This document shows, piece by piece, positions 1-64,000 of a stretch of 64,000 bases of DNA; position 1 is the first letter of the stretch; every line of letters starts with the position of its first letter. Source of the stretch: a virus; IMG/VR virus record IMGVR_UViG_3300041955_000247, positions 1 to 64,000 of that record. One strand, written 5' to 3'. The notes under the pieces are model-generated. The model worked only from the letters and a program-made list of their open reading frames with translations, made no database searches and was not told where the DNA came from. Made by a program: the position numbers and the translations under genes.

Positions 1-1
1 A

Positions 2-490
2 GTGACGCTCAGTTCGTCGAACGTCATCAGCCAAATGAACGCCCTGTGGGTCCAATTGGTGCGCGGCCGGGATTACCCCGACCTGATCATCATGGACAAC
101 GTCATGTACCGCTACTATCTCCAGGCGCTGCAATCCATTCAGCGCATTGGTCCGGAAGCGGTGCCGGGTGACATGGCCGAAGCCGGGTTCCAGGTTCTCA
201 AGTACCTGAACTCCGACGTCGTGCTGGATGGTGGCTTCCAGGGCTTCAGCACCGATCCGCTGCCGCCTCAGGTGAGTTCGTCCACCAGTGCTGTTGGTGG
301 TGCGCCGTCAACCACGGCCTACTTCCTCAACACCAAGTACCTGCACTGGCGTCCGCATGCCCGGCGCAACATGGTCCCGCTTGATCCGGACCGTTTCTCG
401 ATCAACCAGGACGCCATGGTTCGGCTGATTGGCTGGGCGGGCAACATGACGCTGAGCAACGCCTTCCTCCAGGGTGTCCTCACCTCGTAA
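2..490 (+). CDS. Major capsid protein, C-terminal part (5'-truncated)
   Basis: The frame is open at the left edge, so only the last 162 or so residues are present; the GTG at position 2 is not a credible start. The C-terminus (VRLIGWAGNMTLSNAFLQGV) resembles the ending of major capsid proteins of several podo- and siphoviruses, and small decoration-like genes follow directly, which suits the capsid position. The fold cannot be shown from the fragment. It could also be a capsid-like scaffold fusion, but capsid is the best reading. Confidence 0.62.
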   Translation: MTLSSSNVISQMNALWVQLVRGRDYPDLIIMDNVMYRYYLQALQSIQRIGPEAVPGDMAEAGFQVLKYLNSDVVLDGGFQGFSTDPLPPQVSSSTSAVGGAPSTTAYFLNTKYLHWRPHARRNMVPLDPDRFSINQDAMVRLIGWAGNMTLSNAFLQGVLTS

Positions 491-519
491 GGGGCGGAAC
501 CAGAAAGAGGAGAAAGACG

Positions 520-894
520 ATGCCTACAGCACAAGACCTTATGGGTCATGGCATGTCGTTTGGTGAGGCAGCGGAAATCGGCAACGACCCCGTTACCATC
601 AACGGTGCCGGTACGGCGCAGACTGGAGCAACGGCCATTCCTGAGAACTGCCGTTGTATCTCAGTGAATGGTCAAAGTGGCGCTACTGCCGTTGTGTTGC
701 CAAAGTCTGCCAAGATTGGCACGCCCTACTATGTGGTGGGTACCGGGGCGAGCCAGCCAATTGTGTACTGCCCTTCGGGTCAGTACATGAATGGTTCGCA
801 GAATGCCGGTGTCACGTTGTCTGCGGCTACTGCGGGTGGTCTCTTCATTCAGATATCACTGAACCATTGGATCACCATCCCACTGGCACCCTAA
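520..894 (+). CDS. Small virion protein, possible capsid decoration
   Basis: A 124-residue protein with a strong ribosome binding site (AGAGGAGAAAGACG before ATG). It is rich in Gly, Ala, Thr and Val and predicted beta-rich, with no membrane segment. The C-terminal half (VVLPKSAKIGTPYYVVG, then ISLNHWITIP) follows the same hydrophobic rhythm as the C-terminal domain of the short fibre protein at 17644-18084, which suggests a shared beta-fold of virion surface proteins. Its place directly after the capsid gene suggests a decoration role. This is inference from position and composition; the family is not recognised. Confidence 0.6.
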   Translation: MPTAQDLMGHGMSFGEAAEIGNDPVTINGAGTAQTGATAIPENCRCISVNGQSGATAVVLPKSAKIGTPYYVVGTGASQPIVYCPSGQYMNGSQNAGVTLSAATAGGLFIQISLNHWITIPLAP

Positions 895-901
895 CAATTA
901 A

Positions 902-929
902 CCGGGGCAAACCAATGCCCCGGCTTTCT
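902..929 (+). terminator. Rho-independent terminator after the 124-aa gene
   Basis: A perfect 8-bp stem (CCGGGGCA at 902-909, TGCCCCGG at 916-923) with a 6-base loop is followed by CTTTCT. It lies 7 bases past the stop codon and probably lowers read-through into the next gene, as is common after highly expressed capsid genes. Confidence 0.7.
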
Positions 930-1008
930 AGCGCGTAACACCGCATGGCAAACCAATGCCGAGGGGTGAGAGTTGAGTTCCCTTCAACCCCTGTAGAGGA
1001 GGCCAAGA

Positions 1009-1587
1009 ATGGCCAACCCGATTATCTACTCTACGACGACCCAATCGGGGATCGACATCAACAGCGTGTTCCTGTTGGACACGGCTAGTCACCCTGAGTA
1101 CCCGGCACCGCCCTTCTACCCCGGCGAACAGGCATGGGGCACCGATGGCAGTGCGTGGGTCTACGCTACCGCCAGCCAAACGCTTCCGGCTGGTGACGTG
1201 GTGGTTGTGTCAGAAGTGCCCGGCTCCTGGTCGGTGGCCCCCATTGGCGGTGCCACCATTGCCACTGCCCCCACCGGTGATCTTCTCGGTGTGGTTGGTG
1301 GACCCAGCGGCACCGTTGCGGTTCCGGCTCCGTCGGGAACGCAAACGGCGGCGTACTTCTGGATCCAGCGTGCAGGCAATGCGCAGAACGTTAGCTGCGC
1401 GGCGTCGACCACGAAGGATGCACAACTGCACTCAAGCGCTACCGTTGCCGGTCAGGTGACCACCACGGCGGGTGGCTCAGGTACGAGCTACAACGTCAAC
1501 GGCATGGTCATCAGTCAGGCCACCGGTTCGTTGGCAGGTCCCAACACGGCAGTTCTCAACTGGCCGGTTGTTGGTGCCACGGGCTAA
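1009..1587 (+). CDS. Predicted beta-rich virion protein
   Basis: A 192-residue protein starting at ATG behind TAGAGGAGG. It is rich in Gly, Ala, Thr and Val with no charged helices. The middle (GGVVGGPSGTVAVPAPSG region) and the end (VLNWPVVGATG) look like beta-sandwich decoration or fibre-type proteins. It sits between two terminators, so it is probably made at its own level in the capsid cluster. A head decoration or stabilisation protein is plausible; the family is not recognised. Confidence 0.6.
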   Translation: MANPIIYSTTTQSGIDINSVFLLDTASHPEYPAPPFYPGEQAWGTDGSAWVYATASQTLPAGDVVVVSEVPGSWSVAPIGGATIATAPTGDLLGVVGGPSGTVAVPAPSGTQTAAYFWIQRAGNAQNVSCAASTTKDAQLHSSATVAGQVTTTAGGSGTSYNVNGMVISQATGSLAGPNTAVLNWPVVGATG

Positions 1588-1601
1588 CCTATGCTACCTT
1601 C

Positions 1602-1636
1602 CCCAGCCGGTCTAAACCCCGGCTGGGTTTGTCTTT
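1602..1636 (+). terminator. Rho-independent terminator after the 192-aa gene
   Basis: A perfect 9-bp stem (CCCAGCCGG at 1602-1610, CCGGCTGGG at 1619-1627) with an 8-base loop is followed by TTTGTCTTT. It lies 14 bases after the stop codon and separates the capsid genes from the glycosyltransferase gene. Confidence 0.78.
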
Positions 1637-1653
1637 ACCACTAGGAGCATGGT

Positions 1654-3060
1654 ATGGAATCGTCTGCGCTCGACATGTTTCAGGCTGCAATCAAGAACCA
1701 AATGAAAGGAAATTTGCCCCAGGCCATGACACAGTTAGACGCTGTGTTGCTGGCCGATCAAACTTTCCACCCGGCGTGGGCCTCACGTGCTGGAATCTTG
1801 AAAGCGCTCGGCCATCCTTTTGATGCAGTTCTGAATTACAATTGCGCAATCAATCTGGTCCCCGACGACGCCAGCTACTACAATGATCGTGGCACGGCCT
1901 ATATGGACCTTGAGCGGTGGGGCACCGCGCTTGATGATTTCAAGCGGGCCAATGCCAGGGACAACAAGATACCAGAAGTCTATTTCAACATTGGTGCCAC
2001 TTTGCTGCGCCAGCGCAAGGTGCGTGAATCCTTGGAATACTTCCAAAAGGCTATTGCATTGAGGCCGGGTTATGCCAATGCGAAGCTGAGCCTTTCCATG
2101 GCCCATTTGATGCTTGGCGAACTTGAAACCGGCTTTGAGCAGTTTGAAGTGCGCTGGGATTGTGGGCAAATGAAGAAGCGCAACCTGCCTTATCCTGAGT
2201 GGGAGGGGGAACGGGCTGACGACCCCAATGACATTTTGCTGCTTTGCGGTGAGCAGGGCATGGGTGACTCCATTCAATTCTGCCGCTACGCCAAGCTGGT
2301 CAAGGCGCGATGGGGGGCGAAGGTTTATTTGGAAGTGCAACACCCCGTGGTGCGGCTGTTGCGTGGTGTGGAAGGGGTGGATGGCATTTTGGCCTTTGGG
2401 GAAAAGATGCCGTTCGGCATCAAAACCTGCATCACCATGCTATCGGCACCCCGCGTGCTGAAAACCACTCTGGACACCATACCCGGCGAATGCCCCTACC
2501 TGCCCTATGATGATTTTCGCGCCTCACTGTGGCGTGACCGGCTGAAGAACTTGCCACCTGGGCTTAAAGTAGGGCTTTGCTGGGCGGGCATGAACCGTGA
2601 GGACGATGTGACGGCTAGGTCCATTGATAGCCGTCGTTCCATGCAGCTTGCCGATTTCAAAACCTTGGGTGCCCTCAAGGGCATTTCTTGGGTTTCACTT
2701 CAGCTAGGCCCACCCAAGGAACAGCTTCGTCTCAACCCCGCAGGCATGACCATTGGTGATTGGACCAGCGATCTCTACGATTTCTTTGATACGGCAGCGT
2801 TGATCCAATGTCTTGATCTTGTGATTACCGTGGATACGTCGGTGGCGCACGTTGCTGCCGGTTTGGGCAAGCCCACATGGCTGCTCAGCCGCTATGACGC
2901 ATGCTGGCGATGGCTTATGGACCGCGACGACACACCGTGGTATCCTACCATGCGCCTCTTCACCCAGAAGAAGCCCTATGACTGGGAAGGTGTGCTGGAA
3001 CGCATGATCATGCCCTTGCAAACCTTGGCCAATCAAGCCCGACAGCGTGATGCTGCATAG
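1654..3060 (+). CDS. TPR-containing glycosyltransferase (GT9/heptosyltransferase-like)
   Basis: A 468-residue protein in two parts. Residues about 1-150 are TPR helices of the typical form (LDDFKRANARDNKIPEVYFN, LEYFQKAIALRPGYANAKLS). Residues about 190-450 form a glycosyltransferase domain of the GT9/ADP-heptose type, with a GEQGMGDSIQF loop near 195 and a C-terminal nucleotide-sugar region (LDLVITVDTSVAHVAAGLGK, then WRWLMDRDDTPWYPTMRLF). Bacterial proteins of this architecture are common in Alphaproteobacteria. Lying between capsid and neck genes suggests it glycosylates a virion protein or a host surface polymer. The substrate is unknown. Confidence 0.85.
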   Translation: MESSALDMFQAAIKNQMKGNLPQAMTQLDAVLLADQTFHPAWASRAGILKALGHPFDAVLNYNCAINLVPDDASYYNDRGTAYMDLERWGTALDDFKRANARDNKIPEVYFNIGATLLRQRKVRESLEYFQKAIALRPGYANAKLSLSMAHLMLGELETGFEQFEVRWDCGQMKKRNLPYPEWEGERADDPNDILLLCGEQGMGDSIQFCRYAKLVKARWGAKVYLEVQHPVVRLLRGVEGVDGILAFGEKMPFGIKTCITMLSAPRVLKTTLDTIPGECPYLPYDDFRASLWRDRLKNLPPGLKVGLCWAGMNREDDVTARSIDSRRSMQLADFKTLGALKGISWVSLQLGPPKEQLRLNPAGMTIGDWTSDLYDFFDTAALIQCLDLVITVDTSVAHVAAGLGKPTWLLSRYDACWRWLMDRDDTPWYPTMRLFTQKKPYDWEGVLERMIMPLQTLANQARQRDAA

Positions 3061-3072
3061 AGGAGTTGACCT

Positions 3073-3885
3073 ATGAGTGATGTAGATTATGGCCCGGCTT
3101 TCCGTCCACAGGGCGTTGATTGGAATAATGCCGATCAGACCGTTGGTACCGTCAATTTCCAGGATCGCAACACCCATGCGATCTTTTACATGGATAAACG
3201 CCACAATCCAGCGAAATCTGAGGCTGCCGGTCACCCGGTATTTGACAACATTGCGTTCGTTCGCATTGGCAACCCCGGTGAGCGCTTGAATGTGGTCATT
3301 CGCCCCGCCACTGATGTGGACCGCAGGCGCTTTGCCCTTCAGTGGGCACAGTTCCAGCAGAATGCAGAGCAGCGGCCCGACGGCGCACCCATTTCGCTGC
3401 TTTACCCCAATGACCCGGCGAAGATAGGCTTGCTGGAAGGGTGCAGCGTGTTCACCATTGAGCAATTGGCCGAACTCTCAGGCAACGCCATTGAGAACAT
3501 TGGTATGGGCTGCCAAACCATGGTCAATGAGGCCCAGGCTTACCTGAAGATGGCCAGCAAAGGGGTTGGTGCCATTGAGTTCCGCAAGCAGCTCCAGGAA
3601 CGCGATCAGCGGCTTGCCGCGCAGCAACACCAAATTGACGAATTGAACAACACCGTGACCAAGTTGCTCCGGCAGCTTAAGTCCGGGGCCTTGCGTGAGG
3701 CTGATATTGAGAGCGCAGGCATGATGGAACGCCCCACACATATGCCGCATGCGCAGTTCGACGCGCAGTCGGAACAGATTGCCGCGCTTGATCGGCAGAA
3801 CCGTGGTGCGGGCCGCGTGAAAGCCCCGGCACCGAAGAAAACAGCGTCCAAACCGCGTAGAGAACGCACACGTCTTGCCGAATGA
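3073..3885 (+). CDS. Conserved virion-region protein with C-terminal coiled coil
   Basis: A 270-residue protein behind an AGAGGAG ribosome binding site. The N-terminal 90 residues contain a beta-type segment (DNIAFVRIGNPGERLNVVIR), then RRFALQWAQFQQNAEQRPDG and a helical piece (CSVFTIEQLAELS). Residues about 165-215 are a coiled coil (KQLQERDQRLAAQQHQIDEL), and the tail is basic (KAPAPKKTASKPRRERTR). Proteins of this layout occur beside capsid genes in other phages without a known function. The coiled coil plus basic tail would suit a scaffold or DNA-contacting head protein, but that is inference. Confidence 0.7.
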   Translation: MSDVDYGPAFRPQGVDWNNADQTVGTVNFQDRNTHAIFYMDKRHNPAKSEAAGHPVFDNIAFVRIGNPGERLNVVIRPATDVDRRRFALQWAQFQQNAEQRPDGAPISLLYPNDPAKIGLLEGCSVFTIEQLAELSGNAIENIGMGCQTMVNEAQAYLKMASKGVGAIEFRKQLQERDQRLAAQQHQIDELNNTVTKLLRQLKSGALREADIESAGMMERPTHMPHAQFDAQSEQIAALDRQNRGAGRVKAPAPKKTASKPRRERTRLAE

Positions 3886-3893
3886 GGCACTAG

Positions 3894-4166
3894 ATGGACC
3901 CCACCCAGGCTGCGGCAGCTCTTCAGAACTCAAATCCGGGGGGTATGCAGGGGGCTGCCCCGGTGCCTACCCCGCAGCAGCTCCTGACTATTCAGAACCT
4001 GATGAAAAATCCAGGTGGTCTGGGTGCGATGCAGCCTCAACCAATGCAACCCATGACACCCTCACCGGAGGCACAGCCGTTGAATATGTCACAGGGTGGC
4101 ATGATGCAGCCGATGCAAAATCAGCAACAGCTTTTGCAGTTAATGGGTACGCCGTCAGGCCAATAA
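3894..4166 (+). CDS. Met/Gln/Pro-rich small protein
   Basis: A 90-residue low-complexity protein dominated by Gln, Met, Pro and Gly, ending LLQLMGTPSGQ. It lies 8 bases after the previous gene and 1 base before the next, so it belongs to the structural operon. Several similar low-complexity proteins occur in this cluster (5862, 9813, 10036, 11652). All may be minor internal or flexible virion parts. No family recognised. Confidence 0.6.
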   Translation: MDPTQAAAALQNSNPGGMQGAAPVPTPQQLLTIQNLMKNPGGLGAMQPQPMQPMTPSPEAQPLNMSQGGMMQPMQNQQQLLQLMGTPSGQ

Positions 4167-4167
4167 G

Positions 4168-5145
4168 ATGCTCACTGCATTAGAAATGGTGCAGGCTGCC
4201 GAAGCAGAACTGGGTTTGCCGCAGTCAACCAGCGCCTATACCACAGCCGCAGATAATACCGGCATGCAAATGGGGGCCTTGGCCAACCGCGTGCTGGACG
4301 AACTGCGCCGCATGAACCGCTGGACTGCCCAGCAATTTGAGTACAACTTGGTTGTCCTGCCACCCACCGATACTACCGGCAATATGGCCGCAGGAAGTGC
4401 GGTCATCACGAACATCCCCAGCACCACAGGGCTGTCTCCCAACTACTGGCAGGTGGCAGGCCCAGGTATCCCTGTGGCGGCACGGCTTCAGTCAGTGGAT
4501 TCCCCCACTCAAGTAACTATGGATATGGAGAACACGAACCCGGAAGCCATAACGGGGGCAGAGATCCAGTTCTTGCTGGATACCTACCCCATGCCGGTGG
4601 GATTTGATTGGTTCAACAACAGGACCATGTGGGACCGCACCAACAGGTGGGAACTGCTTGGCCCAGACAGCCCCCAAATTGACCAGTGGCACCGTTCAGG
4701 TATTGTGGCTACTGGTCCAAGAAGGCACTTCCGCAAAATAGGTCCTTACCCCAGCTCCTTCAGAATTTGGCCGCCACCGGCTGAAATCACCGCGCCGTTG
4801 CAGCTAGTGTTCGAATACCTAAGCATTGCGGCTGTGGCGGTGAACGGCAACATGGCAGATGGCGCTACTTTCTCCCAGTATTTTGAGAATGACGACGATG
4901 TGCCGCTGCTGGACGATCAGGCCATCACCATGGGCATAAAATGGATGTTTTGGGAGGCCAAGGGGTTTGGCTCATACGTCACGCTGCAAAACCGCTGGGT
5001 GGATTACGTGAAGCGGCTGATTGCACGCGACGGCGCTGCGCCGACAATCCCATTGGTGAGCCGGGTCAATCCGATCTTCGTTAGTCCGGCCAACGTTCAA
5101 GACGGTTTTTTCCCAGGTCCAGTCGGCCCAAATCAGGGGATTTAG
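4168..5145 (+). CDS. Putative head-tail adaptor (neck) protein
   Basis: A 325-residue protein. The central segment (GFDWFNNRTMWDRTNRWELL, then PQIDQWHRSGIVATGPRRHF) matches a pattern I recall from podovirus neck/adaptor proteins of the P22 gp4 and BPP-1 kind. A helical N-terminus (LANRVLDELRRMNRW) and a helical C-terminus surround a beta-rich middle. Its position between the capsid group and the tail hub fits a head-to-tail connector. Membership of a precise family is not certain. Confidence 0.6.
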   Translation: MLTALEMVQAAEAELGLPQSTSAYTTAADNTGMQMGALANRVLDELRRMNRWTAQQFEYNLVVLPPTDTTGNMAAGSAVITNIPSTTGLSPNYWQVAGPGIPVAARLQSVDSPTQVTMDMENTNPEAITGAEIQFLLDTYPMPVGFDWFNNRTMWDRTNRWELLGPDSPQIDQWHRSGIVATGPRRHFRKIGPYPSSFRIWPPPAEITAPLQLVFEYLSIAAVAVNGNMADGATFSQYFENDDDVPLLDDQAITMGIKWMFWEAKGFGSYVTLQNRWVDYVKRLIARDGAAPTIPLVSRVNPIFVSPANVQDGFFPGPVGPNQGI

Positions 5146-5170
5146 TTGACATTTTAGTAAATTTAATGTA

Positions 5171-5199
5171 CCTCCTAGTTTTTGGAGGGTGTAACAGTG
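5171..5199 (+). promoter_or_regulatory. Hairpin that can mask the HNH gene's ribosome binding site
   Basis: CCTCC at 5171-5175 can pair with GGAGG at 5184-5188 across an 8-base loop (TAGTTTTT). GGAGGG is the ribosome binding site 7 bases before the GTG start at 5197. The paired form would hide it, so the endonuclease may be translated weakly or only when the RNA is opened. T4 homing-endonuclease genes are known to use RNA structures in this way; its use here is inference. Confidence 0.5.
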
Positions 5200-5727
5200 A
5201 AAGAACATCGTGGAAATGGAGTAGAATTCAGGGGTGACCCAAAAGGGCAGCTCCTGTCAAGAATATCAAAGAACCCTACCACCGGCTGCTGGATTTGGAT
5301 GGGTGCTTTGTTTCAGGGTAGCGGCTATGGTCAGTTCTCAAATAGGGAACTTTCAAAGTCGCCAACTACAGCACACCGTGCCGCCTGGGAAATTCTTAAA
5401 GGCCCTATTCCTGCTGGCAAAATGGTGCTCCATAAGTGTGATAACAGGAAGTGTGTGAACCCTGACCATTTGTATTGTGGCTCGAATGCTGAAAACATGC
5501 GTGATAGGAGTCTGCGTGGGTATGTACACCAGATGCGTCTTGACGAAGGAAAAGTTCGTGAGATGCGCAAGTTGAGACAAGCAGGGTGGCCTTGGCGTAA
5601 ATTAGCTGCAAAGTATGATGTTCATACTAACGCAATTATTGAGGCTACGATGGGTCGATCTTGGGCCTATGTGGACGAACCGATTCCTACAATAAAAATC
5701 GGTCCTGGCCGTCGTAAGGGTGGCTGA
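5197..5727 (+). CDS. HNH homing-type endonuclease
   Basis: The start is taken as GTG at 5197 because GGAGGG lies 7 bases upstream; a TTG at 5182 overlaps that site. The 176-residue protein has the HNH-3 type layout: GCWIWMG near residue 25, a GYG turn, AHRAAWE, then the HNH core VLHKCDNRKCVNPDHLYCG with the conserved Cys/His ligands, then AENMRDR. A C-terminal helix-turn-helix (REMRKLRQAGWPWRKLAAKY) probably provides DNA binding. It is a free-standing insertion between the adaptor gene and a tiny structural-operon gene, typical of phage homing endonucleases. Confidence 0.9.
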   Translation: MKEHRGNGVEFRGDPKGQLLSRISKNPTTGCWIWMGALFQGSGYGQFSNRELSKSPTTAHRAAWEILKGPIPAGKMVLHKCDNRKCVNPDHLYCGSNAENMRDRSLRGYVHQMRLDEGKVREMRKLRQAGWPWRKLAAKYDVHTNAIIEATMGRSWAYVDEPIPTIKIGPGRRKGG

Positions 5728-5728
5728 T

Positions 5729-5851
5729 ATGGCATACAAGAACGGCGATCCACCCTGTCCAAACCCTCCGACGATCACGGTCAATACCGTGGTCATCAAG
5801 CGCGACGACAGCCCCCGCTACATTTACAACCCGGTTCGGCCACTGGGGTAA
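5729..5851 (+). CDS. 40-aa small protein in the structural operon
   Basis: A 40-residue reading frame starting at ATG directly after the HNH gene's stop, with AAGGG 8 bases upstream. The sequence starts MAYKNGDPPCPNPPTITVNT and ends YIYNPVRPLG; it is Pro-rich with a short beta-like stretch. The next gene begins 10 bases later with its own AAGGAGG site. Codon use matches the neighbours. Its function is unknown. The frame could be fortuitous, but it fills the gap between two genes exactly. Confidence 0.55.
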   Translation: MAYKNGDPPCPNPPTITVNTVVIKRDDSPRYIYNPVRPLG

Positions 5852-5861
5852 GGAGGACAAG

Positions 5862-6128
5862 ATGCCTTCTATAGACGAAATTGTTGCGGCATTGAAGGGT
5901 CAGCCCGTGGCCCCAATGCCTAACACAACAAATGCCCCTGCTGTCCCTCCCCAGCAATTTGCCCAGAACGTACCGCCACCCCAGCCTGCTTGGGCGGGGC
6001 TCCCCCTGCGATTACCGGCTGGTCAATTCACTTCCCCACAAGGACCATTGCAGGTTGTTGGCCCCGCTCAATACAGAAACGCCATGCGAGTGCTTGGTAT
6101 CCAGCCGACCGAGTACAACAAGAAGTGA
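5862..6128 (+). CDS. Pro-rich small structural-operon protein
   Basis: An 88-residue protein with a very good AAGGAGGACAAG ribosome binding site. The N-terminus MPSIDEIVAALKGQ and the C-terminal LRVPAGQ- and PAQYRNAMRVLGI-like helices flank a Pro/Gln-rich middle. The next protein starts with a similar helix (MPSQAEVIQALRNAGL), which suggests a repeated binding helix in neighbouring virion proteins. Function unknown. Confidence 0.6.
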   Translation: MPSIDEIVAALKGQPVAPMPNTTNAPAVPPQQFAQNVPPPQPAWAGLPLRLPAGQFTSPQGPLQVVGPAQYRNAMRVLGIQPTEYNKK

Positions 6129-6141
6129 ACGAGGGTGAATT

Positions 6142-7722
6142 ATGCCCTCACAGGCGGAAGTCATTCAGGCGCTGCGCAATGCCGGGCTTAGCCAAGTGCC
6201 GCCGCCGCAATCACCGGCCAGCGTCACCGCTGGCGCAGCACCTTTTGCCAGCGCCCTGGGGCTGCCTGAGGCTTTGCAGGCACTACGCGGCCAGCTAACC
6301 CCTGAGGAGGCCAAGGGCTTTGCGTTGACATCTGCTATGGGCCTGCTGCCGGGTGCCAAGACTGAAACCGCCGCAGTCAAGACCATGGGGGAACTGCTGC
6401 CCCATTTTTATCCTGAAGGGAGTACTTTTGCTAATATGACTCCTAAAGGCTATTTGACAGCCATGGGAAGTTCCCTGCCAGAAAAATTGCCTCAGGATGT
6501 GGAGAATGTACTGAAGCCCTATATGCAGCCTCCCAAAACCGGTAGGGTGCCGGGGCCGGTCAAGATTTATAACCCTCAGGGGAGCCTTGAAGATAAAAAA
6601 GACTTTGTGACCCAGCAACTTGCAGAAATGTGGCACAACGGGGAAAATCTGCCGGGGGCTACAACTAATTCAAAATTTGATATTGAGAATAATATTCTGC
6701 CAAAGCTTGGCATTGCAAAGCATGAATTTTGGGGTGCGGTCGAAGACATGTCCGATAAAATAGATGCTATTAAGCAAGCTGCTGCCAACCCCGGAAAAAT
6801 GCTGCCCCCTGGCATTACCCAAACAGATATTGACAAAGAACTAGCCAAGAACCCAGGTGCTTCAATCTTTGATATTGCCAAGACAAACATTGAGGGACCA
6901 AGTACCCAATACAGTCCTGCACCGCTGACCAATTCTATGTTGGGAACTAAAGGCTACGGCAGTGCTAATGAATCTACTATCCCGCGTGAGGGGGGAATTC
7001 AATATACGCCGCTTAAAGCGTCCATTCTTGGTACCAGCGAGAATCTTCTACATGGGACGAGAATGGGTGATTATGCGTGGAAAACGCCGACTGGTGGGCT
7101 TATGGGCACTGAAGCCGATGCTTTGCGTTTGCCTGATGACGAACTAGGGGTTCATTTTGGCAATCCAAAACAGGCACAGGTATTTGCCAGCAGTTATCTT
7201 GATGAAGGCTATAAGCCCCGGTACTACCCCGTTGTAGTGGCAACGAATAATCCACTCAGAATGCAAGATCTGGGGTCATGGGGCACAGATAATCTTGATA
7301 CTTCCCTGAGAAATTTGAATCGAGGTCGTTTTGGGGGTAAGTATAAGGCAAACATTTCGGGGGGAACAGACATACAGCGTAATTTGGACAGCCCAGAAAC
7401 TGTTGGTAAATTTCCCGACGAAGAAGTAGATAAATTGCATGGTATTCAGGATTACAGGGATTACATTGCGAGCAAAGGCTACGACAGCGTAGTCTATAAA
7501 AATACTGAAGAAGACCCAGGACACGACAGTTACATCAAATTCACGCCATCGCCTGAGGCCCCGGATTTTGTTACAGGTGTGCGTTCCCCGTTTGCCGCGT
7601 TTGACCCGGCCAAGATCATGCGCCCAGAACTGGCGGCAGGCATAGGTGGCGCGGCAGCCCTCAGCCCGCAGGGTCAGGAATACATTCAGGCCCTGCAAAA
7701 CGGGGGCCAGCAGAACCAATGA
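6142..7722 (+). CDS. Virion-associated protein with ADP-ribosyltransferase-like C-terminal domain
   Basis: A 526-residue protein. Residues 1-60 are a helical, Pro-rich lead, and 60-290 are a mixed region. Residues about 300-485 look like the ADP-ribosyltransferase fold found in phage polyvalent proteins: LLHGTR (His near 304), ELGVHFGNPKQAQVFA near 335-350, a strand VVVATNNPLRMQDLG, then GYDSVVYKNTEEDPGHDSYI near 447-465 with the Glu-rich catalytic loop, and FDPAKIMRP. Phages such as T4 carry ADP-ribosyltransferases that enter with the DNA and modify host proteins. Position in the tail/ejection cluster suggests it is packaged. Activity is inferred. Confidence 0.7.
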   Translation: MPSQAEVIQALRNAGLSQVPPPQSPASVTAGAAPFASALGLPEALQALRGQLTPEEAKGFALTSAMGLLPGAKTETAAVKTMGELLPHFYPEGSTFANMTPKGYLTAMGSSLPEKLPQDVENVLKPYMQPPKTGRVPGPVKIYNPQGSLEDKKDFVTQQLAEMWHNGENLPGATTNSKFDIENNILPKLGIAKHEFWGAVEDMSDKIDAIKQAAANPGKMLPPGITQTDIDKELAKNPGASIFDIAKTNIEGPSTQYSPAPLTNSMLGTKGYGSANESTIPREGGIQYTPLKASILGTSENLLHGTRMGDYAWKTPTGGLMGTEADALRLPDDELGVHFGNPKQAQVFASSYLDEGYKPRYYPVVVATNNPLRMQDLGSWGTDNLDTSLRNLNRGRFGGKYKANISGGTDIQRNLDSPETVGKFPDEEVDKLHGIQDYRDYIASKGYDSVVYKNTEEDPGHDSYIKFTPSPEAPDFVTGVRSPFAAFDPAKIMRPELAAGIGGAAALSPQGQEYIQALQNGGQQNQ

Positions 7723-9368
7723 GAAAAACCAAGAACATATCTAAAATACCGTTCCTAGCGCCGGACGTTGAAACGAAAATTATTCCTTCGCCTACCGATG
7801 GGTGGGATGCCATTTCACCATTGGCGGAGATGGACCCCAAGCGTGCCCCACACCTTGAGAACTGGGTGGCGCGGCCCGGTTACGTGGAAGTGCGACAGGG
7901 TGCTTACCCGTGGAACAAGCCCGACAGCGCCCCGCTTGAAACCATCATGGTCTACCGTGACCCTGAGGGTGAGACCATGTTCGCTGCCTGCGGCAGCACA
8001 ATCTATGATGTCTCAACCTATGGCCTTTCAGTTGCCGTGGTCACCGGCTTGGGTTCGGCCCGTTGGCAGTACGTCAATTTCACGCCCTCTGGTTCCAACA
8101 CCTTTTTGTCCTGCGTCAATGGCGTGGACCAAATGCAGCAGTGGAACGGCACCGCGTGGTCCGTTCCCGTGGTCAGCAACTTCCCCTCAGGTATCAGTTC
8201 CACCGCCCAAGCCATCAACATCTATGCCGCCAAGCAGCGCATTTGGCTGGTATGGAAGAACACCACCTTGGCCAGCTTCTTTGCCACCCAGGCCATCACG
8301 GGTGCGTTGGCGGGCACCCAGGATTTTGGCCCGTTGTTCACCAAGGGCGGCTACCTTGTGGCGGTCAGCGATTGGACAATTGACGGTGGCAACGGCCCTC
8401 AGGATTATGTGGCTTTCATCAGTTCGCGCGGTCAAATAGCGCTGTACTCAGGCACTGACCCGACGAATGCTTCCGCCTGGTCCCTGGTGGGTGTCTTCAA
8501 CCTAGCACCGCCTATGGGTTACCGCTGCGCCTATGGCATTGGTTCAGATATTGCCTTGATCACCCAGCAGGGTGTTCTGCCAATTTCACAGGCATTGCCG
8601 TTTGATCCCTCGGCGGATCGGTCAGTGGCCATCACCGCGCGCATCCAGAATGCGATGGCACAGGCTGCGCAGGTAGGTAACACGCTGTTCGGTTGGCAGT
8701 TGATGTCTTTTCCGCTTCAGCAATTGCTGATCCTCAACGTGCCAATTTCAGAGAATGAAAGCCAGAACCAGTTCGTGATGAATACATTGACCGGTGCGTG
8801 GTCGCAGTTCACCGGTTGGAATGCCAACTGCTTTGAGATCTTTGAGAACAATCTCTATTGGGGCGATAACACCGGTTCTATTTGGCAGGGCTATTCAGGC
8901 TATGCGGATGGCAATGTTGGCGTTCACATAGATATGCAATGCGCCTTCAACTGGTTCGACGAACCGGGGAAGGTCAAGCGCATGACCATGATGCAGCCGT
9001 TGCTGACGACGCAGGGCAACATCACGCCTGTGCTGGAGGTGGACACCGACTTCTCAACCACCTTGGCTGTGCAACCAATCAACATTACTGCGGTAGGTGT
9101 TCTTTGGGATTCCGCTATTTGGGATGTATCACTGTGGCCAGCAGGCACTACAAACTACACGCAATGGCTCACCGTGGAAGCCATTGGTCACTGCTTCGCG
9201 GCGCGTATTCACACTACATTGCCGATTGGAAGCGGTGCCACTGGCCTGTCGGTGTTTGATACAGCCACGTTTGACTTCTCAACTTTTGACGGTTCGCCCA
9301 ATGGCGCGGCCATCACGCTGCAAGTCAATGCTTTCAATGCTATTCTTGAGACCGGGGGCGCTATCTAA
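7719..9368 (+). CDS. Tail hub/nozzle protein, P22 gp10-like DNA stabilisation protein
   Basis: A 549-residue beta-rich protein overlapping the previous gene by 4 bases (ATGA). It starts FLAPDVETKIIPSPTDGWDA and has repeated blade-like segments with Gly/Trp/Asn (YVNFTPSGSNTFLSCVNGVD, WKNTTLASFF, FVMNTLTGAWSQFTGW, NNLYWGDNTGSIWQGYSG), as in the beta-propeller tail proteins of P22 gp10 type. These close the tail and keep packaged DNA inside. Its size (P22 gp10 is 472 aa) and position after the neck genes support this. Sequence identity to any one family was not tested. Confidence 0.72.
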   Translation: MRKTKNISKIPFLAPDVETKIIPSPTDGWDAISPLAEMDPKRAPHLENWVARPGYVEVRQGAYPWNKPDSAPLETIMVYRDPEGETMFAACGSTIYDVSTYGLSVAVVTGLGSARWQYVNFTPSGSNTFLSCVNGVDQMQQWNGTAWSVPVVSNFPSGISSTAQAINIYAAKQRIWLVWKNTTLASFFATQAITGALAGTQDFGPLFTKGGYLVAVSDWTIDGGNGPQDYVAFISSRGQIALYSGTDPTNASAWSLVGVFNLAPPMGYRCAYGIGSDIALITQQGVLPISQALPFDPSADRSVAITARIQNAMAQAAQVGNTLFGWQLMSFPLQQLLILNVPISENESQNQFVMNTLTGAWSQFTGWNANCFEIFENNLYWGDNTGSIWQGYSGYADGNVGVHIDMQCAFNWFDEPGKVKRMTMMQPLLTTQGNITPVLEVDTDFSTTLAVQPINITAVGVLWDSAIWDVSLWPAGTTNYTQWLTVEAIGHCFAARIHTTLPIGSGATGLSVFDTATFDFSTFDGSPNGAAITLQVNAFNAILETGGAI

Positions 9369-9832
9369 TGAGTACGGGTTTGCTTTTTCATAATGACGAA
9401 CGGGTGGCCCAGTACCTGTTCGCGAAGTATCACCTGATCCCCATGAAGTACGATCAGGCGGTAGGAATACTGGTTGAGGGTGATCTTAGTGGTGCCGTCT
9501 TGTTCCACGGCTGGAATGGCTTTAATGTGGAACTCAGCTACTACGGCGAATGGACCATGACGCCGGGGGTGATCAAATGCTTGGCGCGAATTTTGGTCTC
9601 AACTTTCAAGGTCAGCCGTGTTACGGTGACGGTCAACCAGCGTAATCGCAAGTTTATTCGCAGCTTGCAGAAGCTTGGTTTCGCGCTTGAGGGCGTACAG
9701 CGGCGTTTCTACGGTTCTCAGGACACAAGGCGTAATACGGGCGTGCGGTTGGTGATGTTCCGCGAACGTCTTGAGCAGTTGTGTCAGTGGCCTGTTGAAC
9801 AAGAGGTCAGCTATGTTCGCACCTACCAGTAA
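9368..9832 (+). CDS. GNAT-like acetyltransferase-fold protein
   Basis: A 154-residue protein whose start overlaps the previous stop. It shows the GNAT core: a strand FNVELSYYGEWTM, a helix GVIKCLARILVSTFKVSRVT, a strand VTVTVNQRNRKFIRSLQKLG (the asparagine/LGF region of GNAT motif B), and FALEGVQRRFYG. GNAT-like proteins often lie in podovirus tail clusters. Their role there is not established; they may modify a virion or host protein, or may be structural relatives. The acetyl-CoA loop (Q/RxxGxG/A) is not clearly visible, so activity is uncertain. Confidence 0.72.
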   Translation: MSTGLLFHNDERVAQYLFAKYHLIPMKYDQAVGILVEGDLSGAVLFHGWNGFNVELSYYGEWTMTPGVIKCLARILVSTFKVSRVTVTVNQRNRKFIRSLQKLGFALEGVQRRFYGSQDTRRNTGVRLVMFRERLEQLCQWPVEQEVSYVRTYQ

Positions 9833-10031
9833 TTCAAACGAATATAATCTTCATTCGCCGAACCAGCAGTTCAATCAGCTTATCGGCAAGCTGCCCAATT
9901 GGCAAAGCCGTTTAGGGGCAGGAACCACGGGCGGTGGTGTCAACCTCAGCACGCCGCAGCAGCAACAGGGCATGCCATTTGGTGGTAGCCCAAACGTGGC
10001 AATGATGATCCGCGCATTGATGGGCCACTAA
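9813..10031 (+). CDS. Gln-rich small protein, tail cluster
   Basis: The start is ATG at 9813 behind AAGAGGTCAGCT, which overlaps the GNAT gene's end by 20 bases. The 72-residue protein is rich in Asn, Gln and Gly (NQQFNQLIGKLPNWQSRLGA, then PQQQQGMPFGG) and ends with a short helix NVAMMIRALMGH. It resembles the other low-complexity linkers of this cluster. Function unknown. Confidence 0.6.
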   Translation: MFAPTSNSNEYNLHSPNQQFNQLIGKLPNWQSRLGAGTTGGGVNLSTPQQQQGMPFGGSPNVAMMIRALMGH

Positions 10032-10035
10032 TAAG

Positions 10036-10575
10036 ATGGATGGTTTCGGTACCAATCCGTTTGCTACGTCAGGGAGCACCCCGTTGGGTGGGCAGAATAG
10101 CGGCCAAAGCGGTGCATTTCCGTGGCTCAATAACAATAATTGGTGGCAGCCGCAGCAGCAGGGTGGTCAGCAGCCCGCATCAGCGGCCACTACAGCTCCT
10201 GCCGCGCCCGGTTCCAATCAGGCCATGGCAACTGCTTTGATGCAGCCTGCGTCAGCAGCCCCAGCCCCTGTGACGCCTCCAGCACCCCAATTTGATACTG
10301 GGTCACTTGGTACCCCTGCCGGGACGACAAATGCTCCCACAACCCCGCTTCCCGGCACACAGATTGGCCCGCAGATCATGAGTGATCCGGGGCAAGCCGG
10401 AACAACTATGAATCCTGCTTCGCTTGTGGGCAACGTGTCACCAACGCAGAACCAGCCCAGTGTGGTTGACCCAACTTCGACGACGTTGGTGAACCCTGCT
10501 GCGGCCGGTATTTCAGGGCAGCCTTTGGCTCAAAACAATGTTGCATCTTTGCTGAGTGCCGGGATAGGAACATAG
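10036..10575 (+). CDS. Low-complexity Ala/Pro/Gln/Thr-rich virion-region protein
   Basis: A 179-residue protein of almost pure low complexity, with Asn/Trp/Gln runs near residues 30-45 and Pro/Ala/Thr repeats afterwards. There is no predicted fold, membrane segment or signal peptide. It lies 4 bases after one gene and 1 base before the next, in the internal-protein part of the operon. A flexible internal virion protein is plausible. No family recognised. Confidence 0.6.
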   Translation: MDGFGTNPFATSGSTPLGGQNSGQSGAFPWLNNNNWWQPQQQGGQQPASAATTAPAAPGSNQAMATALMQPASAAPAPVTPPAPQFDTGSLGTPAGTTNAPTTPLPGTQIGPQIMSDPGQAGTTMNPASLVGNVSPTQNQPSVVDPTSTTLVNPAAAGISGQPLAQNNVASLLSAGIGT

Positions 10576-10576
10576 G

Positions 10577-11641
10577 ATGAGCGGTCTTGCATCGGCACTG
10601 GGTGAACCGTCACCCCCGAACCCGGCACAGGCGGGTAGCAACGCGCTTAATTTGGCTTCGCAAACCGCGACGGGCATCAACACGCCTATTGCAGAACAAA
10701 ATCAGGCCGGATCCAACTATCAGGAATATGGCCCCACTAGCAGTTTGACATATGGGCAGGTTGGCACTGGGCCGGGCGGTGTTCCTATCTATGGGGCCAC
10801 CACTCAGTACACACCACAGCAGGAAGCTCTTCTGCAAACTCTGCAAGGGACGCAAGCTACAGCAGGCGGTCAGGCAGGTTCACTTCTCAGCGGGGCCAAC
10901 TATGGGGCACAATCCCCAACAGCGGCTATTGGTAACCTGACTTCGGGGCTGACCGGGCAAAATGTTGCGTCCTATTTGTCTTCGGCTGATCCGTTCTTCC
11001 AAACGCAAGCCAGTCAACTGGATACGTCACTTCGAAATCAGGGCTTGGCCCCCGGTCAGCCTGCTTACGACAATGCGATGCGACAATTGAACACAAGCCA
11101 GGGACTTTCGGTTTATGGTGCGGCTGCGCAGTTCGAACCGCAGGCTTTCACTCAGGCCACCACAGAATACGAACTGCCCGCTGCCTTATCCGAAAACCTT
11201 GCGGGCTTTGCCGCACCCGCTTCGCCAACTGCCGGGCTTCAGGGCGGCTCAGCGCTCAACATCCAAACGCCAAATACAACCGGCGACGTCAGCGCGGAAG
11301 TGACAGCAGCGCAGAACCAATATACGGCGCAGCAAGCGCAGTACAATGCGATGGTCAACGGCTTAATGGGCGTTGGTACCGGTGCAGCGCTGGCATTGTC
11401 GGATGTTCGTCTTAAGAGAAATATAACCAAACTTGCAAAACTAGCCAACGGTTTGTTCTCTTATTGCTTCCGTTATCTTTGGGACAATACTTTCTATGTT
11501 GGTGTAATGGCACATGAGGTTGAGCGTCTCGTGCCTGATGCAATTGTCCACGGTTCTGATGGCTACCTGCGCGTCAATTACGGACGCCTTGGTCTACGGC
11601 TCATGACATTGGATGAATGGCTGGCCAACGAAGGCCATTAG
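10577..11641 (+). CDS. Virion protein with S74-like chaperone C-terminus
   Basis: A 354-residue protein. The N-terminal 260 residues are Gly/Gln/Ala-rich with helical pieces (PQQEALLQTLQGTQATAGGQ, NQYTAQQAQYNAMVNGLMG). The C-terminal 80 residues resemble an intramolecular chaperone (peptidase S74-like): ALSDVRLKRNITKLAKLANG, then YVGVMAHEVERLVPDAIVHG and DGYLRVNYGRLG. In tail fibres this domain helps trimerise and may be cleaved. Here it sits on a low-complexity body between tail and ejection genes, so it may fold a trimeric internal or tail protein. Whether it cleaves itself cannot be judged. Confidence 0.7.
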   Translation: MSGLASALGEPSPPNPAQAGSNALNLASQTATGINTPIAEQNQAGSNYQEYGPTSSLTYGQVGTGPGGVPIYGATTQYTPQQEALLQTLQGTQATAGGQAGSLLSGANYGAQSPTAAIGNLTSGLTGQNVASYLSSADPFFQTQASQLDTSLRNQGLAPGQPAYDNAMRQLNTSQGLSVYGAAAQFEPQAFTQATTEYELPAALSENLAGFAAPASPTAGLQGGSALNIQTPNTTGDVSAEVTAAQNQYTAQQAQYNAMVNGLMGVGTGAALALSDVRLKRNITKLAKLANGLFSYCFRYLWDNTFYVGVMAHEVERLVPDAIVHGSDGYLRVNYGRLGLRLMTLDEWLANEGH

Positions 11642-11651
11642 GAGAATACAA

Positions 11652-11957
11652 ATGGATCCAACACTTCAGCCTAATACTTCCTCTGGTTCTATCTCACCCT
11701 ATAACGCGCCCAACTCGCCATATGCAGCATCGTCACAGTTGGCTAACATGATTGCAGCGCTGAAAGGTGCAGGTAGTGGCACTCCTGCCGCGCAGCAACA
11801 GGCTGGGGGCGCGCAAGGTCAGGCCGCTGCACAAACAAATTCGGCTGCACCTCCAACTTCGCAGCAATGGCAGCAACTAGGACAATTGGGTGGGCAAGGA
11901 ATCCAGGCACTTGGTGGTGCAATTGGTAATGCAATAATCCCGTCTTTCACTCCCTAA
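11652..11957 (+). CDS. Gln/Ala-rich small protein with C-terminal Gly helix
   Basis: The start ATG at 11652 has GGAGAATACAA before it. The 101-residue protein has a low-complexity N-terminus, a short helix (SSQLANMIAALKGAG), a Gln/Ala linker and a Gly-rich amphipathic end (LGGQGIQALGGAIGNAIIPS). This end could contact membranes. It directly precedes the large ejection-type proteins. Function unknown. Confidence 0.6.
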   Translation: MDPTLQPNTSSGSISPYNAPNSPYAASSQLANMIAALKGAGSGTPAAQQQAGGAQGQAAAQTNSAAPPTSQQWQQLGQLGGQGIQALGGAIGNAIIPSFTP

Positions 11958-11970
11958 CTCGGTTAAGTAG

Positions 11971-14343
11971 ATGCCTGACGATCAGACACCCATAGATCCG
12001 TCGCAGTATGCGACGCCCAATCAGCTTGTGCAGCAACGCCTGCTTGCCCAGAAGCTGCTTGACCAAGGGATGGGGCCAATCACTCCAAGCCCCGGTACCG
12101 GGGCGGTCAGTCCATTTCAGGGCATGGCCGGTATTCTCAATGCCTACGTGGGGCAAAAGAAGCTTCAGGATGCAGCGGCGCAGGAACGTGCTACCAATCA
12201 GGCTGCCGGTGCCGGTGCTGCGTCAATAACCACGGATGGCACTGACCCAAACCAGCAAGGCCCTCTCAGCGCAGCGCCGCCTGGGCCGGGCAGTCTTGTG
12301 GATAAGCTCTTGCCTGCGGTCGCGCGCAATGAGGGCAACAGTTCTTATGCGCAGCTTGGCCCGGTCACGAAAACAGGTGATCGTGCCTATGGCAAGTATC
12401 AGGTCATGGGTGCAAATATTCCGCAGTGGTCCAAGGAAGTTCTTGGCACCCCCATGACGCCGGAACAGTTCCTTGCCAATCCGCAGGCACAGGAAGCCAT
12501 TGCACGGACGAAACTTGGTCAATACGCCGCCCAATACGGCCCCGAGGGGGCGTTGAAGGCATGGTTCGCCGGTCCCACCGGCATGAACAACCCGAACGCC
12601 AAGGATCAGCTAGGCACGACCGTTGCGTCATATGCTCAGCGTGGCATGGACAGCATGGCGGGCATGCCCAAAATAGCCATGGCAGGGCCTGGGCTGCCCA
12701 CTGGGGCTATGGGGCCAAGCCCGGCCCCCGCAAGCGCACCAGCGGCCACCGCTGCCCCGGCAGGGGGCATGCTAGGCGCAACGCCACCACCCGCAGGCGG
12801 TCAGGTGGCCCAGAACACCCAAGTGGCAGCCGGTCCGCAAGGAATCTCACCTGCCGTGCCGCCGATGCCCAGCATGGGTGCACCCGCACAGGCCCCGGTT
12901 GACCCTAGTGGTCAGGTGCCCCCTGGGATGTTTGCTCAACGGCCAAGGATCAGCCAGCAGCAGTATTATGCCATCATGTCGAACCCGATGGCTTCTGATG
13001 CGATGAAGCAAAACGCCACTGCTATTTGGCAAAGCCAAAACCAGCCGGTATCGTTCAAGAATGCTTACGGCACTGTTGTCATGAACCCGCGTACGGGTCA
13101 GCAGCAATTCATCGGCGATATTGTCGATATGCCGCTTACTACTCCCTATGGGACGGTACCGAGGCGTTTTCAGTATCAGCAGGATGGAACACTCAAGCGC
13201 GTGCCAACCACTGGTTCCGCAGTCGCACCGGGTGGTGGCGGTCCATTAAATGCAGCACCACCTGCTCCAGGGGGTGGCCAACCGGCTGCGCCGCCAGGGC
13301 CGAGTGGGTCTTTGCCTCAGGCGATGCCAAAGTTTGCCATGGCGGGTACAGGAACTATGAATGACGCGGGGATGCTAGGTGCCAACCCGCCTGCCAAACC
13401 CGGCGCAGTTCCTGCCGCGCCGATCAATATACCAGCAGGTACTGGAGCGCAGGCAAATCCCGCAGCGGCGGCCGCTGGGCCACCGCCTGCCACCCCGGCT
13501 GGGCCTCAGTTGGCTCAGGCCGCACCGGGCGCTGGCCCGCTTGACCCAGAAGACACGGCAGAAATCCGCGCCATGCAGAACCTTGGCTTGGATTACAAAG
13601 GCCGAGAATCCATGGCTGGTGAAGTCGGCAAAGGCGCTGCTGAATACCTGGGTAAAACACGTCAGCAAGCCTATGATGCTCTCAATGACGAGAAGAACCT
13701 GAACCTGTTGCAAGGTGTGATGAATTCGCCCAATTACACGCCGGGCCTCCTCTCACCGGTCACCAATTTCAAGAAGCGGTTGGAAGCCAGCATTGCCCAA
13801 ACGTGGCCCGGTATGGCTCAGCAGTTAGGACTTGATCCTCATGCATCCAGTGCAAATGAGGTCGCTGAGAAGCTGACCAACGAACTTAACCTTGGATCAC
13901 TCAGGCAGAAACTGGGCGGTTTGGGTCAGGTTCGCATCTTTGAGGGGCAGATGGTCAAATCTGCATTTGCCAATATGGATAACTCAATTGCAGCCAACAA
14001 GGCTGTCCTTGCGTTGGCTCAAGCGGTCAATCAACGTGTTCAGGACGTGCAGAAGTATGTTGAAACGCTTCCTGGGCATTCGCAGGATATTGATATTCAG
14101 GACAAGGTGTACAATCATTTCCATAATTTGCCGATCATGTCCCCTGAGCAGGAAACTGAATTTGAAAAGCAAATTAAAACCGATTTGAACACACAAAAAG
14201 GTGCGGGTGCCCAAGGTGCTGCGGCTGGTAGTGGCCCTTTGACCGCAAAGCCCCCCGGAACACCGGGTGCCCCGACGGTACTGCCAACATTGCCCCCTGG
14301 GGCAACTGTTCGTCCGCGTGCACAGCCTGAGATTCCGCTTTAA
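11971..14343 (+). CDS. Internal virion protein with lytic transglycosylase domain
   Basis: A 790-residue protein. Residues about 110-245 form a lysozyme-like transglycosylase domain: a helix with the likely catalytic Glu (LLPAVARNEGNSSYAQLGPV), then DRAYGKYQVMGANIPQWSKE and YGPEGALKAWFAG. Residues 245-530 are long Pro/Ala/Gly linkers broken by short folded pieces. Residues 530-760 are helical (YKGRESMAGEVGKGAAEYLG, VAEKLTNELNLGSLRQKLG). Podoviruses carry such enzymes inside the capsid to cross the cell wall during DNA ejection. The next gene overlaps by one base and probably encodes its partner. Confidence 0.85.
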   Translation: MPDDQTPIDPSQYATPNQLVQQRLLAQKLLDQGMGPITPSPGTGAVSPFQGMAGILNAYVGQKKLQDAAAQERATNQAAGAGAASITTDGTDPNQQGPLSAAPPGPGSLVDKLLPAVARNEGNSSYAQLGPVTKTGDRAYGKYQVMGANIPQWSKEVLGTPMTPEQFLANPQAQEAIARTKLGQYAAQYGPEGALKAWFAGPTGMNNPNAKDQLGTTVASYAQRGMDSMAGMPKIAMAGPGLPTGAMGPSPAPASAPAATAAPAGGMLGATPPPAGGQVAQNTQVAAGPQGISPAVPPMPSMGAPAQAPVDPSGQVPPGMFAQRPRISQQQYYAIMSNPMASDAMKQNATAIWQSQNQPVSFKNAYGTVVMNPRTGQQQFIGDIVDMPLTTPYGTVPRRFQYQQDGTLKRVPTTGSAVAPGGGGPLNAAPPAPGGGQPAAPPGPSGSLPQAMPKFAMAGTGTMNDAGMLGANPPAKPGAVPAAPINIPAGTGAQANPAAAAAGPPPATPAGPQLAQAAPGAGPLDPEDTAEIRAMQNLGLDYKGRESMAGEVGKGAAEYLGKTRQQAYDALNDEKNLNLLQGVMNSPNYTPGLLSPVTNFKKRLEASIAQTWPGMAQQLGLDPHASSANEVAEKLTNELNLGSLRQKLGGLGQVRIFEGQMVKSAFANMDNSIAANKAVLALAQAVNQRVQDVQKYVETLPGHSQDIDIQDKVYNHFHNLPIMSPEQETEFEKQIKTDLNTQKGAGAQGAAAGSGPLTAKPPGTPGAPTVLPTLPPGATVRPRAQPEIPL

Positions 14344-16019
14344 TGGCTCAGCAGCAATACCAAGCTGGTGACATAGCGGACCTGCCTGGGGGCGGGACGG
14401 CGACGTTTGACGGTCAGAATTGGGTTGTCCAAGGGCAGGCCCCGGCTCAAGGCCCCGTGCCCTCAGCCGCAACGGCTATTGTACCCCCGAACAAGACTTA
14501 TTCTGAAATGACACGGTTGCCTAAAGCAATCGGTGCCGGTGCTGTGCAGGGGGCAACAGAAGCTGCTGGGATGTTGGGTGATGTTCAAAGTTTGGGTAAT
14601 GCAGCCATAAACCAATGGGCACCACAAGGCTCAGATATTGGAAATACCATTGCTGCTTTGAAACAGTCGCACGCACCTTTTCCGGCGATTAATTATGTAC
14701 CGCTGCCAACATCTAAAGATGTACAAGGTGCGGTTCAGAAATTTACCGGGCCACCTTTTCAGCCCCAAACCCCGACTGAGAAGATTGCCTATGCCGGGGG
14801 TGAAGCTTTGCCGTTTGGATTGCTGGGCGGCGAAACAGCCCCACTAAGGGTGTTGTCAAATGTAGGACGTGCCGGGTTGTCGGGGGCTGCGTCCGAAGGT
14901 GCCGGTGAGGCTGCGCAAGGAACCGGGCTTGAAACACCAGCACGGGTGGCTGGTGGGCTTCTCACCTATGGGGCAACTGGAGCACCTTTCAGGTTTGCCA
15001 TAACCCCGAATTCGGCAAGGTCAGGTGCAGCATCGGTACTTGAAAATGCCGGTGTACCTGGGGTAAGGGCATCTGATATTTCAGGGAACAGACTCACAGC
15101 CACGCTAGAAGGTGGAAGAACACCCGCTGATTTGGCTGATCCCATTACCAATACTTTGCAGCAGCAGGGTGGCGTGCCACGGCTGCCTGGAGATTCCAGG
15201 CCATATCGCGAAATCTTAAATGACCGGCGAACACAGCTTGGTGGTGTGGCAAACCAGCTTGGTGCCCAGACATCAATTCCGGCGTCTGCGGTGCCCCCGC
15301 TACGTGCGCAGCTAAATGGTGTTGTGCAGCAGCACGCTCATAACTTTGCCGGGGCGGAACATCCCGAAGTTGCCCAGGCCCTCGACAGGTTTGACACTCA
15401 TCTGACTGAGAATGCGTTGCAAGGTCGCCCTGGTTTGACCGGTCAGCAATACCAGCGTCTCCATCAGGAATGGGGAACTTCTCCCATTTATGAAGTGCGG
15501 CAGATGTCTGGTATTTTAGATAATGCCATGGACCAGGCGCACCCCGGCGTATGGCCGCAGTGGCGTCAAAATTTTGGTGATTTGACAGGCTTGGAAGCGG
15601 CACATGCCGCGCGGGCGGGTGATTTGGCTCCGATGGACCCTGCGCAGATCCTGAATAATCAGTATGCGGTAACCCCGATGTACCGAACTGCCGAAGCCGC
15701 AAAAACCATTCAAGGAAAGATACCACAACCATATAATGTAAACACCCCCGCTTTGGCTGCCACAACTGGTTTGCTTGGTGGCTTCGCCGGACATTACTAC
15801 GGTGGTGTTGAACCCGGCGTTGAGGGGTTCCTAATGGGGGGTGCGGTGCCGGTAGCCGGGTCAATGCTTGGATCTACCGTTGGTGCTTTGGCTAGGGGTA
15901 AGGTGGGGCAGAACGTGCTTCGCAACATGGATCCGAGGATGGTCGCGGCTTTGCTGGCTCAGCAGGGTATTCGTCCTAAAGGTGCCCCCGCCGAGCAGCC
16001 GCAGGGCGCTGGTCAGTAA
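14343..16019 (+). CDS. Ejection-type internal virion protein
   Basis: A 558-residue protein overlapping the transglycosylase gene by one base. The N-terminus is hydrophilic (DLPGGGTATFDGQNWVVQ). Residues 60-200 are Gly/Ala-rich helices (AIGAGAVQGATEAAGMLGDV), and the middle is helical. The end has two Gly-rich hydrophobic stretches (ALAATTGLLGGFAGHYYGGV, GFLMGGAVPVAGSMLGSTVG) that could insert into a membrane. This composition is typical of podovirus ejection proteins forming a channel across the envelope. No catalytic motif is seen. Confidence 0.7.
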   Translation: MAQQQYQAGDIADLPGGGTATFDGQNWVVQGQAPAQGPVPSAATAIVPPNKTYSEMTRLPKAIGAGAVQGATEAAGMLGDVQSLGNAAINQWAPQGSDIGNTIAALKQSHAPFPAINYVPLPTSKDVQGAVQKFTGPPFQPQTPTEKIAYAGGEALPFGLLGGETAPLRVLSNVGRAGLSGAASEGAGEAAQGTGLETPARVAGGLLTYGATGAPFRFAITPNSARSGAASVLENAGVPGVRASDISGNRLTATLEGGRTPADLADPITNTLQQQGGVPRLPGDSRPYREILNDRRTQLGGVANQLGAQTSIPASAVPPLRAQLNGVVQQHAHNFAGAEHPEVAQALDRFDTHLTENALQGRPGLTGQQYQRLHQEWGTSPIYEVRQMSGILDNAMDQAHPGVWPQWRQNFGDLTGLEAAHAARAGDLAPMDPAQILNNQYAVTPMYRTAEAAKTIQGKIPQPYNVNTPALAATTGLLGGFAGHYYGGVEPGVEGFLMGGAVPVAGSMLGSTVGALARGKVGQNVLRNMDPRMVAALLAQQGIRPKGAPAEQPQGAGQ

Positions 16020-16166
16020 GTCAAAGACAAACGTGAGAACAACGGTTACTATGTAGGCAACGAAGAGGGCACTCAAGTAGATCGCGAATACCGACGCGTC
16101 CGTGTGCAGGGCTACACAGTAGTTGACGACCAAGATAATCACGGCCAGTTGCAGGATGTACCACAT
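15861..16166 (-). CDS. Possible small antisense membrane protein
   Basis: A minus-strand frame of 101 residues whose first 50 codons fill the 158-base gap before the fibre gene. The rest lies antisense to the end of the ejection protein gene. The beginning is strongly hydrophobic with two predicted membrane helices (MWYILQLAVIILVVNYCVAL, VFAIYLSALFVAYIVTVVL). After residue 62 the sequence looks like antisense noise. The ribosome binding site is poor: GAGGA lies about 13 bases upstream. It could be a real small gene, or a chance reading of a structured spacer. Confidence 0.38.
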   Translation of the reverse strand: MWYILQLAVIILVVNYCVALHTDASVFAIYLSALFVAYIVTVVLTFVFDLLTSALRLLGGGTFRTNTLLSQQSRDHPRIHVAKHVLPHLTPSQSTNGRSKH

Positions 16167-16180
16167 AGGAGGCTAGTATT
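16167..16180 (+). promoter_or_regulatory. Perfect ribosome binding site in front of an ATT start codon
   Basis: AGGAGG at 16167-16172, then CTAGT, then ATT at 16178-16180. There is no ATG, GTG or TTG between this site and GTG at 16256, which is 84 bases away. The spacing of 5 bases is typical. A TAG in the same frame at 16166-16168 closes the frame upstream. Confidence 0.72.
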
Positions 16181-17632
16181 CCTCGCAATAATTCAGGCAC
16201 CTACTCGCTGCCGCAGGCCCCTTTCGTTCCGGGAACCGTCATTTCATCTGCGGCGGTGAACAGCGATTTTGCCGACATTGCAACGGCACTCACGGGTTCC
16301 GTGGCCTCCAACGGCGTGACGGCCATCACCGGGCAGCTTAAGAGCTCTGTCGTCAGCTCGCCAGCGTATTCCTCGAGTGCCGACGCCACCACTGGCTTTG
16401 GCAGTTCCACGGCTGGCGAAGCTGACATATGGGCCAGCGGCACGATCATTGTCCAAGTCACCAGTGCCGGGGCAACGGTTGATGGCAACGCCGCTGTTAC
16501 CGGGAACTTGGTGGTTGACGGCAGTGTTACCGCTGCTTCGTTCAATTTCAGCGGTACGGGTGCCATTGAGATTCCGTCCGGTACCACGGCACAGCGCCCT
16601 GCTTCGCCTGCCCAAGGTGACATTCGCTACAATTCCACAAACGGCAATTTTGAAGGTTATGACGGTGCCGAATGGGACATAATGTCCCTGATCAACCAAT
16701 CCTACACCCTGAGTGCGTCGGTCAGTGCTGGGCTTCTTACCGTCAACTTCCTTAATGCCCTGACCGGTGCTGCGCCTACGGCGGCCGATCCGGTTGCCAT
16801 CACCTTTCGTGATCCTACCTTGACCACAGGTGATACGGTTGCGGGGCTGGTCACAGCAGCGCTCAGCATCAACACCAATGGCATCGGTGCCACGCTTGGT
16901 TCTCAAAACGGTGTGCCATTCAGGCTTTGGATTATTGCCTGTTACAATGGTGGCACACCGGTTCTGGCGCTCAGGAACTGCTCCACAGTCATTTCTGGTG
17001 TTGGTAATATTTATCGACTACCAGAATTTATCTTGCATAACACGTTTGCAATTGGCAGCGCAGCCACAAGCCCCGGTGTATTCTACACGCCAAATGGTGT
17101 TGACCTAACCAATACACCAATAAAAATTCTTGGTTATGTGGAATATGCCAGCGGCCTGACTACCGCAGGCAATTATGCCAGCGGCCCAACTACAATTCAG
17201 TTATTTGGTCTTGGCATTCCTCGTCCCGGCGAAAGGGTACAACTCCAATCCGGCAAATCGACCACTTCAACATCCATCGGCACTGATACCCAGACATCCC
17301 TTTCGGCAGCAATTAGTCCGTCGTCCTCTGCCAATCCAATTTTTGCACAAGCTGACGTGAACTGGACATCGGGTGCGGCAAATGCCGAATTTGCCTCGGC
17401 ACAATTAAGTCGTGGAACAAGCCCAACCTATTTTGGTAACAAAGCCGAAACAGGAAGCAGTTTCATTAGCGGTGGTTCAACGTCTGTATCATCACCGCTT
17501 CGGGGCTTTGATTTGCCCGGCACTACATCTTCCACCACCTACTATGTCTACATGACAGTGGTAAACGGGGGTGCCACATTCAATAGCTATACTGCACCGC
17601 TTTATATGTATCTCGAAGAGATCATGGGCTGA
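16178..17632 (+). CDS. Tail fibre protein with conserved N-terminal anchor, apparent ATT start
   Basis: Read from ATT at 16178, the protein has 484 residues and begins (M)PRNNSGTYSLPQAPF, then PGTVISSAAVNSDFADIATALT. This lines up from the first residue with the neighbour at 17644 (MPFNPSTGVYTPP, PGEVIASATWNAIFTDISTA). It is also the usual N-terminal anchor of many phage tail fibres. A GTG at 16256 would remove most of the anchor. The body is beta-rich with Ser/Thr/Gly repeats, without an obvious enzyme motif; residues about 110-150 (GTTAQRPASPAQGDIRYNST) are typical fibre knob linkers. It probably binds the host receptor. Confidence 0.8.
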   Translation: MPRNNSGTYSLPQAPFVPGTVISSAAVNSDFADIATALTGSVASNGVTAITGQLKSSVVSSPAYSSSADATTGFGSSTAGEADIWASGTIIVQVTSAGATVDGNAAVTGNLVVDGSVTAASFNFSGTGAIEIPSGTTAQRPASPAQGDIRYNSTNGNFEGYDGAEWDIMSLINQSYTLSASVSAGLLTVNFLNALTGAAPTAADPVAITFRDPTLTTGDTVAGLVTAALSINTNGIGATLGSQNGVPFRLWIIACYNGGTPVLALRNCSTVISGVGNIYRLPEFILHNTFAIGSAATSPGVFYTPNGVDLTNTPIKILGYVEYASGLTTAGNYASGPTTIQLFGLGIPRPGERVQLQSGKSTTSTSIGTDTQTSLSAAISPSSSANPIFAQADVNWTSGAANAEFASAQLSRGTSPTYFGNKAETGSSFISGGSTSVSSPLRGFDLPGTTSSTTYYVYMTVVNGGATFNSYTAPLYMYLEEIMG

Positions 17633-17643
17633 GGACGCAAACG

Positions 17644-18084
17644 ATGCCTTTCAACCCATCGACCGGCGTTTATACTCCTCCGAACGGGGCAGAAAATGCC
17701 TTCCCCGGTGAAGTCATTGCGTCGGCCACGTGGAATGCCATTTTCACCGACATTAGCACGGCATTGACCCAACTAGGGCAGCAACAGATCACCTTCCTGC
17801 CGCGTAGCGTTACCGTACCGGGCAATATCAGCATCGCGACAACGGATCGTGTTGTCTTGATCCAAGCCAACGTGGGCACCATCACGCTGCCTGCCAGCGC
17901 TACCAAGCTTAATCCTGTTACAATTGTTGGCAATGCGTCGGGTATCTTTGGTACTCACAACGCATTGATTACGCCCAACGGCAGTGAGAAGATAGACGGC
18001 CTCAACAACATGACGTTGGCGAACGATTACCAGTCAATCACGCTGCTGCCTTTGGCTTCGGGCGGCTGGGTGGCTACGTCGTAG
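17644..18084 (+). CDS. Short tail fibre or adaptor protein with same N-terminal anchor
   Basis: A 146-residue protein. Residues 1-45 are the same anchor as the fibre just upstream. Residues 60-146 are a small beta-domain (DRVVLIQANVGTITLPASAT, then NGSEKIDGLNN and YQSITLLPLASGGWVATS). It may be a second, short fibre or an adaptor competing for the same tail socket. It is 11 bases downstream of the first fibre and probably shares its message. Confidence 0.72.
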   Translation: MPFNPSTGVYTPPNGAENAFPGEVIASATWNAIFTDISTALTQLGQQQITFLPRSVTVPGNISIATTDRVVLIQANVGTITLPASATKLNPVTIVGNASGIFGTHNALITPNGSEKIDGLNNMTLANDYQSITLLPLASGGWVATS

Positions 18085-18096
18085 GAAAATGAACCA

Positions 18097-19818
18097 ATGA
18101 AAAAACTTCTAGCTGCGTTGTTCTTGACGGCCCTGTGGGCAAGCCCGGCCTTTGCGCAATGCACTGGATTGGCACCTGCTTTTTCGGTGTGTGCTAACAC
18201 TACGGGGGGTGAGGGTTTTCCTATTTCGCAGCAGCAATTGACTGTTGCCGGTCCAATCGTTGAATCGTCTGCACAATCAACGATCATATCTCAAGATACC
18301 GGCACGTCCTTTGCCATTTTTAGAGCCAATGGTGGTGGTAGTGCTAATGGTACTTATTTTGGGCAAGAGGGCGCTTCCGGTGGCGCTTTGGTGGTGAATG
18401 ATGGTGCTTACGATGGCGTGTTTACCAATCTTGGTGGCACTTCCACCCATGTAGTTCTTGGTGTGAATAGTGTCGCCACTTTATGGGGGTTCCACAGTGG
18501 TGGTGTCAGCATTGGTGCAAATAGCCCGACTGACCCCGGCGCAGGCTCTCTGACAACACAGAATAAGTTGTTTGTTGGAAACGTTCCAAGTTACAGCTTT
18601 GAGAATTTCAACGTGCACACAGGTACGAACGAGAACTTTGAAGTTCAACCACACATCACTCTAAGTACGGGTATTCTGATTGGATCCGTCAATGACGCTG
18701 GTAATGCTAATGAAGGTCTGGAGATAGCTGCAACGAATGTTGATATTTCTGCCGGGGCTCTGGAACTGGGTCTTTCCGGGACCTCCGCTGGCACTATTAC
18801 CTTCCAAAATGCAACAAGTGGTGGGATTGCCCTGACTGTGCCAACAGGCGCTCTAAATGGGATTACTCTTACGCTGCCTAATACGGCTGGCAATGATACT
18901 CTTGCTGTCATTGGTTCTGCTCAAACCTTCACGGCTGCACAAACTTTCACCAATGGCGACTTCCTGCTCAAAGGTTCGTCCTCTGGCGCAATGACGTTGG
19001 AAGCGCCTGCGGCAGCATCTACCTACGTGATGACGTTCCCCGCAGCTACGGACACAGTAGCCGTATTGGGAACTGGTCAAACATTTAGTGCAGCCGAAAC
19101 TTTCACCGGTCAAGACCTATTCAATCAGGCATCAACGATAACATCAGCTACCGCTGCTGCCTTGGACGACATCCTTGTGAGCGCTGAAACGACAACCATT
19201 TCAGGGAACACCGGTTCACCGATAACTGCGCTGTCCAAAGTGCATTTGAAGCAGCCAACATTAACCGATTCGTCAACTGTCACGGTGACATCTGCTGCTA
19301 CTTTGACGATTGACAACGCACCCGCACAGGCTGGGTCGGTAACCATCACAAATCCATACGCTTTGTGGGTGGTAGCTGGCAAAACTCTATTGGCAGGCTC
19401 TTTGGTTAATAGCGGCATTGCCTCTACGGCTCAGGCTGACGTGGTTTGCACCACGTCTGCGGGGTTGCTCTCATATCAAGTATCCGCCACGGGTTGTGCT
19501 TCGTCGTCAATCAGGTTCAAGCAGGATCTGCACCGGATCAGCGACGACAAGGCGTTTGACATTGTGATGCACCTGACGCCAAAATCGTACTACTACCGGC
19601 CTGAGACCAAGATGGGTGACGATATTCATTTTGGCTTTGTGGCTGAGGATGTGGAAAAAATAGACCCAAGCCTCATTACATATGAGGATGACGGCAGGCC
19701 CCACGCGGTCAAATACAATGAGTTGTGGCCGTTTGTCGTTGGTGCTATTCAAAAACTGAGAGCAGACAATGACAACCTGCGTGCAGAAGTGCAGCAACTG
19801 AGGAGTAAAATACGATGA
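18097..19818 (+). CDS. Fibre protein with signal peptide and S74 chaperone domain
   Basis: A 573-residue protein. It begins with a clear Sec-type signal peptide (MKKLLAALFLTALWASPAFA, cleavage after AFA), which is odd for a tail fibre. The body is beta-rich with repeats of the form DTLAVIGSAQTFTAAQTF and DTVAVLGTGQTFSAAETF near residues 265-345. The C-terminal 105 residues are a peptidase S74 chaperone: SSIRFKQDLHRISDDKAFDI, HFGFVAEDVEKIDPSLI, then a coiled coil (IQKLRADNDNLRAEVQQLRS). S74 domains trimerise fibres and cleave themselves off. Export may mean a cell-envelope protein rather than a virion fibre. Confidence 0.82.
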   Translation: MKKLLAALFLTALWASPAFAQCTGLAPAFSVCANTTGGEGFPISQQQLTVAGPIVESSAQSTIISQDTGTSFAIFRANGGGSANGTYFGQEGASGGALVVNDGAYDGVFTNLGGTSTHVVLGVNSVATLWGFHSGGVSIGANSPTDPGAGSLTTQNKLFVGNVPSYSFENFNVHTGTNENFEVQPHITLSTGILIGSVNDAGNANEGLEIAATNVDISAGALELGLSGTSAGTITFQNATSGGIALTVPTGALNGITLTLPNTAGNDTLAVIGSAQTFTAAQTFTNGDFLLKGSSSGAMTLEAPAAASTYVMTFPAATDTVAVLGTGQTFSAAETFTGQDLFNQASTITSATAAALDDILVSAETTTISGNTGSPITALSKVHLKQPTLTDSSTVTVTSAATLTIDNAPAQAGSVTITNPYALWVVAGKTLLAGSLVNSGIASTAQADVVCTTSAGLLSYQVSATGCASSSIRFKQDLHRISDDKAFDIVMHLTPKSYYYRPETKMGDDIHFGFVAEDVEKIDPSLITYEDDGRPHAVKYNELWPFVVGAIQKLRADNDNLRAEVQQLRSKIR

Positions 19819-20048
19819 TGCGTTTGTTGGTTGGTACGGTGATGTTGACGTTCGTATCTGTAGCCTATGCCCAGCAACCCCCGCAACAATCCCCGATGGA
19901 CGAGGCGCTGAGCGGGAAGCTCCAGGAAGAATACAATCAGAACATTCAACTGCGTGCCGCACTGATTGAGGCACGCAAGGAACTGGCGGCGTTGAAGGAC
20001 AAAGAAGCCAAGGACGCCGACAAGAAACCCGATCCCAAGAAGCCATAG
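19815..20048 (+). CDS. Small secreted coiled-coil protein
   Basis: A 77-residue protein overlapping the fibre stop by 4 bases, with AGGAG 9 bases upstream. It has a signal peptide (MMRLLVGTVMLTFVSVAYAQ), then Pro/Gln, a coiled coil (LQEEYNQNIQLRAALIEARK) and a very charged Lys/Asp/Pro tail. It would be periplasmic. The layout recalls outer-membrane or periplasmic lysis accessory proteins, but there is no lipobox cysteine. Function unknown. Confidence 0.65.
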   Translation: MMRLLVGTVMLTFVSVAYAQQPPQQSPMDEALSGKLQEEYNQNIQLRAALIEARKELAALKDKEAKDADKKPDPKKP

Positions 20049-20057
20049 GAGAGCGCC

Positions 20058-20270
20058 ATGAGAACCCTGATAGCTTTGGCTGTAGTCATTGCTTTGTCGG
20101 TGCCTGCTCAGGCTTCACACAAAAAACATCATCTTCACCCAATGATCGCCGGGTTGGGCATAGGCTTGATCTATATGCTCAGATACAGCAGGGCACATCA
20201 CGAGGGGGACCAGTGGGGCCAAGGCAAGTTTTCTTCAAACGCACCCTGTTCAGAACAGGGCTGTCGATAG
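20058..20270 (+). CDS. Small secreted His-rich protein
   Basis: A 70-residue protein with an AGGAGAGCGCC ribosome binding site. It has a signal peptide (MRTLIALAVVIALSVPAQAS) followed by a His-rich patch (HKKHHLHP), a short hydrophobic segment (IAGLGIGLIYML) and Cys residues at the end. The same lead (MRT-I-AL with an ASH cleavage region) occurs in the secreted peptidase at 23628, which suggests duplication of the export segment. Function unknown. Confidence 0.62.
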   Translation: MRTLIALAVVIALSVPAQASHKKHHLHPMIAGLGIGLIYMLRYSRAHHEGDQWGQGKFSSNAPCSEQGCR

Positions 20271-20332
20271 TGCTAATCTTTGCGGTGGTGAGCATCACCA
20301 TTGCGGCACTGGCCTACTACGTGATCTTGTGA
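20213..20332 (+). CDS. Overlapping 39-aa single-span membrane protein
   Basis: A GTG start at 20213 has GAGGGGG ending 4 bases before it. The frame overlaps the last 58 bases of the previous gene in another phase and ends 12 bases before the endolysin start. The product has a basic lead (GPRQVFFKRTLFRTG) and one membrane helix (LSIVLIFAVVSITIAALAYY). It could be a holin, antiholin or lysis accessory. The good binding site and clean topology support it; its size keeps it uncertain. Confidence 0.55.
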   Translation: MGPRQVFFKRTLFRTGLSIVLIFAVVSITIAALAYYVIL

Positions 20333-20344
20333 GGGTTGGTTCTC

Positions 20345-21184
20345 ATGCAGCACCCCTTCGAACAACTGAAGCCAGAATACACGTCATTGCTGGCCCATAT
20401 GCAGCCCACGCGGGCGACGCAGATCGATCTGACGGCAAAGACACTTATCAAGTACATTGACAACAAGGATTACAAGCCCGGCTGTGATGCCACGGGCGTT
20501 CCTCAAATTGTTGCGGCTGCTTCATTTGAGCGTGAGGCCTCCTCTAATTTCAAGCTGAACCCGGCCCAAGGCTGGCCGCTTAATTCACGATCAAGGGATG
20601 TGCCCTACAACGGGCCATTCACCAATTGGACCGCTGCGCAAATAGCCGCCTACAAAATTGATGGCTTGGACAAAATAGGTGCCCCGAACTGGTCATGGGA
20701 ACAAGCTTGCTATGAGGAGGAACTGTTCAACGGTTTTGGGTACCGGCAGTACGGTGTGCACTCACCTTACCTGTGGGCAGGCACGAACAACTACATCAAG
20801 GGTAAATTCACGTCCGATCATGGCTATGATCCGAACGAGGTGGACACTCAGCTTGGGGTGATCCCCATCATGTACCACATTGTGCAGTTACGGCCTGATT
20901 TGGCGCTGCCAATGGCCTTCCCCGGCCTCATGGGGGCCACCCCCATTGTTGCACCGATGCCAGCACCCATTGGGCTGCATGATGCTGAAGCCCTGCAAAC
21001 GGCCCTCAATAAACTGGGCGCTGACCCGCAACTTACCGTGGACGGCAACTACGGTCGTATGACCAGGAACGCTGTGCGTGACTTCCAGGCCAACATGGGC
21101 ATCACGGTAGATGGGCTTGCTGGCCCAGCGACGTGGTCCTGTATCACTGAGAAGTTGGCTGATCCGGCAGGGTTTACAACTTAA
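20345..21184 (+). CDS. Endolysin: lysozyme-like domain plus peptidoglycan-binding domain
   Basis: ATG at 20345 is preferred over TTG at 20336, which overlaps the GAGGG site. The protein has 279 residues. Residues about 45-190 resemble a phage lysozyme family: a helix with a likely catalytic Glu (IVAAASFEREASSNFKLNPA), then WSWEQACYEEELFNGFGYR and HSPYLWAGTNNYIKGKF. Residues about 215-270 are a PG_binding_1 repeat (ALQTALNKLGADPQLTVDGN, TRNAVRDFQANMGITVDG). No signal peptide is seen, so it probably needs a holin. A candidate lies 45 bases downstream. Confidence 0.87.
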   Translation: MQHPFEQLKPEYTSLLAHMQPTRATQIDLTAKTLIKYIDNKDYKPGCDATGVPQIVAAASFEREASSNFKLNPAQGWPLNSRSRDVPYNGPFTNWTAAQIAAYKIDGLDKIGAPNWSWEQACYEEELFNGFGYRQYGVHSPYLWAGTNNYIKGKFTSDHGYDPNEVDTQLGVIPIMYHIVQLRPDLALPMAFPGLMGATPIVAPMPAPIGLHDAEALQTALNKLGADPQLTVDGNYGRMTRNAVRDFQANMGITVDGLAGPATWSCITEKLADPAGFTT

Positions 21185-21229
21185 GGCAAGCGGTTTAGGT
21201 TCTCATTCTCACGAAGGGGAGTAGTTTCA

Positions 21230-21466
21230 ATGAATTGGTCAGTCTTGGCAGGGCTGGTTAACTCCAGCAAGCTCGGTGGTTGGGTGCGCGCGGGTGCGGC
21301 TGCGGGCCTTGTATGGGTGGTCTCCCATTACTCACCGCTAGGTGACATTCTAACGCCTTCGGTGCAAACCGATATCGCTGGTCTTGCGGGCACACTTGTG
21401 GTGGGCATCTGGTCCCACTATGTGAAGCCTGCGGACGCAAAGACGACCGCACCTCTCAGCTCTTAA
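21230..21466 (+). CDS. Holin candidate
   Basis: A 78-residue protein behind GAAGGGGAG. It has two hydrophobic stretches (GAAAGLVWVVSHY, IAGLAGTLVVGIWSHYV) separated by a polar turn, and a short charged C-terminus. The layout recalls the small holins named after phage Pam3 gp28. Position right after the endolysin gene supports holin function. Proof would need a lysis test. Confidence 0.68.
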   Translation: MNWSVLAGLVNSSKLGGWVRAGAAAGLVWVVSHYSPLGDILTPSVQTDIAGLAGTLVVGIWSHYVKPADAKTTAPLSS

Positions 21467-21487
21467 CCTCAAACTGGAGAATGTACT

Positions 21488-21862
21488 ATGGGTGAAAACA
21501 TCCTTGCGGCACTTGGCGGCTTGTCGGGCCTCCTGACCTCCGCCCCCAGCGTTGGTATCCCGATCCTCAATGCTATCGGCCAACATATGCAGGGCAACAG
21601 CAACACCAATGCCAGCCTCAGCAACCTGCTCAGTCAGATGCAGAGCAACCCCGGCAGTGCTGCTACCTACGCGGCGCTGATTGCGTCCCTGCCAAACGTC
21701 CCGGCAGGTGTCCTCACCGAGGTCGAAGGGGCCGTTGCCCTTGCCTCTAACGTGACGGCTTACGTGCAAGCTATCGTTGCCGCCAAGCAAGCGCTGAATG
21801 AGGCCACTTCCAATAGCGGCATTGGTTCCATTCTTGCTGGCCTGACGGTACCCGCCGCGTAA
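21488..21862 (+). CDS. Unknown Ala/Asn/Ser-rich protein in the lysis region
   Basis: A 124-residue protein with GGAG upstream of ATG. It is mainly helical and uncharged (ILAALGGLSGLLTSAPSVGI, then ASNVTAYVQAIVAAKQALNE). There is no clear signal peptide and no strong membrane helix. It overlaps the next gene at TAATG and is probably co-translated with it. No family recognised. Confidence 0.55.
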   Translation: MGENILAALGGLSGLLTSAPSVGIPILNAIGQHMQGNSNTNASLSNLLSQMQSNPGSAATYAALIASLPNVPAGVLTEVEGAVALASNVTAYVQAIVAAKQALNEATSNSGIGSILAGLTVPAA

Positions 21863-22170
21863 TGAATAGTATTCTGCTTCCCATCATTATGGCTCTGGTT
21901 GCAGGCCACCTGCCTGCGGCCGGGGCCATGATTGGGGCCATTACCGCGCAACAGTGGCTAACCATAGCCACTTCTGCCGCACAGGACGCCCCCGACGTCA
22001 TCAAGGCTTTCAATGCGCTGCCGGTGCCACAAAGCGGCGCTGAAATACTGCCGGAACTGGAAAAGGCGGTCATTACCGGGGTGGTCAGCGCAAGCTTGAA
22101 ACAATGGCTTGCAGCCAACGCTCAGTTTGCCATCGAAGTGCAGGATCAATCGATCCGCAATCAAAGGTGA
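21862..22170 (+). CDS. Unknown small protein with hydrophobic N-terminus
   Basis: A 102-residue protein starting at the TAATG overlap. The N-terminal 30 residues are hydrophobic (ILLPIIMALVAGHLPAAGAM) and could be a membrane anchor. The rest is helical and soluble (EILPELEKAVITGVVSASLK). It lies between the holin-like and peptidase-like genes. Function unknown; a lysis accessory is possible. Confidence 0.55.
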   Translation: MNSILLPIIMALVAGHLPAAGAMIGAITAQQWLTIATSAAQDAPDVIKAFNALPVPQSGAEILPELEKAVITGVVSASLKQWLAANAQFAIEVQDQSIRNQR

Positions 22171-22174
22171 CGCT

Positions 22175-22648
22175 GTGAAGATCAGGTTCGTGCAGGGCAA
22201 CGAATTTGCATCAAAAATGATAATTGCGCAGGAGAAGACCTGCATGCCTTTTATCCCAAGCCACGTTGAGGCCGTCATGCCCGCCACTGGCATGTATGTC
22301 GGGGCACATTTCAAAGGCGGTGTACAGGCTAGGCCCCCAGGCTACGACAAGGATGTGACAACCCAAGAACTGATCCTTGAACTAGAAGCTACGCCAGCCC
22401 AAGACCTCATGTTCTACCAGTTTCTTGAGAAGCACATCGGTGAGCCTTACGATTGGGAAGCAATCATTGGCTTTGTCATACCCGAACACGCTCACATTCA
22501 AAATCATGTGATCTGCTCTGCACTAATTGCATTGGCGCTGCGCGCCTGTAATTGGTTCCCCTACCGGTTGGCGGCCCCAGCCCACTTGATAGACCCGCGA
22601 GATCTGCTACTAATGCTTAGTACGCGCATGCAAATCCCAGGAGTCTAG
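22175..22648 (+). CDS. Permuted NlpC/P60 (YiiX-like) cysteine peptidase
   Basis: The start is GTG at 22175 behind AAAGGTGA. The 157-residue protein has the permuted papain-like order: the catalytic His comes early (PSHVEAVMPATGMYVGAHFK), then GGVQARPPGY, a helix FYQFLEKHIGEPYDWEAIIG, and the catalytic Cys late (HVICSALIALALRACNW). Phage members of this superfamily are common in lysis or tail regions and may cleave peptide or amide bonds in peptidoglycan. The substrate is not shown here. Confidence 0.8.
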   Translation: MKIRFVQGNEFASKMIIAQEKTCMPFIPSHVEAVMPATGMYVGAHFKGGVQARPPGYDKDVTTQELILELEATPAQDLMFYQFLEKHIGEPYDWEAIIGFVIPEHAHIQNHVICSALIALALRACNWFPYRLAAPAHLIDPRDLLLMLSTRMQIPGV

Positions 22649-22650
22649 CG

Positions 22651-23037
22651 ATGCTTAACCTTCTCTGGGGTAACAATTGGCGTAAATCATTGACTTCAAT
22701 CATTTCGTTGGTTGCTGCTACGGCGGGTGCCGTGGTGGCAGTGCCACCGGCATGGGAAGCCATGGGGCTGCCTGAAGTTGCCAGCAGGGTGTTTGTTGCT
22801 GGCAAGATTCAGGAAAAGATTGACCCGATGCTGCAAACGGAATCGAAGCTGCTCATTGCCCAGGCTCAGACCACAACCACCCTCAATCAAATTCTTTTGC
22901 AGCAGCTTCAATCGTCGCTTTATTCAGCGCAGAAGGATATGACGACAGCGCCGAGTCAAACCGTGCAGGCACGCATTGACGATCTCAACAGGCAAATACA
23001 CGATTTGCAGACGTCTTCAGGCGGTGGTCGAAATTGA
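22651..23037 (+). CDS. Membrane-anchored coiled-coil protein, spanin-like layout
   Basis: A 128-residue protein with one N-terminal membrane segment (SIISLVAATAGAVVAVPPAW) and long helical or coiled-coil stretches after it (LQTESKLLIAQAQTTTTLNQ, ARIDDLNRQIHDLQ). An inner-membrane anchor with a periplasmic coiled coil is the layout of an i-spanin. No matching lipoprotein is clear, so this stays a suggestion. The tiny gene at 23034 overlaps its stop. Confidence 0.6.
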   Translation: MLNLLWGNNWRKSLTSIISLVAATAGAVVAVPPAWEAMGLPEVASRVFVAGKIQEKIDPMLQTESKLLIAQAQTTTTLNQILLQQLQSSLYSAQKDMTTAPSQTVQARIDDLNRQIHDLQTSSGGGRN

Positions 23038-23135
23038 ATGACCCCAAAATTGGTGAGCGGTTGGGCACCGGCTTGGCAATCACGGTCATTGTCCTTATAA
23101 TGCTGATTGCTTATATTGTGTGGGCACCGTGGTGA
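23034..23135 (+). CDS. 33-aa single-span membrane protein
   Basis: A TTG start overlaps the stop of the previous gene (TTGA). The product (NDPKIGERLGTG, then LAITVIVLIMLIAYIV) is a short polar N-terminus followed by one strong membrane helix. A good ribosome binding site is lacking (only GGCGGTGG upstream), so translation would depend on coupling. It fills an otherwise empty 130-base gap. It may be a lysis accessory. Confidence 0.45.
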   Translation: MNDPKIGERLGTGLAITVIVLIMLIAYIVWAPW

Positions 23136-23168
23136 ATTTCACGCTTTGGGTGTTGAGCATGATGTTAA

Positions 23169-23429
23169 ATGACCACAAGCACAAAAGATACATGGCAATT
23201 CTGGCTGATGATGGCCAGCCTTATTGGTGGCTTCGTCACCGGGGCAATTTGGCTTGGTTCGAACTCAAACCAGATTGCAGTTAATACCAAACGCATGGAA
23301 AGGATGGAAGTGTTCATGGATGAAGTCCGTGAACACGACGCAAACACGACTGCCCGCATGACACCTATTGAGCGGCGTCTTGATCAATTGGAAAATTGGC
23401 AGCAGGCGATGAAACGTGGCAGTCCTTGA
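23169..23429 (+). CDS. Membrane-anchored coiled-coil protein (XhlA-like layout)
   Basis: An 86-residue protein. An N-terminal membrane segment (FWLMMASLIGGFVTGAIWLG) is followed by a coiled coil (NTKRMERMEVFMDEVREHDA, PIERRLDQLENWQQAM). The general layout resembles small lysis-associated anchors such as XhlA, or an antiholin. The ribosome binding site is weak. Position in the lysis region supports such a role. Confidence 0.6.
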   Translation: MTTSTKDTWQFWLMMASLIGGFVTGAIWLGSNSNQIAVNTKRMERMEVFMDEVREHDANTTARMTPIERRLDQLENWQQAMKRGSP

Positions 23430-23579
23430 TTGACATGCCCTCACTCAGTTTGTAGTTTCTCATGCTAACGGCAAACCACAGCACGGGGAATAGACCATGA
23501 CTGCACTTGCCACCAACCCACTCCGCTTCGGCAAGCGTTGAGAGGGCCTTCGCCTTTCTGACAAACAGGAGCTACTCAG

Positions 23580-23600
23580 ACTGCCTCAGGGCAGTTCTTT
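23580..23600 (+). terminator. Weak terminator-like hairpin
   Basis: ACTGCC at 23580-23585 pairs with GGCAGT at 23590-23595 across a TCAG loop, then TCTTT follows. The 6-bp stem is short. It stands in the 198-base gap between two lysis-region genes; apart from a 14-codon frame at 23497 nothing else is seen there. Confidence 0.4.
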
Positions 23601-23627
23601 GCGTTGCGTGCAAACACGGAGGGAACT

Positions 23628-24407
23628 ATGAGAACAATAATTGCTTTGCTGCTTGCTGCCTTCATTTGCAGCCCGGCTTATGCCAGCCATCACCCGGAAG
23701 CTTTTCAGCCCGTGCTGGATGTAGCCGCCATACCGGCATACCAGCCTTTTGCCTCACAAACGGTCACCCATTGGCGTCACGTGGTCAGGCGTCAGGGGTA
23801 CCACCACAGCTATGAAACGCACAGGCACCCCTTGCGCGGCCCAATGCGGGCACCTGTGCGGTCAATCATACCGCATACACCCCCGGCTGACGTAGACAGC
23901 ATTGAAGCCTCAGCCGCAGGGGCCGTTGTCGGGCTTGCTGAAGGCTTTGCTGACGGCATTGCCACTGCAATCAAAAGCCCAAGGGCCTGCGGCAACGATG
24001 GCCGTCATAATCTTGTGGATTGCAGGTCCGGGGCCTCAACGTCGGTTTCTGATGCCATGTTGCCCCATGCCCAGTGCCTGTTGCGCTGGCTGGATGCGGT
24101 TGGCTACCCGGTCAGGGACATTGGGGGCTTTGGTGAGCGTAACAATCCCTCTGCACACCCCACCGGCAATGCGCTGGATGTCAACCAGCTAGGACGCAAT
24201 GTAGTCAGTGTTCGGTTTCCAGCAGGTGTGACCCAAGCCGCTTCTGACTGCGGCTTGGTGCACGGCGCTATTTGGTCAAACCCGGATACCGGACATTTTG
24301 AGATGCCGAATAAGTATGGCTATGTAGGCTTTTGGCACCATTATGCCAGCCATCATTACCGGCACTATGCCCACCACTATACCCGACGTCGTTATGCGGG
24401 GGTTTGA
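23628..24407 (+). CDS. Secreted M15-type peptidase
   Basis: The start ATG at 23628 has GGAGGGAACT before it. The 259-residue protein has a signal peptide (MRTIIALLLAAFICSPAYAS). Residues about 150-235 carry the zinc-peptidase M15 pattern: the motif AHPTGNALDVNQ (His and Asp ligands) and the later GHFEMP with the last His. The tail is His/Tyr-rich. Such enzymes cut D-Ala peptide bonds in peptidoglycan. Because it is exported, it would act in the periplasm without a holin. It is the last + strand gene before the strand switch. Confidence 0.75.
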   Translation: MRTIIALLLAAFICSPAYASHHPEAFQPVLDVAAIPAYQPFASQTVTHWRHVVRRQGYHHSYETHRHPLRGPMRAPVRSIIPHTPPADVDSIEASAAGAVVGLAEGFADGIATAIKSPRACGNDGRHNLVDCRSGASTSVSDAMLPHAQCLLRWLDAVGYPVRDIGGFGERNNPSAHPTGNALDVNQLGRNVVSVRFPAGVTQAASDCGLVHGAIWSNPDTGHFEMPNKYGYVGFWHHYASHHYRHYAHHYTRRRYAGV

Positions 24408-24419
24408 GGTTCTTTCTTT

Positions 24420-24448
24420 GCACCACCAAACCACGAAGTGTGTGGTGC
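24420..24448. other. Hairpin at the convergent strand switch
   Basis: GCACCAC at 24420-24426 pairs with GTGGTGC at 24442-24448 (loop 15). There is no T-run on either strand after it, so it is not a classic terminator. It lies between the two converging transcription units and could slow polymerase or protect RNA ends. Confidence 0.3.
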
Positions 24449-24489
24449 CGCAGGGTCAGCCTTGATGCCAGAAGTATAACACACTAACC

Positions 24490-26049
24490 TCAATTTGGTT
24501 CAATATGTGATCCGGTGGCGTCTTTGACTATGGTAATGGTGCCCCGGTATGAGTAATCCAACAGGTTATGCTCAATGAGAAAGCTTCGCTTACCTTGATC
24601 CAGGGCACGCTGGTTGAGGGTTTCAGCCAAGTCAAACATGCCCTCTTGGCTCAGGTGCCTGCTGGGTTCGTCAAAGAACTCCATGGTGCTGCGCAACCCG
24701 GCGCGCTCCATGATCAGGTTGGCCAGCCCCAGGTCACCGGCCAGCCTGAGTCTTTGTGTGGCCCCACCCCCAAAGGCCTCCCACTTGACCGGCCCTGGCG
24801 CACCGGGCGCATGGACAAGCACCGTGAAGCCCTTGGTGATGCCCCCTGACTTGTTCTCACGTTCAACGTCCAGTTCTATGTGCCAATTCACAAGGCCCAA
24901 GGCGGTGAGGCTGTTATTGATCTCAAGTTCCAGTTGCCTCAGCGTTTCTTCCACAATGAACAGCCTCACCCGCTTGAAACCGCCCACCCAGTAGCTGACG
25001 GCGGTGTGGTCTTCATCAATGGTCTTAATTTCGTGTTCCAAGTGGGCAATCTTGTTCTTGGCCAGTTCCAATGCAGCCTTCTTTTGGGTGATTTGCTCGG
25101 CGTAGGGGTTTTGGCGGGGTGAGAAGTCATACCGCTTCAGTTCCCCCAGCATGTTGTCCTTCTCACGTTCCAGCTTGCGAAGCTGCCTTTCAAAATCAGA
25201 TTGATTATTCAGGAAAGCATTGAGTTCCTTGTCGGCCACCGGCTGCCCGCAGGTAGGGCACTTCTTGGCTCCACGCTCAGCGTTGGCCAATTTGACTTCC
25301 AAGTTCTTGAGAGCCTTTTGTGTGAAAGCTATTGAATCGGTAGTATTAGCCAGATATTCTTTTGCTGTGGCCGCTTCTTGTTTCAGGATTTTGATGCGTT
25401 GGCCTTCAGCCTCACCAAAGGTCTTGTTCTTGACCTTCAGGGCCTCAATGTCACCGTCAATGGTCTCAAGCTGGCCCTTGTGCCGGGCAATTTCACGCTC
25501 AGCGGTAATCTTGGCTTCCAGCAGTTCCTTGGCCAGCTTCGCGGCTTCCTCACTTTTGTCCAGCCAGTAATCCAGTTCCATGATCTGTGAGAACAGCGTC
25601 AGCTTGTCGCCGGGTGACAAGTCAAAGAAGGCATCACCGAACTGCGGGATCATCACCGCATACATGAAAGCCTGCGGGCCTATTCTGAGGGTCTTTTGTA
25701 GGGTCTCTTGGTCTACCGGCTGATTGTTCAGCCGCAGACTGTTGGGGCTTTGTGTGCGGGTGACGGTAATATCGTTGTTGCCTATAAGGGCATGCACGGT
25801 GACTGAGCAGCTTTTGGCATCCCAATTGATCACGTCACCGGCCTTGAGGCCCCGCGTCGTGCTTCCGTAAAAGCACCAGAATATTGCTTCTAGGAGGGTG
25901 GTTTTACCCGCGTCATTTGCGCCCAGACGCGGGTACACAAGGTTCTTGCCGGTAATGCCATAGAGGCCCGGCTTGGTGGGGAACTCAAAGCTGTGCTTGC
26001 CACGGAAGGATTTGAAATCCTCCAGTTCAACCTTGGTTATGTCAAACAC
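24490..26049 (-). CDS. SbcC/Rad50-like recombination ATPase (T4 gp46-like)
   Basis: A 519-residue SMC-type ATPase. The N-terminal ABC half has a Walker A loop (GANDAGKTTL near residue 43) and the usual lead LEDFKSFRGKHSFEFP. Long coiled-coil arms flank a zinc hook (KKCPTCGQP near 268). The C-terminal half has a signature-like GGGATQRLRLAGDLGLA and Walker B/D-loop (MEFFDEPSRHLSQEG). Length is near T4 gp46 (560). It pairs with the Mre11-like nuclease at 26282 for end processing and recombination-dependent replication. Confidence 0.93.
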   Translation of the reverse strand: MFDITKVELEDFKSFRGKHSFEFPTKPGLYGITGKNLVYPRLGANDAGKTTLLEAIFWCFYGSTTRGLKAGDVINWDAKSCSVTVHALIGNNDITVTRTQSPNSLRLNNQPVDQETLQKTLRIGPQAFMYAVMIPQFGDAFFDLSPGDKLTLFSQIMELDYWLDKSEEAAKLAKELLEAKITAEREIARHKGQLETIDGDIEALKVKNKTFGEAEGQRIKILKQEAATAKEYLANTTDSIAFTQKALKNLEVKLANAERGAKKCPTCGQPVADKELNAFLNNQSDFERQLRKLEREKDNMLGELKRYDFSPRQNPYAEQITQKKAALELAKNKIAHLEHEIKTIDEDHTAVSYWVGGFKRVRLFIVEETLRQLELEINNSLTALGLVNWHIELDVERENKSGGITKGFTVLVHAPGAPGPVKWEAFGGGATQRLRLAGDLGLANLIMERAGLRSTMEFFDEPSRHLSQEGMFDLAETLNQRALDQGKRSFLIEHNLLDYSYRGTITIVKDATGSHIEPN

Positions 26050-26057
26050 AAAGCACC

Positions 26058-26291
26058 TTAGGCATCAGTCAGGATTTTGGCTGCTTTGAGCAGTGCTGTG
26101 AAGAGAGAAATATCAGTCACAGGACGCCATCGGCTGCGGAAGAATACAACATCATCGTAATCAACGCCAATACAACAACCACAGCTACTGAGTTCGCTCA
26201 CCTTGTGGATTGAGCCAAGAGCGTAGGGAAAAGGTGTGCCGGTACCAGTAGGTGACGCGTCGATACATTCTACTTTTTGACCTATGTGCAT
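26058..26291 (-). CDS. Conserved small phage protein
   Basis: A 77-residue protein between the gp46- and gp47-like genes, overlapping the latter by 10 bases. It has an N-terminal beta-rich part with Cys residues (MHIGQKVECIDASP, SSCGCCIGVDYDD) and the ending FRSRWRPVTDISLFTALLKA. Similar short proteins ending in this RPV-TDIS-F pattern are common in phages and prophages of Rhizobiales. Function unknown. Confidence 0.7.
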   Translation of the reverse strand: MHIGQKVECIDASPTGTGTPFPYALGSIHKVSELSSCGCCIGVDYDDVVFFRSRWRPVTDISLFTALLKAAKILTDA

Positions 26292-27274
26292 TTTAATAGT
26301 TCCTCACCCGCAGCCTTGATATTGCTTGCAACCCCTTCAGCCTTGCAGAACGCAGCCAAGATATCTTTAGGTGTAGTAGCCACGGCTTCCTCAAGCTTGA
26401 CCCGTTCACGCCGCGCCGTGGTTTTGATCTTCAGTTCTGCGCCGAATACTTCCAACTCACAATCACGGCAGGCAGCAAGTACCCGCTGCTTGATGGCTTG
26501 CCATTCCACCGCTTCCTCGCGCGCCATTTCAATGGTCAGCTTGACTTGATCGTGTGGCTTCAGTTCCTTGCTGTTCAATATATCATCAGCGTCACGAACG
26601 GTCAGTGAGAACTTGCGAGGGCAGTCAAAATGCAGGTCAATTTCACGGTCACCCTTGAGCAGAAGCACCCTGGGGGTGAAATTGTCACCGAACCGGCAGT
26701 GATAGGGTGCCCCTACATAGGTCACAGGGCCGCAGCGCTGAGGCACATGCACGTCCCCACTGTACACCCTCCCCGGCTTTAGTGCCTCAATGGGTGACGC
26801 GCTGAGGCCCGACAAAGTGGCACCTGTCTCAGCCCTCGAACCTGATATTGTCTGGTGAAGGGCTAGAAGCCGGGCTTTTTGGGGTAGTTGTTTGCAGGCT
26901 TCATCAAAAGTTCTTTGGTCACCACAGTGTGGGATGAAAGACACACCCAGTTCCTTGTTGTGGGTTGGGTTGACGATGAATGTGATTCCTTCAATGTGAT
27001 TGAGGAACTTGAAATAGGGGCTGCTTGGGTCGGTACCATCGTGGTTCCCTCTAAGGATATAAACGGGCGGTTTCAGCCGCAAAAGTTCTTCAACAATACG
27101 GTTCACCAGCAGCGACGAATGGCGGTCCTTCCTCTCCGTAATGTCTCCTAGCAGAAGTGTTGCATCAACCGCGTGCTTTTCCTGCTGCTTTGCCAACCAT
27201 CGAAATAAGCCAAAACGGTAGGCATCCCGTGGCTGGTCCGAACAATGTGTATCGGTGGTAAAAAGCAGGTTCAT
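26282..27274 (-). CDS. Mre11/SbcD-like nuclease (T4 gp47-like)
   Basis: The start is ATG at 27274: it overlaps the upstream stop (ATGA), and homology begins exactly there (MNLLFTTDTHCSD). The 330-residue protein has the metallophosphoesterase motifs in order: DTH near 8, GDITERKDRH near 45, GNHDGTD near 75, a helix with H near 140, and GDVHVP near 172. The C-terminal third is helical and would contact the gp46-like ATPase. The two form an Mre11/Rad50-type complex. Confidence 0.93.
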   Translation of the reverse strand: MNLLFTTDTHCSDQPRDAYRFGLFRWLAKQQEKHAVDATLLLGDITERKDRHSSLLVNRIVEELLRLKPPVYILRGNHDGTDPSSPYFKFLNHIEGITFIVNPTHNKELGVSFIPHCGDQRTFDEACKQLPQKARLLALHQTISGSRAETGATLSGLSASPIEALKPGRVYSGDVHVPQRCGPVTYVGAPYHCRFGDNFTPRVLLLKGDREIDLHFDCPRKFSLTVRDADDILNSKELKPHDQVKLTIEMAREEAVEWQAIKQRVLAACRDCELEVFGAELKIKTTARRERVKLEEAVATTPKDILAAFCKAEGVASNIKAAGEELLKCT

Positions 27275-27741
27275 ACGCCCATCAACTTTTGCCAAACATT
27301 TGGTGCTTGGGCCGCCCCAGCGGGGGCTCCTGGGACATTCGTGAATGGTGATTGCCATAACGCTCTCAACGCTTGCTTTTTAAATTCCGGGTCAACATAC
27401 GGTGGGGGTTGCCATGTTGACCCCACGCCGTATTGGCCCACACCACCAAGTTTATAAAGGCACCGATCTGGCTCTTTTGGGTCAAGAACCTTGAGTGCAC
27501 GTTTGTCGAACTTCTGCACGTGGCGCATCTTCACGAACTGCTGCTGGGCCATGATCGCCTGGGAAGGCATCCCAAGGAACACACCTATTCGCATTGAGAA
27601 CTTTGTGCCTAGCAATATGATATTGCCGGTTGGGTTCATTTCAAATGCCTCAAAGGGCAGATCACCCAGCAAATCAGTCAGGTAGTCGGTGATGGCATCA
27701 TCTGACGTTTCGGGTTGTCTTAGTTTGGTGATTACGGTCAT
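27271..27741 (-). CDS. Unknown protein, member of five-copy paralogous family (copy 1)
   Basis: A 156-residue protein coupled to both neighbours by ATGA overlaps. The core (FSMRIGVFLGMPSQAI, then FVKMRHVQKFDK and DRCLYKLGG) is shared with the protein directly upstream (27738-28130), and more loosely with those at 52747, 53120 and 54225. The common pattern is a G-x-F/Y-L strand, then a variable loop, then a hydrophobic-K/R strand. Residues after 125 are Pro/Ala-rich. Function unknown; its place among recombination genes is the only clue. Confidence 0.75.
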   Translation of the reverse strand: MTVITKLRQPETSDDAITDYLTDLLGDLPFEAFEMNPTGNIILLGTKFSMRIGVFLGMPSQAIMAQQQFVKMRHVQKFDKRALKVLDPKEPDRCLYKLGGVGQYGVGSTWQPPPYVDPEFKKQALRALWQSPFTNVPGAPAGAAQAPNVWQKLMGV

Positions 27742-28130
27742 GGGCGTTTGCTCAGCTTCATGAGAAGTGCATTGTTCTTTAGAATAGTTTTGCTTAGTTC
27801 ACCCGTGCGGTTTCGCAGGGTGGTTCTAATAATATCACCCCAATTTTCTGCAAAAGCACCAATAGGTGGACGCCATTGATAGGTGTTGGAAAGGCCCGCT
27901 GTATAAAGGCAGGCCCTGTTGTTGCTTGCGTCTAAAACATGGAGATCCTTTTTGTCATACCACGGGGCCAAACGCATCTTGACGAATTCACCATGTGTTT
28001 GGATCACCTGAGTGGGACGGTTCATGAATAGTCCAACACGCATGTAGAACCATGTTCCACCGATGCGTAAGCGGCCAGTTTTTGTGGCTTCAAAATCCTC
28101 CCAGATGTGATCGTTCAAGTTCTCAATCAT
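27738..28130 (-). CDS. Unknown protein, five-copy paralogous family (copy 2)
   Basis: The start ATG at 28130 overlaps the upstream nuclease stop (ATGA); a longer start at 28247 would overlap that gene by 121 bases and is rejected. The 130-residue protein aligns with its downstream neighbour (FYMRVGLFMNRPTQVI, GEFVKMRLAPWYDKKD, then ACLYTAG). The C-terminus is basic. The pair probably arose by tandem duplication. Function unknown. Confidence 0.75.
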   Translation of the reverse strand: MIENLNDHIWEDFEATKTGRLRIGGTWFYMRVGLFMNRPTQVIQTHGEFVKMRLAPWYDKKDLHVLDASNNRACLYTAGLSNTYQWRPPIGAFAENWGDIIRTTLRNRTGELSKTILKNNALLMKLSKRP

Positions 28131-28630
28131 TTGGGCCTCACGGCAGTTTTCAAGAAGTTGTCGAACAGCATCACCCGCAGGCCCATTGATGGCACCCACA
28201 AGTGAAAATTCAGCTTGAGCAGGTTCTGGCCCTCGCGGCTGAGGCATACAATAATAGGCTGCTGGTTCTGCTTGGCAATGAGCATGGGCAGCTTCTTGTA
28301 GTGCAGGGCTTGCTTGCGGGTTTCAAGCCAGAACTGCGCCAGCTTGCCGGTACGCTTCAATAGGCCCACGAAGTTGAGATCACGATATGACTTGCACTCA
28401 ATCAGGAAGGCATCGGTGAGTGGGGAACCGCTGGCGTGGATGCAGGAAATGTCACCGGCTTGGGCTGCTAGGCGCTTGCCTTTGCGGGAAGCTACCGTAG
28501 ACCTGCCCCCCGACATGGCGCTGCGCCAGTACAGATCTTCATTTTTGCCCGCGCTCATCCACAGTGAAAGTGACGTGCAGACCTCACGCTCAAAGCTGGC
28601 CCCCTTAAATTTTCCGCCTCCTTTACGCAT
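28127..28630 (-). CDS. PD-(D/E)XK nuclease, Holliday-junction-resolvase-like
   Basis: A 167-residue protein between the UvsX-like and paralogous-family genes. It shows an early Glu in a helix (GASFEREVCTSLSLWMSAG), a Ser/Gly loop (WRSAMSGGRSTVASRKGK), then AGDISCI with the active Asp near 60 and DAFLIECKSY with the E-x-K pair near 75-77. These are the hallmarks of the PD-(D/E)XK fold of phage resolvases and endonucleases. It probably cuts branched recombination or replication intermediates. Confidence 0.8.
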   Translation of the reverse strand: MRKGGGKFKGASFEREVCTSLSLWMSAGKNEDLYWRSAMSGGRSTVASRKGKRLAAQAGDISCIHASGSPLTDAFLIECKSYRDLNFVGLLKRTGKLAQFWLETRKQALHYKKLPMLIAKQNQQPIIVCLSREGQNLLKLNFHLWVPSMGLRVMLFDNFLKTAVRPK

Positions 28631-29633
28631 ATTTTTTGCGGGTGGGGAGAAAGCTGACTTCGATCTCAGCCCAAATGCGCTTGACCACCTTGGACACCGA
28701 TTCTTGCTCTTTTTGGTATTCCTCAGAACTCATATCACCTAGTTCTCCCAAATATTCCTTGAAATCGCTTTGGTTGACTTCAATCTCTTTAAGCCTGCCA
28801 ATTTCCTTGAGCCATTCAGCACAGGCTTCCACGTCCTCTACACCATAGCCAAATCTGAAGGTGAACCTAGCATCCCGGAATGGCAGCCCAATCTTGTTCT
28901 TCTTGGCTCTGGCTTTGATGTCTATGCCGTAGGGACGCTTGATCTTATTGATTTCCTTTGTCAGCGTTTCAAGGTGAGATAACCACAAAAATTGGGAGGC
29001 ATAGAAGTCGAGTGCATGACCGCCTGAGCGCTTGTGTTTCTCACCAAACATTGCACCAATGTTGTCGCGTACCTGCGACACTACCATCAGATGGGCACGG
29101 CTTTGCTCAATTTTGTGCACCCTTGTCCTGAAGAACAGACCCAGTAGCTTGGCCTTGGCAGTCCCAAACGTACCTTTGCCAATGTCACGTTCCATTTCAT
29201 CGGTATCTGATAGGGCATCAAGGCTGTCAACCACGTAGAAGCCGGGTGCATCGTTTTTGACGCACCGGCTCAGGAAGCTGTCAAAATCATCCGCGAACTG
29301 TTCCACGGTCTGAATATGCTCCTTGCCAAAATCAATGTCCTCAATGGGCATTCCCATAGCCTTGGCATATTGTTTATCAAAGGCCGCTTCAGTGTCACGG
29401 TAAGCTGCAATGCCCTTGGGGTACTTGCGCATGAAATTGACAACGGCCTCAGTAGCGAGGCCGGTTTTCGCAGTCGACTTATCCCCGATTATGTTGCTAA
29501 TTCTCCCAAGAGGATAACCACCGCCCAGGACGCAATCAATCAGGGTGCACCCGCTACTGACAAACTCATAGTGAGTTTTTTCATCCGCGAAGTAGGATGA
29601 CTTCTTTTCAACGACCCGTTCCCTTTTTGCCAT
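28623..29633 (-). CDS. RecA/UvsX-like recombinase
   Basis: A 336-residue RecA-fold protein. The P-loop reads GDKSTAKTG near residue 50, with Ala in place of the usual second Gly. T4 UvsX also has a changed loop, which supports a UvsX-type protein. Other motifs: IAAYRDTEAAFDKQYAKAMG, the Walker B strand FYVVDSLDALSD, and LMVVSQVRDNIGAMFGEKHK with the L1/L2 region (KRSGGHALDFYASQFLWLSH). It would pair strands during recombination-dependent replication with the SSB and gp46/47-like proteins beside it. Confidence 0.9.
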   Translation of the reverse strand: MAKRERVVEKKSSYFADEKTHYEFVSSGCTLIDCVLGGGYPLGRISNIIGDKSTAKTGLATEAVVNFMRKYPKGIAAYRDTEAAFDKQYAKAMGMPIEDIDFGKEHIQTVEQFADDFDSFLSRCVKNDAPGFYVVDSLDALSDTDEMERDIGKGTFGTAKAKLLGLFFRTRVHKIEQSRAHLMVVSQVRDNIGAMFGEKHKRSGGHALDFYASQFLWLSHLETLTKEINKIKRPYGIDIKARAKKNKIGLPFRDARFTFRFGYGVEDVEACAEWLKEIGRLKEIEVNQSDFKEYLGELGDMSSEEYQKEQESVSKVVKRIWAEIEVSFLPTRKKYA

Positions 29634-29911
29634 CAGCCGAACCTCGGGGCTCTTTTAACTGCCTCAGCGTAATTGGCCTTGCAGGTGGCCAGGAAGCGTT
29701 CCTCAGTCATGCCTACGTCCACCGCCGTGGCCGCTGCCATGCTGGTCAGTGAGGCCACTGATACCCGGTAGAACTTGTGAAAGTCGGGGCTGTGCCTGTC
29801 ACGGTGCTTGCCCCACACCTGCCACACGTCGGCGGTGAAAGCCTTGTGCATGTCAAAGGCTTCGGCCGGTATGCTGGGTGGGTGATTGCTCTCAACATCG
29901 TCGTTTGGCAT
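29633..29911 (-). CDS. Small conserved protein downstream of SSB
   Basis: The start is ATG at 29911 behind a purine-rich GGAAAAAGAGAAAA. The 92-residue protein is helical (KAFTADVWQVWGKHRDRHSP, then SLTSMAAATAVDVGMTEERF) and ends ANYAEAVKRAPRFG. It overlaps the next gene at the stop. Short proteins with this ending occur in other phages near replication genes. Function unknown. Confidence 0.65.
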   Translation of the reverse strand: MPNDDVESNHPPSIPAEAFDMHKAFTADVWQVWGKHRDRHSPDFHKFYRVSVASLTSMAAATAVDVGMTEERFLATCKANYAEAVKRAPRFG

Positions 29912-30035
29912 TTTTCTCTTTTTCCCAGCGTTCGTAGGGCACACAGTCATTGAGTATTTCACTCAAAGGGCGACGGTCAACCCTTATAGGGTCAATGCCG
30001 CCGCGCCTGAGTGCCCCGGCCTGCCGTTCAGTCAT
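29892..30035 (-). CDS. 47-aa basic protein between SSB and next gene
   Basis: A frame starting at ATG 30035, inside the last codons of the SSB gene, and ending 20 bases into the following gene. The product (MTERQAGALRRGGIDPIRVD, then LNDCVPYERWEKEKNAKRR) is basic. Overlap at both ends fits the coupled style of this operon. Function unknown. Confidence 0.55.
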   Translation of the reverse strand: MTERQAGALRRGGIDPIRVDRRPLSEILNDCVPYERWEKEKNAKRRC

Positions 30036-31041
30036 CGTCATCGTCGGCGCTTTTGGAGCTGCTTTTACGGCGCTCCGCTAAACGCTCACGCAATGACTTC
30101 CTGGGGGCTTCACCATCAGCATCGTCGTCAGCGGCAGCCTTGCGCTTGGGCTTTTCATCCGGTTCGTCGTCATCGGCCTCTTCCTGTACCCGTGCACGGC
30201 GTGACGGCTTCTTGGGTTCGTCGTCACCCTCCGGTTCAGCACGGGCCTTGTGCTTTGGCTTTTCATCGACCTCGTCGTCATCATCAGCCACTTTGCGCTT
30301 GGGCTTCTCCTCATCCTCATCCTTGCCGCGTACCTGACCGTCAAACGCCGCGCTGATGGCGTCGGCATCATAGTATTGCAGGCAGTCAGGCACCGGGTTG
30401 TCCTTGACGAACCCAAGCCATTCATCCTGCACATCCTGATCCTCATGTAGCGGTGCGGCGTCCATCAGCTTCATGCGGCCACCGGGGTATTTGGTATTGA
30501 GGCCGCTGCCCTCCTTGTAGAAGCGCAGATCATGGCCTTCCTCAGGGTCATCCGGGTACACCACTTCCTTGGTGTCCTCATCCAGGCACAAGTTGACAAA
30601 ATCCTTGTCAACGCTGAACGGGATGTCCCAAAGCTGGGGGCCTTCGTCCTCATCCAGCCGGTCAATCACCCAAACCAGCACGCGCTGACGCGGTGCCAAT
30701 GCCTTGGCGGTGTCGTCGTCACCCTCGCGCTGAGCTTCCTTGCGGGCTGCGGCCAACGGGTCCTTGCCATACTCGCCCTCGGCATCCATTTTGCTCAGTG
30801 ACAGGTAGGATTGGTTGTCGGCGCCAATGCCATAATTGACAAAAATGTCGTAGCCGTAGTGCTTGGGCTTTTCCCATGTGGCAGGCAGGATGCGCACCAT
30901 GTTCTTGCCGTCACGCACCTTGTAGCGCTTGAATTCCTGCTTGATGTAGCTGTCAAAGCCACCGCCGCGCATATTGGCACGGGCCTTCACATCCTCACGG
31001 CTACGCTTCTGATAGTTAAAACTACGCTCACTCTTTGCCAT
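30028..31041 (-). CDS. Single-stranded DNA-binding protein (T4 gp32-like)
   Basis: A 337-residue protein. The N-terminal 230 residues form a gp32-like core with the lead FDSYIKQEFKRYKVRDGKNM, RILPATW, YGYDIFVNYGIG and a later LWDIPFSVDKDF region. The last 100 residues alternate Lys/Arg and Asp/Glu blocks and end in DDDDD, the acidic tail typical of SSBs that recruit partner proteins. It lies in the recombination operon beside the UvsX and clamp-loader genes. Confidence 0.85.
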   Translation of the reverse strand: MAKSERSFNYQKRSREDVKARANMRGGGFDSYIKQEFKRYKVRDGKNMVRILPATWEKPKHYGYDIFVNYGIGADNQSYLSLSKMDAEGEYGKDPLAAARKEAQREGDDDTAKALAPRQRVLVWVIDRLDEDEGPQLWDIPFSVDKDFVNLCLDEDTKEVVYPDDPEEGHDLRFYKEGSGLNTKYPGGRMKLMDAAPLHEDQDVQDEWLGFVKDNPVPDCLQYYDADAISAAFDGQVRGKDEDEEKPKRKVADDDDEVDEKPKHKARAEPEGDDEPKKPSRRARVQEEADDDEPDEKPKRKAAADDDADGEAPRKSLRERLAERRKSSSKSADDDDD

Positions 31042-31183
31042 TGCTGGCTCCTTTCAGTTTATCCACAAGTTCGTTGATGTAGCCACGTTTGGCCTTGAAA
31101 TAGGTGCCAATGATGGCCTTGCACGTCAAGAACAGGATCAACGCGCCAATCAGCACGGGTGATAGGTAGTGCAGGAAAATCAT
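31028..31183 (-). CDS. 51-aa membrane protein before SSB
   Basis: A frame that starts at ATG 31183, overlapping the upstream stop (ATGA), and ends 14 bases into the SSB gene. The product (MIFLHYLSPVLIGALILFLT, then GYINELVDKLKGAS) has one membrane helix followed by a charged amphipathic helix. The SSB ribosome binding site (AAAGGAGCC) lies within its last codons. Function unknown; a membrane anchor for the replication complex is only a guess. Confidence 0.6.
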   Translation of the reverse strand: MIFLHYLSPVLIGALILFLTCKAIIGTYFKAKRGYINELVDKLKGASNGKE

Positions 31184-31656
31184 CGCCGTTCGCGTGCCTC
31201 AGCTATGCGTTGTCTACCCTTACTATACGTCGCGCGGTTGGTCTCACCCGTGCCGCGAACTGATGCTTCTTCAAAGTAGTTCGCGTTGTATAGGCCGCAA
31301 AGATCACGAATCATGAAGCCTCGTGACACAAAGGCTTCCTTGAGGGCCAGCAGCAGGTCGGCCTGCTTCTTGGCGTCAAGGTATTTGAGGGTGGCAATTT
31401 CATGTGTCTTATTTGACTGCACTTCGGTTTTGATCATGGCCTCGGTGTATTTGCTGTCACCGTAATCCATGCGAATCTTGTTATCCAGCTTGGCATCAAC
31501 CGTGGCCAATTGCTCCTTGAGCATGTCGCGCTCGGCGGCAGCCTGTACAAAAGCTTCGCTGATTTGAAAGAGCAGCATGGGCTGCTCTTCCAGTTCTTGG
31601 TCCAGCGCGTGCTTGTCAATTTTCAAATACGCGCGGAATTCAGCAACATCAACCAC
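31180..31656 (-). CDS. Coiled-coil protein beside SSB, recombination-mediator candidate
   Basis: The start is uncertain: GTG at 31656 overlaps the upstream stop by 8 bases, and GTG at 31728 would overlap it by 80. From 31656 the product has 158 residues. It is helical and charged (EFRAYLKIDKHALDQELEEQ, AAERDMLKEQLATVDAKLDN, YLDAKKQADLLLALKEAFVS) and ends basic. Size, helicity and position next to SSB and UvsX genes resemble UvsY-type mediators, but no defining motif is seen. Confidence 0.65.
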   Translation of the reverse strand: MVDVAEFRAYLKIDKHALDQELEEQPMLLFQISEAFVQAAAERDMLKEQLATVDAKLDNKIRMDYGDSKYTEAMIKTEVQSNKTHEIATLKYLDAKKQADLLLALKEAFVSRGFMIRDLCGLYNANYFEEASVRGTGETNRATYSKGRQRIAEARERR

Positions 31657-31975
31657 GGTTGTCGCCCAAGGCCCCTTCGATGCGGGTGGCTTGCTCACCA
31701 ATGGCCCCAATGAGCATTGATTGCTCACGTGCGCGGCGCATGAGGCTCATGGTAAGACTGGCTGATGGTGCTTCCGGTTGCCCGGCTTTTTCAACGCCCT
31801 CAGGGCGTGACCCCAACAGGCGGTCGCCAAGGGTCGTAAGGTGCTGGAGAATTTCGTAGAGTCTTTTGTTGTGTACGTCTAGTTCTGCCAGATGGCTCCC
31901 GATTGTAGTGTTAGTTGCACTGGCTTGGGCAAGCTGCTTGGCGTTGCTTGAGGCACCATATGTCGCTTCACTCAT
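31649..31975 (-). CDS. Unknown helical protein
   Basis: A 108-residue protein between the clamp loader and the coiled-coil gene. It is helical with a heptad-like middle (HLAELDVHNKRLYEILQHLT, TLGDRLLGS) and a second helix near the end (MRRAREQSMLIGAIGEQATR). It lies 2 bases after the clamp-loader stop and overlaps the next gene by 8. Function unknown. Confidence 0.65.
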   Translation of the reverse strand: MSEATYGASSNAKQLAQASATNTTIGSHLAELDVHNKRLYEILQHLTTLGDRLLGSRPEGVEKAGQPEAPSASLTMSLMRRAREQSMLIGAIGEQATRIEGALGDNRG

Positions 31976-31977
31976 TC

Positions 31978-32934
31978 CTAACCTCCGTTTTGATCCAAGT
32001 TGAGCGCCATGCCAATGGACATCAGCAAGGGTCCCATCTTGTCGGATTGATTATACGTCCGTGAGAACGCCTCAAGCAACCCAAGCAGTGGTGCGGCTTT
32101 GGCATCACCCTTGGTACCCATGAGAACCACATTCAGGTAGTTTACAACACCTATTCGCACGCTTTCGGCTTCAACGTCACCCATGGCCTTGACCAGCTTC
32201 ATGGCCTCAGCCCAGGTGCGCCCGCGCTGACCCAAGAGGAACCTGCATAAATCGATAACTTCCTTGGATTGGGCCGCGCTGCGCATGGCTGCGCGTGCCT
32301 CACCGGCTGTCTCACAATAGGAACAGGCTTCAAGGTAAACCAGCAGTTGACGTGGTGATCCCCCACACTCTTCAATGATGGCTTCTGCCACGTCATTGCT
32401 GATATCTATATTCTCAGCGGCAATAACCCGATCCAACAATTCCAACAGGTCTTCCTCAATGACCGGCTTCAGGTCGTAGCGCAGGCATCTGGTTCGAACA
32501 GTTTTTGGTATTTTGTCCGGATTGGTGGAACACAGCATCCAGTAAACGTGGGCTGGCGGTTCCTCCATGGGCTTCAGCAGCACGTCCCAAGCTGACCCTG
32601 AGAGCCTGTGACATTCATCAAGGATGATGGCCTTTACGGGTGACTGACCAATGGCACGGTACAGGCTGTGCTCTATGACTGTTCGCATGGCAGCCACACC
32701 GGTGTCGTCGGCAGCGGGGACTTCCTTGATATTGGCCACAGTACCTTGGGCACCCGCAAAGGTATTAGCAAGAATGCGAGCCAATGTAGTCTTGCCAGTG
32801 CCTGAAGGGCCTGAGAATAGAAAGCTGTGGGCGCGGTTGTCCTTAATCACCCGTTTGAGTGATTTGACCACGGCTTCTTGACCAACCACTTCCTCAAATT
32901 TCGAGGGGCGATATTTCACATGAAGACTTGCCAT
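31978..32934 (-). CDS. Clamp loader ATPase subunit (DnaX/RFC/gp44-like)
   Basis: A 318-residue AAA+ protein. Motifs in order: KYRPSKFEEVVGQEAVV at the start, Walker A (GPSGTGKTTL near 45), Walker B with DECH (AIILDECHRLSGSAW near 105), sensor 1 (MLCSTNPDKI), the arginine-finger region (TVRTRCLRYDL), and sensor 2 (GGSPRQLLVYLE). It loads the sliding clamp encoded at 36987. No small subunit (gp62-like) is clear nearby; the helical protein at 31649 could be considered. Confidence 0.93.
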   Translation of the reverse strand: MASLHVKYRPSKFEEVVGQEAVVKSLKRVIKDNRAHSFLFSGPSGTGKTTLARILANTFAGAQGTVANIKEVPAADDTGVAAMRTVIEHSLYRAIGQSPVKAIILDECHRLSGSAWDVLLKPMEEPPAHVYWMLCSTNPDKIPKTVRTRCLRYDLKPVIEEDLLELLDRVIAAENIDISNDVAEAIIEECGGSPRQLLVYLEACSYCETAGEARAAMRSAAQSKEVIDLCRFLLGQRGRTWAEAMKLVKAMGDVEAESVRIGVVNYLNVVLMGTKGDAKAAPLLGLLEAFSRTYNQSDKMGPLLMSIGMALNLDQNGG

Positions 32935-33505
32935 GATTACCCTTAAGGCTGCGGATCAATTGCTCACGTAGGACAATGCCGGATGCTACAAACGGCCATC
33001 CTTTGTATTTCTCTTCAATCCATGATTTATAGCGTTCAATTGAGTGGTCATAAGCATTTGCATGTGTCAGCGTGAACGTACCTTGCAGGAAGTCCCGTTC
33101 AAATGCTTGGGTGTATAGAAGTTGTGCACCATCAAAAGCTATTTGGCACAATCCATAATCGAATTTGCTAATTAGATCAAATGGTGTTTGAACATCTTGA
33201 ACGCCTATGATTTGCAGTGGCGGCTTGCCTTCCTCGGAGCGTTCAATCACATAGTCTATCTGGTAGACAGGCGAAAATTGTTGATACTGTTTCTCGTGCC
33301 AAGCACCCCATCCTAGGGCTCTTTTGATCTTGTCTGTCATAAATAGGTTCTTTGACAGGATGAAAATATCAATGTCCTTGGGTTGTTTTGCACAGTACAA
33401 ATCACGCAGACAACCCCCGGCTAGTACCGCCTCAAAGCCAGCCATGCGCAAGCACTCAACGTCAAGCAGCCATTGGTGTGGAAGCTTATTTGGGCGTAGG
33501 TGCAT
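32894..33505 (-). CDS. Nucleotidyltransferase (poly(A) polymerase/CCA-head-like)
   Basis: The start ATG at 33505 follows the upstream gene's end closely; it overlaps the clamp loader by 41 bases. The 203-residue protein has the head-domain signature of class II nucleotidyltransferases: LAGGCLRDLYCAKQPKDIDI, where GG, RD and the D-x-D pair are the active residues, then a later Asp strand (YQIDYVIE). The CCA-enzyme neck and tail are missing. Such short proteins occur in many phages; target unknown. Confidence 0.78.
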   Translation of the reverse strand: MHLRPNKLPHQWLLDVECLRMAGFEAVLAGGCLRDLYCAKQPKDIDIFILSKNLFMTDKIKRALGWGAWHEKQYQQFSPVYQIDYVIERSEEGKPPLQIIGVQDVQTPFDLISKFDYGLCQIAFDGAQLLYTQAFERDFLQGTFTLTHANAYDHSIERYKSWIEEKYKGWPFVASGIVLREQLIRSLKGNHGKSSCEISPLEI

Positions 33506-33671
33506 CGGTGAAGTGCCTTTTGATGTTGCTAGGAAGTTCGTCAAAGGCTTCTTTGGTTTTGAAAAGGATGCCGTGCTGGGTGGCAATGTAGAAGTTATTG
33601 CATTTCATCAAGATTGCACACAGTTCCGGAGCGGTGATGTCGGGCTGCGGGGATAGGTATTTCTTATACAC
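33486..33671 (-). CDS. Small unknown protein
   Basis: The start is GTG at 33671, just past the stop of the upstream gene (33673), with GGGG about 10 bases before. The 61-residue protein begins YKKYLSPQPDITAPELCAIL and continues NNFYIATQHGILFKTKEAFD. It overlaps the nucleotidyltransferase start by 20 bases. Function unknown. Confidence 0.55.
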   Translation of the reverse strand: MYKKYLSPQPDITAPELCAILMKCNNFYIATQHGILFKTKEAFDELPSNIKRHFTDAPTPK

Positions 33672-33672
33672 G

Positions 33673-33876
33673 TTATTTTTGCCCCATTTCCTGTGCCGGG
33701 TCTTTTGGCAGGTCATCCAGCACGTCAATAGTCTCAAGGCTGATGGATTGTCCTTGCTCCCTGCCGACTAGCCGCCCTGCGGCATAGCGGGCATTTTCCT
33801 CTGAAAAGTAAGCTCCCAAACGGCTTTTTTGGTTGACAAGATTAACACCTACAACGATGTAAAGCTTGTGTTTCAT
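33673..33876 (-). CDS. Small unknown protein
   Basis: A 67-residue protein overlapping the polymerase stop by 4 bases (ATGA). It has an alpha/beta start (MKHKLYIVVGVNLVNQKSRL), a helix (SEENARYAAGRLVGREQ) and a strand (ISLETIDVLDDLPKD). Resembles small accessory proteins beside phage polymerases; no family recognised. Confidence 0.65.
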   Translation of the reverse strand: MKHKLYIVVGVNLVNQKSRLGAYFSEENARYAAGRLVGREQGQSISLETIDVLDDLPKDPAQEMGQK

Positions 33877-36557
33877 GATACGTCCTTGTGCGACCAGAAT
33901 TTACCAATCTCTTCCATCCCGAACCAATGCTTGCCCACTGAGCATGAGACGGACAGGGGCACGTTGATGAAGTCATAGTCCGGTGTGAGCATGACTGAAT
34001 ATACGTCCTTGATTGTGGCTTCCAAGGTCTTGTCGTCATCAGGCACCATCAGGGTCAGGTCGTCATGAATATTTAGAATAGGGTGCAGGTACCATTTGCC
34101 TTCTTCTGCCGCCAGTTCGGACAGGGTGTTCATGGAACGGCACACGATGTCGCAGGCTACTGATTGAATGGGATCATTGATGGCCTGATTGCGCGTCATG
34201 GGGTAGTGACGCCTCCGCCCGGTGGGGCTTTGGACATAGCCCTTTTCCCAGTAGCCTTCCATTAGCTTATTCTGCCATTCGTAGAGGCCATGAAAGGTTC
34301 GCCAAAACTCACGCATCAGCTTGTCAATGATCTCAACCGGTATGCCCAAGTAGCCCGCAATGGAAGTGTTCTGCGCACCAAAAATGGCTGGGAATGTCAG
34401 CTTGTTCTTAATCTTTGATCTAAACTTCTTCATCACGTCTTTGTCAGTCAGGTACTTCTTGCCACCAATGATCTCAGGGTACAGGTGAGCGGTCTTTTGC
34501 GCCCACTCCATATGAATATCGTAATCCTCCCAAAGCGCCTTGATCAGCACCTTGTCCTTGGAACACATGGCGGCGGTGCAGCCCTCTAGCTGTCCGTAGT
34601 CAAAGGCCAGCAGCGTATAACCGTCAGGGGCTACTATTTGGTTCCTCACCCAGGCATCGTTGCGCTGGGGGAAGTTCTGCATGTTGGGATCATCACTGCT
34701 GGTGCGGCCGGTTTCAGCAAAGGTACAATTGAAATTGCAATGGATCAGCCCATCGGGGTAGATCATTTTGCCTTTGCCAAGCTCCAGGCCGTCAACGTAG
34801 GTGGACAAAAGCTTGGCGCGGTTGCGGTACTGGATCACCAAATCAGCAAGTGGGTGGTCAATTTGGCTGAGGACATTTTTGTCAACTGAGAACTTGCCGG
34901 TTCGGTCATCGTCGAAGCGGCGCTTGCTGTCTGACGATTTGTTGAAATCATGGGCTTCGTAGCCCTCACGCTCAACCTCGACTTCCGGCCGTTTCAGGTA
35001 ATCCTTGAAGATCTCAAGAACCTGCCGGTCATTGGAAGCCGCGAACTCACCGTGATCCTTCACATAGGCTTTGACCACCTTCAGCCCGGCTATATCAGCC
35101 TCAATCTGCTTGATCTCAGGTTTCAGCTTGTTCTGGGCCTTTTTGACCTCTGCTTGATCTACCGGCACACCCAGGAACTGCATCATGGCCACGCTGGTTT
35201 GCCGTGGCAGAGCTTCCCGGTAGGCGTCATACAGGCCAAAGCGCTTGAGAAGCTTGGTCTGGTAGTGGTGCAGCCGCAGCGTGACCTTGGTGTCCACTGC
35301 ATTGTAGATCAGTGTCTCAGCAAGATCGGATTTTGACATATCCTTCTTGTCAAGCTTGAACATCGACTTATAGGTAAAGCCAAAATGCTGCTTCAGCAGG
35401 AAGTCCAACGCCTGATAGGCGGCGCGACGATCACTCTCCTCGTTGCTGCGTGACTTGCCCCGGCGCTCATCCAGGAAGTGGGCCTCCATCTGGGTGCAGT
35501 GCCAGTTGTGGTGCTGAAGCACGTCACGGCCCAGGTACCAGATCATCCACTCAACTTCGAACGGTGCATTATGGGCTATTTTGGTCGTATTCGTAGTGAG
35601 GGCAGCTTTGAGAGCCGCTTTGAGGGCGGTTTTTTGCTTGACCGTCCAACCGGCCTTTGGGTGGTCGAGTGCAAAGCTGAAATTGACGCTGCCGAAGCTA
35701 AAGGCGGCAGACATGATCGCGGCATCGGGCTTATATGGCCGTAATCCTTTGGTTTCAATGTCAAAGGCTTTTTCTTTGGCTTTTCCGGCCTGTTCAAGTA
35801 GGTATTGCACTCGATCAAAGGAATGTGGCCCCTCAAAGGTTTCAACATTGGCCCTAAGTTCCTTTTCGTCATCTATTTGTGGTTCCTCAAGCCATTCTAG
35901 GGCATCAAACGCTTTGCGTATGTCCATCCTGAAGCAGTGACCCATCATTGAGTTGAGGGGCTTGCGCTTGTCACGTGCTATGTGCAGCAGGAACGACGGA
36001 TGATAAGTTGGCATGAACCAGCAGGTGTGTTCGCCAAATTTGACGGCAAAGAACCTGCCGCGCATGCCCTTCAGGTCACCGCTGCCAAGCATGGCCTGCA
36101 ACGGCACCGCGCCCAGACCTACGATCAGCCGTGGCTTGACTTCCTGAATGTATTTCAGTCGGCGGGGCCTACAACACTCGATTTCAACCCAGGTGGGGGT
36201 TCGGTTTTTTGGTGGGTGGCAGTTCGCGACATTATCAAAGCTGCAAGGGCCATGGCCGTCAGGTATGCACTCACGAAGAATAGCACCAGACGGACCGGTG
36301 AGCGGCTTTCCCGTATTTTCATCTTCATCCCTCTCAGGGGCTTCAGCCAAGAAGTAGATCTCACCCCCTTTGGCCAAGGTGGGGACCATGTAGGGGGTTT
36401 GAATACCCGGCTGCTTGTTCAAAGGGCATGCTTTGCAGCCAAGCCTAGCAAGCGCCTGAGCGCTGTGTTTTGCAGCCCCGCTAGGGGTATAGCCTGCTGA
36501 TTTTGCCTTACCAGTGACCGCGCCACGGGCAGGCTGCTTGGTGAAGAAAAAACTGAT
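33873..36557 (-). CDS. DNA polymerase A family with N-terminal uracil-DNA glycosylase-like domain, apparent ATC start
   Basis: From ATC at 36557 the protein has 894 residues. Residues 40-250 form a family-4 UDG-like domain: GCKACPL (Cys 41 and 44), a glycosylase strand IYFLAEAPERDEDENTGKPL, NCHPPKNRTP and EIECC (Cys 113 and 128/129), completing four Fe-S ligands, then a TYHPSFLL motif. Next comes a 3'-5' exonuclease-type region (KEKAFDIETKGL) and polymerase motifs A (LLAFDYGQLEG), B (KNKLTFPAIFG) and C (NIHDDLTL). The UDG-polymerase fusion resembles phage SPO1. The usual starts (TTG 36422) would delete the first two Cys ligands; no ATG, GTG or TTG lies upstream. Confidence 0.9.
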   Translation of the reverse strand: MSFFFTKQPARGAVTGKAKSAGYTPSGAAKHSAQALARLGCKACPLNKQPGIQTPYMVPTLAKGGEIYFLAEAPERDEDENTGKPLTGPSGAILRECIPDGHGPCSFDNVANCHPPKNRTPTWVEIECCRPRRLKYIQEVKPRLIVGLGAVPLQAMLGSGDLKGMRGRFFAVKFGEHTCWFMPTYHPSFLLHIARDKRKPLNSMMGHCFRMDIRKAFDALEWLEEPQIDDEKELRANVETFEGPHSFDRVQYLLEQAGKAKEKAFDIETKGLRPYKPDAAIMSAAFSFGSVNFSFALDHPKAGWTVKQKTALKAALKAALTTNTTKIAHNAPFEVEWMIWYLGRDVLQHHNWHCTQMEAHFLDERRGKSRSNEESDRRAAYQALDFLLKQHFGFTYKSMFKLDKKDMSKSDLAETLIYNAVDTKVTLRLHHYQTKLLKRFGLYDAYREALPRQTSVAMMQFLGVPVDQAEVKKAQNKLKPEIKQIEADIAGLKVVKAYVKDHGEFAASNDRQVLEIFKDYLKRPEVEVEREGYEAHDFNKSSDSKRRFDDDRTGKFSVDKNVLSQIDHPLADLVIQYRNRAKLLSTYVDGLELGKGKMIYPDGLIHCNFNCTFAETGRTSSDDPNMQNFPQRNDAWVRNQIVAPDGYTLLAFDYGQLEGCTAAMCSKDKVLIKALWEDYDIHMEWAQKTAHLYPEIIGGKKYLTDKDVMKKFRSKIKNKLTFPAIFGAQNTSIAGYLGIPVEIIDKLMREFWRTFHGLYEWQNKLMEGYWEKGYVQSPTGRRRHYPMTRNQAINDPIQSVACDIVCRSMNTLSELAAEEGKWYLHPILNIHDDLTLMVPDDDKTLEATIKDVYSVMLTPDYDFINVPLSVSCSVGKHWFGMEEIGKFWSHKDVS

Positions 36558-36569
36558 TTGAACCCCCTA
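36555..36569 (-). promoter_or_regulatory. Ribosome binding site and ATC start of the polymerase gene
   Basis: On the minus strand GGGGG (36567-36563) lies 5 bases before ATC (36557-36555). The frame is opened by the TAG stop of the upstream gene at 36569-36567, in the same phase. ATC is the only ATN codon between that stop and the essential first Cys. GGGGG can pair with the 16S tail only by allowing one G-U pair, so the site is moderate. Confidence 0.55.
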
Positions 36570-36983
36570 AGCAGCCTTGGTTAGTGAGGCGTTGAATTCC
36601 TCAGGTGTCACGCCGTAAGGCATCAAGGTGAGGGCCAGTAACTTGGCATGGTTTTCGTTGTCGATGAAATATCCAATTTTGTACACAGTACTTATATGAA
36701 CGCCAAATCTGCCGAGACGTTGCCGTATCTTGCAAATGAAAACATCTACCGAACCACGCCCAGGCTGGTCAACTTCCGGCCTTAACCCATAGAGGTACTG
36801 CCACAAAACTTCTTTGGTAAGAACCCTGTTTTTGTGCTTGATAAAAACAGCAAGCAGAAGAGCTGCCTTGGGTGGTAAGTGAAAAGGCCAATGGTGTGCA
36901 GTGATACTCAATTCACGATTGATGTTGTTTATGTAGAATTCTAGTTCTTCAACGCGGGCGCGCAGGCGTTCAAGTTCGTCCAT
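36567..36983 (-). CDS. OmpR/PhoB-type winged-helix regulator with N-terminal coiled coil
   Basis: A 138-residue protein. Residues 1-25 are a short coiled coil (MDELERLRARVEELEFYINN). Residues about 35-110 match a response-regulator output domain: LPPKAALLLAVFIKHKNRVL, TKEVLWQYLYG, then RGSVDVFICKIRQRLGRFG (recognition helix) and HISTVYKIGYF (wing). There is no receiver domain, so it should act without phosphorylation. It lies directly upstream of the polymerase gene and in the same phase. Probably a phage transcription regulator. Confidence 0.82.
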   Translation of the reverse strand: MDELERLRARVEELEFYINNINRELSITAHHWPFHLPPKAALLLAVFIKHKNRVLTKEVLWQYLYGLRPEVDQPGRGSVDVFICKIRQRLGRFGVHISTVYKIGYFIDNENHAKLLALTLMPYGVTPEEFNASLTKAA

Positions 36984-36986
36984 GGC

Positions 36987-38024
36987 TCACCCCATGTTGC
37001 TGACGACCATGTACAGCTCTTCACCCTTGCGGTACACGGTGCAGCGCTCAAGTATAGCCATTTCGTCACAAAGGCCAATAGCCCGTTGCACCATGGTGGC
37101 GGAGACATTGGCGGTGACCTGTTCTTGCCCTTTGGGGTAGGGCAACACGTCCTTGATCAGCCCCATTTGGGCATCAGTGGTCAGCCGCAAGCCGTTGTCC
37201 ACGTCAAGCACGGTTTTGGCGCTTTCAGGGTCAGCCACCACACGGGCGCGTGACAGGGCATGATCCAGCCCCTTGGGTACCGGCACAAAGCTGGGTTCAC
37301 CCTTGACGGTTTTGGTAATCAGTTCTTCATAGTCAACCGGATCGGTAGCCTCAATCAGCCGGCCATAAATTTGGTAGCCGGTGGTTAAACTGGCATACAC
37401 CCATTCCTCATTACAAAACAGGCTGCCAATTTCAGCCTTTGTCTCCCTGAAGATTTTAACCAAGGCTTCGCAGAACACGTTGGGCATCAGACATGAAATT
37501 GAATTCTTTGTCTTTGTAGTGAAGCGGGTGAGTGCATCACCGTCACAGGAATACAGCGTCATGTACTTACCGTAGGGCTGAAGATTGACGCCAAGAAGTT
37601 TTGGCTGAGCCAGATCACGCGAACTGGTCATCAAACAGGCTTCCATTCCTTCAAGGAAGGATGCATCAATTGCCACGTCAGCAGCATCCTTGCCAAAACT
37701 GGGCTTTGTGAAGACAAAATCTTCCTTTGGGAAGTAAGGCAGCTTGAAACGTGATTTGCCGGTTTTGACTGAAAGCTCTTGCTTGCTCTCAAGCGTGAAT
37801 TCCACTTCTTCAGCATGGCTATTCTTGAGCAGCCCCAAAAGCGTGCTGCCGTGCACCGCAAAGGCTTCAGCGGTTTTGCATGGGGCAATGATCCCAATGG
37901 TATCTGAATAGGCACTGACCGTTTTGGTATCAAAGCAATAGCAGCAAAAAAGGGGCACTAAATTGTTGGCCGCAAGGGCACCACCCACATATTCCAATAT
38001 CGTTACTAGTTCTGCGCGCTTCAT
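36987..38024 (-). CDS. Sliding clamp (DNA polymerase processivity factor)
   Basis: A 345-residue protein with weak but consistent clamp features: three similar beta-rich domains of about 115 residues, an N-terminal [20 protein letters not shown] helix, [20 protein letters not shown] in domain 1, and a C-terminal end [15 protein letters not shown] like the MPM(R/N) end of DnaN. Length is near bacterial DnaN (366), not T4 gp45 (228). It is next to the polymerase and overlaps the upstream gene (ATGA). Confidence 0.8.
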
Positions 38025-38299
38025 GTGCGGTCTTCCCGTGTTACCATGGACCCATATTGGTCAATCAGGATGGTCAACGCATTGTGCGCGTTCTTGGCCA
38101 TCATCATAATACGTCCCAGTGAAAAGCGGAGATCCTCAAGGTCCTGTGCCCCGGCAATTTCATAGGTGGTTATTCGTGTATTGCAGTTCGCACATACCCG
38201 ACGCCTGCGCACTGCTGGCTGCTCCTCAATATGGGCCGGGCGGCTGTCAATGATCTTCATGCCAAAGCTGCATGCCGGGCATTTGAAGCTTTCAGACAT
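38021..38299 (-). CDS. NrdR-like zinc-ribbon protein
   Basis: A 92-residue protein. The first 45 residues resemble the NrdR zinc ribbon: [17 protein letters not shown], then [20 protein letters not shown] with the two CxxC pairs. The ATP-cone of NrdR is missing; instead a helical tail follows ([20 protein letters not shown]). It may bind DNA or RNA near the clamp gene, with which it overlaps (ATGA). It is not necessarily a ribonucleotide-reductase regulator. Confidence 0.72.
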
Positions 38300-38302
38300 T
38301 GG

Positions 38303-39196
38303 CTACTCCGGTGTCTTGAATATGAGCAGTCTTTCATGGATAGGAACCAGCTTCTTATTACGCCAGCTATTGGTAGAGCGGATCGCTGCTGATCCCCAGT
38401 TGCGGCTAAGTATAATATCTTGATAGAAAAGAAATCCAACCTCTTTGAAATTCTCAATAGTGTGGCCGGGGAAATCGATCAACTCACCTTTTTTGTCACG
38501 AAAGTTTCCGACTACCATGCAAACAAAGCTGCCGGACTTCATTAGTTTTCGGTGAGCCAAAGCGGTAGAATACATTGCGAAGTTGAATTGTCCGTAGGTT
38601 CGAAGGTTGCTGAGGTCGTCGGGTCTGTCACTATACTTTTCAAGGTCGAAGTACGGCGGGCAAGACAAGGCAACATCAAATAGTCCAATTTCCTCCGCTT
38701 CCTGTAAATAGCGCCCATCACCACAGATATAACGCGCCCCTTCAAGGCTGAGTTCCTTGAGTACCCTGGTATTCTCATCTATTTGCTCCTGACGAATTTC
38801 GAAGCCCACATATTGATACCCCATAATAGTAGAGACAAGGCCGCGTGGGGGGCCACCCGCAAAAGCATCAAGTACCCGACCACCAGCATCACCACCATAA
38901 CGCAACAAAATCCATTCAACCAAAGGAGCAGCGAAAACACTGTGTGTTCCAGTATAAGAGCTGTCATGATCTGCCCTCATGGTCTCTGAGCGCTCACCGT
39001 CATGGCCGGTTTCGCCGGTTAAGCGCCGCCAATCACGCACGCTGCGCTTGATGATTTCATCCACGCGCCAGACCGAAGTGGTTGTCATGAACCACGATTT
39101 GCCCGCAGGTGGCCTTGTGTAGGCTTGCTGCGGGGTCAGCAGCAGCGGGCGTGACCGGTAAAGTGTCCTTCCCCCTGATTTAGTTTTGTAGAGCAC
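38303..39196 (-). CDS. DNA methyltransferase (N4/N6 amino type)
   Basis: The start is uncertain: GTG at 39196 (17-base overlap with the upstream gene) or ATG at 39088. From 39196 there are 297 residues. It has a cofactor loop GGRVLDAFAGGPPRG (motif I), GYQYVGFEIRQEQID (motif II), and LFDVALSCPPYFDLEKYSD, where SCPPY is the catalytic motif IV of amino-methyltransferases. SVWRVDEIIKRSVRDWR lies upstream. It probably protects phage DNA. The target site is not readable from sequence; it is not of the CcrM type. Confidence 0.85.
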   Translation of the reverse strand: MLYKTKSGGRTLYRSRPLLLTPQQAYTRPPAGKSWFMTTTSVWRVDEIIKRSVRDWRRLTGETGHDGERSETMRADHDSSYTGTHSVFAAPLVEWILLRYGGDAGGRVLDAFAGGPPRGLVSTIMGYQYVGFEIRQEQIDENTRVLKELSLEGARYICGDGRYLQEAEEIGLFDVALSCPPYFDLEKYSDRPDDLSNLRTYGQFNFAMYSTALAHRKLMKSGSFVCMVVGNFRDKKGELIDFPGHTIENFKEVGFLFYQDIILSRNWGSAAIRSTNSWRNKKLVPIHERLLIFKTPE

Positions 39197-39443
39197 TTTT
39201 GGGTGCCTGTTCCTTGGCTTTGTGATCCGCCTGCACCTTGGCCATGGTGGCAAGGAATGGCTCAATCATGGAAGCCGGTATGAACACCGCTACCCGGTGA
39301 GTGGGCGGTTCCCCGGCCATCAATGACTGTTCCCCAAAGGTCAGGCGCAGCCCCATATTGCTCAAGTTGAATTCTATGTTGTTGCAGTAGGTAGCCTGCA
39401 ACTTCATGATGGCCGCATTCTTGCTCTTGGTGTGGTCACTCAT
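39180..39443 (-). CDS. Small protein resembling DUF3467
   Basis: An 87-residue protein overlapping both neighbours. The middle (NNIEFNLSNMGLRLTFGEQS, then HRVAVFIPASMIEPFLATMA) follows the pattern of DUF3467 proteins: a strand pair after Asn, then V-x-x-S/P-A and a helix. It ends Lys-rich. Such proteins are small and of unknown role. The match is by eye. Confidence 0.55.
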   Translation of the reverse strand: MSDHTKSKNAAIMKLQATYCNNIEFNLSNMGLRLTFGEQSLMAGEPPTHRVAVFIPASMIEPFLATMAKVQADHKAKEQAPKSALQN

Positions 39444-40246
39444 TTCTTGCCCTTCTTGGCCAGATCCTCTTTATGGGTGATCTTGAAGATACCACCGGGG
39501 AAGCGCTCAACGTAGTGGCCCTTTCCCTCAAGTATTTTGAGGATATTGTAGAACCGGCCATCCAGCTTATCGCGTAGTTCAGCCGTGGTGCAACCCTTTT
39601 CATACATCATCACCGCGTCATGTGTCTTGGTGCCAATGTACAGCCCGTAGCGGTCCTTGGTGCCGGGTATTTCAGTGTAGTCACGCGCCTCGGTGGGACG
39701 CTTAGTGGTGCTGTTCACCTTGCCGGGGATTGACTTCCCGCCTGGGATTTTCAGCGGCTTCGGCGGTACTTCTTCAGCCGCAGCTTTTCCCTTGCTAGGT
39801 TTTTTGCTGCCAACCTTTCCTGCTTTAGCTGGAACTTTACCGGATCGGGCCTTTTTGCCCTGCGCTGCTTCCTCAGCCTCCGCGTCCGCTTCAGCCTCGG
39901 CGGCTTCGTCAGTTCCAGGATCATCCTCAGAGCTGTCACCGTCATCGGCCCCGGTGGTTTCTGTGTCGCCGTCTGTATCAGCCTCGTCACCACCTGCTTC
40001 GTCAGGTTCCTCACCTGTGTCCTGATCCGCATCTTCAAATTCCTCAATTTCAGTTTTGGCATTGAGTGCCTTGATGGCGGCTGAGACCCAGTTCGCAGCT
40101 TCGTTGCTCAGTTCGTCGAACTCAGCGTCGGTCATCTTGTTGGACAGCCGGGCCAACGCCGCCAAATGATCCTGACGGTCATCATAGCCGCTTTTGGGCG
40201 GTTTGAAGCCGCTGGCCTTGGTCAGTTCCTTCTCAATTTCACTCAT
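39440..40246 (-). CDS. Acidic/basic linker protein with C-terminal winged-helix-like domain
   Basis: A 268-residue protein: helical N-terminus (LAALARLSNKMTDAEFDELS), a very acidic stretch near 75-125, a Lys/Ala/Pro stretch near 130-175, and a C-terminal helix-turn-helix (THDAVMMYEKGCTTAELRDK, LEGKGHYVERFPGGIFK). The ending is like that of the protein at 56979: both have a Lys/Ala linker and a strand-helix ending on G-x-G-H. It may be a DNA-binding nucleoid or transcription protein. Function unknown. Confidence 0.7.
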   Translation of the reverse strand: MSEIEKELTKASGFKPPKSGYDDRQDHLAALARLSNKMTDAEFDELSNEAANWVSAAIKALNAKTEIEEFEDADQDTGEEPDEAGGDEADTDGDTETTGADDGDSSEDDPGTDEAAEAEADAEAEEAAQGKKARSGKVPAKAGKVGSKKPSKGKAAAEEVPPKPLKIPGGKSIPGKVNSTTKRPTEARDYTEIPGTKDRYGLYIGTKTHDAVMMYEKGCTTAELRDKLDGRFYNILKILEGKGHYVERFPGGIFKITHKEDLAKKGKK

Positions 40247-40254
40247 GGTTGCTC

Positions 40255-40779
40255 CTAGTTGAACAGCAGGTCATAAAGGGCGTCTTTCAGGTCAAAAGTG
40301 TCTGACAAACCCAGAATACGTCTCAGCTTCATATTCAGGTTCTCAAGCGGTTGCAGTTCTTCATTCAGCGTCATGGCAATGGCCAATTTCAGTTCTTGAG
40401 GGGCTTCATTGAGCAGCGCACTCAGGTAACCCGCATTGGTGGTGTCGCCGGTCATATTGTAACAGTAGTTGTTGACGTCCTCAGGCAGCACCGTGTAGGC
40501 GTTCTTGCGCCGTGAAATATAGCTTGATTTGTCGTTGAGGAGGTTTGTGAGGCACTTTTTGAAAAGCCCCATGAATTTGGCAGGCTCAAGAACCCGTGGG
40601 TAGCGTTCTGTCAGCTTCCAAAATAACAGGTGGGCTTCCTGGAGCAGATCATCCTGGCCGTGCAGCCGATCACACCGCCATAGTTCGTGTCTTATGAATG
40701 ACGTTGCCCAGTTCTTGATTGGCCCTTCCCAAATTGGTTCGCAATTCAACTGTACGCGCACATGTGTTGCATGCGGCAT
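40255..40779 (-). CDS. Sigma-70 region 2-like protein (phage sigma factor candidate)
   Basis: A 174-residue protein. Residues about 25-90 resemble sigma region 2: NWATSFIRHELWRCDRLHGQ, then DDLLQEAHLLFWKLTERYP and a helix KFMGLFKKCLTNLLNDKSSY. The D-L-L-Q-E-A and F-x-K-L-x-x-R-Y-P pattern matches region 2.1-2.2, which binds core RNA polymerase. A region-4-like part is not obvious; the C-terminus is helical. Like T4 gp55 it might guide late transcription. Its start codon lies inside a hairpin. Confidence 0.65.
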   Translation of the reverse strand: MPHATHVRVQLNCEPIWEGPIKNWATSFIRHELWRCDRLHGQDDLLQEAHLLFWKLTERYPRVLEPAKFMGLFKKCLTNLLNDKSSYISRRKNAYTVLPEDVNNYCYNMTGDTTNAGYLSALLNEAPQELKLAIAMTLNEELQPLENLNMKLRRILGLSDTFDLKDALYDLLFN

Positions 40780-40839
40780 TGTAAGCCCCGTTGCTGATGA
40801 TGAAGAACCCTCAATGAATTGGTAAGGCTACAATGCCGC
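40773..40839 (-). promoter_or_regulatory. RNA hairpin that contains the sigma-like gene's start codon
   Basis: On the + strand 40773-40787 (GCGGCATTGTAAGCC) and 40826-40839 (GGCTACAATGCCGC) are inverted copies with one extra base. In the minus-strand message they form a stem of about 14 pairs with a loop near 38 bases. The ATG of the sigma-like gene (40779-40777) is in the 3' arm. A 12-codon frame (40866-40828) ends with its TAG in the 5' arm, as in translational attenuation leaders. The pairing is seen; the control is inferred. Confidence 0.5.
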
Positions 40840-40889
40840 AAGACCACGAAGCAACAGGAATAAAATTACACTCCTATGCCTTCTTGCGA

Positions 40890-40988
40890 TTACGAGCCTA
40901 TTGCCTTGTAATAGGCATACCACGTTAGATAGGTTGCGCCTTGCGTGCCTGGGCCATGCGGTTCGATAAGAGTCAATTTGAGTTTCAC
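40890..40988 (-). CDS. 32-aa small protein in the cassette array
   Basis: GTG at 40988 with AATAGGAG 5 bases before. The product (MKLKLTLIEPHGPGTQGATY, then LTWYAYYKAIGS) has a strand-turn-helix look. The upstream gene's TAG is part of the ribosome binding site, as in other members of this array. Function unknown. Confidence 0.55.
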   Translation of the reverse strand: MKLKLTLIEPHGPGTQGATYLTWYAYYKAIGS

Positions 40989-40996
40989 GGCCGCTC

Positions 40997-41143
40997 CTAT
41001 TCCTCGTTGAGGTATTTGAGAAGATCGTCCACGTTATCAAAGGAGGCTTCGGGCGGCGCTGCATCAGCCTCCATAATAGAACGCACGAAAGTGGGATCGT
41101 ATCCATCCCACCAACATCGCAATCGAAACCAAAGATCGCGCAC
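40997..41143 (-). CDS. 48-aa small protein in the cassette array
   Basis: GTG at 41143 with ATAGGAG 6 bases before. The product begins MRDLWFRLRCWWDGYDPTFV and continues acidic (ADAAPPEASFDNVDDLLKYL) to a Glu-Glu end. The last codons GAG GAA TAG are the start of the GAGGAATAGGAGCGGCC junction before the next gene. Function unknown. Confidence 0.65.
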   Translation of the reverse strand: MRDLWFRLRCWWDGYDPTFVRSIMEADAAPPEASFDNVDDLLKYLNEE

Positions 41144-41160
41144 GCCGGTCTCCTATATCT

Positions 41161-41580
41161 CTACGGGGTTGCTGGTAAAATCTGTTTGACGATCCATCTT
41201 CGCATTCGGGCAAATCGCTGCTCTGGCGTTTCTTTTATATTAAAACCAAAATCATCGTCGTTTTCAAAAACGACTTCGCGAGCCATCGCCGATGCAATCC
41301 CAAACACCGCAGACACTTTATCGGCGTCCTCATAGTCGAGGCCGAGCATATCAATGCCGCGAGCCTTGCCTACCGCGCCTATGGCACAGACAGCGCCAGT
41401 ATCAGGTTCAACAAGTTCACCGGCAATCAGTTTCTTTTCCGGTAACGCATCGAGCGCCGCAAGCATTTCCTTTAGGAAGGCTTGACCACGCCGACCTTTG
41501 ATCGCGCTGGCGACCGCACCACGGTAAAGGTAGCCAGAATTATCCTCACCATAATCATCGCTGTAGCCGCTGCGGCTCAT
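41161..41580 (-). CDS. Conserved phage/prophage protein (SRSGYSDDY family)
   Basis: A 139-residue protein with TTAGGAAG before the ATG. It starts MSRSGYSDDYGEDNSGYLYR and contains GQAFLKEMLAALDALPEKKL, AVCAIGAVGKARGIDMLGLD and ETPEQRFARMRRWIVKQI. Proteins of this type are frequent in prophages and phages of Proteobacteria. No catalytic motif is known. Its stop is in the GAGATATAGGAGAC junction. Confidence 0.75.
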   Translation of the reverse strand: MSRSGYSDDYGEDNSGYLYRGAVASAIKGRRGQAFLKEMLAALDALPEKKLIAGELVEPDTGAVCAIGAVGKARGIDMLGLDYEDADKVSAVFGIASAMAREVVFENDDDFGFNIKETPEQRFARMRRWIVKQILPATP

Positions 41581-41589
41581 GCTGGCTTC

Positions 41590-41907
41590 CTAATTCTCTT
41601 GGCCTGATTGTTGAACAATCGGCGTCGTAGGCACGCTGCACATCCCCCCGCCGCCAGTATGCTTAACGAAGAACTCAAGATGATCTGGCGAGCCTTCATC
41701 AAACACAATATCAAAGCCACACTCCCACATGCCGTCGCGTATTCGAGGCTCGACAAACTTTTTGAAACGTCCCTTGCGACCGTTGCTTAGAGTAAACTCT
41801 GTGCCGAACGGCAATCGCGCCCATATTTCTCGGATGACTTCTGGCATTTCACCGTATAGTCCCGGCAAGTGTTCATCGAGGAAGTCTTGTGCCTCGTCCC
41901 GATTCAT
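41590..41907 (-). CDS. 105-aa unknown protein in the cassette array
   Basis: ATG at 41907 with ATAGGAACCACC before it. The product starts MNRDEAQDFLDEHLPGLYGE, then VIREIWARLPFGTEFTLSNG and a beta-rich part ending FVKHTGGGGMCSVPTTPIVQ. It may be a small enzyme-like or binding domain; no family recognised. Confidence 0.65.
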   Translation of the reverse strand: MNRDEAQDFLDEHLPGLYGEMPEVIREIWARLPFGTEFTLSNGRKGRFKKFVEPRIRDGMWECGFDIVFDEGSPDHLEFFVKHTGGGGMCSVPTTPIVQQSGQEN

Positions 41908-41919
41908 GGTGGTTCCTAT

Positions 41920-41944
41920 CATGCTTATCCGGTTTAGACACACA
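41920..41944. repeat. Left arm of 25-bp inverted repeat flanking two genes
   Basis: The + strand here begins CATGCTTATCCGGTT, has three variable bases (TAG) and ends ACACACA. The same sequence with GCC in the middle is found reversed at 42533-42557, so 22 of 25 positions match. The arms enclose exactly the two genes at 41948 and 42245. It could be a recombination site or a mark of cassette insertion. Confidence 0.7.
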
Positions 41945-41947
41945 GCC

Positions 41948-42229
41948 CTACATCTTGTGTTCGAGTTTTTGTCGAGCAATCGCGGCCTGATCTTCGGCAA
42001 CAATCCGCGCGTAGTTTGCGGTTTTGGCTTCATCGTCCGCCTTGCGCCGGGCCGCAAAGCCATCAAGAGCGCGCTGGAACGCCTGCCTTGGCGTCAGCCC
42101 CTGCTTAAAAAGCGGATACCAGTGCGATGTGTAGATAGTGAACTCACCGCGCTCGTAGCCAAATTCGCCTTGAATTACGTCCTCGTCGAGGGTCTGAATC
42201 CATTTTCTAAATTGTTTGCTCTGGATCAT
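41948..42229 (-). CDS. 93-aa unknown helical protein in the flanked cassette
   Basis: ATG at 42229 behind GGGGAGAGAAACC, a ribosome binding site different from the TAGGAG type used by most genes around it. The product has a mixed N-terminus (MIQSKQFRKWIQTLDEDVIQ, GEFTIYTSHWYPLFKQGLTP) and a long helix (ALDGFAARRKADDEAKTANY). It is the first of two genes between the 25-bp inverted repeats. Function unknown. Confidence 0.65.
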   Translation of the reverse strand: MIQSKQFRKWIQTLDEDVIQGEFGYERGEFTIYTSHWYPLFKQGLTPRQAFQRALDGFAARRKADDEAKTANYARIVAEDQAAIARQKLEHKM

Positions 42230-42244
42230 GGTTTCTCTCCCCGA

Positions 42245-42499
42245 CTAGATGATCATCCGCAGCGGGATTGCATCGACGGTCGGACGCGGGTCCGCTTGCC
42301 GTTTCAGATCGCGCTCGAACTCGGCCGTCAATTCGTCAATATCCGGGTCGGATTTTGGAATTTCCGGTGCAATTCTCGTGATGAAGCACTGCACCGGAAT
42401 GCCGCCATCGGTCTCGCCCTGCCAAACACGCGCCGGAACGTCCCGGCCGCCGACTACGAGCGTCACGATCTTGCTGGTGCTCTCGATTCTGATCTTCAT
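42245..42499 (-). CDS. 84-aa conserved phage protein in the flanked cassette
   Basis: ATG at 42499 with AGAGGCGGCAA before it. The product starts MKIRIESTSKIVTLVVGGRD and contains VPARVWQGETDGGIPVQCFI and a final PTVDAIPLRMII. Near-identical short proteins are common in Rhizobiales phages and prophages, to my recollection. A beta-rich binding protein; function unknown. Confidence 0.7.
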   Translation of the reverse strand: MKIRIESTSKIVTLVVGGRDVPARVWQGETDGGIPVQCFITRIAPEIPKSDPDIDELTAEFERDLKRQADPRPTVDAIPLRMII

Positions 42500-42532
42500 T
42501 TGCCGCCTCTATATCTAGTAGGTCTCAGCGTT

Positions 42533-42557
42533 TGTGTGTGGCAACCGGATAAGCATG
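42533..42557. repeat. Right arm of 25-bp inverted repeat
   Basis: The reverse complement reads CATGCTTATCCGGTT, GCC, ACACACA and matches 41920-41944 in inverted orientation at 22 of 25 positions. It sits between the stop of the gene at 42562 and the start region of the gene at 42245. Inversion between the arms would reverse both enclosed genes relative to the array. Confidence 0.7.
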
Positions 42558-42561
42558 GTTC

Positions 42562-42753
42562 CTATTTTGGCAAGCGTATTAACTTGCGTGCGTTGGGCAG
42601 CATATTGTTATCATAATAAAGCAGCCCGGTCATGCCGTCGTCCCATCTGACGAGAACGCAATAGTCGTCAGCGCGCTCGACTACACCGTGAGATGTGGCG
42701 ACCACAACATCGGGCTGCTCAACCCGATCACCGACCTTTAGATGCGCCTTCAT
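42562..42753 (-). CDS. 63-aa beta-rich protein in the cassette array
   Basis: ATG at 42753 with AAAATAGGAGCGGTC before it. The product starts MKAHLKVGDRVEQPDVVVAT and contains HGVVERADDYCVLVRWDDGM, a layout like small SH3-type or KOW-like barrels. It ends ARKLIRLPK. Function unknown. Confidence 0.68.
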   Translation of the reverse strand: MKAHLKVGDRVEQPDVVVATSHGVVERADDYCVLVRWDDGMTGLLYYDNNMLPNARKLIRLPK

Positions 42754-42757
42754 GACC

Positions 42758-42785
42758 GCTCCTATTTTGCTAATGCCGTTCGCGG
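42758..42785. repeat. 28-bp direct repeat, copy 1
   Basis: This segment (starting GCTCCTATTTTGCTAATGCC and ending GTTCGCGG) is repeated without change at 43240-43267. It spans the LAK-stop end of one gene and the ribosome binding site of the next. Confidence 0.8.
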
Positions 42786-42968
42786 CGAAAGTTTCTGTTT
42801 GACGGCACTCCAACGCACACGCCGCCGCGACAGTTCATTCTCTATCATTTTTAGGTTGCCGTAGATAATATCAGTCGGCATTCCACAGTCGCGGCGGCGC
42901 TTGAAATAGATGTTGATACGCTCCTGCAAATGGAGCAATCGCTCCGTATCTATTTCAGCCACGCGCAC
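42762..42968 (-). CDS. 68-aa helical protein in the cassette array
   Basis: GTG at 42968 behind ATAGGAG. The product starts MRVAEIDTERLLHLQERINI, is rich in Arg and Leu (YFKRRRDCGMPTDIIYGNLK) and ends TALAK. The LAK-stop ending (GCAAAATAG) is shared with the genes at 44025, 45788 and 45930 because the stop is part of a conserved junction. Function unknown. Confidence 0.65.
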   Translation of the reverse strand: MRVAEIDTERLLHLQERINIYFKRRRDCGMPTDIIYGNLKMIENELSRRRVRWSAVKQKLSPRTALAK

Positions 42969-42979
42969 GCGAAAAACTC

Positions 42980-43234
42980 CTATACCTTCAGGCTGATTGC
43001 ATCCGAAAAGAAAGTCTCGGCTTTTGTTCGCAACCCAGTATGGTGATCCATCATCTTAGCGCCGCTGATTTTGTATTCGGCAAATGCGGTTTTTACCTCC
43101 TGCTCAGAGAGGCCGAGTGCGCACTGAATATCGAACACAACGCACCGCAAGTGACCGAGGCGCCGCAGTGCGCGTAGGTATTCGTTGATAGCCGTAGCTA
43201 TCTCTCTAGATGATGGCCGAGGAACGCTGGACAC
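42980..43234 (-). CDS. 84-aa helix-turn-helix-like protein in the cassette array
   Basis: GTG at 43234 with AAAATAGGAGCCAAAC before it. The product has helices SSREIATAINEYLRALRRLG, CVVFDIQCALGLSEQEVKTA (a plausible helix-turn-helix) and a short tail. It may bind DNA. Family not recognised. Confidence 0.62.
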   Translation of the reverse strand: MSSVPRPSSREIATAINEYLRALRRLGHLRCVVFDIQCALGLSEQEVKTAFAEYKISGAKMMDHHTGLRTKAETFFSDAISLKV

Positions 43235-43239
43235 GTTTG

Positions 43240-43267
43240 GCTCCTATTTTGCTAATGCCGTTCGCGG
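43240..43267. repeat. 28-bp direct repeat, copy 2, with gene remnant
   Basis: Identical to 42758-42785. At copy 1 the repeat covers the end of a gene; here only the last codons (TALAK then stop) remain and the frame upstream closes at a TGA. The 80 bases 43235-43315 therefore look like the scar of a deleted or exchanged cassette. No intact gene is seen in them. Confidence 0.65.
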
Positions 43268-43315
43268 TCATGCACCCAACGGCCCTTGCGATCATTTGTT
43301 CACGCAAGCAGTCTC

Positions 43316-43573
43316 CTATTTTGACTTTGGCGGTTTAGGCAAAGGCATCCAATGTGTCATGCCCACCCAATTAGGTTCTTCATCGCCATCACATAAATGC
43401 CACTCGCAGAGACAGCTACACCAGAACATGACAACATAATCAGAACGGGGCTTATCGCCCTTGGCTGGCTTCCCGTATCCCAAACGGGGCTTATCGCCCT
43501 TGGCTGGCTTCCCGTATCCCAAAATGCTGCGTCCGTCTTTCGGCGCAGTTTTGATGGATTGCCACGCGCTCAT
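43316..43573 (-). CDS. DUF551-like protein with internal tandem duplication
   Basis: An 85-residue protein with AATAGGAGCGGCC before ATG. It has the DUF551 frame: MSAWQSIKTAPKDGR at the start, a middle VVMFWCSCLCEWHLCDG, and the ending MTHWMPLPKPP. A 13-residue unit (LGYGKPAKGDKPR) occurs twice in tandem near residues 18-43, coded by an exact 39-bp DNA repeat. DUF551 proteins are common in phages and of unknown function. Confidence 0.78.
   Translation of the reverse strand: MSAWQSIKTAPKDGRSILGYGKPAKGDKPRLGYGKPAKGDKPRSDYVVMFWCSCLCEWHLCDGDEEPNWVGMTHWMPLPKPPKSK
43444..43521. repeat. 39-bp perfect tandem duplication
   Basis: Two exact copies of 39 bases, 43444-43482 and 43483-43521, inside the DUF551-like gene. 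The length keeps the frame. No base differs, so the duplication is recent or under active slippage. Confidence 0.9.
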
Positions 43574-43581
43574 GGCCGCTC

Positions 43582-43830
43582 CTATTCCTCGTCGGGCTTA
43601 TTGACGACATTGTAACCAGCCGCGTTCGATTTGCCATCTTCGTGCATGAACCAATACGCAGACATCAAGCCGCCTGTGGTGGACTCGTCAATGCCGAGGC
43701 GATGAATTTGACGAGTAGGAAAAGAGCCATCAGCGCGTGGTCCCCATTGCTTCCAGCCAGCGAAATTTGTCTCAACAAGAACACACGATTCACCGTTCTC
43801 AAACTGAATTGGCTTGTTCCAATCAATCAC
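43582..43830 (-). CDS. 82-aa conserved phage protein in the cassette array
   Basis: GTG at 43830 with AATAGGAGCGGGTAGC before it. The product starts MIDWNKPIQFENGESCVLVE, then NFAGWKQWGPRADGSFPTRQ and a YWFMHEDGKSNAAGYNVVNK part. Similar short proteins with the WNKPIQFENGE start occur in many phages. Ends Glu-Glu, part of the junction GAGGAATAGGAGCGGCC. Confidence 0.72.
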   Translation of the reverse strand: MIDWNKPIQFENGESCVLVETNFAGWKQWGPRADGSFPTRQIHRLGIDESTTGGLMSAYWFMHEDGKSNAAGYNVVNKPDEE

Positions 43831-43841
43831 GCTACCCGCTC

Positions 43842-44015
43842 CTATTTTGACTTTGGTTTACCGTTGACAGCTTCTATTGCAAATCGCCGAAGGGCATCTG
43901 CTGGACAAGCCGTGGCTCGATGTATTCGCCTTAGCTCACGTTCGTAGTAGCGCGCAACGCGGCGAAATGCTTTCCAGTCCTTCGGTCCAAGTTCGACCCT
44001 CGATAATCGGGACAT
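43842..44015 (-). CDS. 57-aa basic protein in the cassette array
   Basis: ATG at 44015 with GCAAAATAGGAGTGCGGC before it. The product (MSRLSRVELGPKDWKAFRRV, then ARYYERELRRIHRATACPAD) is helical and Arg-rich and ends KPKSK. The next junction follows directly. Function unknown; possible nucleic acid binding. Confidence 0.62.
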   Translation of the reverse strand: MSRLSRVELGPKDWKAFRRVARYYERELRRIHRATACPADALRRFAIEAVNGKPKSK

Positions 44016-44024
44016 GCCGCACTC

Positions 44025-44213
44025 CTATTTTGCTAGTTCGATTTCAGCGACGAGGCCAAGAAGGTCCCGCTCCATCGCGTCCAACTCTTTAAGCCGAGAG
44101 GCGATTTGTTTGCGCTCCGCGTCGATTTTGCCTAGGCGGCCATCCACGCAATCGCATGACGCATAATGATGGTTCATCTTACCGCAGCTTTGGCACTTCC
44201 GGGGCAAACGCAC
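44025..44213 (-). CDS. 62-aa zinc-knuckle plus coiled-coil protein
   Basis: GTG at 44213 with GGAATAGGAGCGGCC before it. Residues 7-25 contain CQSCGKMNHHYASCDC, a likely zinc site. The rest is a coiled coil (ERKQIASRLKELDAMERDLL) ending ELAK. Function unknown. Confidence 0.65.
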   Translation of the reverse strand: MRLPRKCQSCGKMNHHYASCDCVDGRLGKIDAERKQIASRLKELDAMERDLLGLVAEIELAK

Positions 44214-44221
44214 GGCCGCTC

Positions 44222-44434
44222 CTATTCCTTCATCGCCTGTTTGGCGTGTTGCTTACAGAACCTTTGATCCGGCCCATAGCCACGTCTGCGGCGGCACTGA
44301 TGGAACAAATAAGACACTCCATCGGCAACCTCTGCAATGCAATCGCCCCATCGCTCGGCGTGGCCGTTCGGGTTACCAGCCCATGCGCCATACCGGCGCT
44401 TGCCGTCTTTTCCGGGGTTGGGGACGAGAACCAC
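44222..44434 (-). CDS. 70-aa Cys/His-rich protein in the cassette array
   Basis: GTG at 44434 with ATAGGAGACTCGT before it. It has a beta-rich N-terminus (RRYGAWAGNPNGHAERWGDC) and a C-terminal Cys/His set (LFHQCRRRRGYGPDQRFCKQ, then HAK) that could bind zinc. Short proteins with this RGYGP-Q-FCKQHAK ending are frequent in phages. Function unknown. Confidence 0.68.
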   Translation of the reverse strand: MVLVPNPGKDGKRRYGAWAGNPNGHAERWGDCIAEVADGVSYLFHQCRRRRGYGPDQRFCKQHAKQAMKE

Positions 44435-44443
44435 ACGAGTCTC

Positions 44444-45061
44444 CTATATCTCTTTCCGCTTCCTGTCCGCCGCGCGCTTGCGCACGAATCGGCCTTTCCC
44501 GACCTGCTTCCAGTGGCCGTACACACTGGCGGTCGAAACCCCCAGCTTCTCGGCCACCTTGGGGCCGGTCATGCCGCCGTTTAGAAGCTCGCCCACGCGC
44601 TTAATTCTGTCGGGTGTCATGTACACTTTCGGCCCCCAACTCTTGTCCTTGCGGCGCGCTCGTAGCGCGGCAATGCCCGCAGAGGTTCGCTGCGCGATGA
44701 TCTGGCGCTCGAACTCGGCAACAAGGCCTAAAACACCAAGCACAAGTTTCCCCGATACAGTCCCGAAGTCGAAGTTTTCTTGGAGCGAGCGAAAATACGC
44801 GCCTTTGGCGTAAATTGCGTCGAGGCGAGCGTAAAGCTGCCGCATAGACCGCGCCAGCCGGTCAAGCCGCCACACAACGAAAGTATCGCCTTCGCGTAAA
44901 TCCTTGATGGCGTAATCCAGCGCCGGGCGCTTAGCGGATGCCCCGGATACCTTTTCAACGTGCAGATTGTCCGGCTTGACCCCCGCCGCCTTGAGGGCGT
45001 CGGTTTGCAGGTCAAGCGATTGATCTTCGGTCGAGACGCGGGCATAGCCGACAAGTGCCAT
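44444..45061 (-). CDS. Small serine recombinase (resolvase/invertase family)
   Basis: A 205-residue protein. The catalytic domain has YARVSTEDQ with Ser10, then YAIKDLREGDTFVVWRLDRL with the conserved Arg residues, and the E-helix with EFERQIIAQRTSAGIAALRA. The C-terminus is a helix-turn-helix (GPKVAEKLGVSTASVYGHWK) for site binding. The size matches Tn3 resolvase and Hin/Gin. It is the first gene of the minus-strand half of the array, 97 bases from the divergent gene. It could invert or resolve DNA nearby, for example at the repeats found in the array. Confidence 0.92.
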   Translation of the reverse strand: MALVGYARVSTEDQSLDLQTDALKAAGVKPDNLHVEKVSGASAKRPALDYAIKDLREGDTFVVWRLDRLARSMRQLYARLDAIYAKGAYFRSLQENFDFGTVSGKLVLGVLGLVAEFERQIIAQRTSAGIAALRARRKDKSWGPKVYMTPDRIKRVGELLNGGMTGPKVAEKLGVSTASVYGHWKQVGKGRFVRKRAADRKRKEI

Positions 45062-45087
45062 TTCCTGTACCTAAGCAGATTGGCAGC

Positions 45088-45130
45088 ATACTATATGGGA
45101 CTTGACAACCTGTCAAGACCGTGATTTGAT
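45088..45130. promoter_or_regulatory. Bidirectional promoter with -35 boxes inside one palindrome
   Basis: CTTGACA (45101-45107), ACC, TGTCAAG (45111-45117) is a perfect palindrome whose halves are TTGACA boxes facing opposite ways. On the + strand TTGACA (45102-45107) is 17 bases from TTTGAT (45125-45130). On the minus strand TTGACA (45116-45111) is 17 bases from TAGTAT (45093-45088), or 15 from TATAGT. The two promoters share the palindrome, so one bound protein could switch both. The recombinase is a candidate. Confidence 0.6.
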
Positions 45131-45157
45131 TAAAAGACAGAATGGAGATTCAGGCCG

Positions 45158-45454
45158 ATGCCATGCTATCAGCCCAATGGAACGCCACTGACTGACCGAG
45201 AGCGTGAAGTGTTGGTCATTCTGATGGAAGAATGCGCCGAGGTCATTCAGGCAGCGAGCAAGCTGATCCGGTTTGGCAAAGAGACCCGTCCCGATGATTT
45301 GCATTTGCCGAATAGCGAAGTTCTCGGCATCGAGATTGGCGATCTAAAATGTATGATTGACAATGTGTTGTTCGAGGGGATCATCAGCCAAGAACACTTG
45401 ACGCTCGGCGCGAAACGCAAGCAAGCTCGGCTTGCTCAGTATATGCAGACGTAA
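45158..45454 (+). CDS. MazG-like nucleotide pyrophosphohydrolase-type protein
   Basis: A 98-residue all-helical protein. The pattern LVILMEECAEVIQAASKLIR carries the EExxE metal site, and GIEIGDLKCMIDNVL carries the ExxD partner, as in MazG-type phosphohydrolases. Short relatives are common in phages of Rhizobiales. It may cut non-canonical nucleotides or alarmones. It is the first gene of the rightward half, 28 bases after the promoter. Confidence 0.75.
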   Translation: MPCYQPNGTPLTDREREVLVILMEECAEVIQAASKLIRFGKETRPDDLHLPNSEVLGIEIGDLKCMIDNVLFEGIISQEHLTLGAKRKQARLAQYMQT

Positions 45455-45471
45455 ATTGAAGGAATAGGCCG

Positions 45472-45795
45472 ATGGTTCAGACGCGCGATTTTCCCACTGC
45501 CGTTATCGCATCAATTTCGACCGGCATATTGCTCTGTGACTTTGGCAAGATGCAGGAAGCGGCCGAGTATCTCATGGGGCACCCGATCTGGACGCATCAT
45601 TTCGCTGACAAAACTCTTACTTTGGAAATGAAACGAACGATTGCCGAGCAATGTCCTGGTATGCCGATGGAGATTGATGGTGTGACGAAGGACAACTATC
45701 TGGAAAAACTAGCCGTCATCGAAGCTGAAATCGGCAAGACCGTTCGCATCCGTAAGGGCCGCGGCCTCACCGCGATGTTGCCGGCCGGTGGTTGA
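45472..45795 (+). CDS. Conserved phage/prophage protein
   Basis: A 107-residue protein with GGAATAGGCCG just before ATG. It starts MVQTRDFPTAVIASISTGIL and contains MQEAAEYLMGHPIWTHHFAD and LTLEMKRTIAEQCPGMPMEI. Similar proteins with the GHPIWTHHFA core are widespread in phages and prophages; function unknown. The next gene starts within its last codons. Confidence 0.72.
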   Translation: MVQTRDFPTAVIASISTGILLCDFGKMQEAAEYLMGHPIWTHHFADKTLTLEMKRTIAEQCPGMPMEIDGVTKDNYLEKLAVIEAEIGKTVRIRKGRGLTAMLPAGG

Positions 45796-45925
45796 GAACT
45801 GCGCCGTCGATGATTGTCGCAAGCGCGAATATATCGCGGAGATCGAGTTGCTTCGCGCGGAGATCGAGGCGCTTAAACTTGAAATCAAGATGTACGAACA
45901 GAGGTTTGCCGAGTTGGCAAAATAG
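45788..45925 (+). CDS. 45-aa coiled-coil protein in the cassette array
   Basis: GTG at 45788 overlaps the previous stop. The product (MVENCAVDDCRKREYIAEIE, then LLRAEIEALKLEIKMYEQRF) is a coiled coil ending AELAK. The last 25 bases with the stop are repeated exactly at 46205-46229. Function unknown. Confidence 0.6.
   Translation: MVENCAVDDCRKREYIAEIELLRAEIEALKLEIKMYEQRFAELAK
45901..45925 (+). repeat. 25-bp direct repeat at gene ends, copy 1
   Basis: The last 25 bases of this gene (GAGGTTTGCCGAGTTGGCAA plus AATAG) are identical to 46205-46229. Both copies end in the stop codon and encode RFAELAK. This matches a recombination junction between cassettes. Confidence 0.85.
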
Positions 45926-45929
45926 GCCG

Positions 45930-46229
45930 ATGACAGCGGATTTGGGTAAAGAGGCGTTTTATGCGTCCTTGGCGATTATTGGCTTCGTTCTGGGAATGCT
46001 CGGCATTCATTGTCATCGATGGAACTCCTTACTACGAGTAGCCGCAATCTTTTTTGGCTTATTCCTCTGTGCCTTTGGCCTCGGTTCTACTTTGATCGTG
46101 CGTTCTGAGCGCGTCTCCGCCGCCCCCGGGATCATAATCGCCCTTTCGCCTTTGGCCCTGACCGATCCAAGGCTTTTGAAACCCATAGAAAACGGGAGGC
46201 TTACGAGGTTTGCCGAGTTGGCAAAATAG
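45930..46229 (+). CDS. Membrane protein in the cassette array
   Basis: ATG at 45930, with AATAGGCCG before it. The 99-residue product has a first helix (FYASLAIIGFVLGMLGIHCH), a second (LLRVAAIFFGLFLCAFGLGS), and a third weaker one (APGIIIALSPLAL). It ends RFAELAK, coded by the 25-bp repeat. It may be a small integral membrane protein; function unknown. Confidence 0.65.
   Translation: MTADLGKEAFYASLAIIGFVLGMLGIHCHRWNSLLRVAAIFFGLFLCAFGLGSTLIVRSERVSAAPGIIIALSPLALTDPRLLKPIENGRLTRFAELAK
46205..46229 (+). repeat. 25-bp direct repeat at gene ends, copy 2
   Basis: Identical to 45901-45925. The bases that follow differ (CCCGC instead of GCCGA), so the identity stops at the stop codon. Confidence 0.85.
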
Positions 46230-46249
46230 CCCGCTAATACGGAATTAAC

Positions 46250-46354
46250 ATGGATCAACGCACACGAACACTGTTGCTCGCGATTTACGGCACCAAGGCT
46301 GCGGCTGGAGTAATTGTGTTAGCCGTGCTGCTTATCTATCACTTCTGGGGCTGA
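46250..46354 (+). CDS. 34-aa single-span membrane protein
   Basis: ATG at 46250. The product (MDQRTRTLLLAIYGTKAAAG, then VIVLAVLLIYHFWG) has a short basic lead and one membrane helix. It overlaps the next gene at TGATG. Ribosome binding site is weak (GGAATTAAC). Function unknown. Confidence 0.55.
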   Translation: MDQRTRTLLLAIYGTKAAAGVIVLAVLLIYHFWG

Positions 46355-46530
46355 TGGTGATGCGCGGAACGATAATCGTTGCCTCCGTTGTATTTGGGGG
46401 GGTCCTCGGTGGGCAACAGCAACCATTTGCGGCTGGGCTGTTCTTTGGTCCGGTCTGTTTGCCTGCTACGATTTGGCGCGTTAATGACAGATTAACAGGA
46501 ACAAGGAATAGGCCGCTAATGCGTCGTTAG
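46354..46530 (+). CDS. 58-aa membrane protein
   Basis: ATG at 46354 overlaps the previous stop (TGATG). The product has two hydrophobic stretches (TIIVASVVFGGVLGG, FAAGLFFGPVCLPATI) and a basic end that runs into the next ACAAGGAATAGGCCG junction. The pair could be a two-component small membrane set. Function unknown. Confidence 0.55.
   Translation: MVMRGTIIVASVVFGGVLGGQQQPFAAGLFFGPVCLPATIWRVNDRLTGTRNRPLMRR
46501..46515 (+). repeat. Cassette junction repeat ACAAGGAATAGGCCG, copy 1
   Basis: The 15-base sequence recurs at 46849-46863 and in shorter form (GGAATAGGCCG) at 45460-45471. It marks gene borders in the rightward half of the array. Confidence 0.7.
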
Positions 46531-46544
46531 TCGGGATTTGCACG

Positions 46545-46832
46545 ATGATCGAAATGGTTCCTAGGCCCCACATCGTTCGCCGCACTTGTGGCGGTTACTT
46601 GGCCGTTGCATCAAAGCGAGCCCGGTTCCGAATTGGCGTCACGGCGGAAACAGAGGCGGCGGCCGAACATAAGTTCTGGTTCACCTACGTCCGATGGTGC
46701 GAACTGGTCCCACTGGAAGCTGTCGGCGAGTGCACCCAATTAACAGCGCCTCATCTTCGTGGTGAGCGTGAGCCTATCGAGAGGTTGGCTTGGGGGTGCA
46801 CTCACCAGCAGCGTCAAACAAAATCGGTCTAA
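46545..46832 (+). CDS. 95-aa conserved phage protein, last of the array
   Basis: ATG at 46545 (or 46554). The product contains PRPHIVRRTCGGYLAVASKR, then ARFRIGVTAETEAAAEHKFW, a layout seen in short phage proteins of Rhizobiales. The end (ERLAWGCTHQQRQTKSV) is unlike them and may be the product of a cassette exchange. Function unknown. Confidence 0.68.
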   Translation: MIEMVPRPHIVRRTCGGYLAVASKRARFRIGVTAETEAAAEHKFWFTYVRWCELVPLEAVGECTQLTAPHLRGEREPIERLAWGCTHQQRQTKSV

Positions 46833-46848
46833 CACGGGGTTAGCAGAA

Positions 46849-46863
46849 ACAAGGAATAGGCCG
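46849..46863 (+). repeat. Cassette junction repeat, copy 2 (right border)
   Basis: Same 15 bases as 46501-46515. It lies directly against the stop of the minus-strand primase gene at 46865, so it marks the right border of the inserted array. Confidence 0.7.
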
Positions 46864-46864
46864 G

Positions 46865-47809
46865 TTATAATTGCAAGACTTGCTTTGCAGTAAGCAGGCC
46901 GGGGTCTTTCACCCCTGACGGCAACATAGCAATTTGCACATTGGCCCCCGGCAGGCTGTCGCAAAGGCTCAGCGCACTACCTAAAGCTTCGCTGTCAAAC
47001 AGCACCCGCACCTTGTCATACTTTGGAATGAGCGCTTGCAGGGCAGCAAGTTGCCCCGCCGTGGGGTTAACCCCAAAAGTGCAGGTGGCCCGATGCCCAT
47101 GTGGTGCCCCGTAGTAATCCACCTTGATGGCGTCAAACGGCCCCTCTGTCACAAACAGCGTCTCACCGCCGTGACTGAGATCATGCTCATTGAACACCAC
47201 GGTTTTGATAGCCGCCGACGAACTGAGATAGCGCGGTGCGTGAGTGGTAGGTTGAATGGCGCGGGCTGTCCAACCCGCCAGTTCGCCGTTGCTTTGCTGA
47301 ATGGGTATGATGATCCGGTCCTTCCACCTGCCATGCTGGCAGCACAACAAGTCGTATTGCTCAATCAGGGTGCTAACATCATCAAAGCCCCTGCCCTCAA
47401 GGTACCGCCAAAAACGCCCTGTAAGCCCCGTGGGCTTGATTTGCCTAAATTCAGGGGGTAGCTGGCTGGGCAATTCATCACGCTGTACGGGCTGCGCTGA
47501 GCCACCCAGGGCCATTATGGCCTGCTCAAGGGTTTCAGGGTCGGCGGCGCTGTGCTGCCCCACAATCAACCGGGCTTGGCTGAATGAACAGCTCAGCAGG
47601 GCCGCCACAAGGCTGTAGGGCTTGCGCCCAGCGTGCTTGGCGTTGCGCCAGCAGCCAAAGGCGTCCTTGGTCAGTGAGATGGAAAGATGTTCGCTTGGAT
47701 CATCAGGACCGCACCAGGGGCACTTTAGGGCAAGCTGGCCCTTTCGGACGTTAGGCCCACTGGTGACATAATCAATATGATTGGCTTCTAGGAACGCTAC
47801 CCAGTCCAT
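46865..47809 (-). CDS. DNA primase (zinc-ribbon and Toprim domains)
   Basis: A 314-residue protein. The N-terminus has a CHC2-like zinc ribbon (LALKCPWCGPDDPSEHLSIS, then FGCW). Residues about 215-300 form a Toprim domain: ETLFVTEGPFDAIKVDYYGA with the catalytic Glu, and KVRVLFDSEALGSAL with the D-x-D-like metal site changed to DSE. The middle holds HGRWKDRIIIPIQQSNGELA. It is short for DnaG but has both key domains. It would prime replication with the DnaB-like helicase at 50883. Confidence 0.85.
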   Translation of the reverse strand: MDWVAFLEANHIDYVTSGPNVRKGQLALKCPWCGPDDPSEHLSISLTKDAFGCWRNAKHAGRKPYSLVAALLSCSFSQARLIVGQHSAADPETLEQAIMALGGSAQPVQRDELPSQLPPEFRQIKPTGLTGRFWRYLEGRGFDDVSTLIEQYDLLCCQHGRWKDRIIIPIQQSNGELAGWTARAIQPTTHAPRYLSSSAAIKTVVFNEHDLSHGGETLFVTEGPFDAIKVDYYGAPHGHRATCTFGVNPTAGQLAALQALIPKYDKVRVLFDSEALGSALSLCDSLPGANVQIAMLPSGVKDPGLLTAKQVLQL

Positions 47810-48192
47810 CAGTATGGTATCTCGTTGACAGGTGCTACATCAAATTCAACAAAGCTGGTGCGTTGATTGGCCCGCTGTTCTTTCTTGGTAGCCCATTGGC
47901 AATTGTCCTTAAAGTAACCGAGATTGCCGTCTTTGCGGTCCAAAGTCATTTCCCTGCAAGGTCGCTCACCCATGTCCTCGAGGAAGTTCCTGAAGGCATC
48001 AGGCGAACCGCGCCGCCAGCGTTCGCAGACCTCAATGCCACGGCCACCATACAAATGGTACCACTTGTGGGTGCTTTGATAGCAACGCGAATTCATGGAT
48101 TCCCACGACAAGTAAGTGGGTGATTTCTTGACCTTCCATTTGCCTTTGATGTTGCGGGTGCGTGACGTGTGGCCGTGGCGCTTCCCTGTCAT
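47809..48192 (-). CDS. HNH endonuclease, free-standing
   Basis: A 127-residue protein overlapping the GcrA-like gene (ATGA). It has the phage HNH pattern YLSWESMNSRCYQSTHKWYH, YGGRGIEVCERW, then MTLDRKDGNLGYFKDNCQWA with the Asp/Asn and His-like metal residues, and ATKKEQRANQR. A basic lead suits DNA binding. It is probably a homing-type nuclease placed inside the replication operon. Confidence 0.85.
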   Translation of the reverse strand: MTGKRHGHTSRTRNIKGKWKVKKSPTYLSWESMNSRCYQSTHKWYHLYGGRGIEVCERWRRGSPDAFRNFLEDMGERPCREMTLDRKDGNLGYFKDNCQWATKKEQRANQRTSFVEFDVAPVNEIPY

Positions 48193-48737
48193 TTATAGGC
48201 CCTCATGGCATGATGGTTACAATACGTGTGGTCGGTCCATGCACCACAAAAGAAAAAGTCTTTGTCACCCACGTCTCCAACGGCCCATCGGCATGTGTGG
48301 CCGTTGAGTTGCAGCAGTGTAAGCCGCTGTTCCTGAGGAATGGCTTTATCGTATTCTGAGGGTTTGATATGAATGGGTTCGGTGGGGGTGCTGTCGGGTA
48401 TGTCAACGGCAAGGGCGATACGGAGGCGTCGCTTCTTGGTGAAATGGGTGTAGGCTTGAATAACCTTTTGCGGATTGGGCTGAACTGGTCTGACTGTTGC
48501 ACCTTTGGCCCGATGCCGGGGGCGGCCTCCTGGGCTGGCCTTGTTCTTGAAAATATGTAAACGGTGCATTTTGCCTATGACGGCATTACGGGTGGCAAAC
48601 CCTAGTTTGTCGGCTATTGCACTGGCTGATAATCCAGCCGCTGCATATTCTCTAAGCTCAGCCTCTTTCTTTTTGTCCCATCCTGGGTTCTGGTTCTGTT
48701 TGTACTTTTGTTCGGACGGTGTATCCAAATATGTCAC
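48189..48737 (-). CDS. GcrA-family cell-cycle regulator
   Basis: A 182-residue protein. The N-terminal helix-turn-helix is like GcrA: AGLSASAIADKLGFATRNAV, IGKMHRLHI. After a basic Pro-rich linker the C-terminus has CRWAVGDVGDKDFFFCGAWT and YCNHHAMRAY, the GcrA Cys-rich end. In Caulobacter GcrA works with sigma-70 RNA polymerase at promoters with methylated GANTC. A phage copy could redirect host transcription in the S-phase programme. This is the clearest sign of an alphaproteobacterial host. Confidence 0.85.
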   Translation of the reverse strand: MTYLDTPSEQKYKQNQNPGWDKKKEAELREYAAAGLSASAIADKLGFATRNAVIGKMHRLHIFKNKASPGGRPRHRAKGATVRPVQPNPQKVIQAYTHFTKKRRLRIALAVDIPDSTPTEPIHIKPSEYDKAIPQEQRLTLLQLNGHTCRWAVGDVGDKDFFFCGAWTDHTYCNHHAMRAYK

Positions 48738-48748
48738 GTAACCCCTCC

Positions 48749-50299
48749 TCAGAGTTTGGTACGCCCAGCGATGATTGATTGTAGCAAGTTCTCACCAGCG
48801 AGGTTGCTGGCATGTAAAGCGAAATCTTTGGTTTGCCGGACCAGCAAATCATAGATCAGTACCCGCTTTGACTGACCGGGACGCCATACCCGGCGCTCCG
48901 CTTGCTGGCGGTCAATGGGGTTGTCGGGCTGTTCGAAAAACACAAGATAGTTTGCGAACTGAAGATTGAGGCTTGATGAACCCGACCTGACATTGATCAC
49001 CAGCACGCGCACGTTAGGGTCTGATTTGAATTTCTGCAACTGGCCAATGGGATCACGTGATTTGCCCCATACCCGTGCGTGCTTGATTTTAAGCTCTGTG
49101 AGCCGGTCACTGATAAGCTGGTTGGTGTACACAAAATGGTGAAAGATAACCATCTTGGAAGTGGAAGGCATGGACTCAATCAGGTCAACCAATGCTTCCA
49201 GCTTTGGGTTGTCTTCAAACTTGACCTGTAGCTTTTCGTTGTCCTCCCCACGCAGCGTCATGAAGCCGGATGAGAGCTGCCTGAGTCTTAGGTAGCTGTT
49301 TTCGGCCTCTTTCAGCTTGCCACCCTTGATGGCCTCATAGAACTGCTTCAAGGCTGCCTTGCAGTATCCCTCGCTGTCCTTTGGTGCGGGCAGTGACTTC
49401 TTGACGTAAATCTTGGGTGGCATATCGTGCAGCTCGTCAATGCCATAATAGATGGACCTGTTCTTCACCATGCGGTGCAGGTCAGGTTCGAGCTTTTTCT
49501 TGAATGTGAACTCGTAGCCGCCCCAGTAATTCGTGCCCTCTGAGTAGAACACGGCCCTGAAGAACTCAACGGTGGTGCCCAGCGTTTCACCAAAATCAAT
49601 CAGGTTGAACTGCGGTTGCAGCCCAATGGGGTCCTTGCCAAAGGGTGTCCCGGTGAGGCCAAAGGCCCATTCACACTGGGAACTGATGGCTTTGCACATG
49701 CGGTAGGTGAGTGACGAAGCAGATGAGCATTTGTGTATTTCGTCACACACCAGCATATCAAAACCGGCGAAGTATTCCTTCACCTGCTTGGCTGTGAGTT
49801 GCCATTTGTTCTTACCCTTGCGCTTGTCAAAGACGGTTTCAGTTACCATGGCGACCGCACTTTGGTAGCAGATCACGAACAGGTCACCAGGGGTTTGTAA
49901 GGCCGCTAGGTTCTCAGTAGATGAACCGAGGAGTGGCACTATGCGTAGATGAGGGGCCTTATCGGCAACTTCATCAATCCATGTCAGTACGCTGGTGATG
50001 TAGGGGACAAACACAATTGCCTTTGGGTTGTCCCCGCGCTGCTTCCTGTAGCTCAGCAGCATCAAAGATAAAGCCGTCTTGCCCCCACCCATGTCAATGT
50101 TAAACATGAAGCGTTTTATCTCAAGCATCAGTAGAAAACAAGCCGTTTGGTGTTCCCAAGGAATCAGCTTGCCAAACTCTGGCTTGGGTGTGAGACTGGC
50201 CAGTTCCTGATCTAGCTGTGGCTTGCGGTAGGCTTTCACAAAATCATAGTTTTGGAGCTTGCGCTCAAGGAACCGCTTGATGGCACGCTTGTTGATCAC
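48749..50299 (-). CDS. SNF2-type helicase/ATPase
   Basis: A 516-residue two-domain helicase. Motifs: Q-like start, Walker A (NIDMGGGKTALS near 72), Ia (IVFVPYITSVLTWIDE), DEIH box (MLVCDEIHKC near 185), III (FGLTGTPFGKDP), V (VINVRSGSSSLNLQFA) and VI (DRQQAERRVWRPGQ). These are typical of SNF2/Rad54-like proteins. T4 UvsW has a comparable role in remodelling forks and recombination intermediates, which may be its job here. Confidence 0.9.
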   Translation of the reverse strand: MINKRAIKRFLERKLQNYDFVKAYRKPQLDQELASLTPKPEFGKLIPWEHQTACFLLMLEIKRFMFNIDMGGGKTALSLMLLSYRKQRGDNPKAIVFVPYITSVLTWIDEVADKAPHLRIVPLLGSSTENLAALQTPGDLFVICYQSAVAMVTETVFDKRKGKNKWQLTAKQVKEYFAGFDMLVCDEIHKCSSASSLTYRMCKAISSQCEWAFGLTGTPFGKDPIGLQPQFNLIDFGETLGTTVEFFRAVFYSEGTNYWGGYEFTFKKKLEPDLHRMVKNRSIYYGIDELHDMPPKIYVKKSLPAPKDSEGYCKAALKQFYEAIKGGKLKEAENSYLRLRQLSSGFMTLRGEDNEKLQVKFEDNPKLEALVDLIESMPSTSKMVIFHHFVYTNQLISDRLTELKIKHARVWGKSRDPIGQLQKFKSDPNVRVLVINVRSGSSSLNLQFANYLVFFEQPDNPIDRQQAERRVWRPGQSKRVLIYDLLVRQTKDFALHASNLAGENLLQSIIAGRTKL

Positions 50300-50670
50300 T
50301 TGAATTTCTGCTTCTGCACGTTCCAGCCAACCCGCACCAGCTTCTGCTCAAACGCATAGGCGTGCAGGTAATTGTCAAACACAAAGAACGTCGGCAGGAA
50401 GCTGCGGTTGAAGAACTTCCTGTGGCACACGGTTTCACCTGTACTGTACAGCATTTGATCGCCCCTCATGGTCAGGTGGTTCTTGGGTTCCTTGAATTGC
50501 AGCAGCGTGTTCTTTTTGTCTATCTCTACTACAAACAGGTAGATGGGCTTTGTTGAGCTATTGACCAGCAGCGTGACACCTTCCCAGGTTTGCACGGCAC
50601 CGGCAGGCAGTTCCCTGATGACCTGCGTAATGGTATCTTGCGGTTCCTCAGGCGGTGTCCACAGGGTCAC
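50296..50670 (-). CDS. Unknown protein, paralog of its upstream neighbour
   Basis: GTG at 50670 is chosen because it overlaps the upstream gene least; longer starts inside that gene exist. The 124-residue protein has a beta-rich middle (TWEGVTLLVNSSTKPIYLFV) and an ending FFVFDNYLHAYAFEQKLVRV. The upstream protein ends YCFSNYFHAYAYSLKCK, so the two share the HAYA motif. Function unknown. Confidence 0.6.
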   Translation of the reverse strand: MTLWTPPEEPQDTITQVIRELPAGAVQTWEGVTLLVNSSTKPIYLFVVEIDKKNTLLQFKEPKNHLTMRGDQMLYSTGETVCHRKFFNRSFLPTFFVFDNYLHAYAFEQKLVRVGWNVQKQKFK

Positions 50671-50899
50671 GGGCTTTGGCCTTGCATTTGAGACTGTAGG
50701 CGTAGGCGTGGAAGTAGTTGGAGAAACAGTATCCATCTTTGGCATCTGATTCGTATAAAAAATTGAACCAGCTCGTATCAGGGCAAACAAAGCGTTTTTG
50801 AAGGTATCCATCTGAAGCAAAGACAACATACCAGGGGCCTCGCATTGTACGGGCTTCAAGTATTGTTAACGTCCCTGGGGGACTAGGCTTCCTCTTCAT
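50648..50899 (-). CDS. Unknown protein with HAYA motif
   Basis: ATG at 50899 overlaps the helicase stop by 17 bases; an earlier ATG at 50941 is possible. The 83-residue product is beta-rich (GPWYVVFASDGYLQKRFVCP) and ends NYFHAYAYSLKCKAKARD. The same motif ends the gene downstream. Probably a duplicated pair. Confidence 0.6.
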   Translation of the reverse strand: MKRKPSPPGTLTILEARTMRGPWYVVFASDGYLQKRFVCPDTSWFNFLYESDAKDGYCFSNYFHAYAYSLKCKAKARDPVDTA

Positions 50900-52292
50900 C
50901 GTCAAACCCATCTTGCGGTATGTTTTCGAAGTAGTTGCCAACCATCAGGGAACTATCAACAACGAAAGTGCCCATGCCATACTGCTGGCTGATTACAATG
51001 CTTATCTTGTCCTGATCACTACGCCCTGCCGCTACGAACAGCCGGGCCAAGCCCAGCTTACGTTCCTGCGGGGTTTGGGTATAGGTGATGTTAGTGTCAC
51101 TGTTAGCCACCGTGCCATAGGCTTCACCCACGTTTTCAGCGCCCACCTGCTTTGATTTGGCGGCAGCCCGGTGTGATTGGCTCACCACCGCTGCCGCTAG
51201 GTTACGCTTCACCGCAATGCCACGTATGTCCATAAACGCTTGGTCAAGGTCAAGTCTGATATTGGTGGGATCCAGCTTCATCAGACGCGGATAGTCAACA
51301 ATCAGCAAATCAGGCGTGAACCGTTCGGTCTGCTCCAGGTTGTCCAAGTAGGCTTCCAAGTGCCTCACCGTCAGTGAGCCGGTAGGGAAGTCACGGATCA
51401 CAATGTTCTCAAGCAGCCGGTCGGCATAGCGGTCAATGCGCCGCTCAAGCTTGCGCCTGATCTTAGGGTCGTCATAGCTCAACGAGGGCTGTACCCGCAC
51501 GTCCTTGTAGCCGGTAATGCGGCCAAGTTTGTCCTTCTCAAACTTGGTGTTCCTGAAGGTCTCTTTGCGCTTTGAAATGGCGAACAGGCTTTGGTAGTAC
51601 CGTTGAGCGCAGCGCTCACGCGACATTTCCAAGCTGATATGGCATATTTTCAGCCGGTGCAGCGCGGCCATTTTGGCAAGCTGGATGAGCATCCATGTCT
51701 TGCCTGACTTGGTATTGGCAATGAAATGCCACAGCTCCTTGCGCGTAGGGCCAAATGACCGTTTGTCCAATTCAGGAATGCCGGTGGGGAAGCTGTGCTC
51801 CTGCATGTCCAGGAAGGACAACGACTTCTTGTCGCTGAGCCTGATGCCGGGGTCAAAGACACTCAGCGTTTGAGTGTTGGCCTTGGCCATGAGGTTCGCG
51901 GCTTCCTCAAGTGATTCCTCGGTGTCCTTCAATAGTGCCTTGTTGAAATCAACCGCTATGGCGCGCAATGATTGCCGCTTGACGTAAGTCTCCAACTGAG
52001 ACATCACGTAGGGAATATTTATCGTAGATGAGGCATCATGGATGCTCGTAATGGTATCTTCATACAGTTGGGCCTCGCGCCCAATCTTGCTGTCCAGCTT
52101 GTCGCTTAGAATATCAGCAATATGATCTTTGGGGGCCTTCTTGAACCTGTCAATGTAGTCGTAAATTCTACTACTGATTTGTCGATAATGGCCGCCGAAA
52201 AGCTCCAAGGGCACGGTGTTGCGAATGATGATTGCCTGCTCAGTGTGATAGGCAAGCAATACGATAATGTTCTCTTGAAGAATACCTAACAT
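50883..52292 (-). CDS. Replicative DNA helicase (DnaB/gp41-like)
   Basis: A 469-residue protein. The N-terminal 150 residues are helical as in DnaB. The RecA-type domain has FIANTKSGKTWMLIQLAKMA (Walker A near 195), HISLEMSRERCAQRYYQSLF (the H1a/Glu region), PDLLIVDYPRLMKLD (Walker B), then AAAVVSQSHRAAAKSKQVGA and an arginine-rich end before QQYGMGTFVVD. It unwinds the fork with the primase at 46865. The likely loader is unknown. Confidence 0.88.
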   Translation of the reverse strand: MLGILQENIIVLLAYHTEQAIIIRNTVPLELFGGHYRQISSRIYDYIDRFKKAPKDHIADILSDKLDSKIGREAQLYEDTITSIHDASSTINIPYVMSQLETYVKRQSLRAIAVDFNKALLKDTEESLEEAANLMAKANTQTLSVFDPGIRLSDKKSLSFLDMQEHSFPTGIPELDKRSFGPTRKELWHFIANTKSGKTWMLIQLAKMAALHRLKICHISLEMSRERCAQRYYQSLFAISKRKETFRNTKFEKDKLGRITGYKDVRVQPSLSYDDPKIRRKLERRIDRYADRLLENIVIRDFPTGSLTVRHLEAYLDNLEQTERFTPDLLIVDYPRLMKLDPTNIRLDLDQAFMDIRGIAVKRNLAAAVVSQSHRAAAKSKQVGAENVGEAYGTVANSDTNITYTQTPQERKLGLARLFVAAGRSDQDKISIVISQQYGMGTFVVDSSLMVGNYFENIPQDGFDDEEEA

Positions 52293-52757
52293 TCACTTGC
52301 CGGTAACCCGTTGCAGTATGATGGCGCTTGCCCCACCCTCAATGTAGCCGGGGAAGGCTGCCTTGAAGACTTCTGGGCAGCGCTCCAAGTTGGTGCACAC
52401 GCTGCCTGTTGAAATGGGCACTTTGCGTTCCTTCAAGTCATCAATCAGGCAATCCAGCATCAGCGATAACATGCCGTTGTAGGTCACCCGGTTGTCGCAG
52501 GCTTGCGGGAACGCCTTGGCGACGAACTCAACCACGGCCGTTTCACCCCGCCTGTAGGCTTTATACGTCGCAGCAGGCAGGTTGCCCAAGCCCGTGCGCA
52601 GGCCAAGGGTGCGTTGAATTACGTCAAACAGGGGGGTAGCGGGGGCATCATTTGGCGCTGCCACAGGGCCTAGCAGGGCCTCAGCCGCTGCCCTGATTTG
52701 GGCAAGGTCAGGCTTGCTTAGGGTTGGCAACGCTGCAATGATTTTGTCAGGTTTCAT
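52293..52757 (-). CDS. Unknown protein upstream of the helicase
   Basis: A 154-residue helical protein: KIIAALPTLSKPDLAQIRAA at the start, a Pro/Ala spacer, then FDVIQRTLGLRTGLGNLPAA, a basic part, and GMLSLMLDCLIDDLKERKVP. The next gene (helicase) starts at its stop. Position and helicity fit a helicase loader or assembly factor such as T4 gp59, but there is no sequence evidence for that. Confidence 0.65.
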   Translation of the reverse strand: MKPDKIIAALPTLSKPDLAQIRAAAEALLGPVAAPNDAPATPLFDVIQRTLGLRTGLGNLPAATYKAYRRGETAVVEFVAKAFPQACDNRVTYNGMLSLMLDCLIDDLKERKVPISTGSVCTNLERCPEVFKAAFPGYIEGGASAIILQRVTGK

Positions 52758-53145
52758 CAGCGATCACCAGATCGGTCAGCTTCACATCACCCAACCGGCC
52801 ATTGTTGAAATCACCGGGCAGCAAGACAAAGCCGCTGTGGCTGCCGCCGTCAAGCACGGCTTCAAACGTCCATGCGGGGTAGATGTTGGGAACCACGAAC
52901 TTCATGGCCACCAGCATACCTTGAGAACAGACCGCAATGGCCTTGCGCCGCAGGAAGCACCCCATGCGGCCGGTAAATTCAGGGCCGCACCGTGACGCGC
53001 TGAAAGGGCGCTGCACCACCCATTCCCAGGTCTTGCCACGCAACAGGTTCCTGAGATCATCCAGGGTAAATTCTTGAGACACAGGAGGTTCGTAGAACTT
53101 GTGCGGGTAGCGGTATATGTCAGTCGTTTGTTTTAATGCAGTCAT
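52747..53145 (-). CDS. Unknown protein, five-copy paralogous family (copy 3)
   Basis: ATG at 53145 behind GGAGGGG. The 132-residue protein has a helix TLDDLRNLLRGKTWEWVVQR, then TGRMGCFLRRKAIAVCSQGM and MKFVVPNIYPAW. The pattern (helix, G-x-F-L strand, loop, hydrophobic strand with Lys) matches copies at 53120, 54225, 27271 and 27738. Function unknown. Confidence 0.72.
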   Translation of the reverse strand: MTALKQTTDIYRYPHKFYEPPVSQEFTLDDLRNLLRGKTWEWVVQRPFSASRCGPEFTGRMGCFLRRKAIAVCSQGMLVAMKFVVPNIYPAWTFEAVLDGGSHSGFVLLPGDFNNGRLGDVKLTDLVIADET

Positions 53146-53551
53146 CATCCCCTCCAACCGGATCCATGATTGAGCACCAAGCTCGCAACAGGGCATTTGC
53201 ACCATTGTTGAGCATATAACCCTTGTATTGATTGGTCTTTCTCTTGTAGAGCATATCTGCATCTACCAAGAAGTGGCCACCACCATTTAGGATTGGTTCA
53301 ATCATTGACCTGATTGGGCACACGCAAGGGATGAACCGGATCATGGTGTTACCTGCAAATACCCCAACTCCAGTTACCTTTAGAAAGAACCCATAACGGG
53401 CCTGGAAGTTGATCTTCCGGTAGCGAACAGTTTTTGGATGATCCGTGTATTTACTGACGAACTGAGACCATTTGAGTGATTTGGCCAGTTCTTGCAGTTC
53501 TTCAATTGAGTAGTTCTTGGTTTGCAAGTGTCTTGGGACAGTTTTGCTCAT
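53120..53551 (-). CDS. Unknown protein, five-copy paralogous family (copy 4)
   Basis: ATG at 53551 with AATAGGAAGCTGTCCT before it. The 143-residue protein has YSIEELQELAKSLKWSQFVS, then QARYGFFLKVTGVGVFAGNT and IRFIPCVCPIRSMIEPILNG. It is the first gene of the unit that follows the gene-free gap at 53552-54224 and probably uses a promoter there. Confidence 0.72.
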   Translation of the reverse strand: MSKTVPRHLQTKNYSIEELQELAKSLKWSQFVSKYTDHPKTVRYRKINFQARYGFFLKVTGVGVFAGNTMIRFIPCVCPIRSMIEPILNGGGHFLVDADMLYKRKTNQYKGYMLNNGANALLRAWCSIMDPVGGDDDCIKTND

Positions 53552-53612
53552 AGGACAGCTTCCTATTGTTGGAAGTTCTACTGGAAGTTCTTAATTCCAC
53601 TATAAATCCTAT

Positions 53613-53731
53613 TCTTGAACCTGGGTTTGATCCCATTAAGGCACAGTACCCCCATGGGGAACAAAAACACTAAGATCAAATGTTCTTGTTCCACCATGGA
53701 GTTCTTGAACCTTGGGAATCACCCAATAAGG
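53613..53731. repeat. Two copies of a hairpin element with operator-like GTTCTTGAAC motifs
   Basis: On the minus strand both copies read GCCTTA, a short hairpin, then GGTTCAAGAA (53613-53641 and 53703-53731). The hairpins differ in sequence but both pair: TGGG...CCCA in one and TTGGG...CCCAA in the other. Between them an imperfect 11-bp inverted repeat (53658-53668 with 53682-53692) holds GTTCTTGTTCC. GGAAGTTCT occurs twice more at 53571 and 53583. The set looks like an operator array upstream of the gene at 53120. Confidence 0.6.
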
Positions 53732-54078
53732 CTACTACGCAAGCTTTTTCACTGCTGTTGCAGTGGTGTCAGAGGCCCCTGCGATCCGAACACCTCTAGG
53801 CGTGTCGACACTCCCACCCTGATCCGCCCTTTGTTCATTGGGTTCCAGCGGTGCCGTAAAGCGACTGACAAAACCCGATGCCCATTTGCCGTTTGGGGCA
53901 AGCCGCATGAGTGCGGTTGTCGTTGTGATGGCGGGGTGCAATGCTTGCTGAGTGCCGCGACAAACTGCCCGGTTCCCCGGTCGCCGGTCACCCCGGCTTC
54001 CACTGTTGGGGCTAGGTGTCTACCTAGCTTGAACCATGTGGGCTTGGCTGGGCTGGAAAACCGGGCTGGCTGATGTGG

Positions 54079-54202
54079 TTGACGGGTGGAGGGGTTCCTT
54101 GGTATAGAGGCCCCGCGCCGCGTCACGCTTTGGTTTCAGCCGTCAAGCCAACCAAAGCCGACCCAGGTTCGGATGACACCGGCCTGGGTCCCGGCGTCTT
54201 TA
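54079..54202 (+). ncRNA. Candidate small RNA with promoter and two stem-loops
   Basis: On the + strand TTGACG (54079-54084) is 18 bases from TATAGA (54103-54108). The expected transcript from about 54115 would hold two perfect stems: GCTTTGGTT/AACCAAAGC (9 bp) and GACCCAGG/CCTGGGTC (8 bp with an inner CGG/CCG), then CCGGCGTCTTTATAG as a weak end. It lies in the gene-free gap, antisense to the end of the minus-strand unit. The stems are symmetric and could equally serve as a terminator for that unit. Confidence 0.4.
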
Positions 54203-54224
54203 TAGGCCCCTGAAATTGTCCGCG

Positions 54225-54683
54225 TCAAGCTTCGTCATCAAACTGAAATGTTGGCACCACGAACTCATTGTACATTCTCGTTGAACGGATAAAATCTATC
54301 TCAATGCCTTTTTTGGCCAATGTCGTGGGCCTTATGACTTCCGGCTTATATAGCAAAAGCGCTGCAAGCCCCGTCGTAGCCTCTTTGGCTACGTTGAGAT
54401 TATTGATTGTCTCTTTGTAGGTAGAGGGAATTGGTTTCAACACCACCCATCGGGCATTGGCCGCGATGGCACAAGTGTAGCGCCCAAGATAGATACCAAT
54501 GCCACAGGCAAACTTGACCCCGCCAATTGTCTGAACTCGTTCATTGCCCCAATAGCCCCACTTCAAGCCGCGCAGCATGTCACGCAGTTCGTCCGTGGTG
54601 GGCGGCTGATGCTTAGGCGCACGCCTATCCTGCTGCCGCGCCTGAAACTCCTGCAATGAGCTACGCTGCTGCCACCTGCTCAT
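54225..54683 (-). CDS. Unknown protein, five-copy paralogous family (copy 5)
   Basis: ATG at 54683, 5 bases after the upstream stop. The 152-residue protein has a Gln/Arg-rich lead, TTDELRDMLRGLKWGYWGNE, then FACGIGIYLGRYTCAIAANA and WVVLKPIPSTYKE. It ends acidic (FQFDDEA). It shows the best example of the family's helix (E-L-R-D-M-L-R-G-L-K-W). Function unknown. Confidence 0.72.
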   Translation of the reverse strand: MSRWQQRSSLQEFQARQQDRRAPKHQPPTTDELRDMLRGLKWGYWGNERVQTIGGVKFACGIGIYLGRYTCAIAANARWVVLKPIPSTYKETINNLNVAKEATTGLAALLLYKPEVIRPTTLAKKGIEIDFIRSTRMYNEFVVPTFQFDDEA

Positions 54684-54687
54684 GACA

Positions 54688-55179
54688 TCAGTGCACCAGG
54701 GTTGAGCGCATATCAGCCATAAGGTCAGCGGTGGGGCGCAGCACCGGCACCCGGTAGCGCTTATGGCAGCGCTTGTCAGCCGGGTAGCGGCCCTTTGGGT
54801 CAGGCAATACCACCTGCTGCACAAGGTAATCATTGGATTGAAAGAACTCGGTTGCCTGCAAGGTGTACTGGGTGCGGGCAATAGGAGTGGTATCCCATAC
54901 CTGCAATTCATGAGTACCGCCAAGGCTTACCCGCTGGCCATTTGAGAAGCGTTTACCGGCTTCAATCATTTGCTCAGATAACGTATTGAGGATGGCCGTT
55001 GCGGCCTTTGGTTCAAAGTTGCCGATGATCAATAGTTCGGGCACCTCCCTGGCCGCGTTGCCAATGGTGTAATAGAAGCCCGGCTGCTTGCCGTCGGGCG
55101 CAATGGCAAGAACCTGCCTGCCGTGCTGTTGAATGGTTTGAGCTATCTTTATATAAAACGGGTCGTTATGCTTGACCAT
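54688..55179 (-). CDS. DUF4262-like protein
   Basis: ATG at 55179 with AAAGGAACCGATA before it. The 163-residue protein has the DUF4262 layout: AIAPDGKQPGFYYTIGNA at the start, PELLIIGNFEPKAATAILNT, and a late QQVVLPDPKGRYPAD. DUF4262 proteins are common in bacteria and phages and of unknown function. The leader GTAAAGGAACCGAT is repeated before the gene upstream. Confidence 0.78.
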   Translation of the reverse strand: MVKHNDPFYIKIAQTIQQHGRQVLAIAPDGKQPGFYYTIGNAAREVPELLIIGNFEPKAATAILNTLSEQMIEAGKRFSNGQRVSLGGTHELQVWDTTPIARTQYTLQATEFFQSNDYLVQQVVLPDPKGRYPADKRCHKRYRVPVLRPTADLMADMRSTLVH

Positions 55180-55190
55180 TATCGGTTCCT

Positions 55191-55397
55191 TTACTGATTG
55201 ATTCGTTGTAGTATGAAGTGTGCAAACTTCATACATTCTTCGGGTGAGTTGAAATCCTTTTCATCTACAGTAAGAACTGCACCTGTTGAACGGACACTGC
55301 TGGAAGCTGTAGGCCCGTAAATCAACCACGCAGGAGTAATGCAGTCATATCCTCCTACTTCATCATACTCAATGGTGTATTTTTCTTTGTCCATCAT
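55191..55397 (-). CDS. Small unknown protein
   Basis: ATG at 55397 (a second ATG follows) behind GTAAAGGAACCG, the same leader as the next gene. The 68-residue protein (MMDKEKYTIEYDEVGGYDCI, then VRSTGAVLTVDEKDFNSPEE) is beta-rich with a C-terminal helix. It looks like a small single-domain binding protein; family not recognised. Confidence 0.65.
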   Translation of the reverse strand: MMDKEKYTIEYDEVGGYDCITPAWLIYGPTASSSVRSTGAVLTVDEKDFNSPEECMKFAHFILQRINQ

Positions 55398-55650
55398 CGG
55401 TTCCTTTACGGTTGAATAAGTTGGCTGCCTAATGGTGTTTCAGCGGCATGAACCCACTGGCGCGCGATGGACACCGCGCCACCTGATAGGAGGACCGCAA
55501 CACCACCTTGTCGCGCCTAGCTGGCCTGGGTCAATCATGGAACGCCCAAGCCCATTCACGCTCGCCCGTTGACAGCCACGGCTGCGGGAGGAAATGCCCT
55601 CCTTCAGGTCGTAGGTGTAAGGCTAATTCAAGCGGGTCACTTCCGCCAGC
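55398..55650. other. Gene-free gap of 253 bases
   Basis: No convincing gene is seen. A perfect 7-bp stem (TGGCGCG at 55458-55464, CGCGCCA at 55475-55481) has a 10-base loop. A second weak stem (GGAGG/CCTCC) lies near 55588-55603. The gap separates two coupled minus-strand groups and may hold a promoter or terminator; no strong -35/-10 pair was found. Confidence 0.45.
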
Positions 55651-55857
55651 CTAAAGTTCGACCACCCTGAATTGCAGGTTTGGGTTCCAGTTCTCAATCC
55701 AGCGGTTGCGCAGGTGTTCAATTTCCTCCTGTGCCTTGTCACGGCAGGTGCCTTCATGCCCGTAAGGCAGATGAGGTATTTGCACGGTGTTGAGGATGCC
55801 CCATTCATCAATGGATGACTTGCGGGCTTGCAGTTGCAGGTGCGTTATGGTCTTCAT
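55651..55857 (-). CDS. Small helical protein
   Basis: ATG at 55857 with AGGAGAAAACC before it, overlapping the upstream stop (ATGA). The 68-residue product (MKTITHLQLQARKSSIDEWG, DKAQEEIEHLRNRWIENWNP) is partly helical and ends in a beta strand. Function unknown. Confidence 0.65.
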   Translation of the reverse strand: MKTITHLQLQARKSSIDEWGILNTVQIPHLPYGHEGTCRDKAQEEIEHLRNRWIENWNPNLQFRVVEL

Positions 55858-56168
55858 GGTTTTCTCCTGTCTCCTTCTTGTAACCATTCAATTTTCATTG
55901 AGGGCATTTTCTTGACACGGCCGATCAAGTCCCAATGGTCCTTCACGTAGTTGTACGGCTGACGGCTTGCCCCAACGACATTGCCTTGGGCATCAACGTG
56001 GATAAACACCACACAGTTCCATGGGTGCCTGCCGTTGACCTTATCAACAACACCAACACAGATGCGGAAGTCCCTGAAGGCTGGTGCTCTGTTGTTTCCA
56101 TACACATTACCCTCAAGGACTTCACCACCTCGTGTTGGGTAAATGCGTGGGTCAATCTTGACCTTCAT
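55854..56168 (-). CDS. 104-aa unknown protein
   Basis: The ATG at 56168 overlaps the upstream stop (ATGA). The product is beta-rich: MKVKIDPRIYPTRGGEVLEG, FRICVGVVDKVNGRHPWNCV and FIHVDAQGNVVGASRQPYNY. It ends with a basic helix. It may be a small OB- or SH3-like binding protein; no family recognised. Confidence 0.65.
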   Translation of the reverse strand: MKVKIDPRIYPTRGGEVLEGNVYGNNRAPAFRDFRICVGVVDKVNGRHPWNCVVFIHVDAQGNVVGASRQPYNYVKDHWDLIGRVKKMPSMKIEWLQEGDRRKP

Positions 56169-56392
56169 GGTTTTACTATCCTGTTGCGTTTATTCCAGTG
56201 GAGCATGGCTTCTCGCCGAGTAGCACGAGGTGCAAAGTGCCGATGCTCTTTGCTGCATTTTGGGTTTGAACATTCAATCTCAATTTCAGAGAAAAGGTAA
56301 TCGTTTGTTGGCTTGAAATGTACATCAACCGAACGCAAGTGTGGTAATGAACCGCAGAAGCGGCACTTTACTGGGTCAGGGATTACCTTCAT
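56165..56392 (-). CDS. Lar-like zinc-ribbon protein
   Basis: A 75-residue protein. The CRFCGSLPHLRSVDVHFKPT start and IEIECSNPKCSKEHRHFAP part give two Cys pairs. The end TRREAMLHWNKRNRI matches the A-x-x-x-W-N-x-R ending of Lar/restriction-alleviation type zinc ribbons that are common in phages. Lar proteins modulate type I restriction; whether this one does is open. It overlaps both neighbours (ATGA). Confidence 0.72.
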   Translation of the reverse strand: MKVIPDPVKCRFCGSLPHLRSVDVHFKPTNDYLFSEIEIECSNPKCSKEHRHFAPRATRREAMLHWNKRNRIVKP

Positions 56393-56631
56393 GGCTTCAC
56401 CATTTCAACATAGGTGTCTGAGTTATCGTGAATTGCGTAGATAAGGACGGGTTTTGACTTGTCCTCTTTGAGGAGTAGATGAGCGTGGGCTCGCGCTTCC
56501 TTCAGCGTTTTGTGCTCCTGCCGCTCATACTTCCTCTGGATCATGCGGACCGTGGTGAAGAGCTGAGCGTTAGCGATGATCCAATCTTCACGCTCTTTGG
56601 CACTGGCGAAGTTGAGTGGTCTATTGGTCAT
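56389..56631 (-). CDS. 80-aa unknown protein
   Basis: An alpha/beta protein coupled to the Lar-like gene (ATGA). It has helices (SAKEREDWIIANAQLFTTVR, then KTLKEARAHAHLLLKEDK) and a final strand (PVLIYAIHDNSDTYVEMV). Function unknown. Confidence 0.65.
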   Translation of the reverse strand: MTNRPLNFASAKEREDWIIANAQLFTTVRMIQRKYERQEHKTLKEARAHAHLLLKEDKSKPVLIYAIHDNSDTYVEMVKP

Positions 56632-56634
56632 GAT

Positions 56635-56826
56635 TTATCCGTTCCTGAGTTGTTCAGCATAGAAGTTCAGGGCGTCAACAATTAGATTACGTTCTGCCTC
56701 AGAAAGTCGCGGATGAATTTTGGGTGTGTTGGGGTATGTGTATCTAGTGCCTGCTTTCAGCGACTTCAATTTGGCAGCAAGGGCATCCATTTCTTTAGCT
56801 ATTTCATCCCATGATTTTTCTTCCAT
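56635..56826 (-). CDS. 63-aa helical protein
   Basis: ATG at 56826 with TAAGGAGTGGACT before it. The product (MEEKSWDEIAKEMDALAAKL, RLSEAERNLIVDALNFYAEQ) is helical. It is the first gene after the terminator at 56846-56873, so it needs its own promoter or read-through. Function unknown. Confidence 0.65.
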   Translation of the reverse strand: MEEKSWDEIAKEMDALAAKLKSLKAGTRYTYPNTPKIHPRLSEAERNLIVDALNFYAEQLRNG

Positions 56827-56845
56827 AGTCCACTCCTTAGATATG

Positions 56846-56873
56846 AAAAGGGGCCGGAATTGCTTCCGACCCC
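56846..56873 (-). terminator. Strong rho-independent terminator
   Basis: On the minus strand GGGGTCGGAA pairs with TTCCGGCCCC (10 pairs, one G-U) across a GCAA loop, followed by TTTTC. It lies 105 bases after the stop of the gene at 56979 and ends that unit before the gene at 56635. Confidence 0.85.
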
Positions 56874-56978
56874 CTACGCAACGCAACGCTTACAAATTTC
56901 CCGCATGGCCCGACCTGCGGCCTTTTGTCCTTAGGTGGTCAGCCAGTTGACAAGGGGCGCGGGCTCCCAGCCTGAAGC

Positions 56979-57434
56979 TTAGTCCTTGCCGTGGAGCTTG
57001 TAGCGGGTCACCATGCGGCCGGTGCTGGACTTGACTTCGGTCTTGTCCACCTTGTGGCCGTTGCCCTCAAGCTCCGTGAGCAGGTTGAACTGGACGGAGC
57101 CAAGCACTTCCTTGACCTCACCCAGTGTTGCGCCCTTGCCCTTGGCATACATGGCGGCGGCCTTGGACTTGATGCTGTCCTTGCGGAAGCCAAAGGCGTC
57201 CAGCTTGGCCGGGTCACGCTGCCGTTCAGCCTTTTTGGCTTTGCCTTTTGCGGCCTTTGGCGTGGCGCTGGGTAGGGCCTTTTTGCCCTGGGCCTTCACA
57301 GCGGGTTTAGCTTTGCCGTTACCAGCGGCCTTTACAGGGGCTTTACGGGGCTTGGCAGCCTTGGGGGTTTTTGCGGGGGTCACCGGGGCCTCAGTGTCCT
57401 GGGCCTCAGTGGCTTCATCATCGTGCTTGGTCAT
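56979..57434 (-). CDS. H1-like Lys/Ala/Pro-rich protein with C-terminal winged-helix-like domain
   Basis: ATG at 57434 with GAAAGAGGTACCACCA before it; a longer frame runs through the promoter and is rejected. The 151-residue product has a linker of Lys/Ala/Pro (TPAKTPKAAKPRKAPVKAAG, then AQGKKALPSATPKAAKGKAK) like histone H1 tails. The C-terminal domain (KSKAAAMYAKGKGATLGEVK, VQFNLLTELEGNGHKVDKTE) resembles a small winged helix. It has its own promoter and terminator, so it may be made in quantity to coat or organise DNA. Confidence 0.7.
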   Translation of the reverse strand: MTKHDDEATEAQDTEAPVTPAKTPKAAKPRKAPVKAAGNGKAKPAVKAQGKKALPSATPKAAKGKAKKAERQRDPAKLDAFGFRKDSIKSKAAAMYAKGKGATLGEVKEVLGSVQFNLLTELEGNGHKVDKTEVKSSTGRMVTRYKLHGKD

Positions 57435-57591
57435 TGGTGGTACCTCTTTCTCGCTGGTTACAGTTACAGTCTCACGCCGCAAGAAAGCTGGTATGCTGCC
57501 GTCCTCGGGTAGGGACGTATCAAGCGGCTTCTGATTTGGATCCTGTATGTGGCACACTCTAAGGTTGGCCGCAGTCAGCACCACTCGCTTG

Positions 57592-57620
57592 GATATAGGA
57601 GGGGCCAAAACGGCTGTCAA
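57592..57620 (-). promoter_or_regulatory. Sigma-70-type promoter for the H1-like gene
   Basis: On the minus strand TTGACA (57620-57615) is 17 bases from TATATC (57597-57592). The transcript would have a leader of about 155 bases before ATG at 57434. The -35 box is perfect and the spacing ideal; the -10 box matches at four positions. Confidence 0.6.
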
Positions 57621-57638
57621 GAGATTATTTTCGTGAGT

Positions 57639-58028
57639 TTAGGATGAGGCACCAAGCTTCAGAACGGTACCAACCAAACAATAGGACGCGGTACCCACGC
57701 GCCTGATCTTTTCAGCAGCAAGCAGCCGATGAAGGATGGGGCTTACGCTATTGCCGCTGAAGCGGTGTTTCTCAAAGGCAGCTTCAATTTCCTTGACATG
57801 AAACACCCGTGGCTCCTTGCCTAAGGTTTGGAGCAACAGGTCTTCACCGCTGATGCCTTTGTTGCGCTTGTTGTCCACATAATGGAAGTCACGTGCGGTG
57901 GGCTTCTCAGCTTTGGCTTCCTCAGTAGGGGTCACGCTGACCAGCTTGGCACTTCCAGCTATTGCACCCAGGATGGTGGGGAGTTCCTTTTCCCCAACAT
58001 GCAGGGTAACGAGATACACGGTAGTCAT
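57639..58028 (-). CDS. Winged-helix-like protein
   Basis: ATG at 58028 with GAGGAGCAAATC before it. The 129-residue product has a beta-alpha start (MTTVYLVTLHVGEKELPTIL, AIAGSAKLVSVTPTEEAKA) and a C-terminal domain (DLLLQTLGKEPRVFHVKEIE, SVSPILHRLLAAEKIRRVGT) typical of a winged helix. It may be a DNA-binding regulator. It sits upstream of the H1-like gene. Confidence 0.65.
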   Translation of the reverse strand: MTTVYLVTLHVGEKELPTILGAIAGSAKLVSVTPTEEAKAEKPTARDFHYVDNKRNKGISGEDLLLQTLGKEPRVFHVKEIEAAFEKHRFSGNSVSPILHRLLAAEKIRRVGTASYCLVGTVLKLGASS

Positions 58029-58038
58029 GATTTGCTCC

Positions 58039-59286
58039 TCAGTAGTTGGGTGAATCGACGTGAACAATAGAACCGAAGCCGGGCTTGAATGTGAGGAGCC
58101 TAGCTTCAGTCGTATAAGCCCCCCACAGCACCGGGCATGGGGGTTCCTTACCAAACGAACACGTTTCCATGTCGGTCAGGTACACAACGCAGGCAGCGTC
58201 AGGCACGTTCTTAGCCAGCCATTCAAAGCTGTTGTCGAAGTCAGTGCCGCCGCCGTCAGGACACTTGGCGGTGACTACATCGCCCGGTATGTATTCGTCA
58301 ACCACCCGAACCTCAGTGTCGGCATACACCACCCACAGGTGATCGCATGTGCCGGTGTCCAACGCGCCTGCTACTTCGCTGACAAACGCCTTGATCATCT
58401 CAGGTGAAACCGAACCTGAGCAGTCAACGAACATGACCATTTCATGCAGCGCATCCGCCACATTGCCCGGCAGGATCAACCCGCTGTGAATGTAGCGCCG
58501 GTTAGGTCGCCTGAAGCTGTAATCGGTGGTCATGCTTTGGTCAATGAACTGGGCCGTCAAGTCACGCCATGACACTTTGGGGCGCTGCAACTGTGTTACA
58601 AGCCGCTCAAGGTAGCCGGGGGTTTGCCCCGCATTGTTGGCCCGTGCCACGCTCACAGCCATGCGCACGTTTGCTTGCCATTCATGCGCAACTTGCTCAG
58701 GGCTTAACTTGGCCCCGCCTTGGCCGTTGCCTTTACCGTCATTGTCAGGGTCACCGGGGCCACTACCTGCATCCAGCACGGCACCACAGCCGCCGATGTC
58801 CACGACAATATAGCCGCCACCACCGGGCTGCTTGGGCGGGTCGGGGATCTTTTCATAGATCTCCTCGGTACTCATGTCCTTGAACTGCGGATCATACAGG
58901 TGGAACTTCTCACCCTTCGAGTTCATGCACTCAGCCAGTGTCGCCGGTTTGTAGGGCAACTGGAAGGGCACCTTTTTGAGATCATCATTGATCCTGAAAT
59001 CACCCGCCATGTTGAATTTGGTATGGTCGCGGTGACCCCGCCGTGAGAAGTGCGAGTACACGCAGTGCATGACTTCGTGAGCCATCACGCCCACAAGTTC
59101 CTCCTCACCACACTCAAGGACAAACTTGGGGTTAAAATATAGATTAACCCCATCCACGCCGCACGTCGGCACCCGCTCAGTCTCAACCAAGTTGAGTTGC
59201 AGGCACAGGTGCCCAAAGAAAGGTTCTCTGACAATCATCTGCGTTCGTGCACGCAGGATGGCCTGCTTGGCTTTGCTGTTAGGCAT
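58039..59286 (-). CDS. VWA-domain protein with metallopeptidase-like N-terminus (DUF2201 type)
   Basis: A 415-residue protein. Residues about 70-95 have an HExxH zinc site (VMAHEVMHCVYSHFSRRGHR). A Gly-rich linker near 150-195 follows. The C-terminal VWA-like domain has MVMFVDCSGSVSPEMIKAFV near 285, the MIDAS-like D-x-S-x-S, and late GGGTDFDNSFEW and TDMETCS. This is the DUF2201-type pairing of metallopeptidase-like and VWA domains. With the AAA+ ATPase at 60002 it forms a MoxR-VWA type pair. Confidence 0.85.
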   Translation of the reverse strand: MPNSKAKQAILRARTQMIVREPFFGHLCLQLNLVETERVPTCGVDGVNLYFNPKFVLECGEEELVGVMAHEVMHCVYSHFSRRGHRDHTKFNMAGDFRINDDLKKVPFQLPYKPATLAECMNSKGEKFHLYDPQFKDMSTEEIYEKIPDPPKQPGGGGYIVVDIGGCGAVLDAGSGPGDPDNDGKGNGQGGAKLSPEQVAHEWQANVRMAVSVARANNAGQTPGYLERLVTQLQRPKVSWRDLTAQFIDQSMTTDYSFRRPNRRYIHSGLILPGNVADALHEMVMFVDCSGSVSPEMIKAFVSEVAGALDTGTCDHLWVVYADTEVRVVDEYIPGDVVTAKCPDGGGTDFDNSFEWLAKNVPDAACVVYLTDMETCSFGKEPPCPVLWGAYTTEARLLTFKPGFGSIVHVDSPNY

Positions 59287-59467
59287 TGGTCAGTTCCTCC
59301 TTAAGCCAATCCAAGAGCAACTCAGCGCTTGGGAACACAAAGCGGTTTATGGTCCGGTCATTGCCTTGGACAACCGTGGACACTTTGACAAGCCAACCAT
59401 TGTAGACTTCGTCAATGGTGAAGCGGTTCCAGTTGTCGTCAGTACGGGTTGGTTCGCGTGTTGCCAT
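59279..59467 (-). CDS. 62-aa small protein in the MoxR/VWA module
   Basis: A 62-residue protein overlapping the VWA gene by 8 bases. It has NRFTIDEVYNGWLVKVSTVV and RTINRFVFPSAELLLDWLKE; mostly beta with a final helix. Function unknown. Confidence 0.65.
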   Translation of the reverse strand: MATREPTRTDDNWNRFTIDEVYNGWLVKVSTVVQGNDRTINRFVFPSAELLLDWLKEELTNA

Positions 59468-59479
59468 GATCTATCTCCT

Positions 59480-59824
59480 TCAGCGAGGTTCGAATGTTAT
59501 CCTTTGGTCCTCGCTGTCCTTGGCATACTCAGCGTAGACCTTGGGGTTGCCTTCCTTCAGCGCCTTTTGATCCAGCCGCGTGGTGGGCACAATGGTCAGC
59601 TTTGCTTTCCATTGCTCCCCGTTCACGTAGCCTTCCTTGCCCTTGCACTTGGCCTTGATCTCATCCTTGACCATTTCATCAATGGTCTTGATATGCTTGC
59701 CCAACGTCCGGATGCGGGCACATACGTCGATGCGCTCCTCACGCTTCATGTCGGGAAGCCGCTTGACAAGGTCCTCCATGATCAGGGCCATGTCCTCAAG
59801 ATCGGCTTTGGTCAGCTTTTGCAT
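59480..59824 (-). CDS. 114-aa helical protein
   Basis: ATG at 59824, overlapping the upstream stop (TAATG). It has KLTKADLEDMALIMEDLVKR, then IRTLGKHIKTIDEMVKDEIK and a beta-rich end (AKLTIVPTTRLDQKALKEGN). Probably a small adaptor; similar proteins accompany phage ATPase modules. Function unknown. Confidence 0.65.
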   Translation of the reverse strand: MQKLTKADLEDMALIMEDLVKRLPDMKREERIDVCARIRTLGKHIKTIDEMVKDEIKAKCKGKEGYVNGEQWKAKLTIVPTTRLDQKALKEGNPKVYAEYAKDSEDQRITFEPR

Positions 59825-59994
59825 TAGATTAACTCCATATTGCCTTGTGTTATTCTCAATACCCAATAGCCATCGGGCCTTTGGACCCATTGACCAAAGG
59901 ATATACTCCGGCCTTCGTCATTTTCAACCTCGACAAAGCGCCCAGCTTCTGGCCCTGGTGGGCCGTCAAAAACGATGTCAACATACTTGTTCAT
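59824..59994 (-). CDS. 56-aa conserved phage protein
   Basis: ATG at 59994. The product (MNKYVDIVFDGPPGPEAGRF, then SISFGQWVQRPDGYWVLRI) has the FDGPPG-E-GRFVEVE-RPDGYW-LRI pattern found in many phage proteins of unknown role. It lies between the AAA+ and helical genes, 8 bases from the ATPase stop. Confidence 0.68.
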   Translation of the reverse strand: MNKYVDIVFDGPPGPEAGRFVEVENDEGRSISFGQWVQRPDGYWVLRITQGNMELI

Positions 59995-60001
59995 GATACC
60001 C

Positions 60002-61006
60002 TCACAGGTGCAGGTCGTTGTTCTTGTTGGCCCACTCAAGCCACGCCTTGGTGTCGCACAGCGTGCTGTCTCGCTTGGTGGCGTCCAGTGCGGTGACGGT
60101 TTCAAAGTCACGGCCGAACTCACTGCGCTGCACGTATGAGACAATACCCGCAAAGTTCTGCCGCGTGGCGAACCTAGCCAGCATGGAACTCAGCGCATAC
60201 TTGCTTGAGGGTTCCTTGGGAATGGGGGCCTTCTTGGGGTTGGCCAGGATCTCATCCAGTGACGGCAGGTTGAGGCCCTTCATGTAGACCTCGAACTCAC
60301 CGGCCGCACCCTCACCCACAAGCCCGGCGACCAGCCGGAACCGCAGTGAGGCATCCGCATGCACGCATTTGGCAACACGCGCCCAGGCGCGCGGGGTAGG
60401 GAACGCCCGCAAGTCAGCGCCTTCCATGCTGTACAGCAGGGCAGGGCGGAACCTGATGAAGCCGGGGATCAGCGGGTCAATGTCGTTGGCATTGCACCAC
60501 TCAATGAAGGCTTCAGGGTCGCTACGCACATCCACGTGCGCGAACCTATTGGCAAGCGCAGTGGACATGGTGACCGCAGCGGCGCGGTCCTCACGCCGGT
60601 TGCCTGCCGCGCAACGGTAGCAGTTCTCACCCAGTTCGTGCGGCCCTGCCCTGCCGTTGAGGATCAACTGGTAAGCTGCCGACTGCATCACCCGGCTGAT
60701 GTCGGCAATTTCATCAAACAAGATGATGCAGGGTTCCTTGCTGCCAACCTTGGGCATCCACGCCGGGCGGTTCCATTGGGTCACGCCATTGTTGATGGAT
60801 TGCAAACCGAGAAGGTCCACGGGGTCCATGGTCGCAAGCCTGAGATCAATCAAGGCGCGTTTTGACTGCTTTGCAATCTGCTCCCAACACTCACTCTTTC
60901 CGACCCCTGGAGGGCCACTAAGCAGTACAGGGATGTTCTGCTGCATATAGAATATGCACAGTTCCCGTGCACTTTTGATCGTTTCAGTAAGCTTGTTCTC
61001 AGCCAT
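60002..61006 (-). CDS. MoxR-type AAA+ ATPase
   Basis: A 334-residue protein. Walker A GPPGVGKSECWEQI near 32; an Asp/Glu-rich Walker B (CIILFDEIADISRVMQSAAY); sensor 1 (CAAGNRREDRAAAV) and the arginine finger region (ALANRFAHVDVRSDPEAFIE). Then a C-terminal lid. It pairs with the VWA protein at 58039 and a DUF3150-like protein at 61042. MoxR/VWA pairs act as chaperones that activate metalloenzymes or remodel complexes; the phage target is unknown. Confidence 0.85.
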   Translation of the reverse strand: MAENKLTETIKSARELCIFYMQQNIPVLLSGPPGVGKSECWEQIAKQSKRALIDLRLATMDPVDLLGLQSINNGVTQWNRPAWMPKVGSKEPCIILFDEIADISRVMQSAAYQLILNGRAGPHELGENCYRCAAGNRREDRAAAVTMSTALANRFAHVDVRSDPEAFIEWCNANDIDPLIPGFIRFRPALLYSMEGADLRAFPTPRAWARVAKCVHADASLRFRLVAGLVGEGAAGEFEVYMKGLNLPSLDEILANPKKAPIPKEPSSKYALSSMLARFATRQNFAGIVSYVQRSEFGRDFETVTALDATKRDSTLCDTKAWLEWANKNNDLHL

Positions 61007-61041
61007 GATAGGCTCTCCTTTGGTTTGAGTAGATTAGCACA

Positions 61042-61908
61042 CTAAGCGAGATACGCGCCAACTTTTCTTGCGAGCTTTTCAGCCTTGGTTGCGACTTGCT
61101 TTCTGACCTTGGCATCGCTGCGCAAGATCTCAGGGCTGTGTTGCACAAGATCAGCCTTCAATTGCTTGGCCAGATCATCCAACCGCTTGTCGTCAGCTAT
61201 ATTCAACGACGGCAAGAGGTCAGCAAGCTGGGCGACGTTATACACAAGGCTGTCTCTGAATGTGCCTTCCTGACCTTCAGCACCCTCATAAGCATTGAGC
61301 CGCTCGGCCATCTTTCCGGTAACAGCCACCACCCGCTCAAATACGTCCTTGACGGCGTTCTCAATGCGCTCCTGAGTTCGCCGTTCAATATCTTTCGTGA
61401 TGGCTTTCAGGGTGTTGTCCGCAAGCTTGGTGCGGAAGTCACCTGCGTCCGGTATTGGTTTGATTTCTACGTCGACCACGTAGCGCTTCGCGACTTCACC
61501 GGCATCCGGGTAGTCAGCCTTGTTGAACATGGTGCCAAGCCGTGTCTTGGCCTCCTTGATATGTTCGTCAAAGCTGGCTGCGAACTCCTTGGCGGCTGCT
61601 TCCACGGCCAGCCGGTGAAGGCGCATCTGCTGCGTGTAGTGCATGTAGCCCTGTGCGCTGAGAATACGCGCGCTGTCGTCCCACGGTAAGGTCAGCAACT
61701 TGTGGGTTTGCCGCGTCACGGCAATCTTGCCCAGCACCTTGCGCAAGGCTTTTTTCGACACAAGCTGCTTGCTATACCTGCCTGAGTCCTTCAGGTCAGC
61801 GTTGTGGCTTTCAGCCGTTTCCTCAGTCACCTGACGGTCCACCGCTTGGCCCGACCACGCGCTGAGATGAAGGCTGCTCAACATTGCCCTATCTTGTAGC
61901 TTAACCAT
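61042..61908 (-). CDS. DUF3150-like phage protein
   Basis: A 288-residue helical protein. It starts SSLHLSAWSGQAVDRQVTEE, has ALRKVLGKIAVTRQTHKLLT, LPWDDSARILSAQGYMHYTQ and long helices (AEKLARKVGAYLA at the end). The layout is that of DUF3150 proteins often found beside MoxR ATPases in phages. Function unknown; it might be the substrate or adaptor of the ATPase/VWA pair. Confidence 0.72.
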   Translation of the reverse strand: MVKLQDRAMLSSLHLSAWSGQAVDRQVTEETAESHNADLKDSGRYSKQLVSKKALRKVLGKIAVTRQTHKLLTLPWDDSARILSAQGYMHYTQQMRLHRLAVEAAAKEFAASFDEHIKEAKTRLGTMFNKADYPDAGEVAKRYVVDVEIKPIPDAGDFRTKLADNTLKAITKDIERRTQERIENAVKDVFERVVAVTGKMAERLNAYEGAEGQEGTFRDSLVYNVAQLADLLPSLNIADDKRLDDLAKQLKADLVQHSPEILRSDAKVRKQVATKAEKLARKVGAYLA

Positions 61909-61924
61909 GATAGTCTCTCCTTTG

Positions 61925-62161
61925 TTAACGAATCACGCTCCACCGCCTGAAGTCCGGAGCGTGCTGTTTTGCATCTTCAGGCGAAATTCTGAGGCCAATG
62001 CGCTTGTGTCTGTCGAACACTTCCAGTACCACCGACCCATCCTCATTGAACATGACGGCCAAGCCTTCACCTTGTAGCAACGTCTTTTCCTTGCTGCTGC
62101 CATATGTGCATGAGAAAGCGGTGCTTGGCGTTGCCTCAATTAGCTTCACACGTTCACGCAT
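61925..62161 (-). CDS. 78-aa small protein
   Basis: ATG at 62161 with AAAGGCTAAACA before it. It has a beta-rich layout (RERVKLIEATPSTAFSCTYG, LAVMFNEDGSVVLEVFDRHK). Resembles a small one-domain protein; function unknown. Confidence 0.62.
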   Translation of the reverse strand: MRERVKLIEATPSTAFSCTYGSSKEKTLLQGEGLAVMFNEDGSVVLEVFDRHKRIGLRISPEDAKQHAPDFRRWSVIR

Positions 62162-62272
62162 TGTTTAGCCTTTGCTGCCCCTAGGGCGGTCATTGAATGG
62201 GGTTATGCCGCAGGGTGCCATGTAACGGCACCCACAAAAACGTCAATGGGCGGTCAATTATGAGGGTTTGGC

Positions 62273-62722
62273 CTATATGCAGTTGTCTATCAGCCACATG
62301 ACCACGGCAGCTTGGTGCTTCTTAGCCACATGAACGCGGTACAATGCGCTGTCCGTACCGGCACCCTCAATCCAACTGAGACGCACCATTGGTTGTCCAA
62401 CCAAGTGCCTAAATACTCGACTGCCTAAAGCAGTGCCAAAGACGCGCACGACCTTCTTGACCCGAAGCATCAAGCTTTCAAACTCATCGTTTTCAAGGGA
62501 AAACTCAAGCTTTGAGATAATGGCTGCAACTGGCCGCGCAACTTTTCCCCTGAAAAGGCAGCTACGGACCCTTTCAACCGGGACGAACGGCAACAGGCCG
62601 GGATGCAGATGAGCATACCTTTGCTCACCGCTATGGGTCCTGACCTGATGGCAGATGATCTGCATTTCCTGGTGCGTGAGCCGGTCCAGAAATTGGGTCA
62701 TCTTGGGTTCGTTGTTCTTCAT
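62273..62722 (-). CDS. 149-aa unknown protein
   Basis: A basic, mostly alpha/beta protein: MTQFLDRLTHQEMQIICHQV at the start, FVPVERVRSCLFRGKVARPV and LFRG-type beta part, ending KHQAAVVMWLIDNCI. The start could also be ATG at 62701. No family recognised. Confidence 0.62.
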   Translation of the reverse strand: MKNNEPKMTQFLDRLTHQEMQIICHQVRTHSGEQRYAHLHPGLLPFVPVERVRSCLFRGKVARPVAAIISKLEFSLENDEFESLMLRVKKVVRVFGTALGSRVFRHLVGQPMVRLSWIEGAGTDSALYRVHVAKKHQAAVVMWLIDNCI

Positions 62723-62725
62723 GAC

Positions 62726-62965
62726 TTACCCCGCATTGAAGCTGGCGCAGATGACGCCTGCTTTCGTGCCTTTCTTTGCAGTTCCAATCAACTCAACCTT
62801 GACCTTATCAGGGCCGGAACACCACGCGCCGTATTGCTTTCCGAACTTTTCATACTCAGAAGGCATCGTGTTCCTGGCCGCGTCTTCAGTTTCAGCGGCA
62901 ACCACAGCGCTGTCGTAGGTGTCATAGCCGTTGTTTTCGTCTTGAGATATAAACCACAGCTTCAT
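62726..62965 (-). CDS. 79-aa conserved phage protein
   Basis: ATG at 62965 with AAAGGAGCTGTGTG before it. The product (MKLWFISQDENNGYDTYDSA, AAETEDAARNTMPSEYEKFG) has the MKLW-SQDEN-GYDTYDSAVV start found in many phages. Function unknown. Confidence 0.7.
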   Translation of the reverse strand: MKLWFISQDENNGYDTYDSAVVAAETEDAARNTMPSEYEKFGKQYGAWCSGPDKVKVELIGTAKKGTKAGVICASFNAG

Positions 62966-63028
62966 CACACAGCTCCTTTGCAAGTGTTCCCTGAAGCCCA
63001 CCAGATGAGTGGTGGGCTCTAGTAACAC

Positions 63029-63538
63029 TCAGGCAGCTTCCTTCTTCAGCGCGTCGGCGTAGAAGTCGTCAAACGTGCCGTTGAAGATCAGGTTCTCACC
63101 GACTGGCCCGGTGTACTTGTTGTCCACCCACCAATTGCCGGTGAACGCCTTGACGTGCAGCTTGGTCTTGGCCTGCCACACTTCGTAACGGTACTCAATG
63201 TCGCTGCAATTCTTGCACGCGACAAGTGTAGGATCACCCTGCGGCATCATGCGGACACCGCCGCCGTTCCCGCCATGCTTCTTGTACTGACCATTGACGC
63301 CGTAGTCGGCCCACCACTCGAGCAGTTGTTCCTTGGTCTCAATCCAACTGCCCATTTTGCCAGCGGCGATGAACGCCGTGGCAAAGGCATCAGACTCATA
63401 GCGGGGCAACGGCCACGCGAACAGGTCCATGGCCATCTTGATGGTTCTTGCAGCACCAGACACATAACCGTCATGGTGTTTGTAGACGTTCCAGTCACCT
63501 TCGTTGCCTTTGAAAGTGTAGAGTGCACGTGTCGACAT
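63029..63538 (-). CDS. 169-aa conserved phage protein
   Basis: ATG at 63538 with AAAGGAGCTACGATC before it. It starts MSTRALYTFKGNEGDWNVYK and has HHDGYVSGAARTIKMAMDLF; a later CKNCSDIEYRYEVWQ pair might bind metal. Similar phage proteins with MSTRA-YTF-WNVYKHHDGY occur widely; function unknown. Confidence 0.72.
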   Translation of the reverse strand: MSTRALYTFKGNEGDWNVYKHHDGYVSGAARTIKMAMDLFAWPLPRYESDAFATAFIAAGKMGSWIETKEQLLEWWADYGVNGQYKKHGGNGGGVRMMPQGDPTLVACKNCSDIEYRYEVWQAKTKLHVKAFTGNWWVDNKYTGPVGENLIFNGTFDDFYADALKKEAA

Positions 63539-63599
63539 GATCGTAGCTCCTTTGTTGCTAGGGTTTCACCAAGATGCACGGTGTAGTTTCCTAGGTTTG

Positions 63600-63824
63600 T
63601 TAGTTGGCAAGTTCGAGTTTGATAATTTCGTTAGCTTCCTCAGCTAACACACCCATTGAAGTAAGCAAATCGTACATGTAGTTTTGAGCATGGTTGTTTT
63701 TCAACCCTCTACGAAATTGTTCGAGTGCCTTTACTACTTGTTTGTGCTGCTCTTCTGTTAAGCGGTCTTCCCAATATTCAAGCATCTTCGTCATGGTGTG
63801 TTCCTTTTTGTAGTATGCGTTCAT
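63600..63824 (-). CDS. Small helical protein with two possible starts
   Basis: ATG at 63824 behind AAGGAGAACTATC gives 75 residues; ATG at 63794 behind AAAAAGGAACACACC gives 65. Both sites are good, so two forms may be made. The product (MLEYWEDRLTEEQHKQVVKA, LEQFRRGLKNNHAQNYMYDL) is helical. It is the last gene before the right edge. Confidence 0.65.
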   Translation of the reverse strand: MNAYYKKEHTMTKMLEYWEDRLTEEQHKQVVKALEQFRRGLKNNHAQNYMYDLLTSMGVLAEEANEIIKLELAN

Positions 63825-63855
63825 GATAGTTCTCCTTGTTGAAAATTGACTAACA

Positions 63856-63883
63856 GGTGGGGCGCAGAACAAGCGCCGCCACC
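63856..63883 (-). terminator. Stem-loop near the right edge
   Basis: GGTGGGGCGC (63856-63865) pairs with GCGCCGCCACC (63873-63883) with one bulge and a 7-base loop. On the minus strand it is followed by TGTTAG. It may end a minus-strand transcript from beyond the window, before the leader of the small gene at 63600. Confidence 0.45.
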
Positions 63884-63927
63884 CAAATTCTTGGTATGTT
63901 CCAACTTCAAGCCTTGTTTGCCTGCCA

Positions 63928-63957
63928 ATCAAAGCAATGCGGCGCGGCATTGGTCAA
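63928..63957 (-). promoter_or_regulatory. Weak promoter-like pair near the right edge
   Basis: On the minus strand TTGACC (63957-63952) is 18 bases from TTTGAT (63933-63928), the same -10 form seen at 45125-45130. It would read through the stem-loop at 63856-63883. Weak match; no gene is seen from 63884 to the edge. Confidence 0.3.
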
Positions 63958-64000
63958 GGTGTATTCGTTGGTGAGTGTTCTTGTTCACCTTCAGCTATGG

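Follow-up and report, generated by a model that had tools for sequence, protein, structure and literature searches.

A 6-kb island of about 20 tiny genes, which point away from a DNA recombinase gene on both sides of it, lies within the window analysed here (64,000 nucleotides of a phage record), the host of the phage being uncultured and probably an alphaproteobacterium. Our leading reading, to which we give close to an even chance, is that the island is a mobile, two-armed platform for phage gene cassettes, integron-like in that the recombinase would catalyse their exchange. Judged from the sequences compared, the constant part is the Gin/Hin-type recombinase gene with a divergent promoter and the variable part the two outward-reading arrays, in which each cassette consists of an ORF preceded by a short spacer and followed by a tail with a stop codon and an AGG core. 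The open question addressed is how phages gain and lose many tiny orphan genes; it becomes directly testable on a platform that recurs, has its recombinase and cassette borders defined, and has two arms that can be told apart.

Extent and parts of the island

Herein the arm on the recombinase strand (minus) is called the right arm, and that on the other strand (plus) the left arm. The presence of about 20 tiny genes, described in an earlier note on this DNA, was borne out, while the limits were corrected from 40828–46864 to 40871–46863. These are the best-supported limits, set by the outermost sites and by the empty site in two relatives (L001 and L237), and an orphan site is found at both: the outermost right-arm site, ATAGGAG at 40871–40877 (minus), where no gene ends, and the outermost left-arm site, AATAGGCCG at 46855–46863 (plus), which is at the right-hand end of the island and touches the primase stop codon at 46865. 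The array does interrupt the replication operon, as the note had it: both relatives lack the insert at this operon position, with the primase followed directly by the next backbone gene, and the operon is also unbroken in Edwardsiella phage ZHS. No long inverted repeats bounding the island were found, and a megablast with the region gave no match among cultured phages. A 12-bp inverted repeat at 40772/40829 was discarded as being at chance level.

The serine recombinase proposed at the centre of the array was confirmed there. Its gene (44444–45061, minus) encodes a small protein of 205 aa in the Gin/Hin-type invertase family, as judged from matches to Pfam (Resolvase PF00239, 2.9e-38), PHROG (DNA invertase, 8.8e-56), and PDB (nearest relative annotated DNA-invertase, 3.3e-33). 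The active-site residues R8, S10, D67, R68, and R71 are invariant among nine homologues. A putative C-terminal helix-turn-helix gave an HTH_7 match (E-value 0.0019) that falls short of the curated cut-off, and an invertase structure could be aligned as far as residue 181. The recombinase stop (ATATAGGAG) is itself the first right-arm junction. Alignment of the upstream regions of L010–L018 defined a divergent promoter region at 45062–45157, with a palindrome, TTGACAACCTGTCAA, at 45102–45116 that is made up of two overlapping −35-like hexamers and that most relatives keep. Between close loci, DNA homology extends only from about −105 to the recombinase stop and ends there. In the comparison, recombinase and promoter are the sole conserved part of the island, of which the earlier note gave only the central position of the recombinase, and the recombinase appears to be the organiser of what that note called an accessory-gene loading dock. 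As a counterpoint to a recombinase model, the promoter, being divergent and conserved, might of itself draw in accessory genes.

Outward from the recombinase, the right arm (all minus) starts with a cassette of 70 aa (44222–44434) between the ATATAGGAG and GAATAGGAG junctions, followed by cassettes of 62 aa (44025–44213, weak zinc-knuckle similarity), 57 aa (43842–44015), 82 aa (43582–43830), and 85 aa (43316–43573, DUF551). A cassette remnant (43235–43315) contains a 28-bp perfect copy (43240–43267) of the tail and junction at 42758–42785. Beyond it are cassettes of 84 aa (42980–43234), 68 aa (42762–42968), 63 aa (42562–42753), 84 aa (42245–42499), 93 aa (41948–42229, weak DUF5419 similarity), 105 aa (41590–41907), 139 aa (41161–41580, PHROG 25637, DUF6197-like, with ~52% identity to a Pseudomonas phage YA3 protein), 48 aa (40997–41143), and 32 aa (40890–40988). 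The left arm (all plus) starts with a nucleoside triphosphate pyrophosphohydrolase-like cassette of 98 aa (45158–45454; PHROG 4856, 4.4e-15) and continues with cassettes of 107 aa (45472–45795, DUF7736), 45 aa (45788–45925, ELAK end, junction AATAGGCCG), and 99 aa (45930–46229), the last with an FAELAK tail as in its neighbour, a 25-bp copy. Two small ORFs of 34 aa (46250–46354) and 58 aa (46354–46530, doubtful, spanning an orphan AATAGGCCG) and a 95-aa cassette (46545–46832) complete this arm. The window cassettes are orphans nearly throughout. An anti-defence role gained no support: none of ten cassettes compared with PADLOC matched, although the genes collected there are those of defence and not of anti-defence.

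Junction sequences and arm-specific cores

Every junction form quoted in the earlier note was present at the place given for it. The window has 18 copies of ATAGGAG where shuffled sequence would give 3.2, a count reached in none of 100 shuffles, and 12 of the 18 copies are on the minus (recombinase) strand at 40871–44447. The four matches to AATAGGCCG (0.34 expected) are all on the plus strand at 45463–46863, while eight of the nine copies of AATAGGAG in the whole 76-kb record fall in the island, and no second dense AGGAG junction cluster was found elsewhere in that record. The junction forms include AATAGGAG and AATAGGCC, and the right-arm cores are not strictly AG, as TAGGAA and TAGGGG also occur. 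Chance or codon bias has nothing in its favour beyond the shortness of the motif and is practically out of the question, being already refuted by the segregation by strand and arm; codon bias as the sole cause is excluded, the codon use of island and backbone differing beyond subsampling.

The proposal that the TAG of the junction is a gene's stop held for nine of 12 TAGGAG sites and for two plus-strand sites (45923 and 46227), but not for six orphan sites (43246, 41155, 40876, 45465, 46509, and 46857), where the TAG closes only 7–28 open codons and the usual tail is mostly retained. Since AATAGGCCG is not a Shine-Dalgarno sequence, the description of shared stop/ribosome-binding junctions applies to the recombinase-strand arm only. 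Across ten loci, the recombinase-side cores were AGGAG in 69 cases, AGGCC in two, and AGCCC in one (n = 72), versus 27 AGGCC, eight AGCCC, and no AGGAG in the other arm (n = 35), a difference not explained by ribosome binding. AGGAG is also expected from selection for ribosome binding, and therefore only the left-arm CC counters translation alone. Control of translation and nothing else, with the right arm relying on Shine-Dalgarno sites, the left arm on stop-start reinitiation, and the junction likeness arising by convergence, would fit the core-to-start distances, which peak at 10–11 nt in the right arm (5–6 nt after AGGAG) and are shorter, mostly 8–10 nt, in the left, as well as the GAAGGA found further upstream at some left junctions. 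We nevertheless consider it very unlikely, because orphan sites keep the usual tail where no gene ends, unrelated genes carry identical tail families, and a non-coding unit is duplicated between the same junctions (see below). The information content of the junctions extends ~9 nt upstream of the stop, with almost none downstream of the core; the conserved part is only ~14 bp.

The densest AGGAG junction cluster was on the recombinase's strand and at most 5 kb from the recombinase in all eight array genomes, and no such cluster was found in a relative that lacks the recombinase (G001). One locus (L043) has a recombinase 78% identical and the promoter, yet no array junctions, and a de novo 6-mer search around recombinases of ~57–64% identity found no alternative motif pair. 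In L044, L054, and L061, homologues of the DUF551 cassette occupy the opposite arm, and therefore strict isolation of the arms is not absolute over long times.

Cassette exchange and movement of the module

Relatives of the recombinase, 50–85% identical, are central in similar divergent arrays in at least nine uncultured phage contigs. The earlier note had named fully conserved gene order and content in relatives as evidence against its proposal; we found gene content almost entirely different between arrays, with window cassettes almost never shared, and a tblastn of phages with all window cassettes joined returned three records only. An exact scan of viral contigs for a 16-base junction gave 19 matches, including one true array (L039, on the same contig as L042), while the other records tested had only a marginal recombinase-like match. 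The best recombinase in bacterial genomes was 48% identical and loci with recombinases below 50% identity averaged ~0.3 junctions per arm, so that none was identified as a prophage host of the array. The contig pairs L054/L055 and L050/L051, each presumed to be variants of a single phage, are 100% and 99.97% identical over the array, respectively, and so show no rearrangement.

In a whole-genome comparison with G016, its recombinase and that of the window are 85% identical, against 32–38% for the primase, helicase, SNF2 protein, and polymerase, and the island is at another genome position; the module therefore moves between phages, distantly related ones included. This difference in backbone position, the orientation of the module to the Erf/exonuclease block, which is opposite between L063 and L054, and the closeness of the protein to invertases are what one would expect if the recombinase inserted, inverted, or resolved the whole island (or phage genome) instead of single cassettes. 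We find this improbable, given that the island is without bounding long inverted repeats, that all sites of an arm share one orientation, and that another cause would be needed for single-cassette moves with junction breakpoints.

Recent copies and transfers involve single cassettes, mostly 98–100% identical, one of them non-coding. Of their 16 scorable ends, 11 fell within the stop/AGG junction (chance 0.17 per end), and eight of nine cassette-type blocks had at least one end at a junction. L041 and L063 have one cassette in common (98% over 229 bp), L046 contains a 511-bp duplication, and L063 a duplicated 69-bp non-coding unit that includes an inverted repeat, each with junctions at both ends. 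The comparison shows cassettes copied, cut short, and swapped between phages, with breakpoints within the AGG core. The copies and swaps at junctions, together with the different gene content, support the loading-dock idea with exchange at exact junctions, while short homology as its cause is a candidate only.

That cause, near the view of the earlier note, is a substantial possibility, though we rate it below even: general or annealing recombination (RecA-like, Erf/RecE) or illegitimate events would exchange the tiny genes, and survivors would keep a stop and a ribosome-binding site, so that breakpoints collect at junctions and the recombinase is a passenger or has another purpose. The junction breakpoints do have short letters in common (AGGAG, AGGCC, and TAG), an Erf annealing protein and a RecE-like exonuclease adjoin the array in L063 and L054, three of the eight array genomes have Erf and the window phage a RecA-like protein, and the start-associated sequences of Cluster K mycobacteriophages provide a parallel (PMC3203893). 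However, ERF, RecT, and Rad52 were unmatched in the remaining array genomes, the window's included (some being fragments), the shared junctions are only 4–14 bp, and it would be left unexplained why the left arm has AGGCC and not AGGAG, why orphan sites are kept, and why there is a tie to one recombinase clade.

In its more specific form, which we hold with some reserve, our preferred reading is a serine-recombinase analogue of the integron, in which a phage enzyme of the invertase family may capture, duplicate, and swap single-gene cassettes at a minimal stop/AGG junction, the arms being separated by AG versus CC. As the catalyst of exchange, the recombinase would cut within AGG or next to it and rejoin the ends across a two-base overlap, and the bases after AGG would hold the two arms separate and each gene in its correct orientation. 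The platform would then behave as an integron does, with a serine in place of a tyrosine recombinase, giving the phage a fast turnover of accessory genes, and if the recombinase does act on the junctions, a gene-capture system of a new kind. The junctions offer a handle for collecting accessory genes, possibly for host takeover or anti-defence, from metagenomes.

Likeness to known systems

The Cluster K start-associated sequences are a repeated ATAGGAG-containing element with a conserved GGGATAGGAGCCC, just upstream of small-gene starts, and like the island junctions they precede unrelated small genes and sometimes contain the upstream gene's stop (PMC3203893). They are, however, one motif spread genome-wide, with no recombinase organisation or arm-specific form, whereas in the island the likeness continues into the tail of the gene upstream and there is also an AGGCC form. 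We did not find the conserved GGGATAGGAGCCC: the ATAGGAG core is common to the right arm only, its flanks differ, and the left arm has AGGCC.

The boundary sequences of lambdoid phages, short conserved elements at gene borders, are associated with the shuffling of small phage genes. T4-type promoter-stem-loop cassettes (PeSL) are described as having an early promoter and a stem-loop at every border (Arbiol 2010, cited in PMC4503421). On these descriptions both resemble the island in having short border elements linked to small-gene shuffling, but are promoter/terminator or homology elements, whereas the borders in the island are stop/AGG junctions connected with a serine recombinase.

Gin/Hin-type DNA invertases share with the island enzyme the recombinase family, catalytic residues, size, and a putative C-terminal HTH-like region. 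No pair of inverted dyad crossover sites was found at the island ends, and the junctions have no two-sided dyad, with no downstream half-site and one orientation within an arm. IS607-family serine transposases recombine at a two-base GG and show little further target specificity; their inverted domain order and own transposon ends make them a mechanistic precedent only (PMC6188088).

Integrons likewise have a constant recombinase gene beside a promoter and single-gene cassettes arrayed in the same orientation, each with a single junction element at the 3′ end, and their duplication and exchange are bounded by the junctions. They use the tyrosine recombinase IntI with attI and folded attC and have one arm, whereas the phage-borne island has a serine recombinase of putative catalysis, two arms, and a short purine-rich AGG junction. 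As for integron cassettes exchanged as units, unit boundaries were at junctions in most of the nine recent blocks.

Position of the island among the replication genes

The virus record that contains the window is 76 kb long and carries genes for a DNA polymerase (window 33873-36422), a primase (46865-47809), an SNF2-type helicase (48749-50299) and a DnaB-like helicase (50883-52292), and related replication genes, the primase being 30-34% identical, are found in phages of Vibrio and Edwardsiella whose sizes are 71-79 kb. Given the known distribution of GcrA, a homologue of this cell-cycle regulator (48189-48737, Pfam 99 bits) suggests that the host of the phage is alphaproteobacterial. Genes related to this homologue were also seen in four related loci (L042, L044, L061 and L063).

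The island (40871-46863) lies between the primase gene and a gene of 174 aa, and consists of ~21 tiny ORFs, whose calls are uncertain below 50 codons, and one serine recombinase of 205 aa (44444-45061, minus strand). The earlier note held that the array interrupts the replication operon, which was borne out by two related loci: in L001, whose primase is 70% identical to that of the window, the two island-flanking genes are direct neighbours, and the primase of L237 has the next backbone gene immediately behind it.

The polymerase is of Family A and has an N-terminal uracil-DNA glycosylase domain, uniting glycosylase, exonuclease and polymerase in one protein, a fusion shared with L001. In L001, the DNA methylase (with a LAGLIDADG domain) and the DNA polymerase both contain inteins (12569-14608 and 16693-20709), while the window homologues have none. 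Upstream of its primase (L001 7385-10000), a different small-gene array without recombinase or shared stop/RBS junctions directly follows the gene of an HNH endonuclease that resembles the one in the window only as far as residue 54. A small protein in the window (38021-38299) comprises an NrdR-type zinc ribbon without the remainder of NrdR.

Junctions and arm-specific bases

The recombinase splits the island into two arms, both reading outward, where the right arm is defined as that sharing the strand of the recombinase and lying at lower window coordinates, and the left arm as the other. ATAGGAG is strongly over-represented and ordered, with 12 of its 18 window copies located within the island on the strand of the recombinase, and all four copies of AATAGGCCG lie on the opposite strand, right of the recombinase. 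Across ten loci, stop-core-start junctions sort by arm, the right-arm cores being AGGAG (69), AGGCC (2) and AGCCC (1), and those of the left arm AGGCC (27) and AGCCC (8), a left-arm total that is not an unbiased rate since its two cores were picked after inspection. AGGAG was sought equally in the left arm, where none occurred under the same criteria, and a looser check of left-arm gene starts gave GGAG in 9/53 and GGCC in 28/53. Upstream tails (e.g., GTCAAAATAGG, GAAGGAATAGG and ATATAGAGG) are common to both arms and precede the arm-specific bases; the information content of the junctions extends ~9 bases into the upstream gene end and is almost nil past the core. Six orphan sites lack a real gene stop and mostly retain the usual tail, and two of them form the island ends.

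A 25-bp inverted repeat (88%; 41920-41944 and 42533-42557), both copies of which adjoin ATAGGAACC, flanks two right-arm cassettes and may mark an old inversion. The DUF551 cassette contains a perfect 39-bp tandem duplication (43444-43521) that adds 13 residues in frame.

Related arrays and movement of cassettes

Searching first with the recombinase as query, then with a nine-homologue alignment, retrieved a clade of loci 50-85% identical, at least nine of which are surrounded by divergent tiny-gene arrays (all metagenome contigs, several incomplete). The densest AGGAG junction cluster adjoins the recombinase, on its strand, in 8/8 array genomes examined whole or in large part, and the related phage genome G001, without the recombinase, has no such cluster. 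Below 50% recombinase identity the association with junctions is mostly lost. A clear exception is L043, whose recombinase is 78% identical and is accompanied by the conserved promoter; as far as its sequence is available, array junctions are absent from it. Apart from the recombinase, no DNA-level relative of the window cassettes was found in the related loci; at the protein level, four of them contain relatives of the DUF551 cassette. Related Gly-Tyr-Ser-Gly-Asp repeat proteins lie in opposite orientation on both sides of the L044 recombinase (about -1089..-634 and +8159..+8782 relative to it), with a relative in L046 (-370..-71).

Comparison of these sequences shows that the recombinase module is mobile. 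The phage genome G016 has a recombinase 85% identical to that of the window and a primase, helicase, SNF2 protein and polymerase only 32-38% identical, and the island of this genome is placed past the helicase, not after the primase. In a further set of phages, which have Erf and RecE-like genes on one array side, the island is oppositely oriented relative to those genes between L063 and L054. In close locus pairs, DNA similarity is confined to the recombinase gene with its palindromic promoter and ends at the stop codon of that gene.

Exchange places of single cassettes were read from high-identity blocks inside or between arrays. L041 and L063, from different phages, have one left-arm cassette in common (98%), whose end coincides with TAG and whose start is just past the previous stop; L046 contains a 511-bp cassette in two copies with AGGAG at both bounds, and L063 a 69-bp non-coding unit likewise duplicated and bounded. 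The junction motif holds 11 of 16 scorable ends of nine blocks (random positions: 17% under the same generous rule), where the recombinase gene, promoter and simple tandem repeats were excluded, a choice made after the list was seen. At the level of compared loci, we regard cassette borders, exchange at these borders and a constant recombinase with divergent promoter as shown.

Candidate mechanisms and known systems

These junction-bounded copies and transfers uphold the exchange at shared junctions proposed in the earlier note; its short-homology route ranks slightly behind catalysis by the recombinase. The latter would itself cut at the junctions, and the arm-specific bases would follow from the rule that serine recombinases join over a two-base overlap; ribosome binding does not explain these bases because AGGCC is no Shine-Dalgarno sequence. 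Junction association, a conserved active site, orphan sites and the duplicated non-coding unit also favor it, while the lack of a dyad site at the junctions counts against it, as does the fact that neither circles nor population variants were observed. Also against it, a RecA-like protein or Erf/RecE is encoded by several of these phages and might use short homology for the exchange. IS607 transposases provide a serine recombinase able to act at GG with little other specificity (PMC6188088).

Among the listed titles and abstracts of open-licence papers on phages in which serine recombinases accompany cassette arrays or accessory-gene hotspots, nothing was recognisable as this system. The island works like an integron, yet is not one, because recombinase family and site type differ. 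The nearest known junction elements are the Cluster K start-associated sequences, which likewise contain ATAGGAG (PMC3203893); these sequences are described in a single form only, and their arrangement does not centre on a recombinase.
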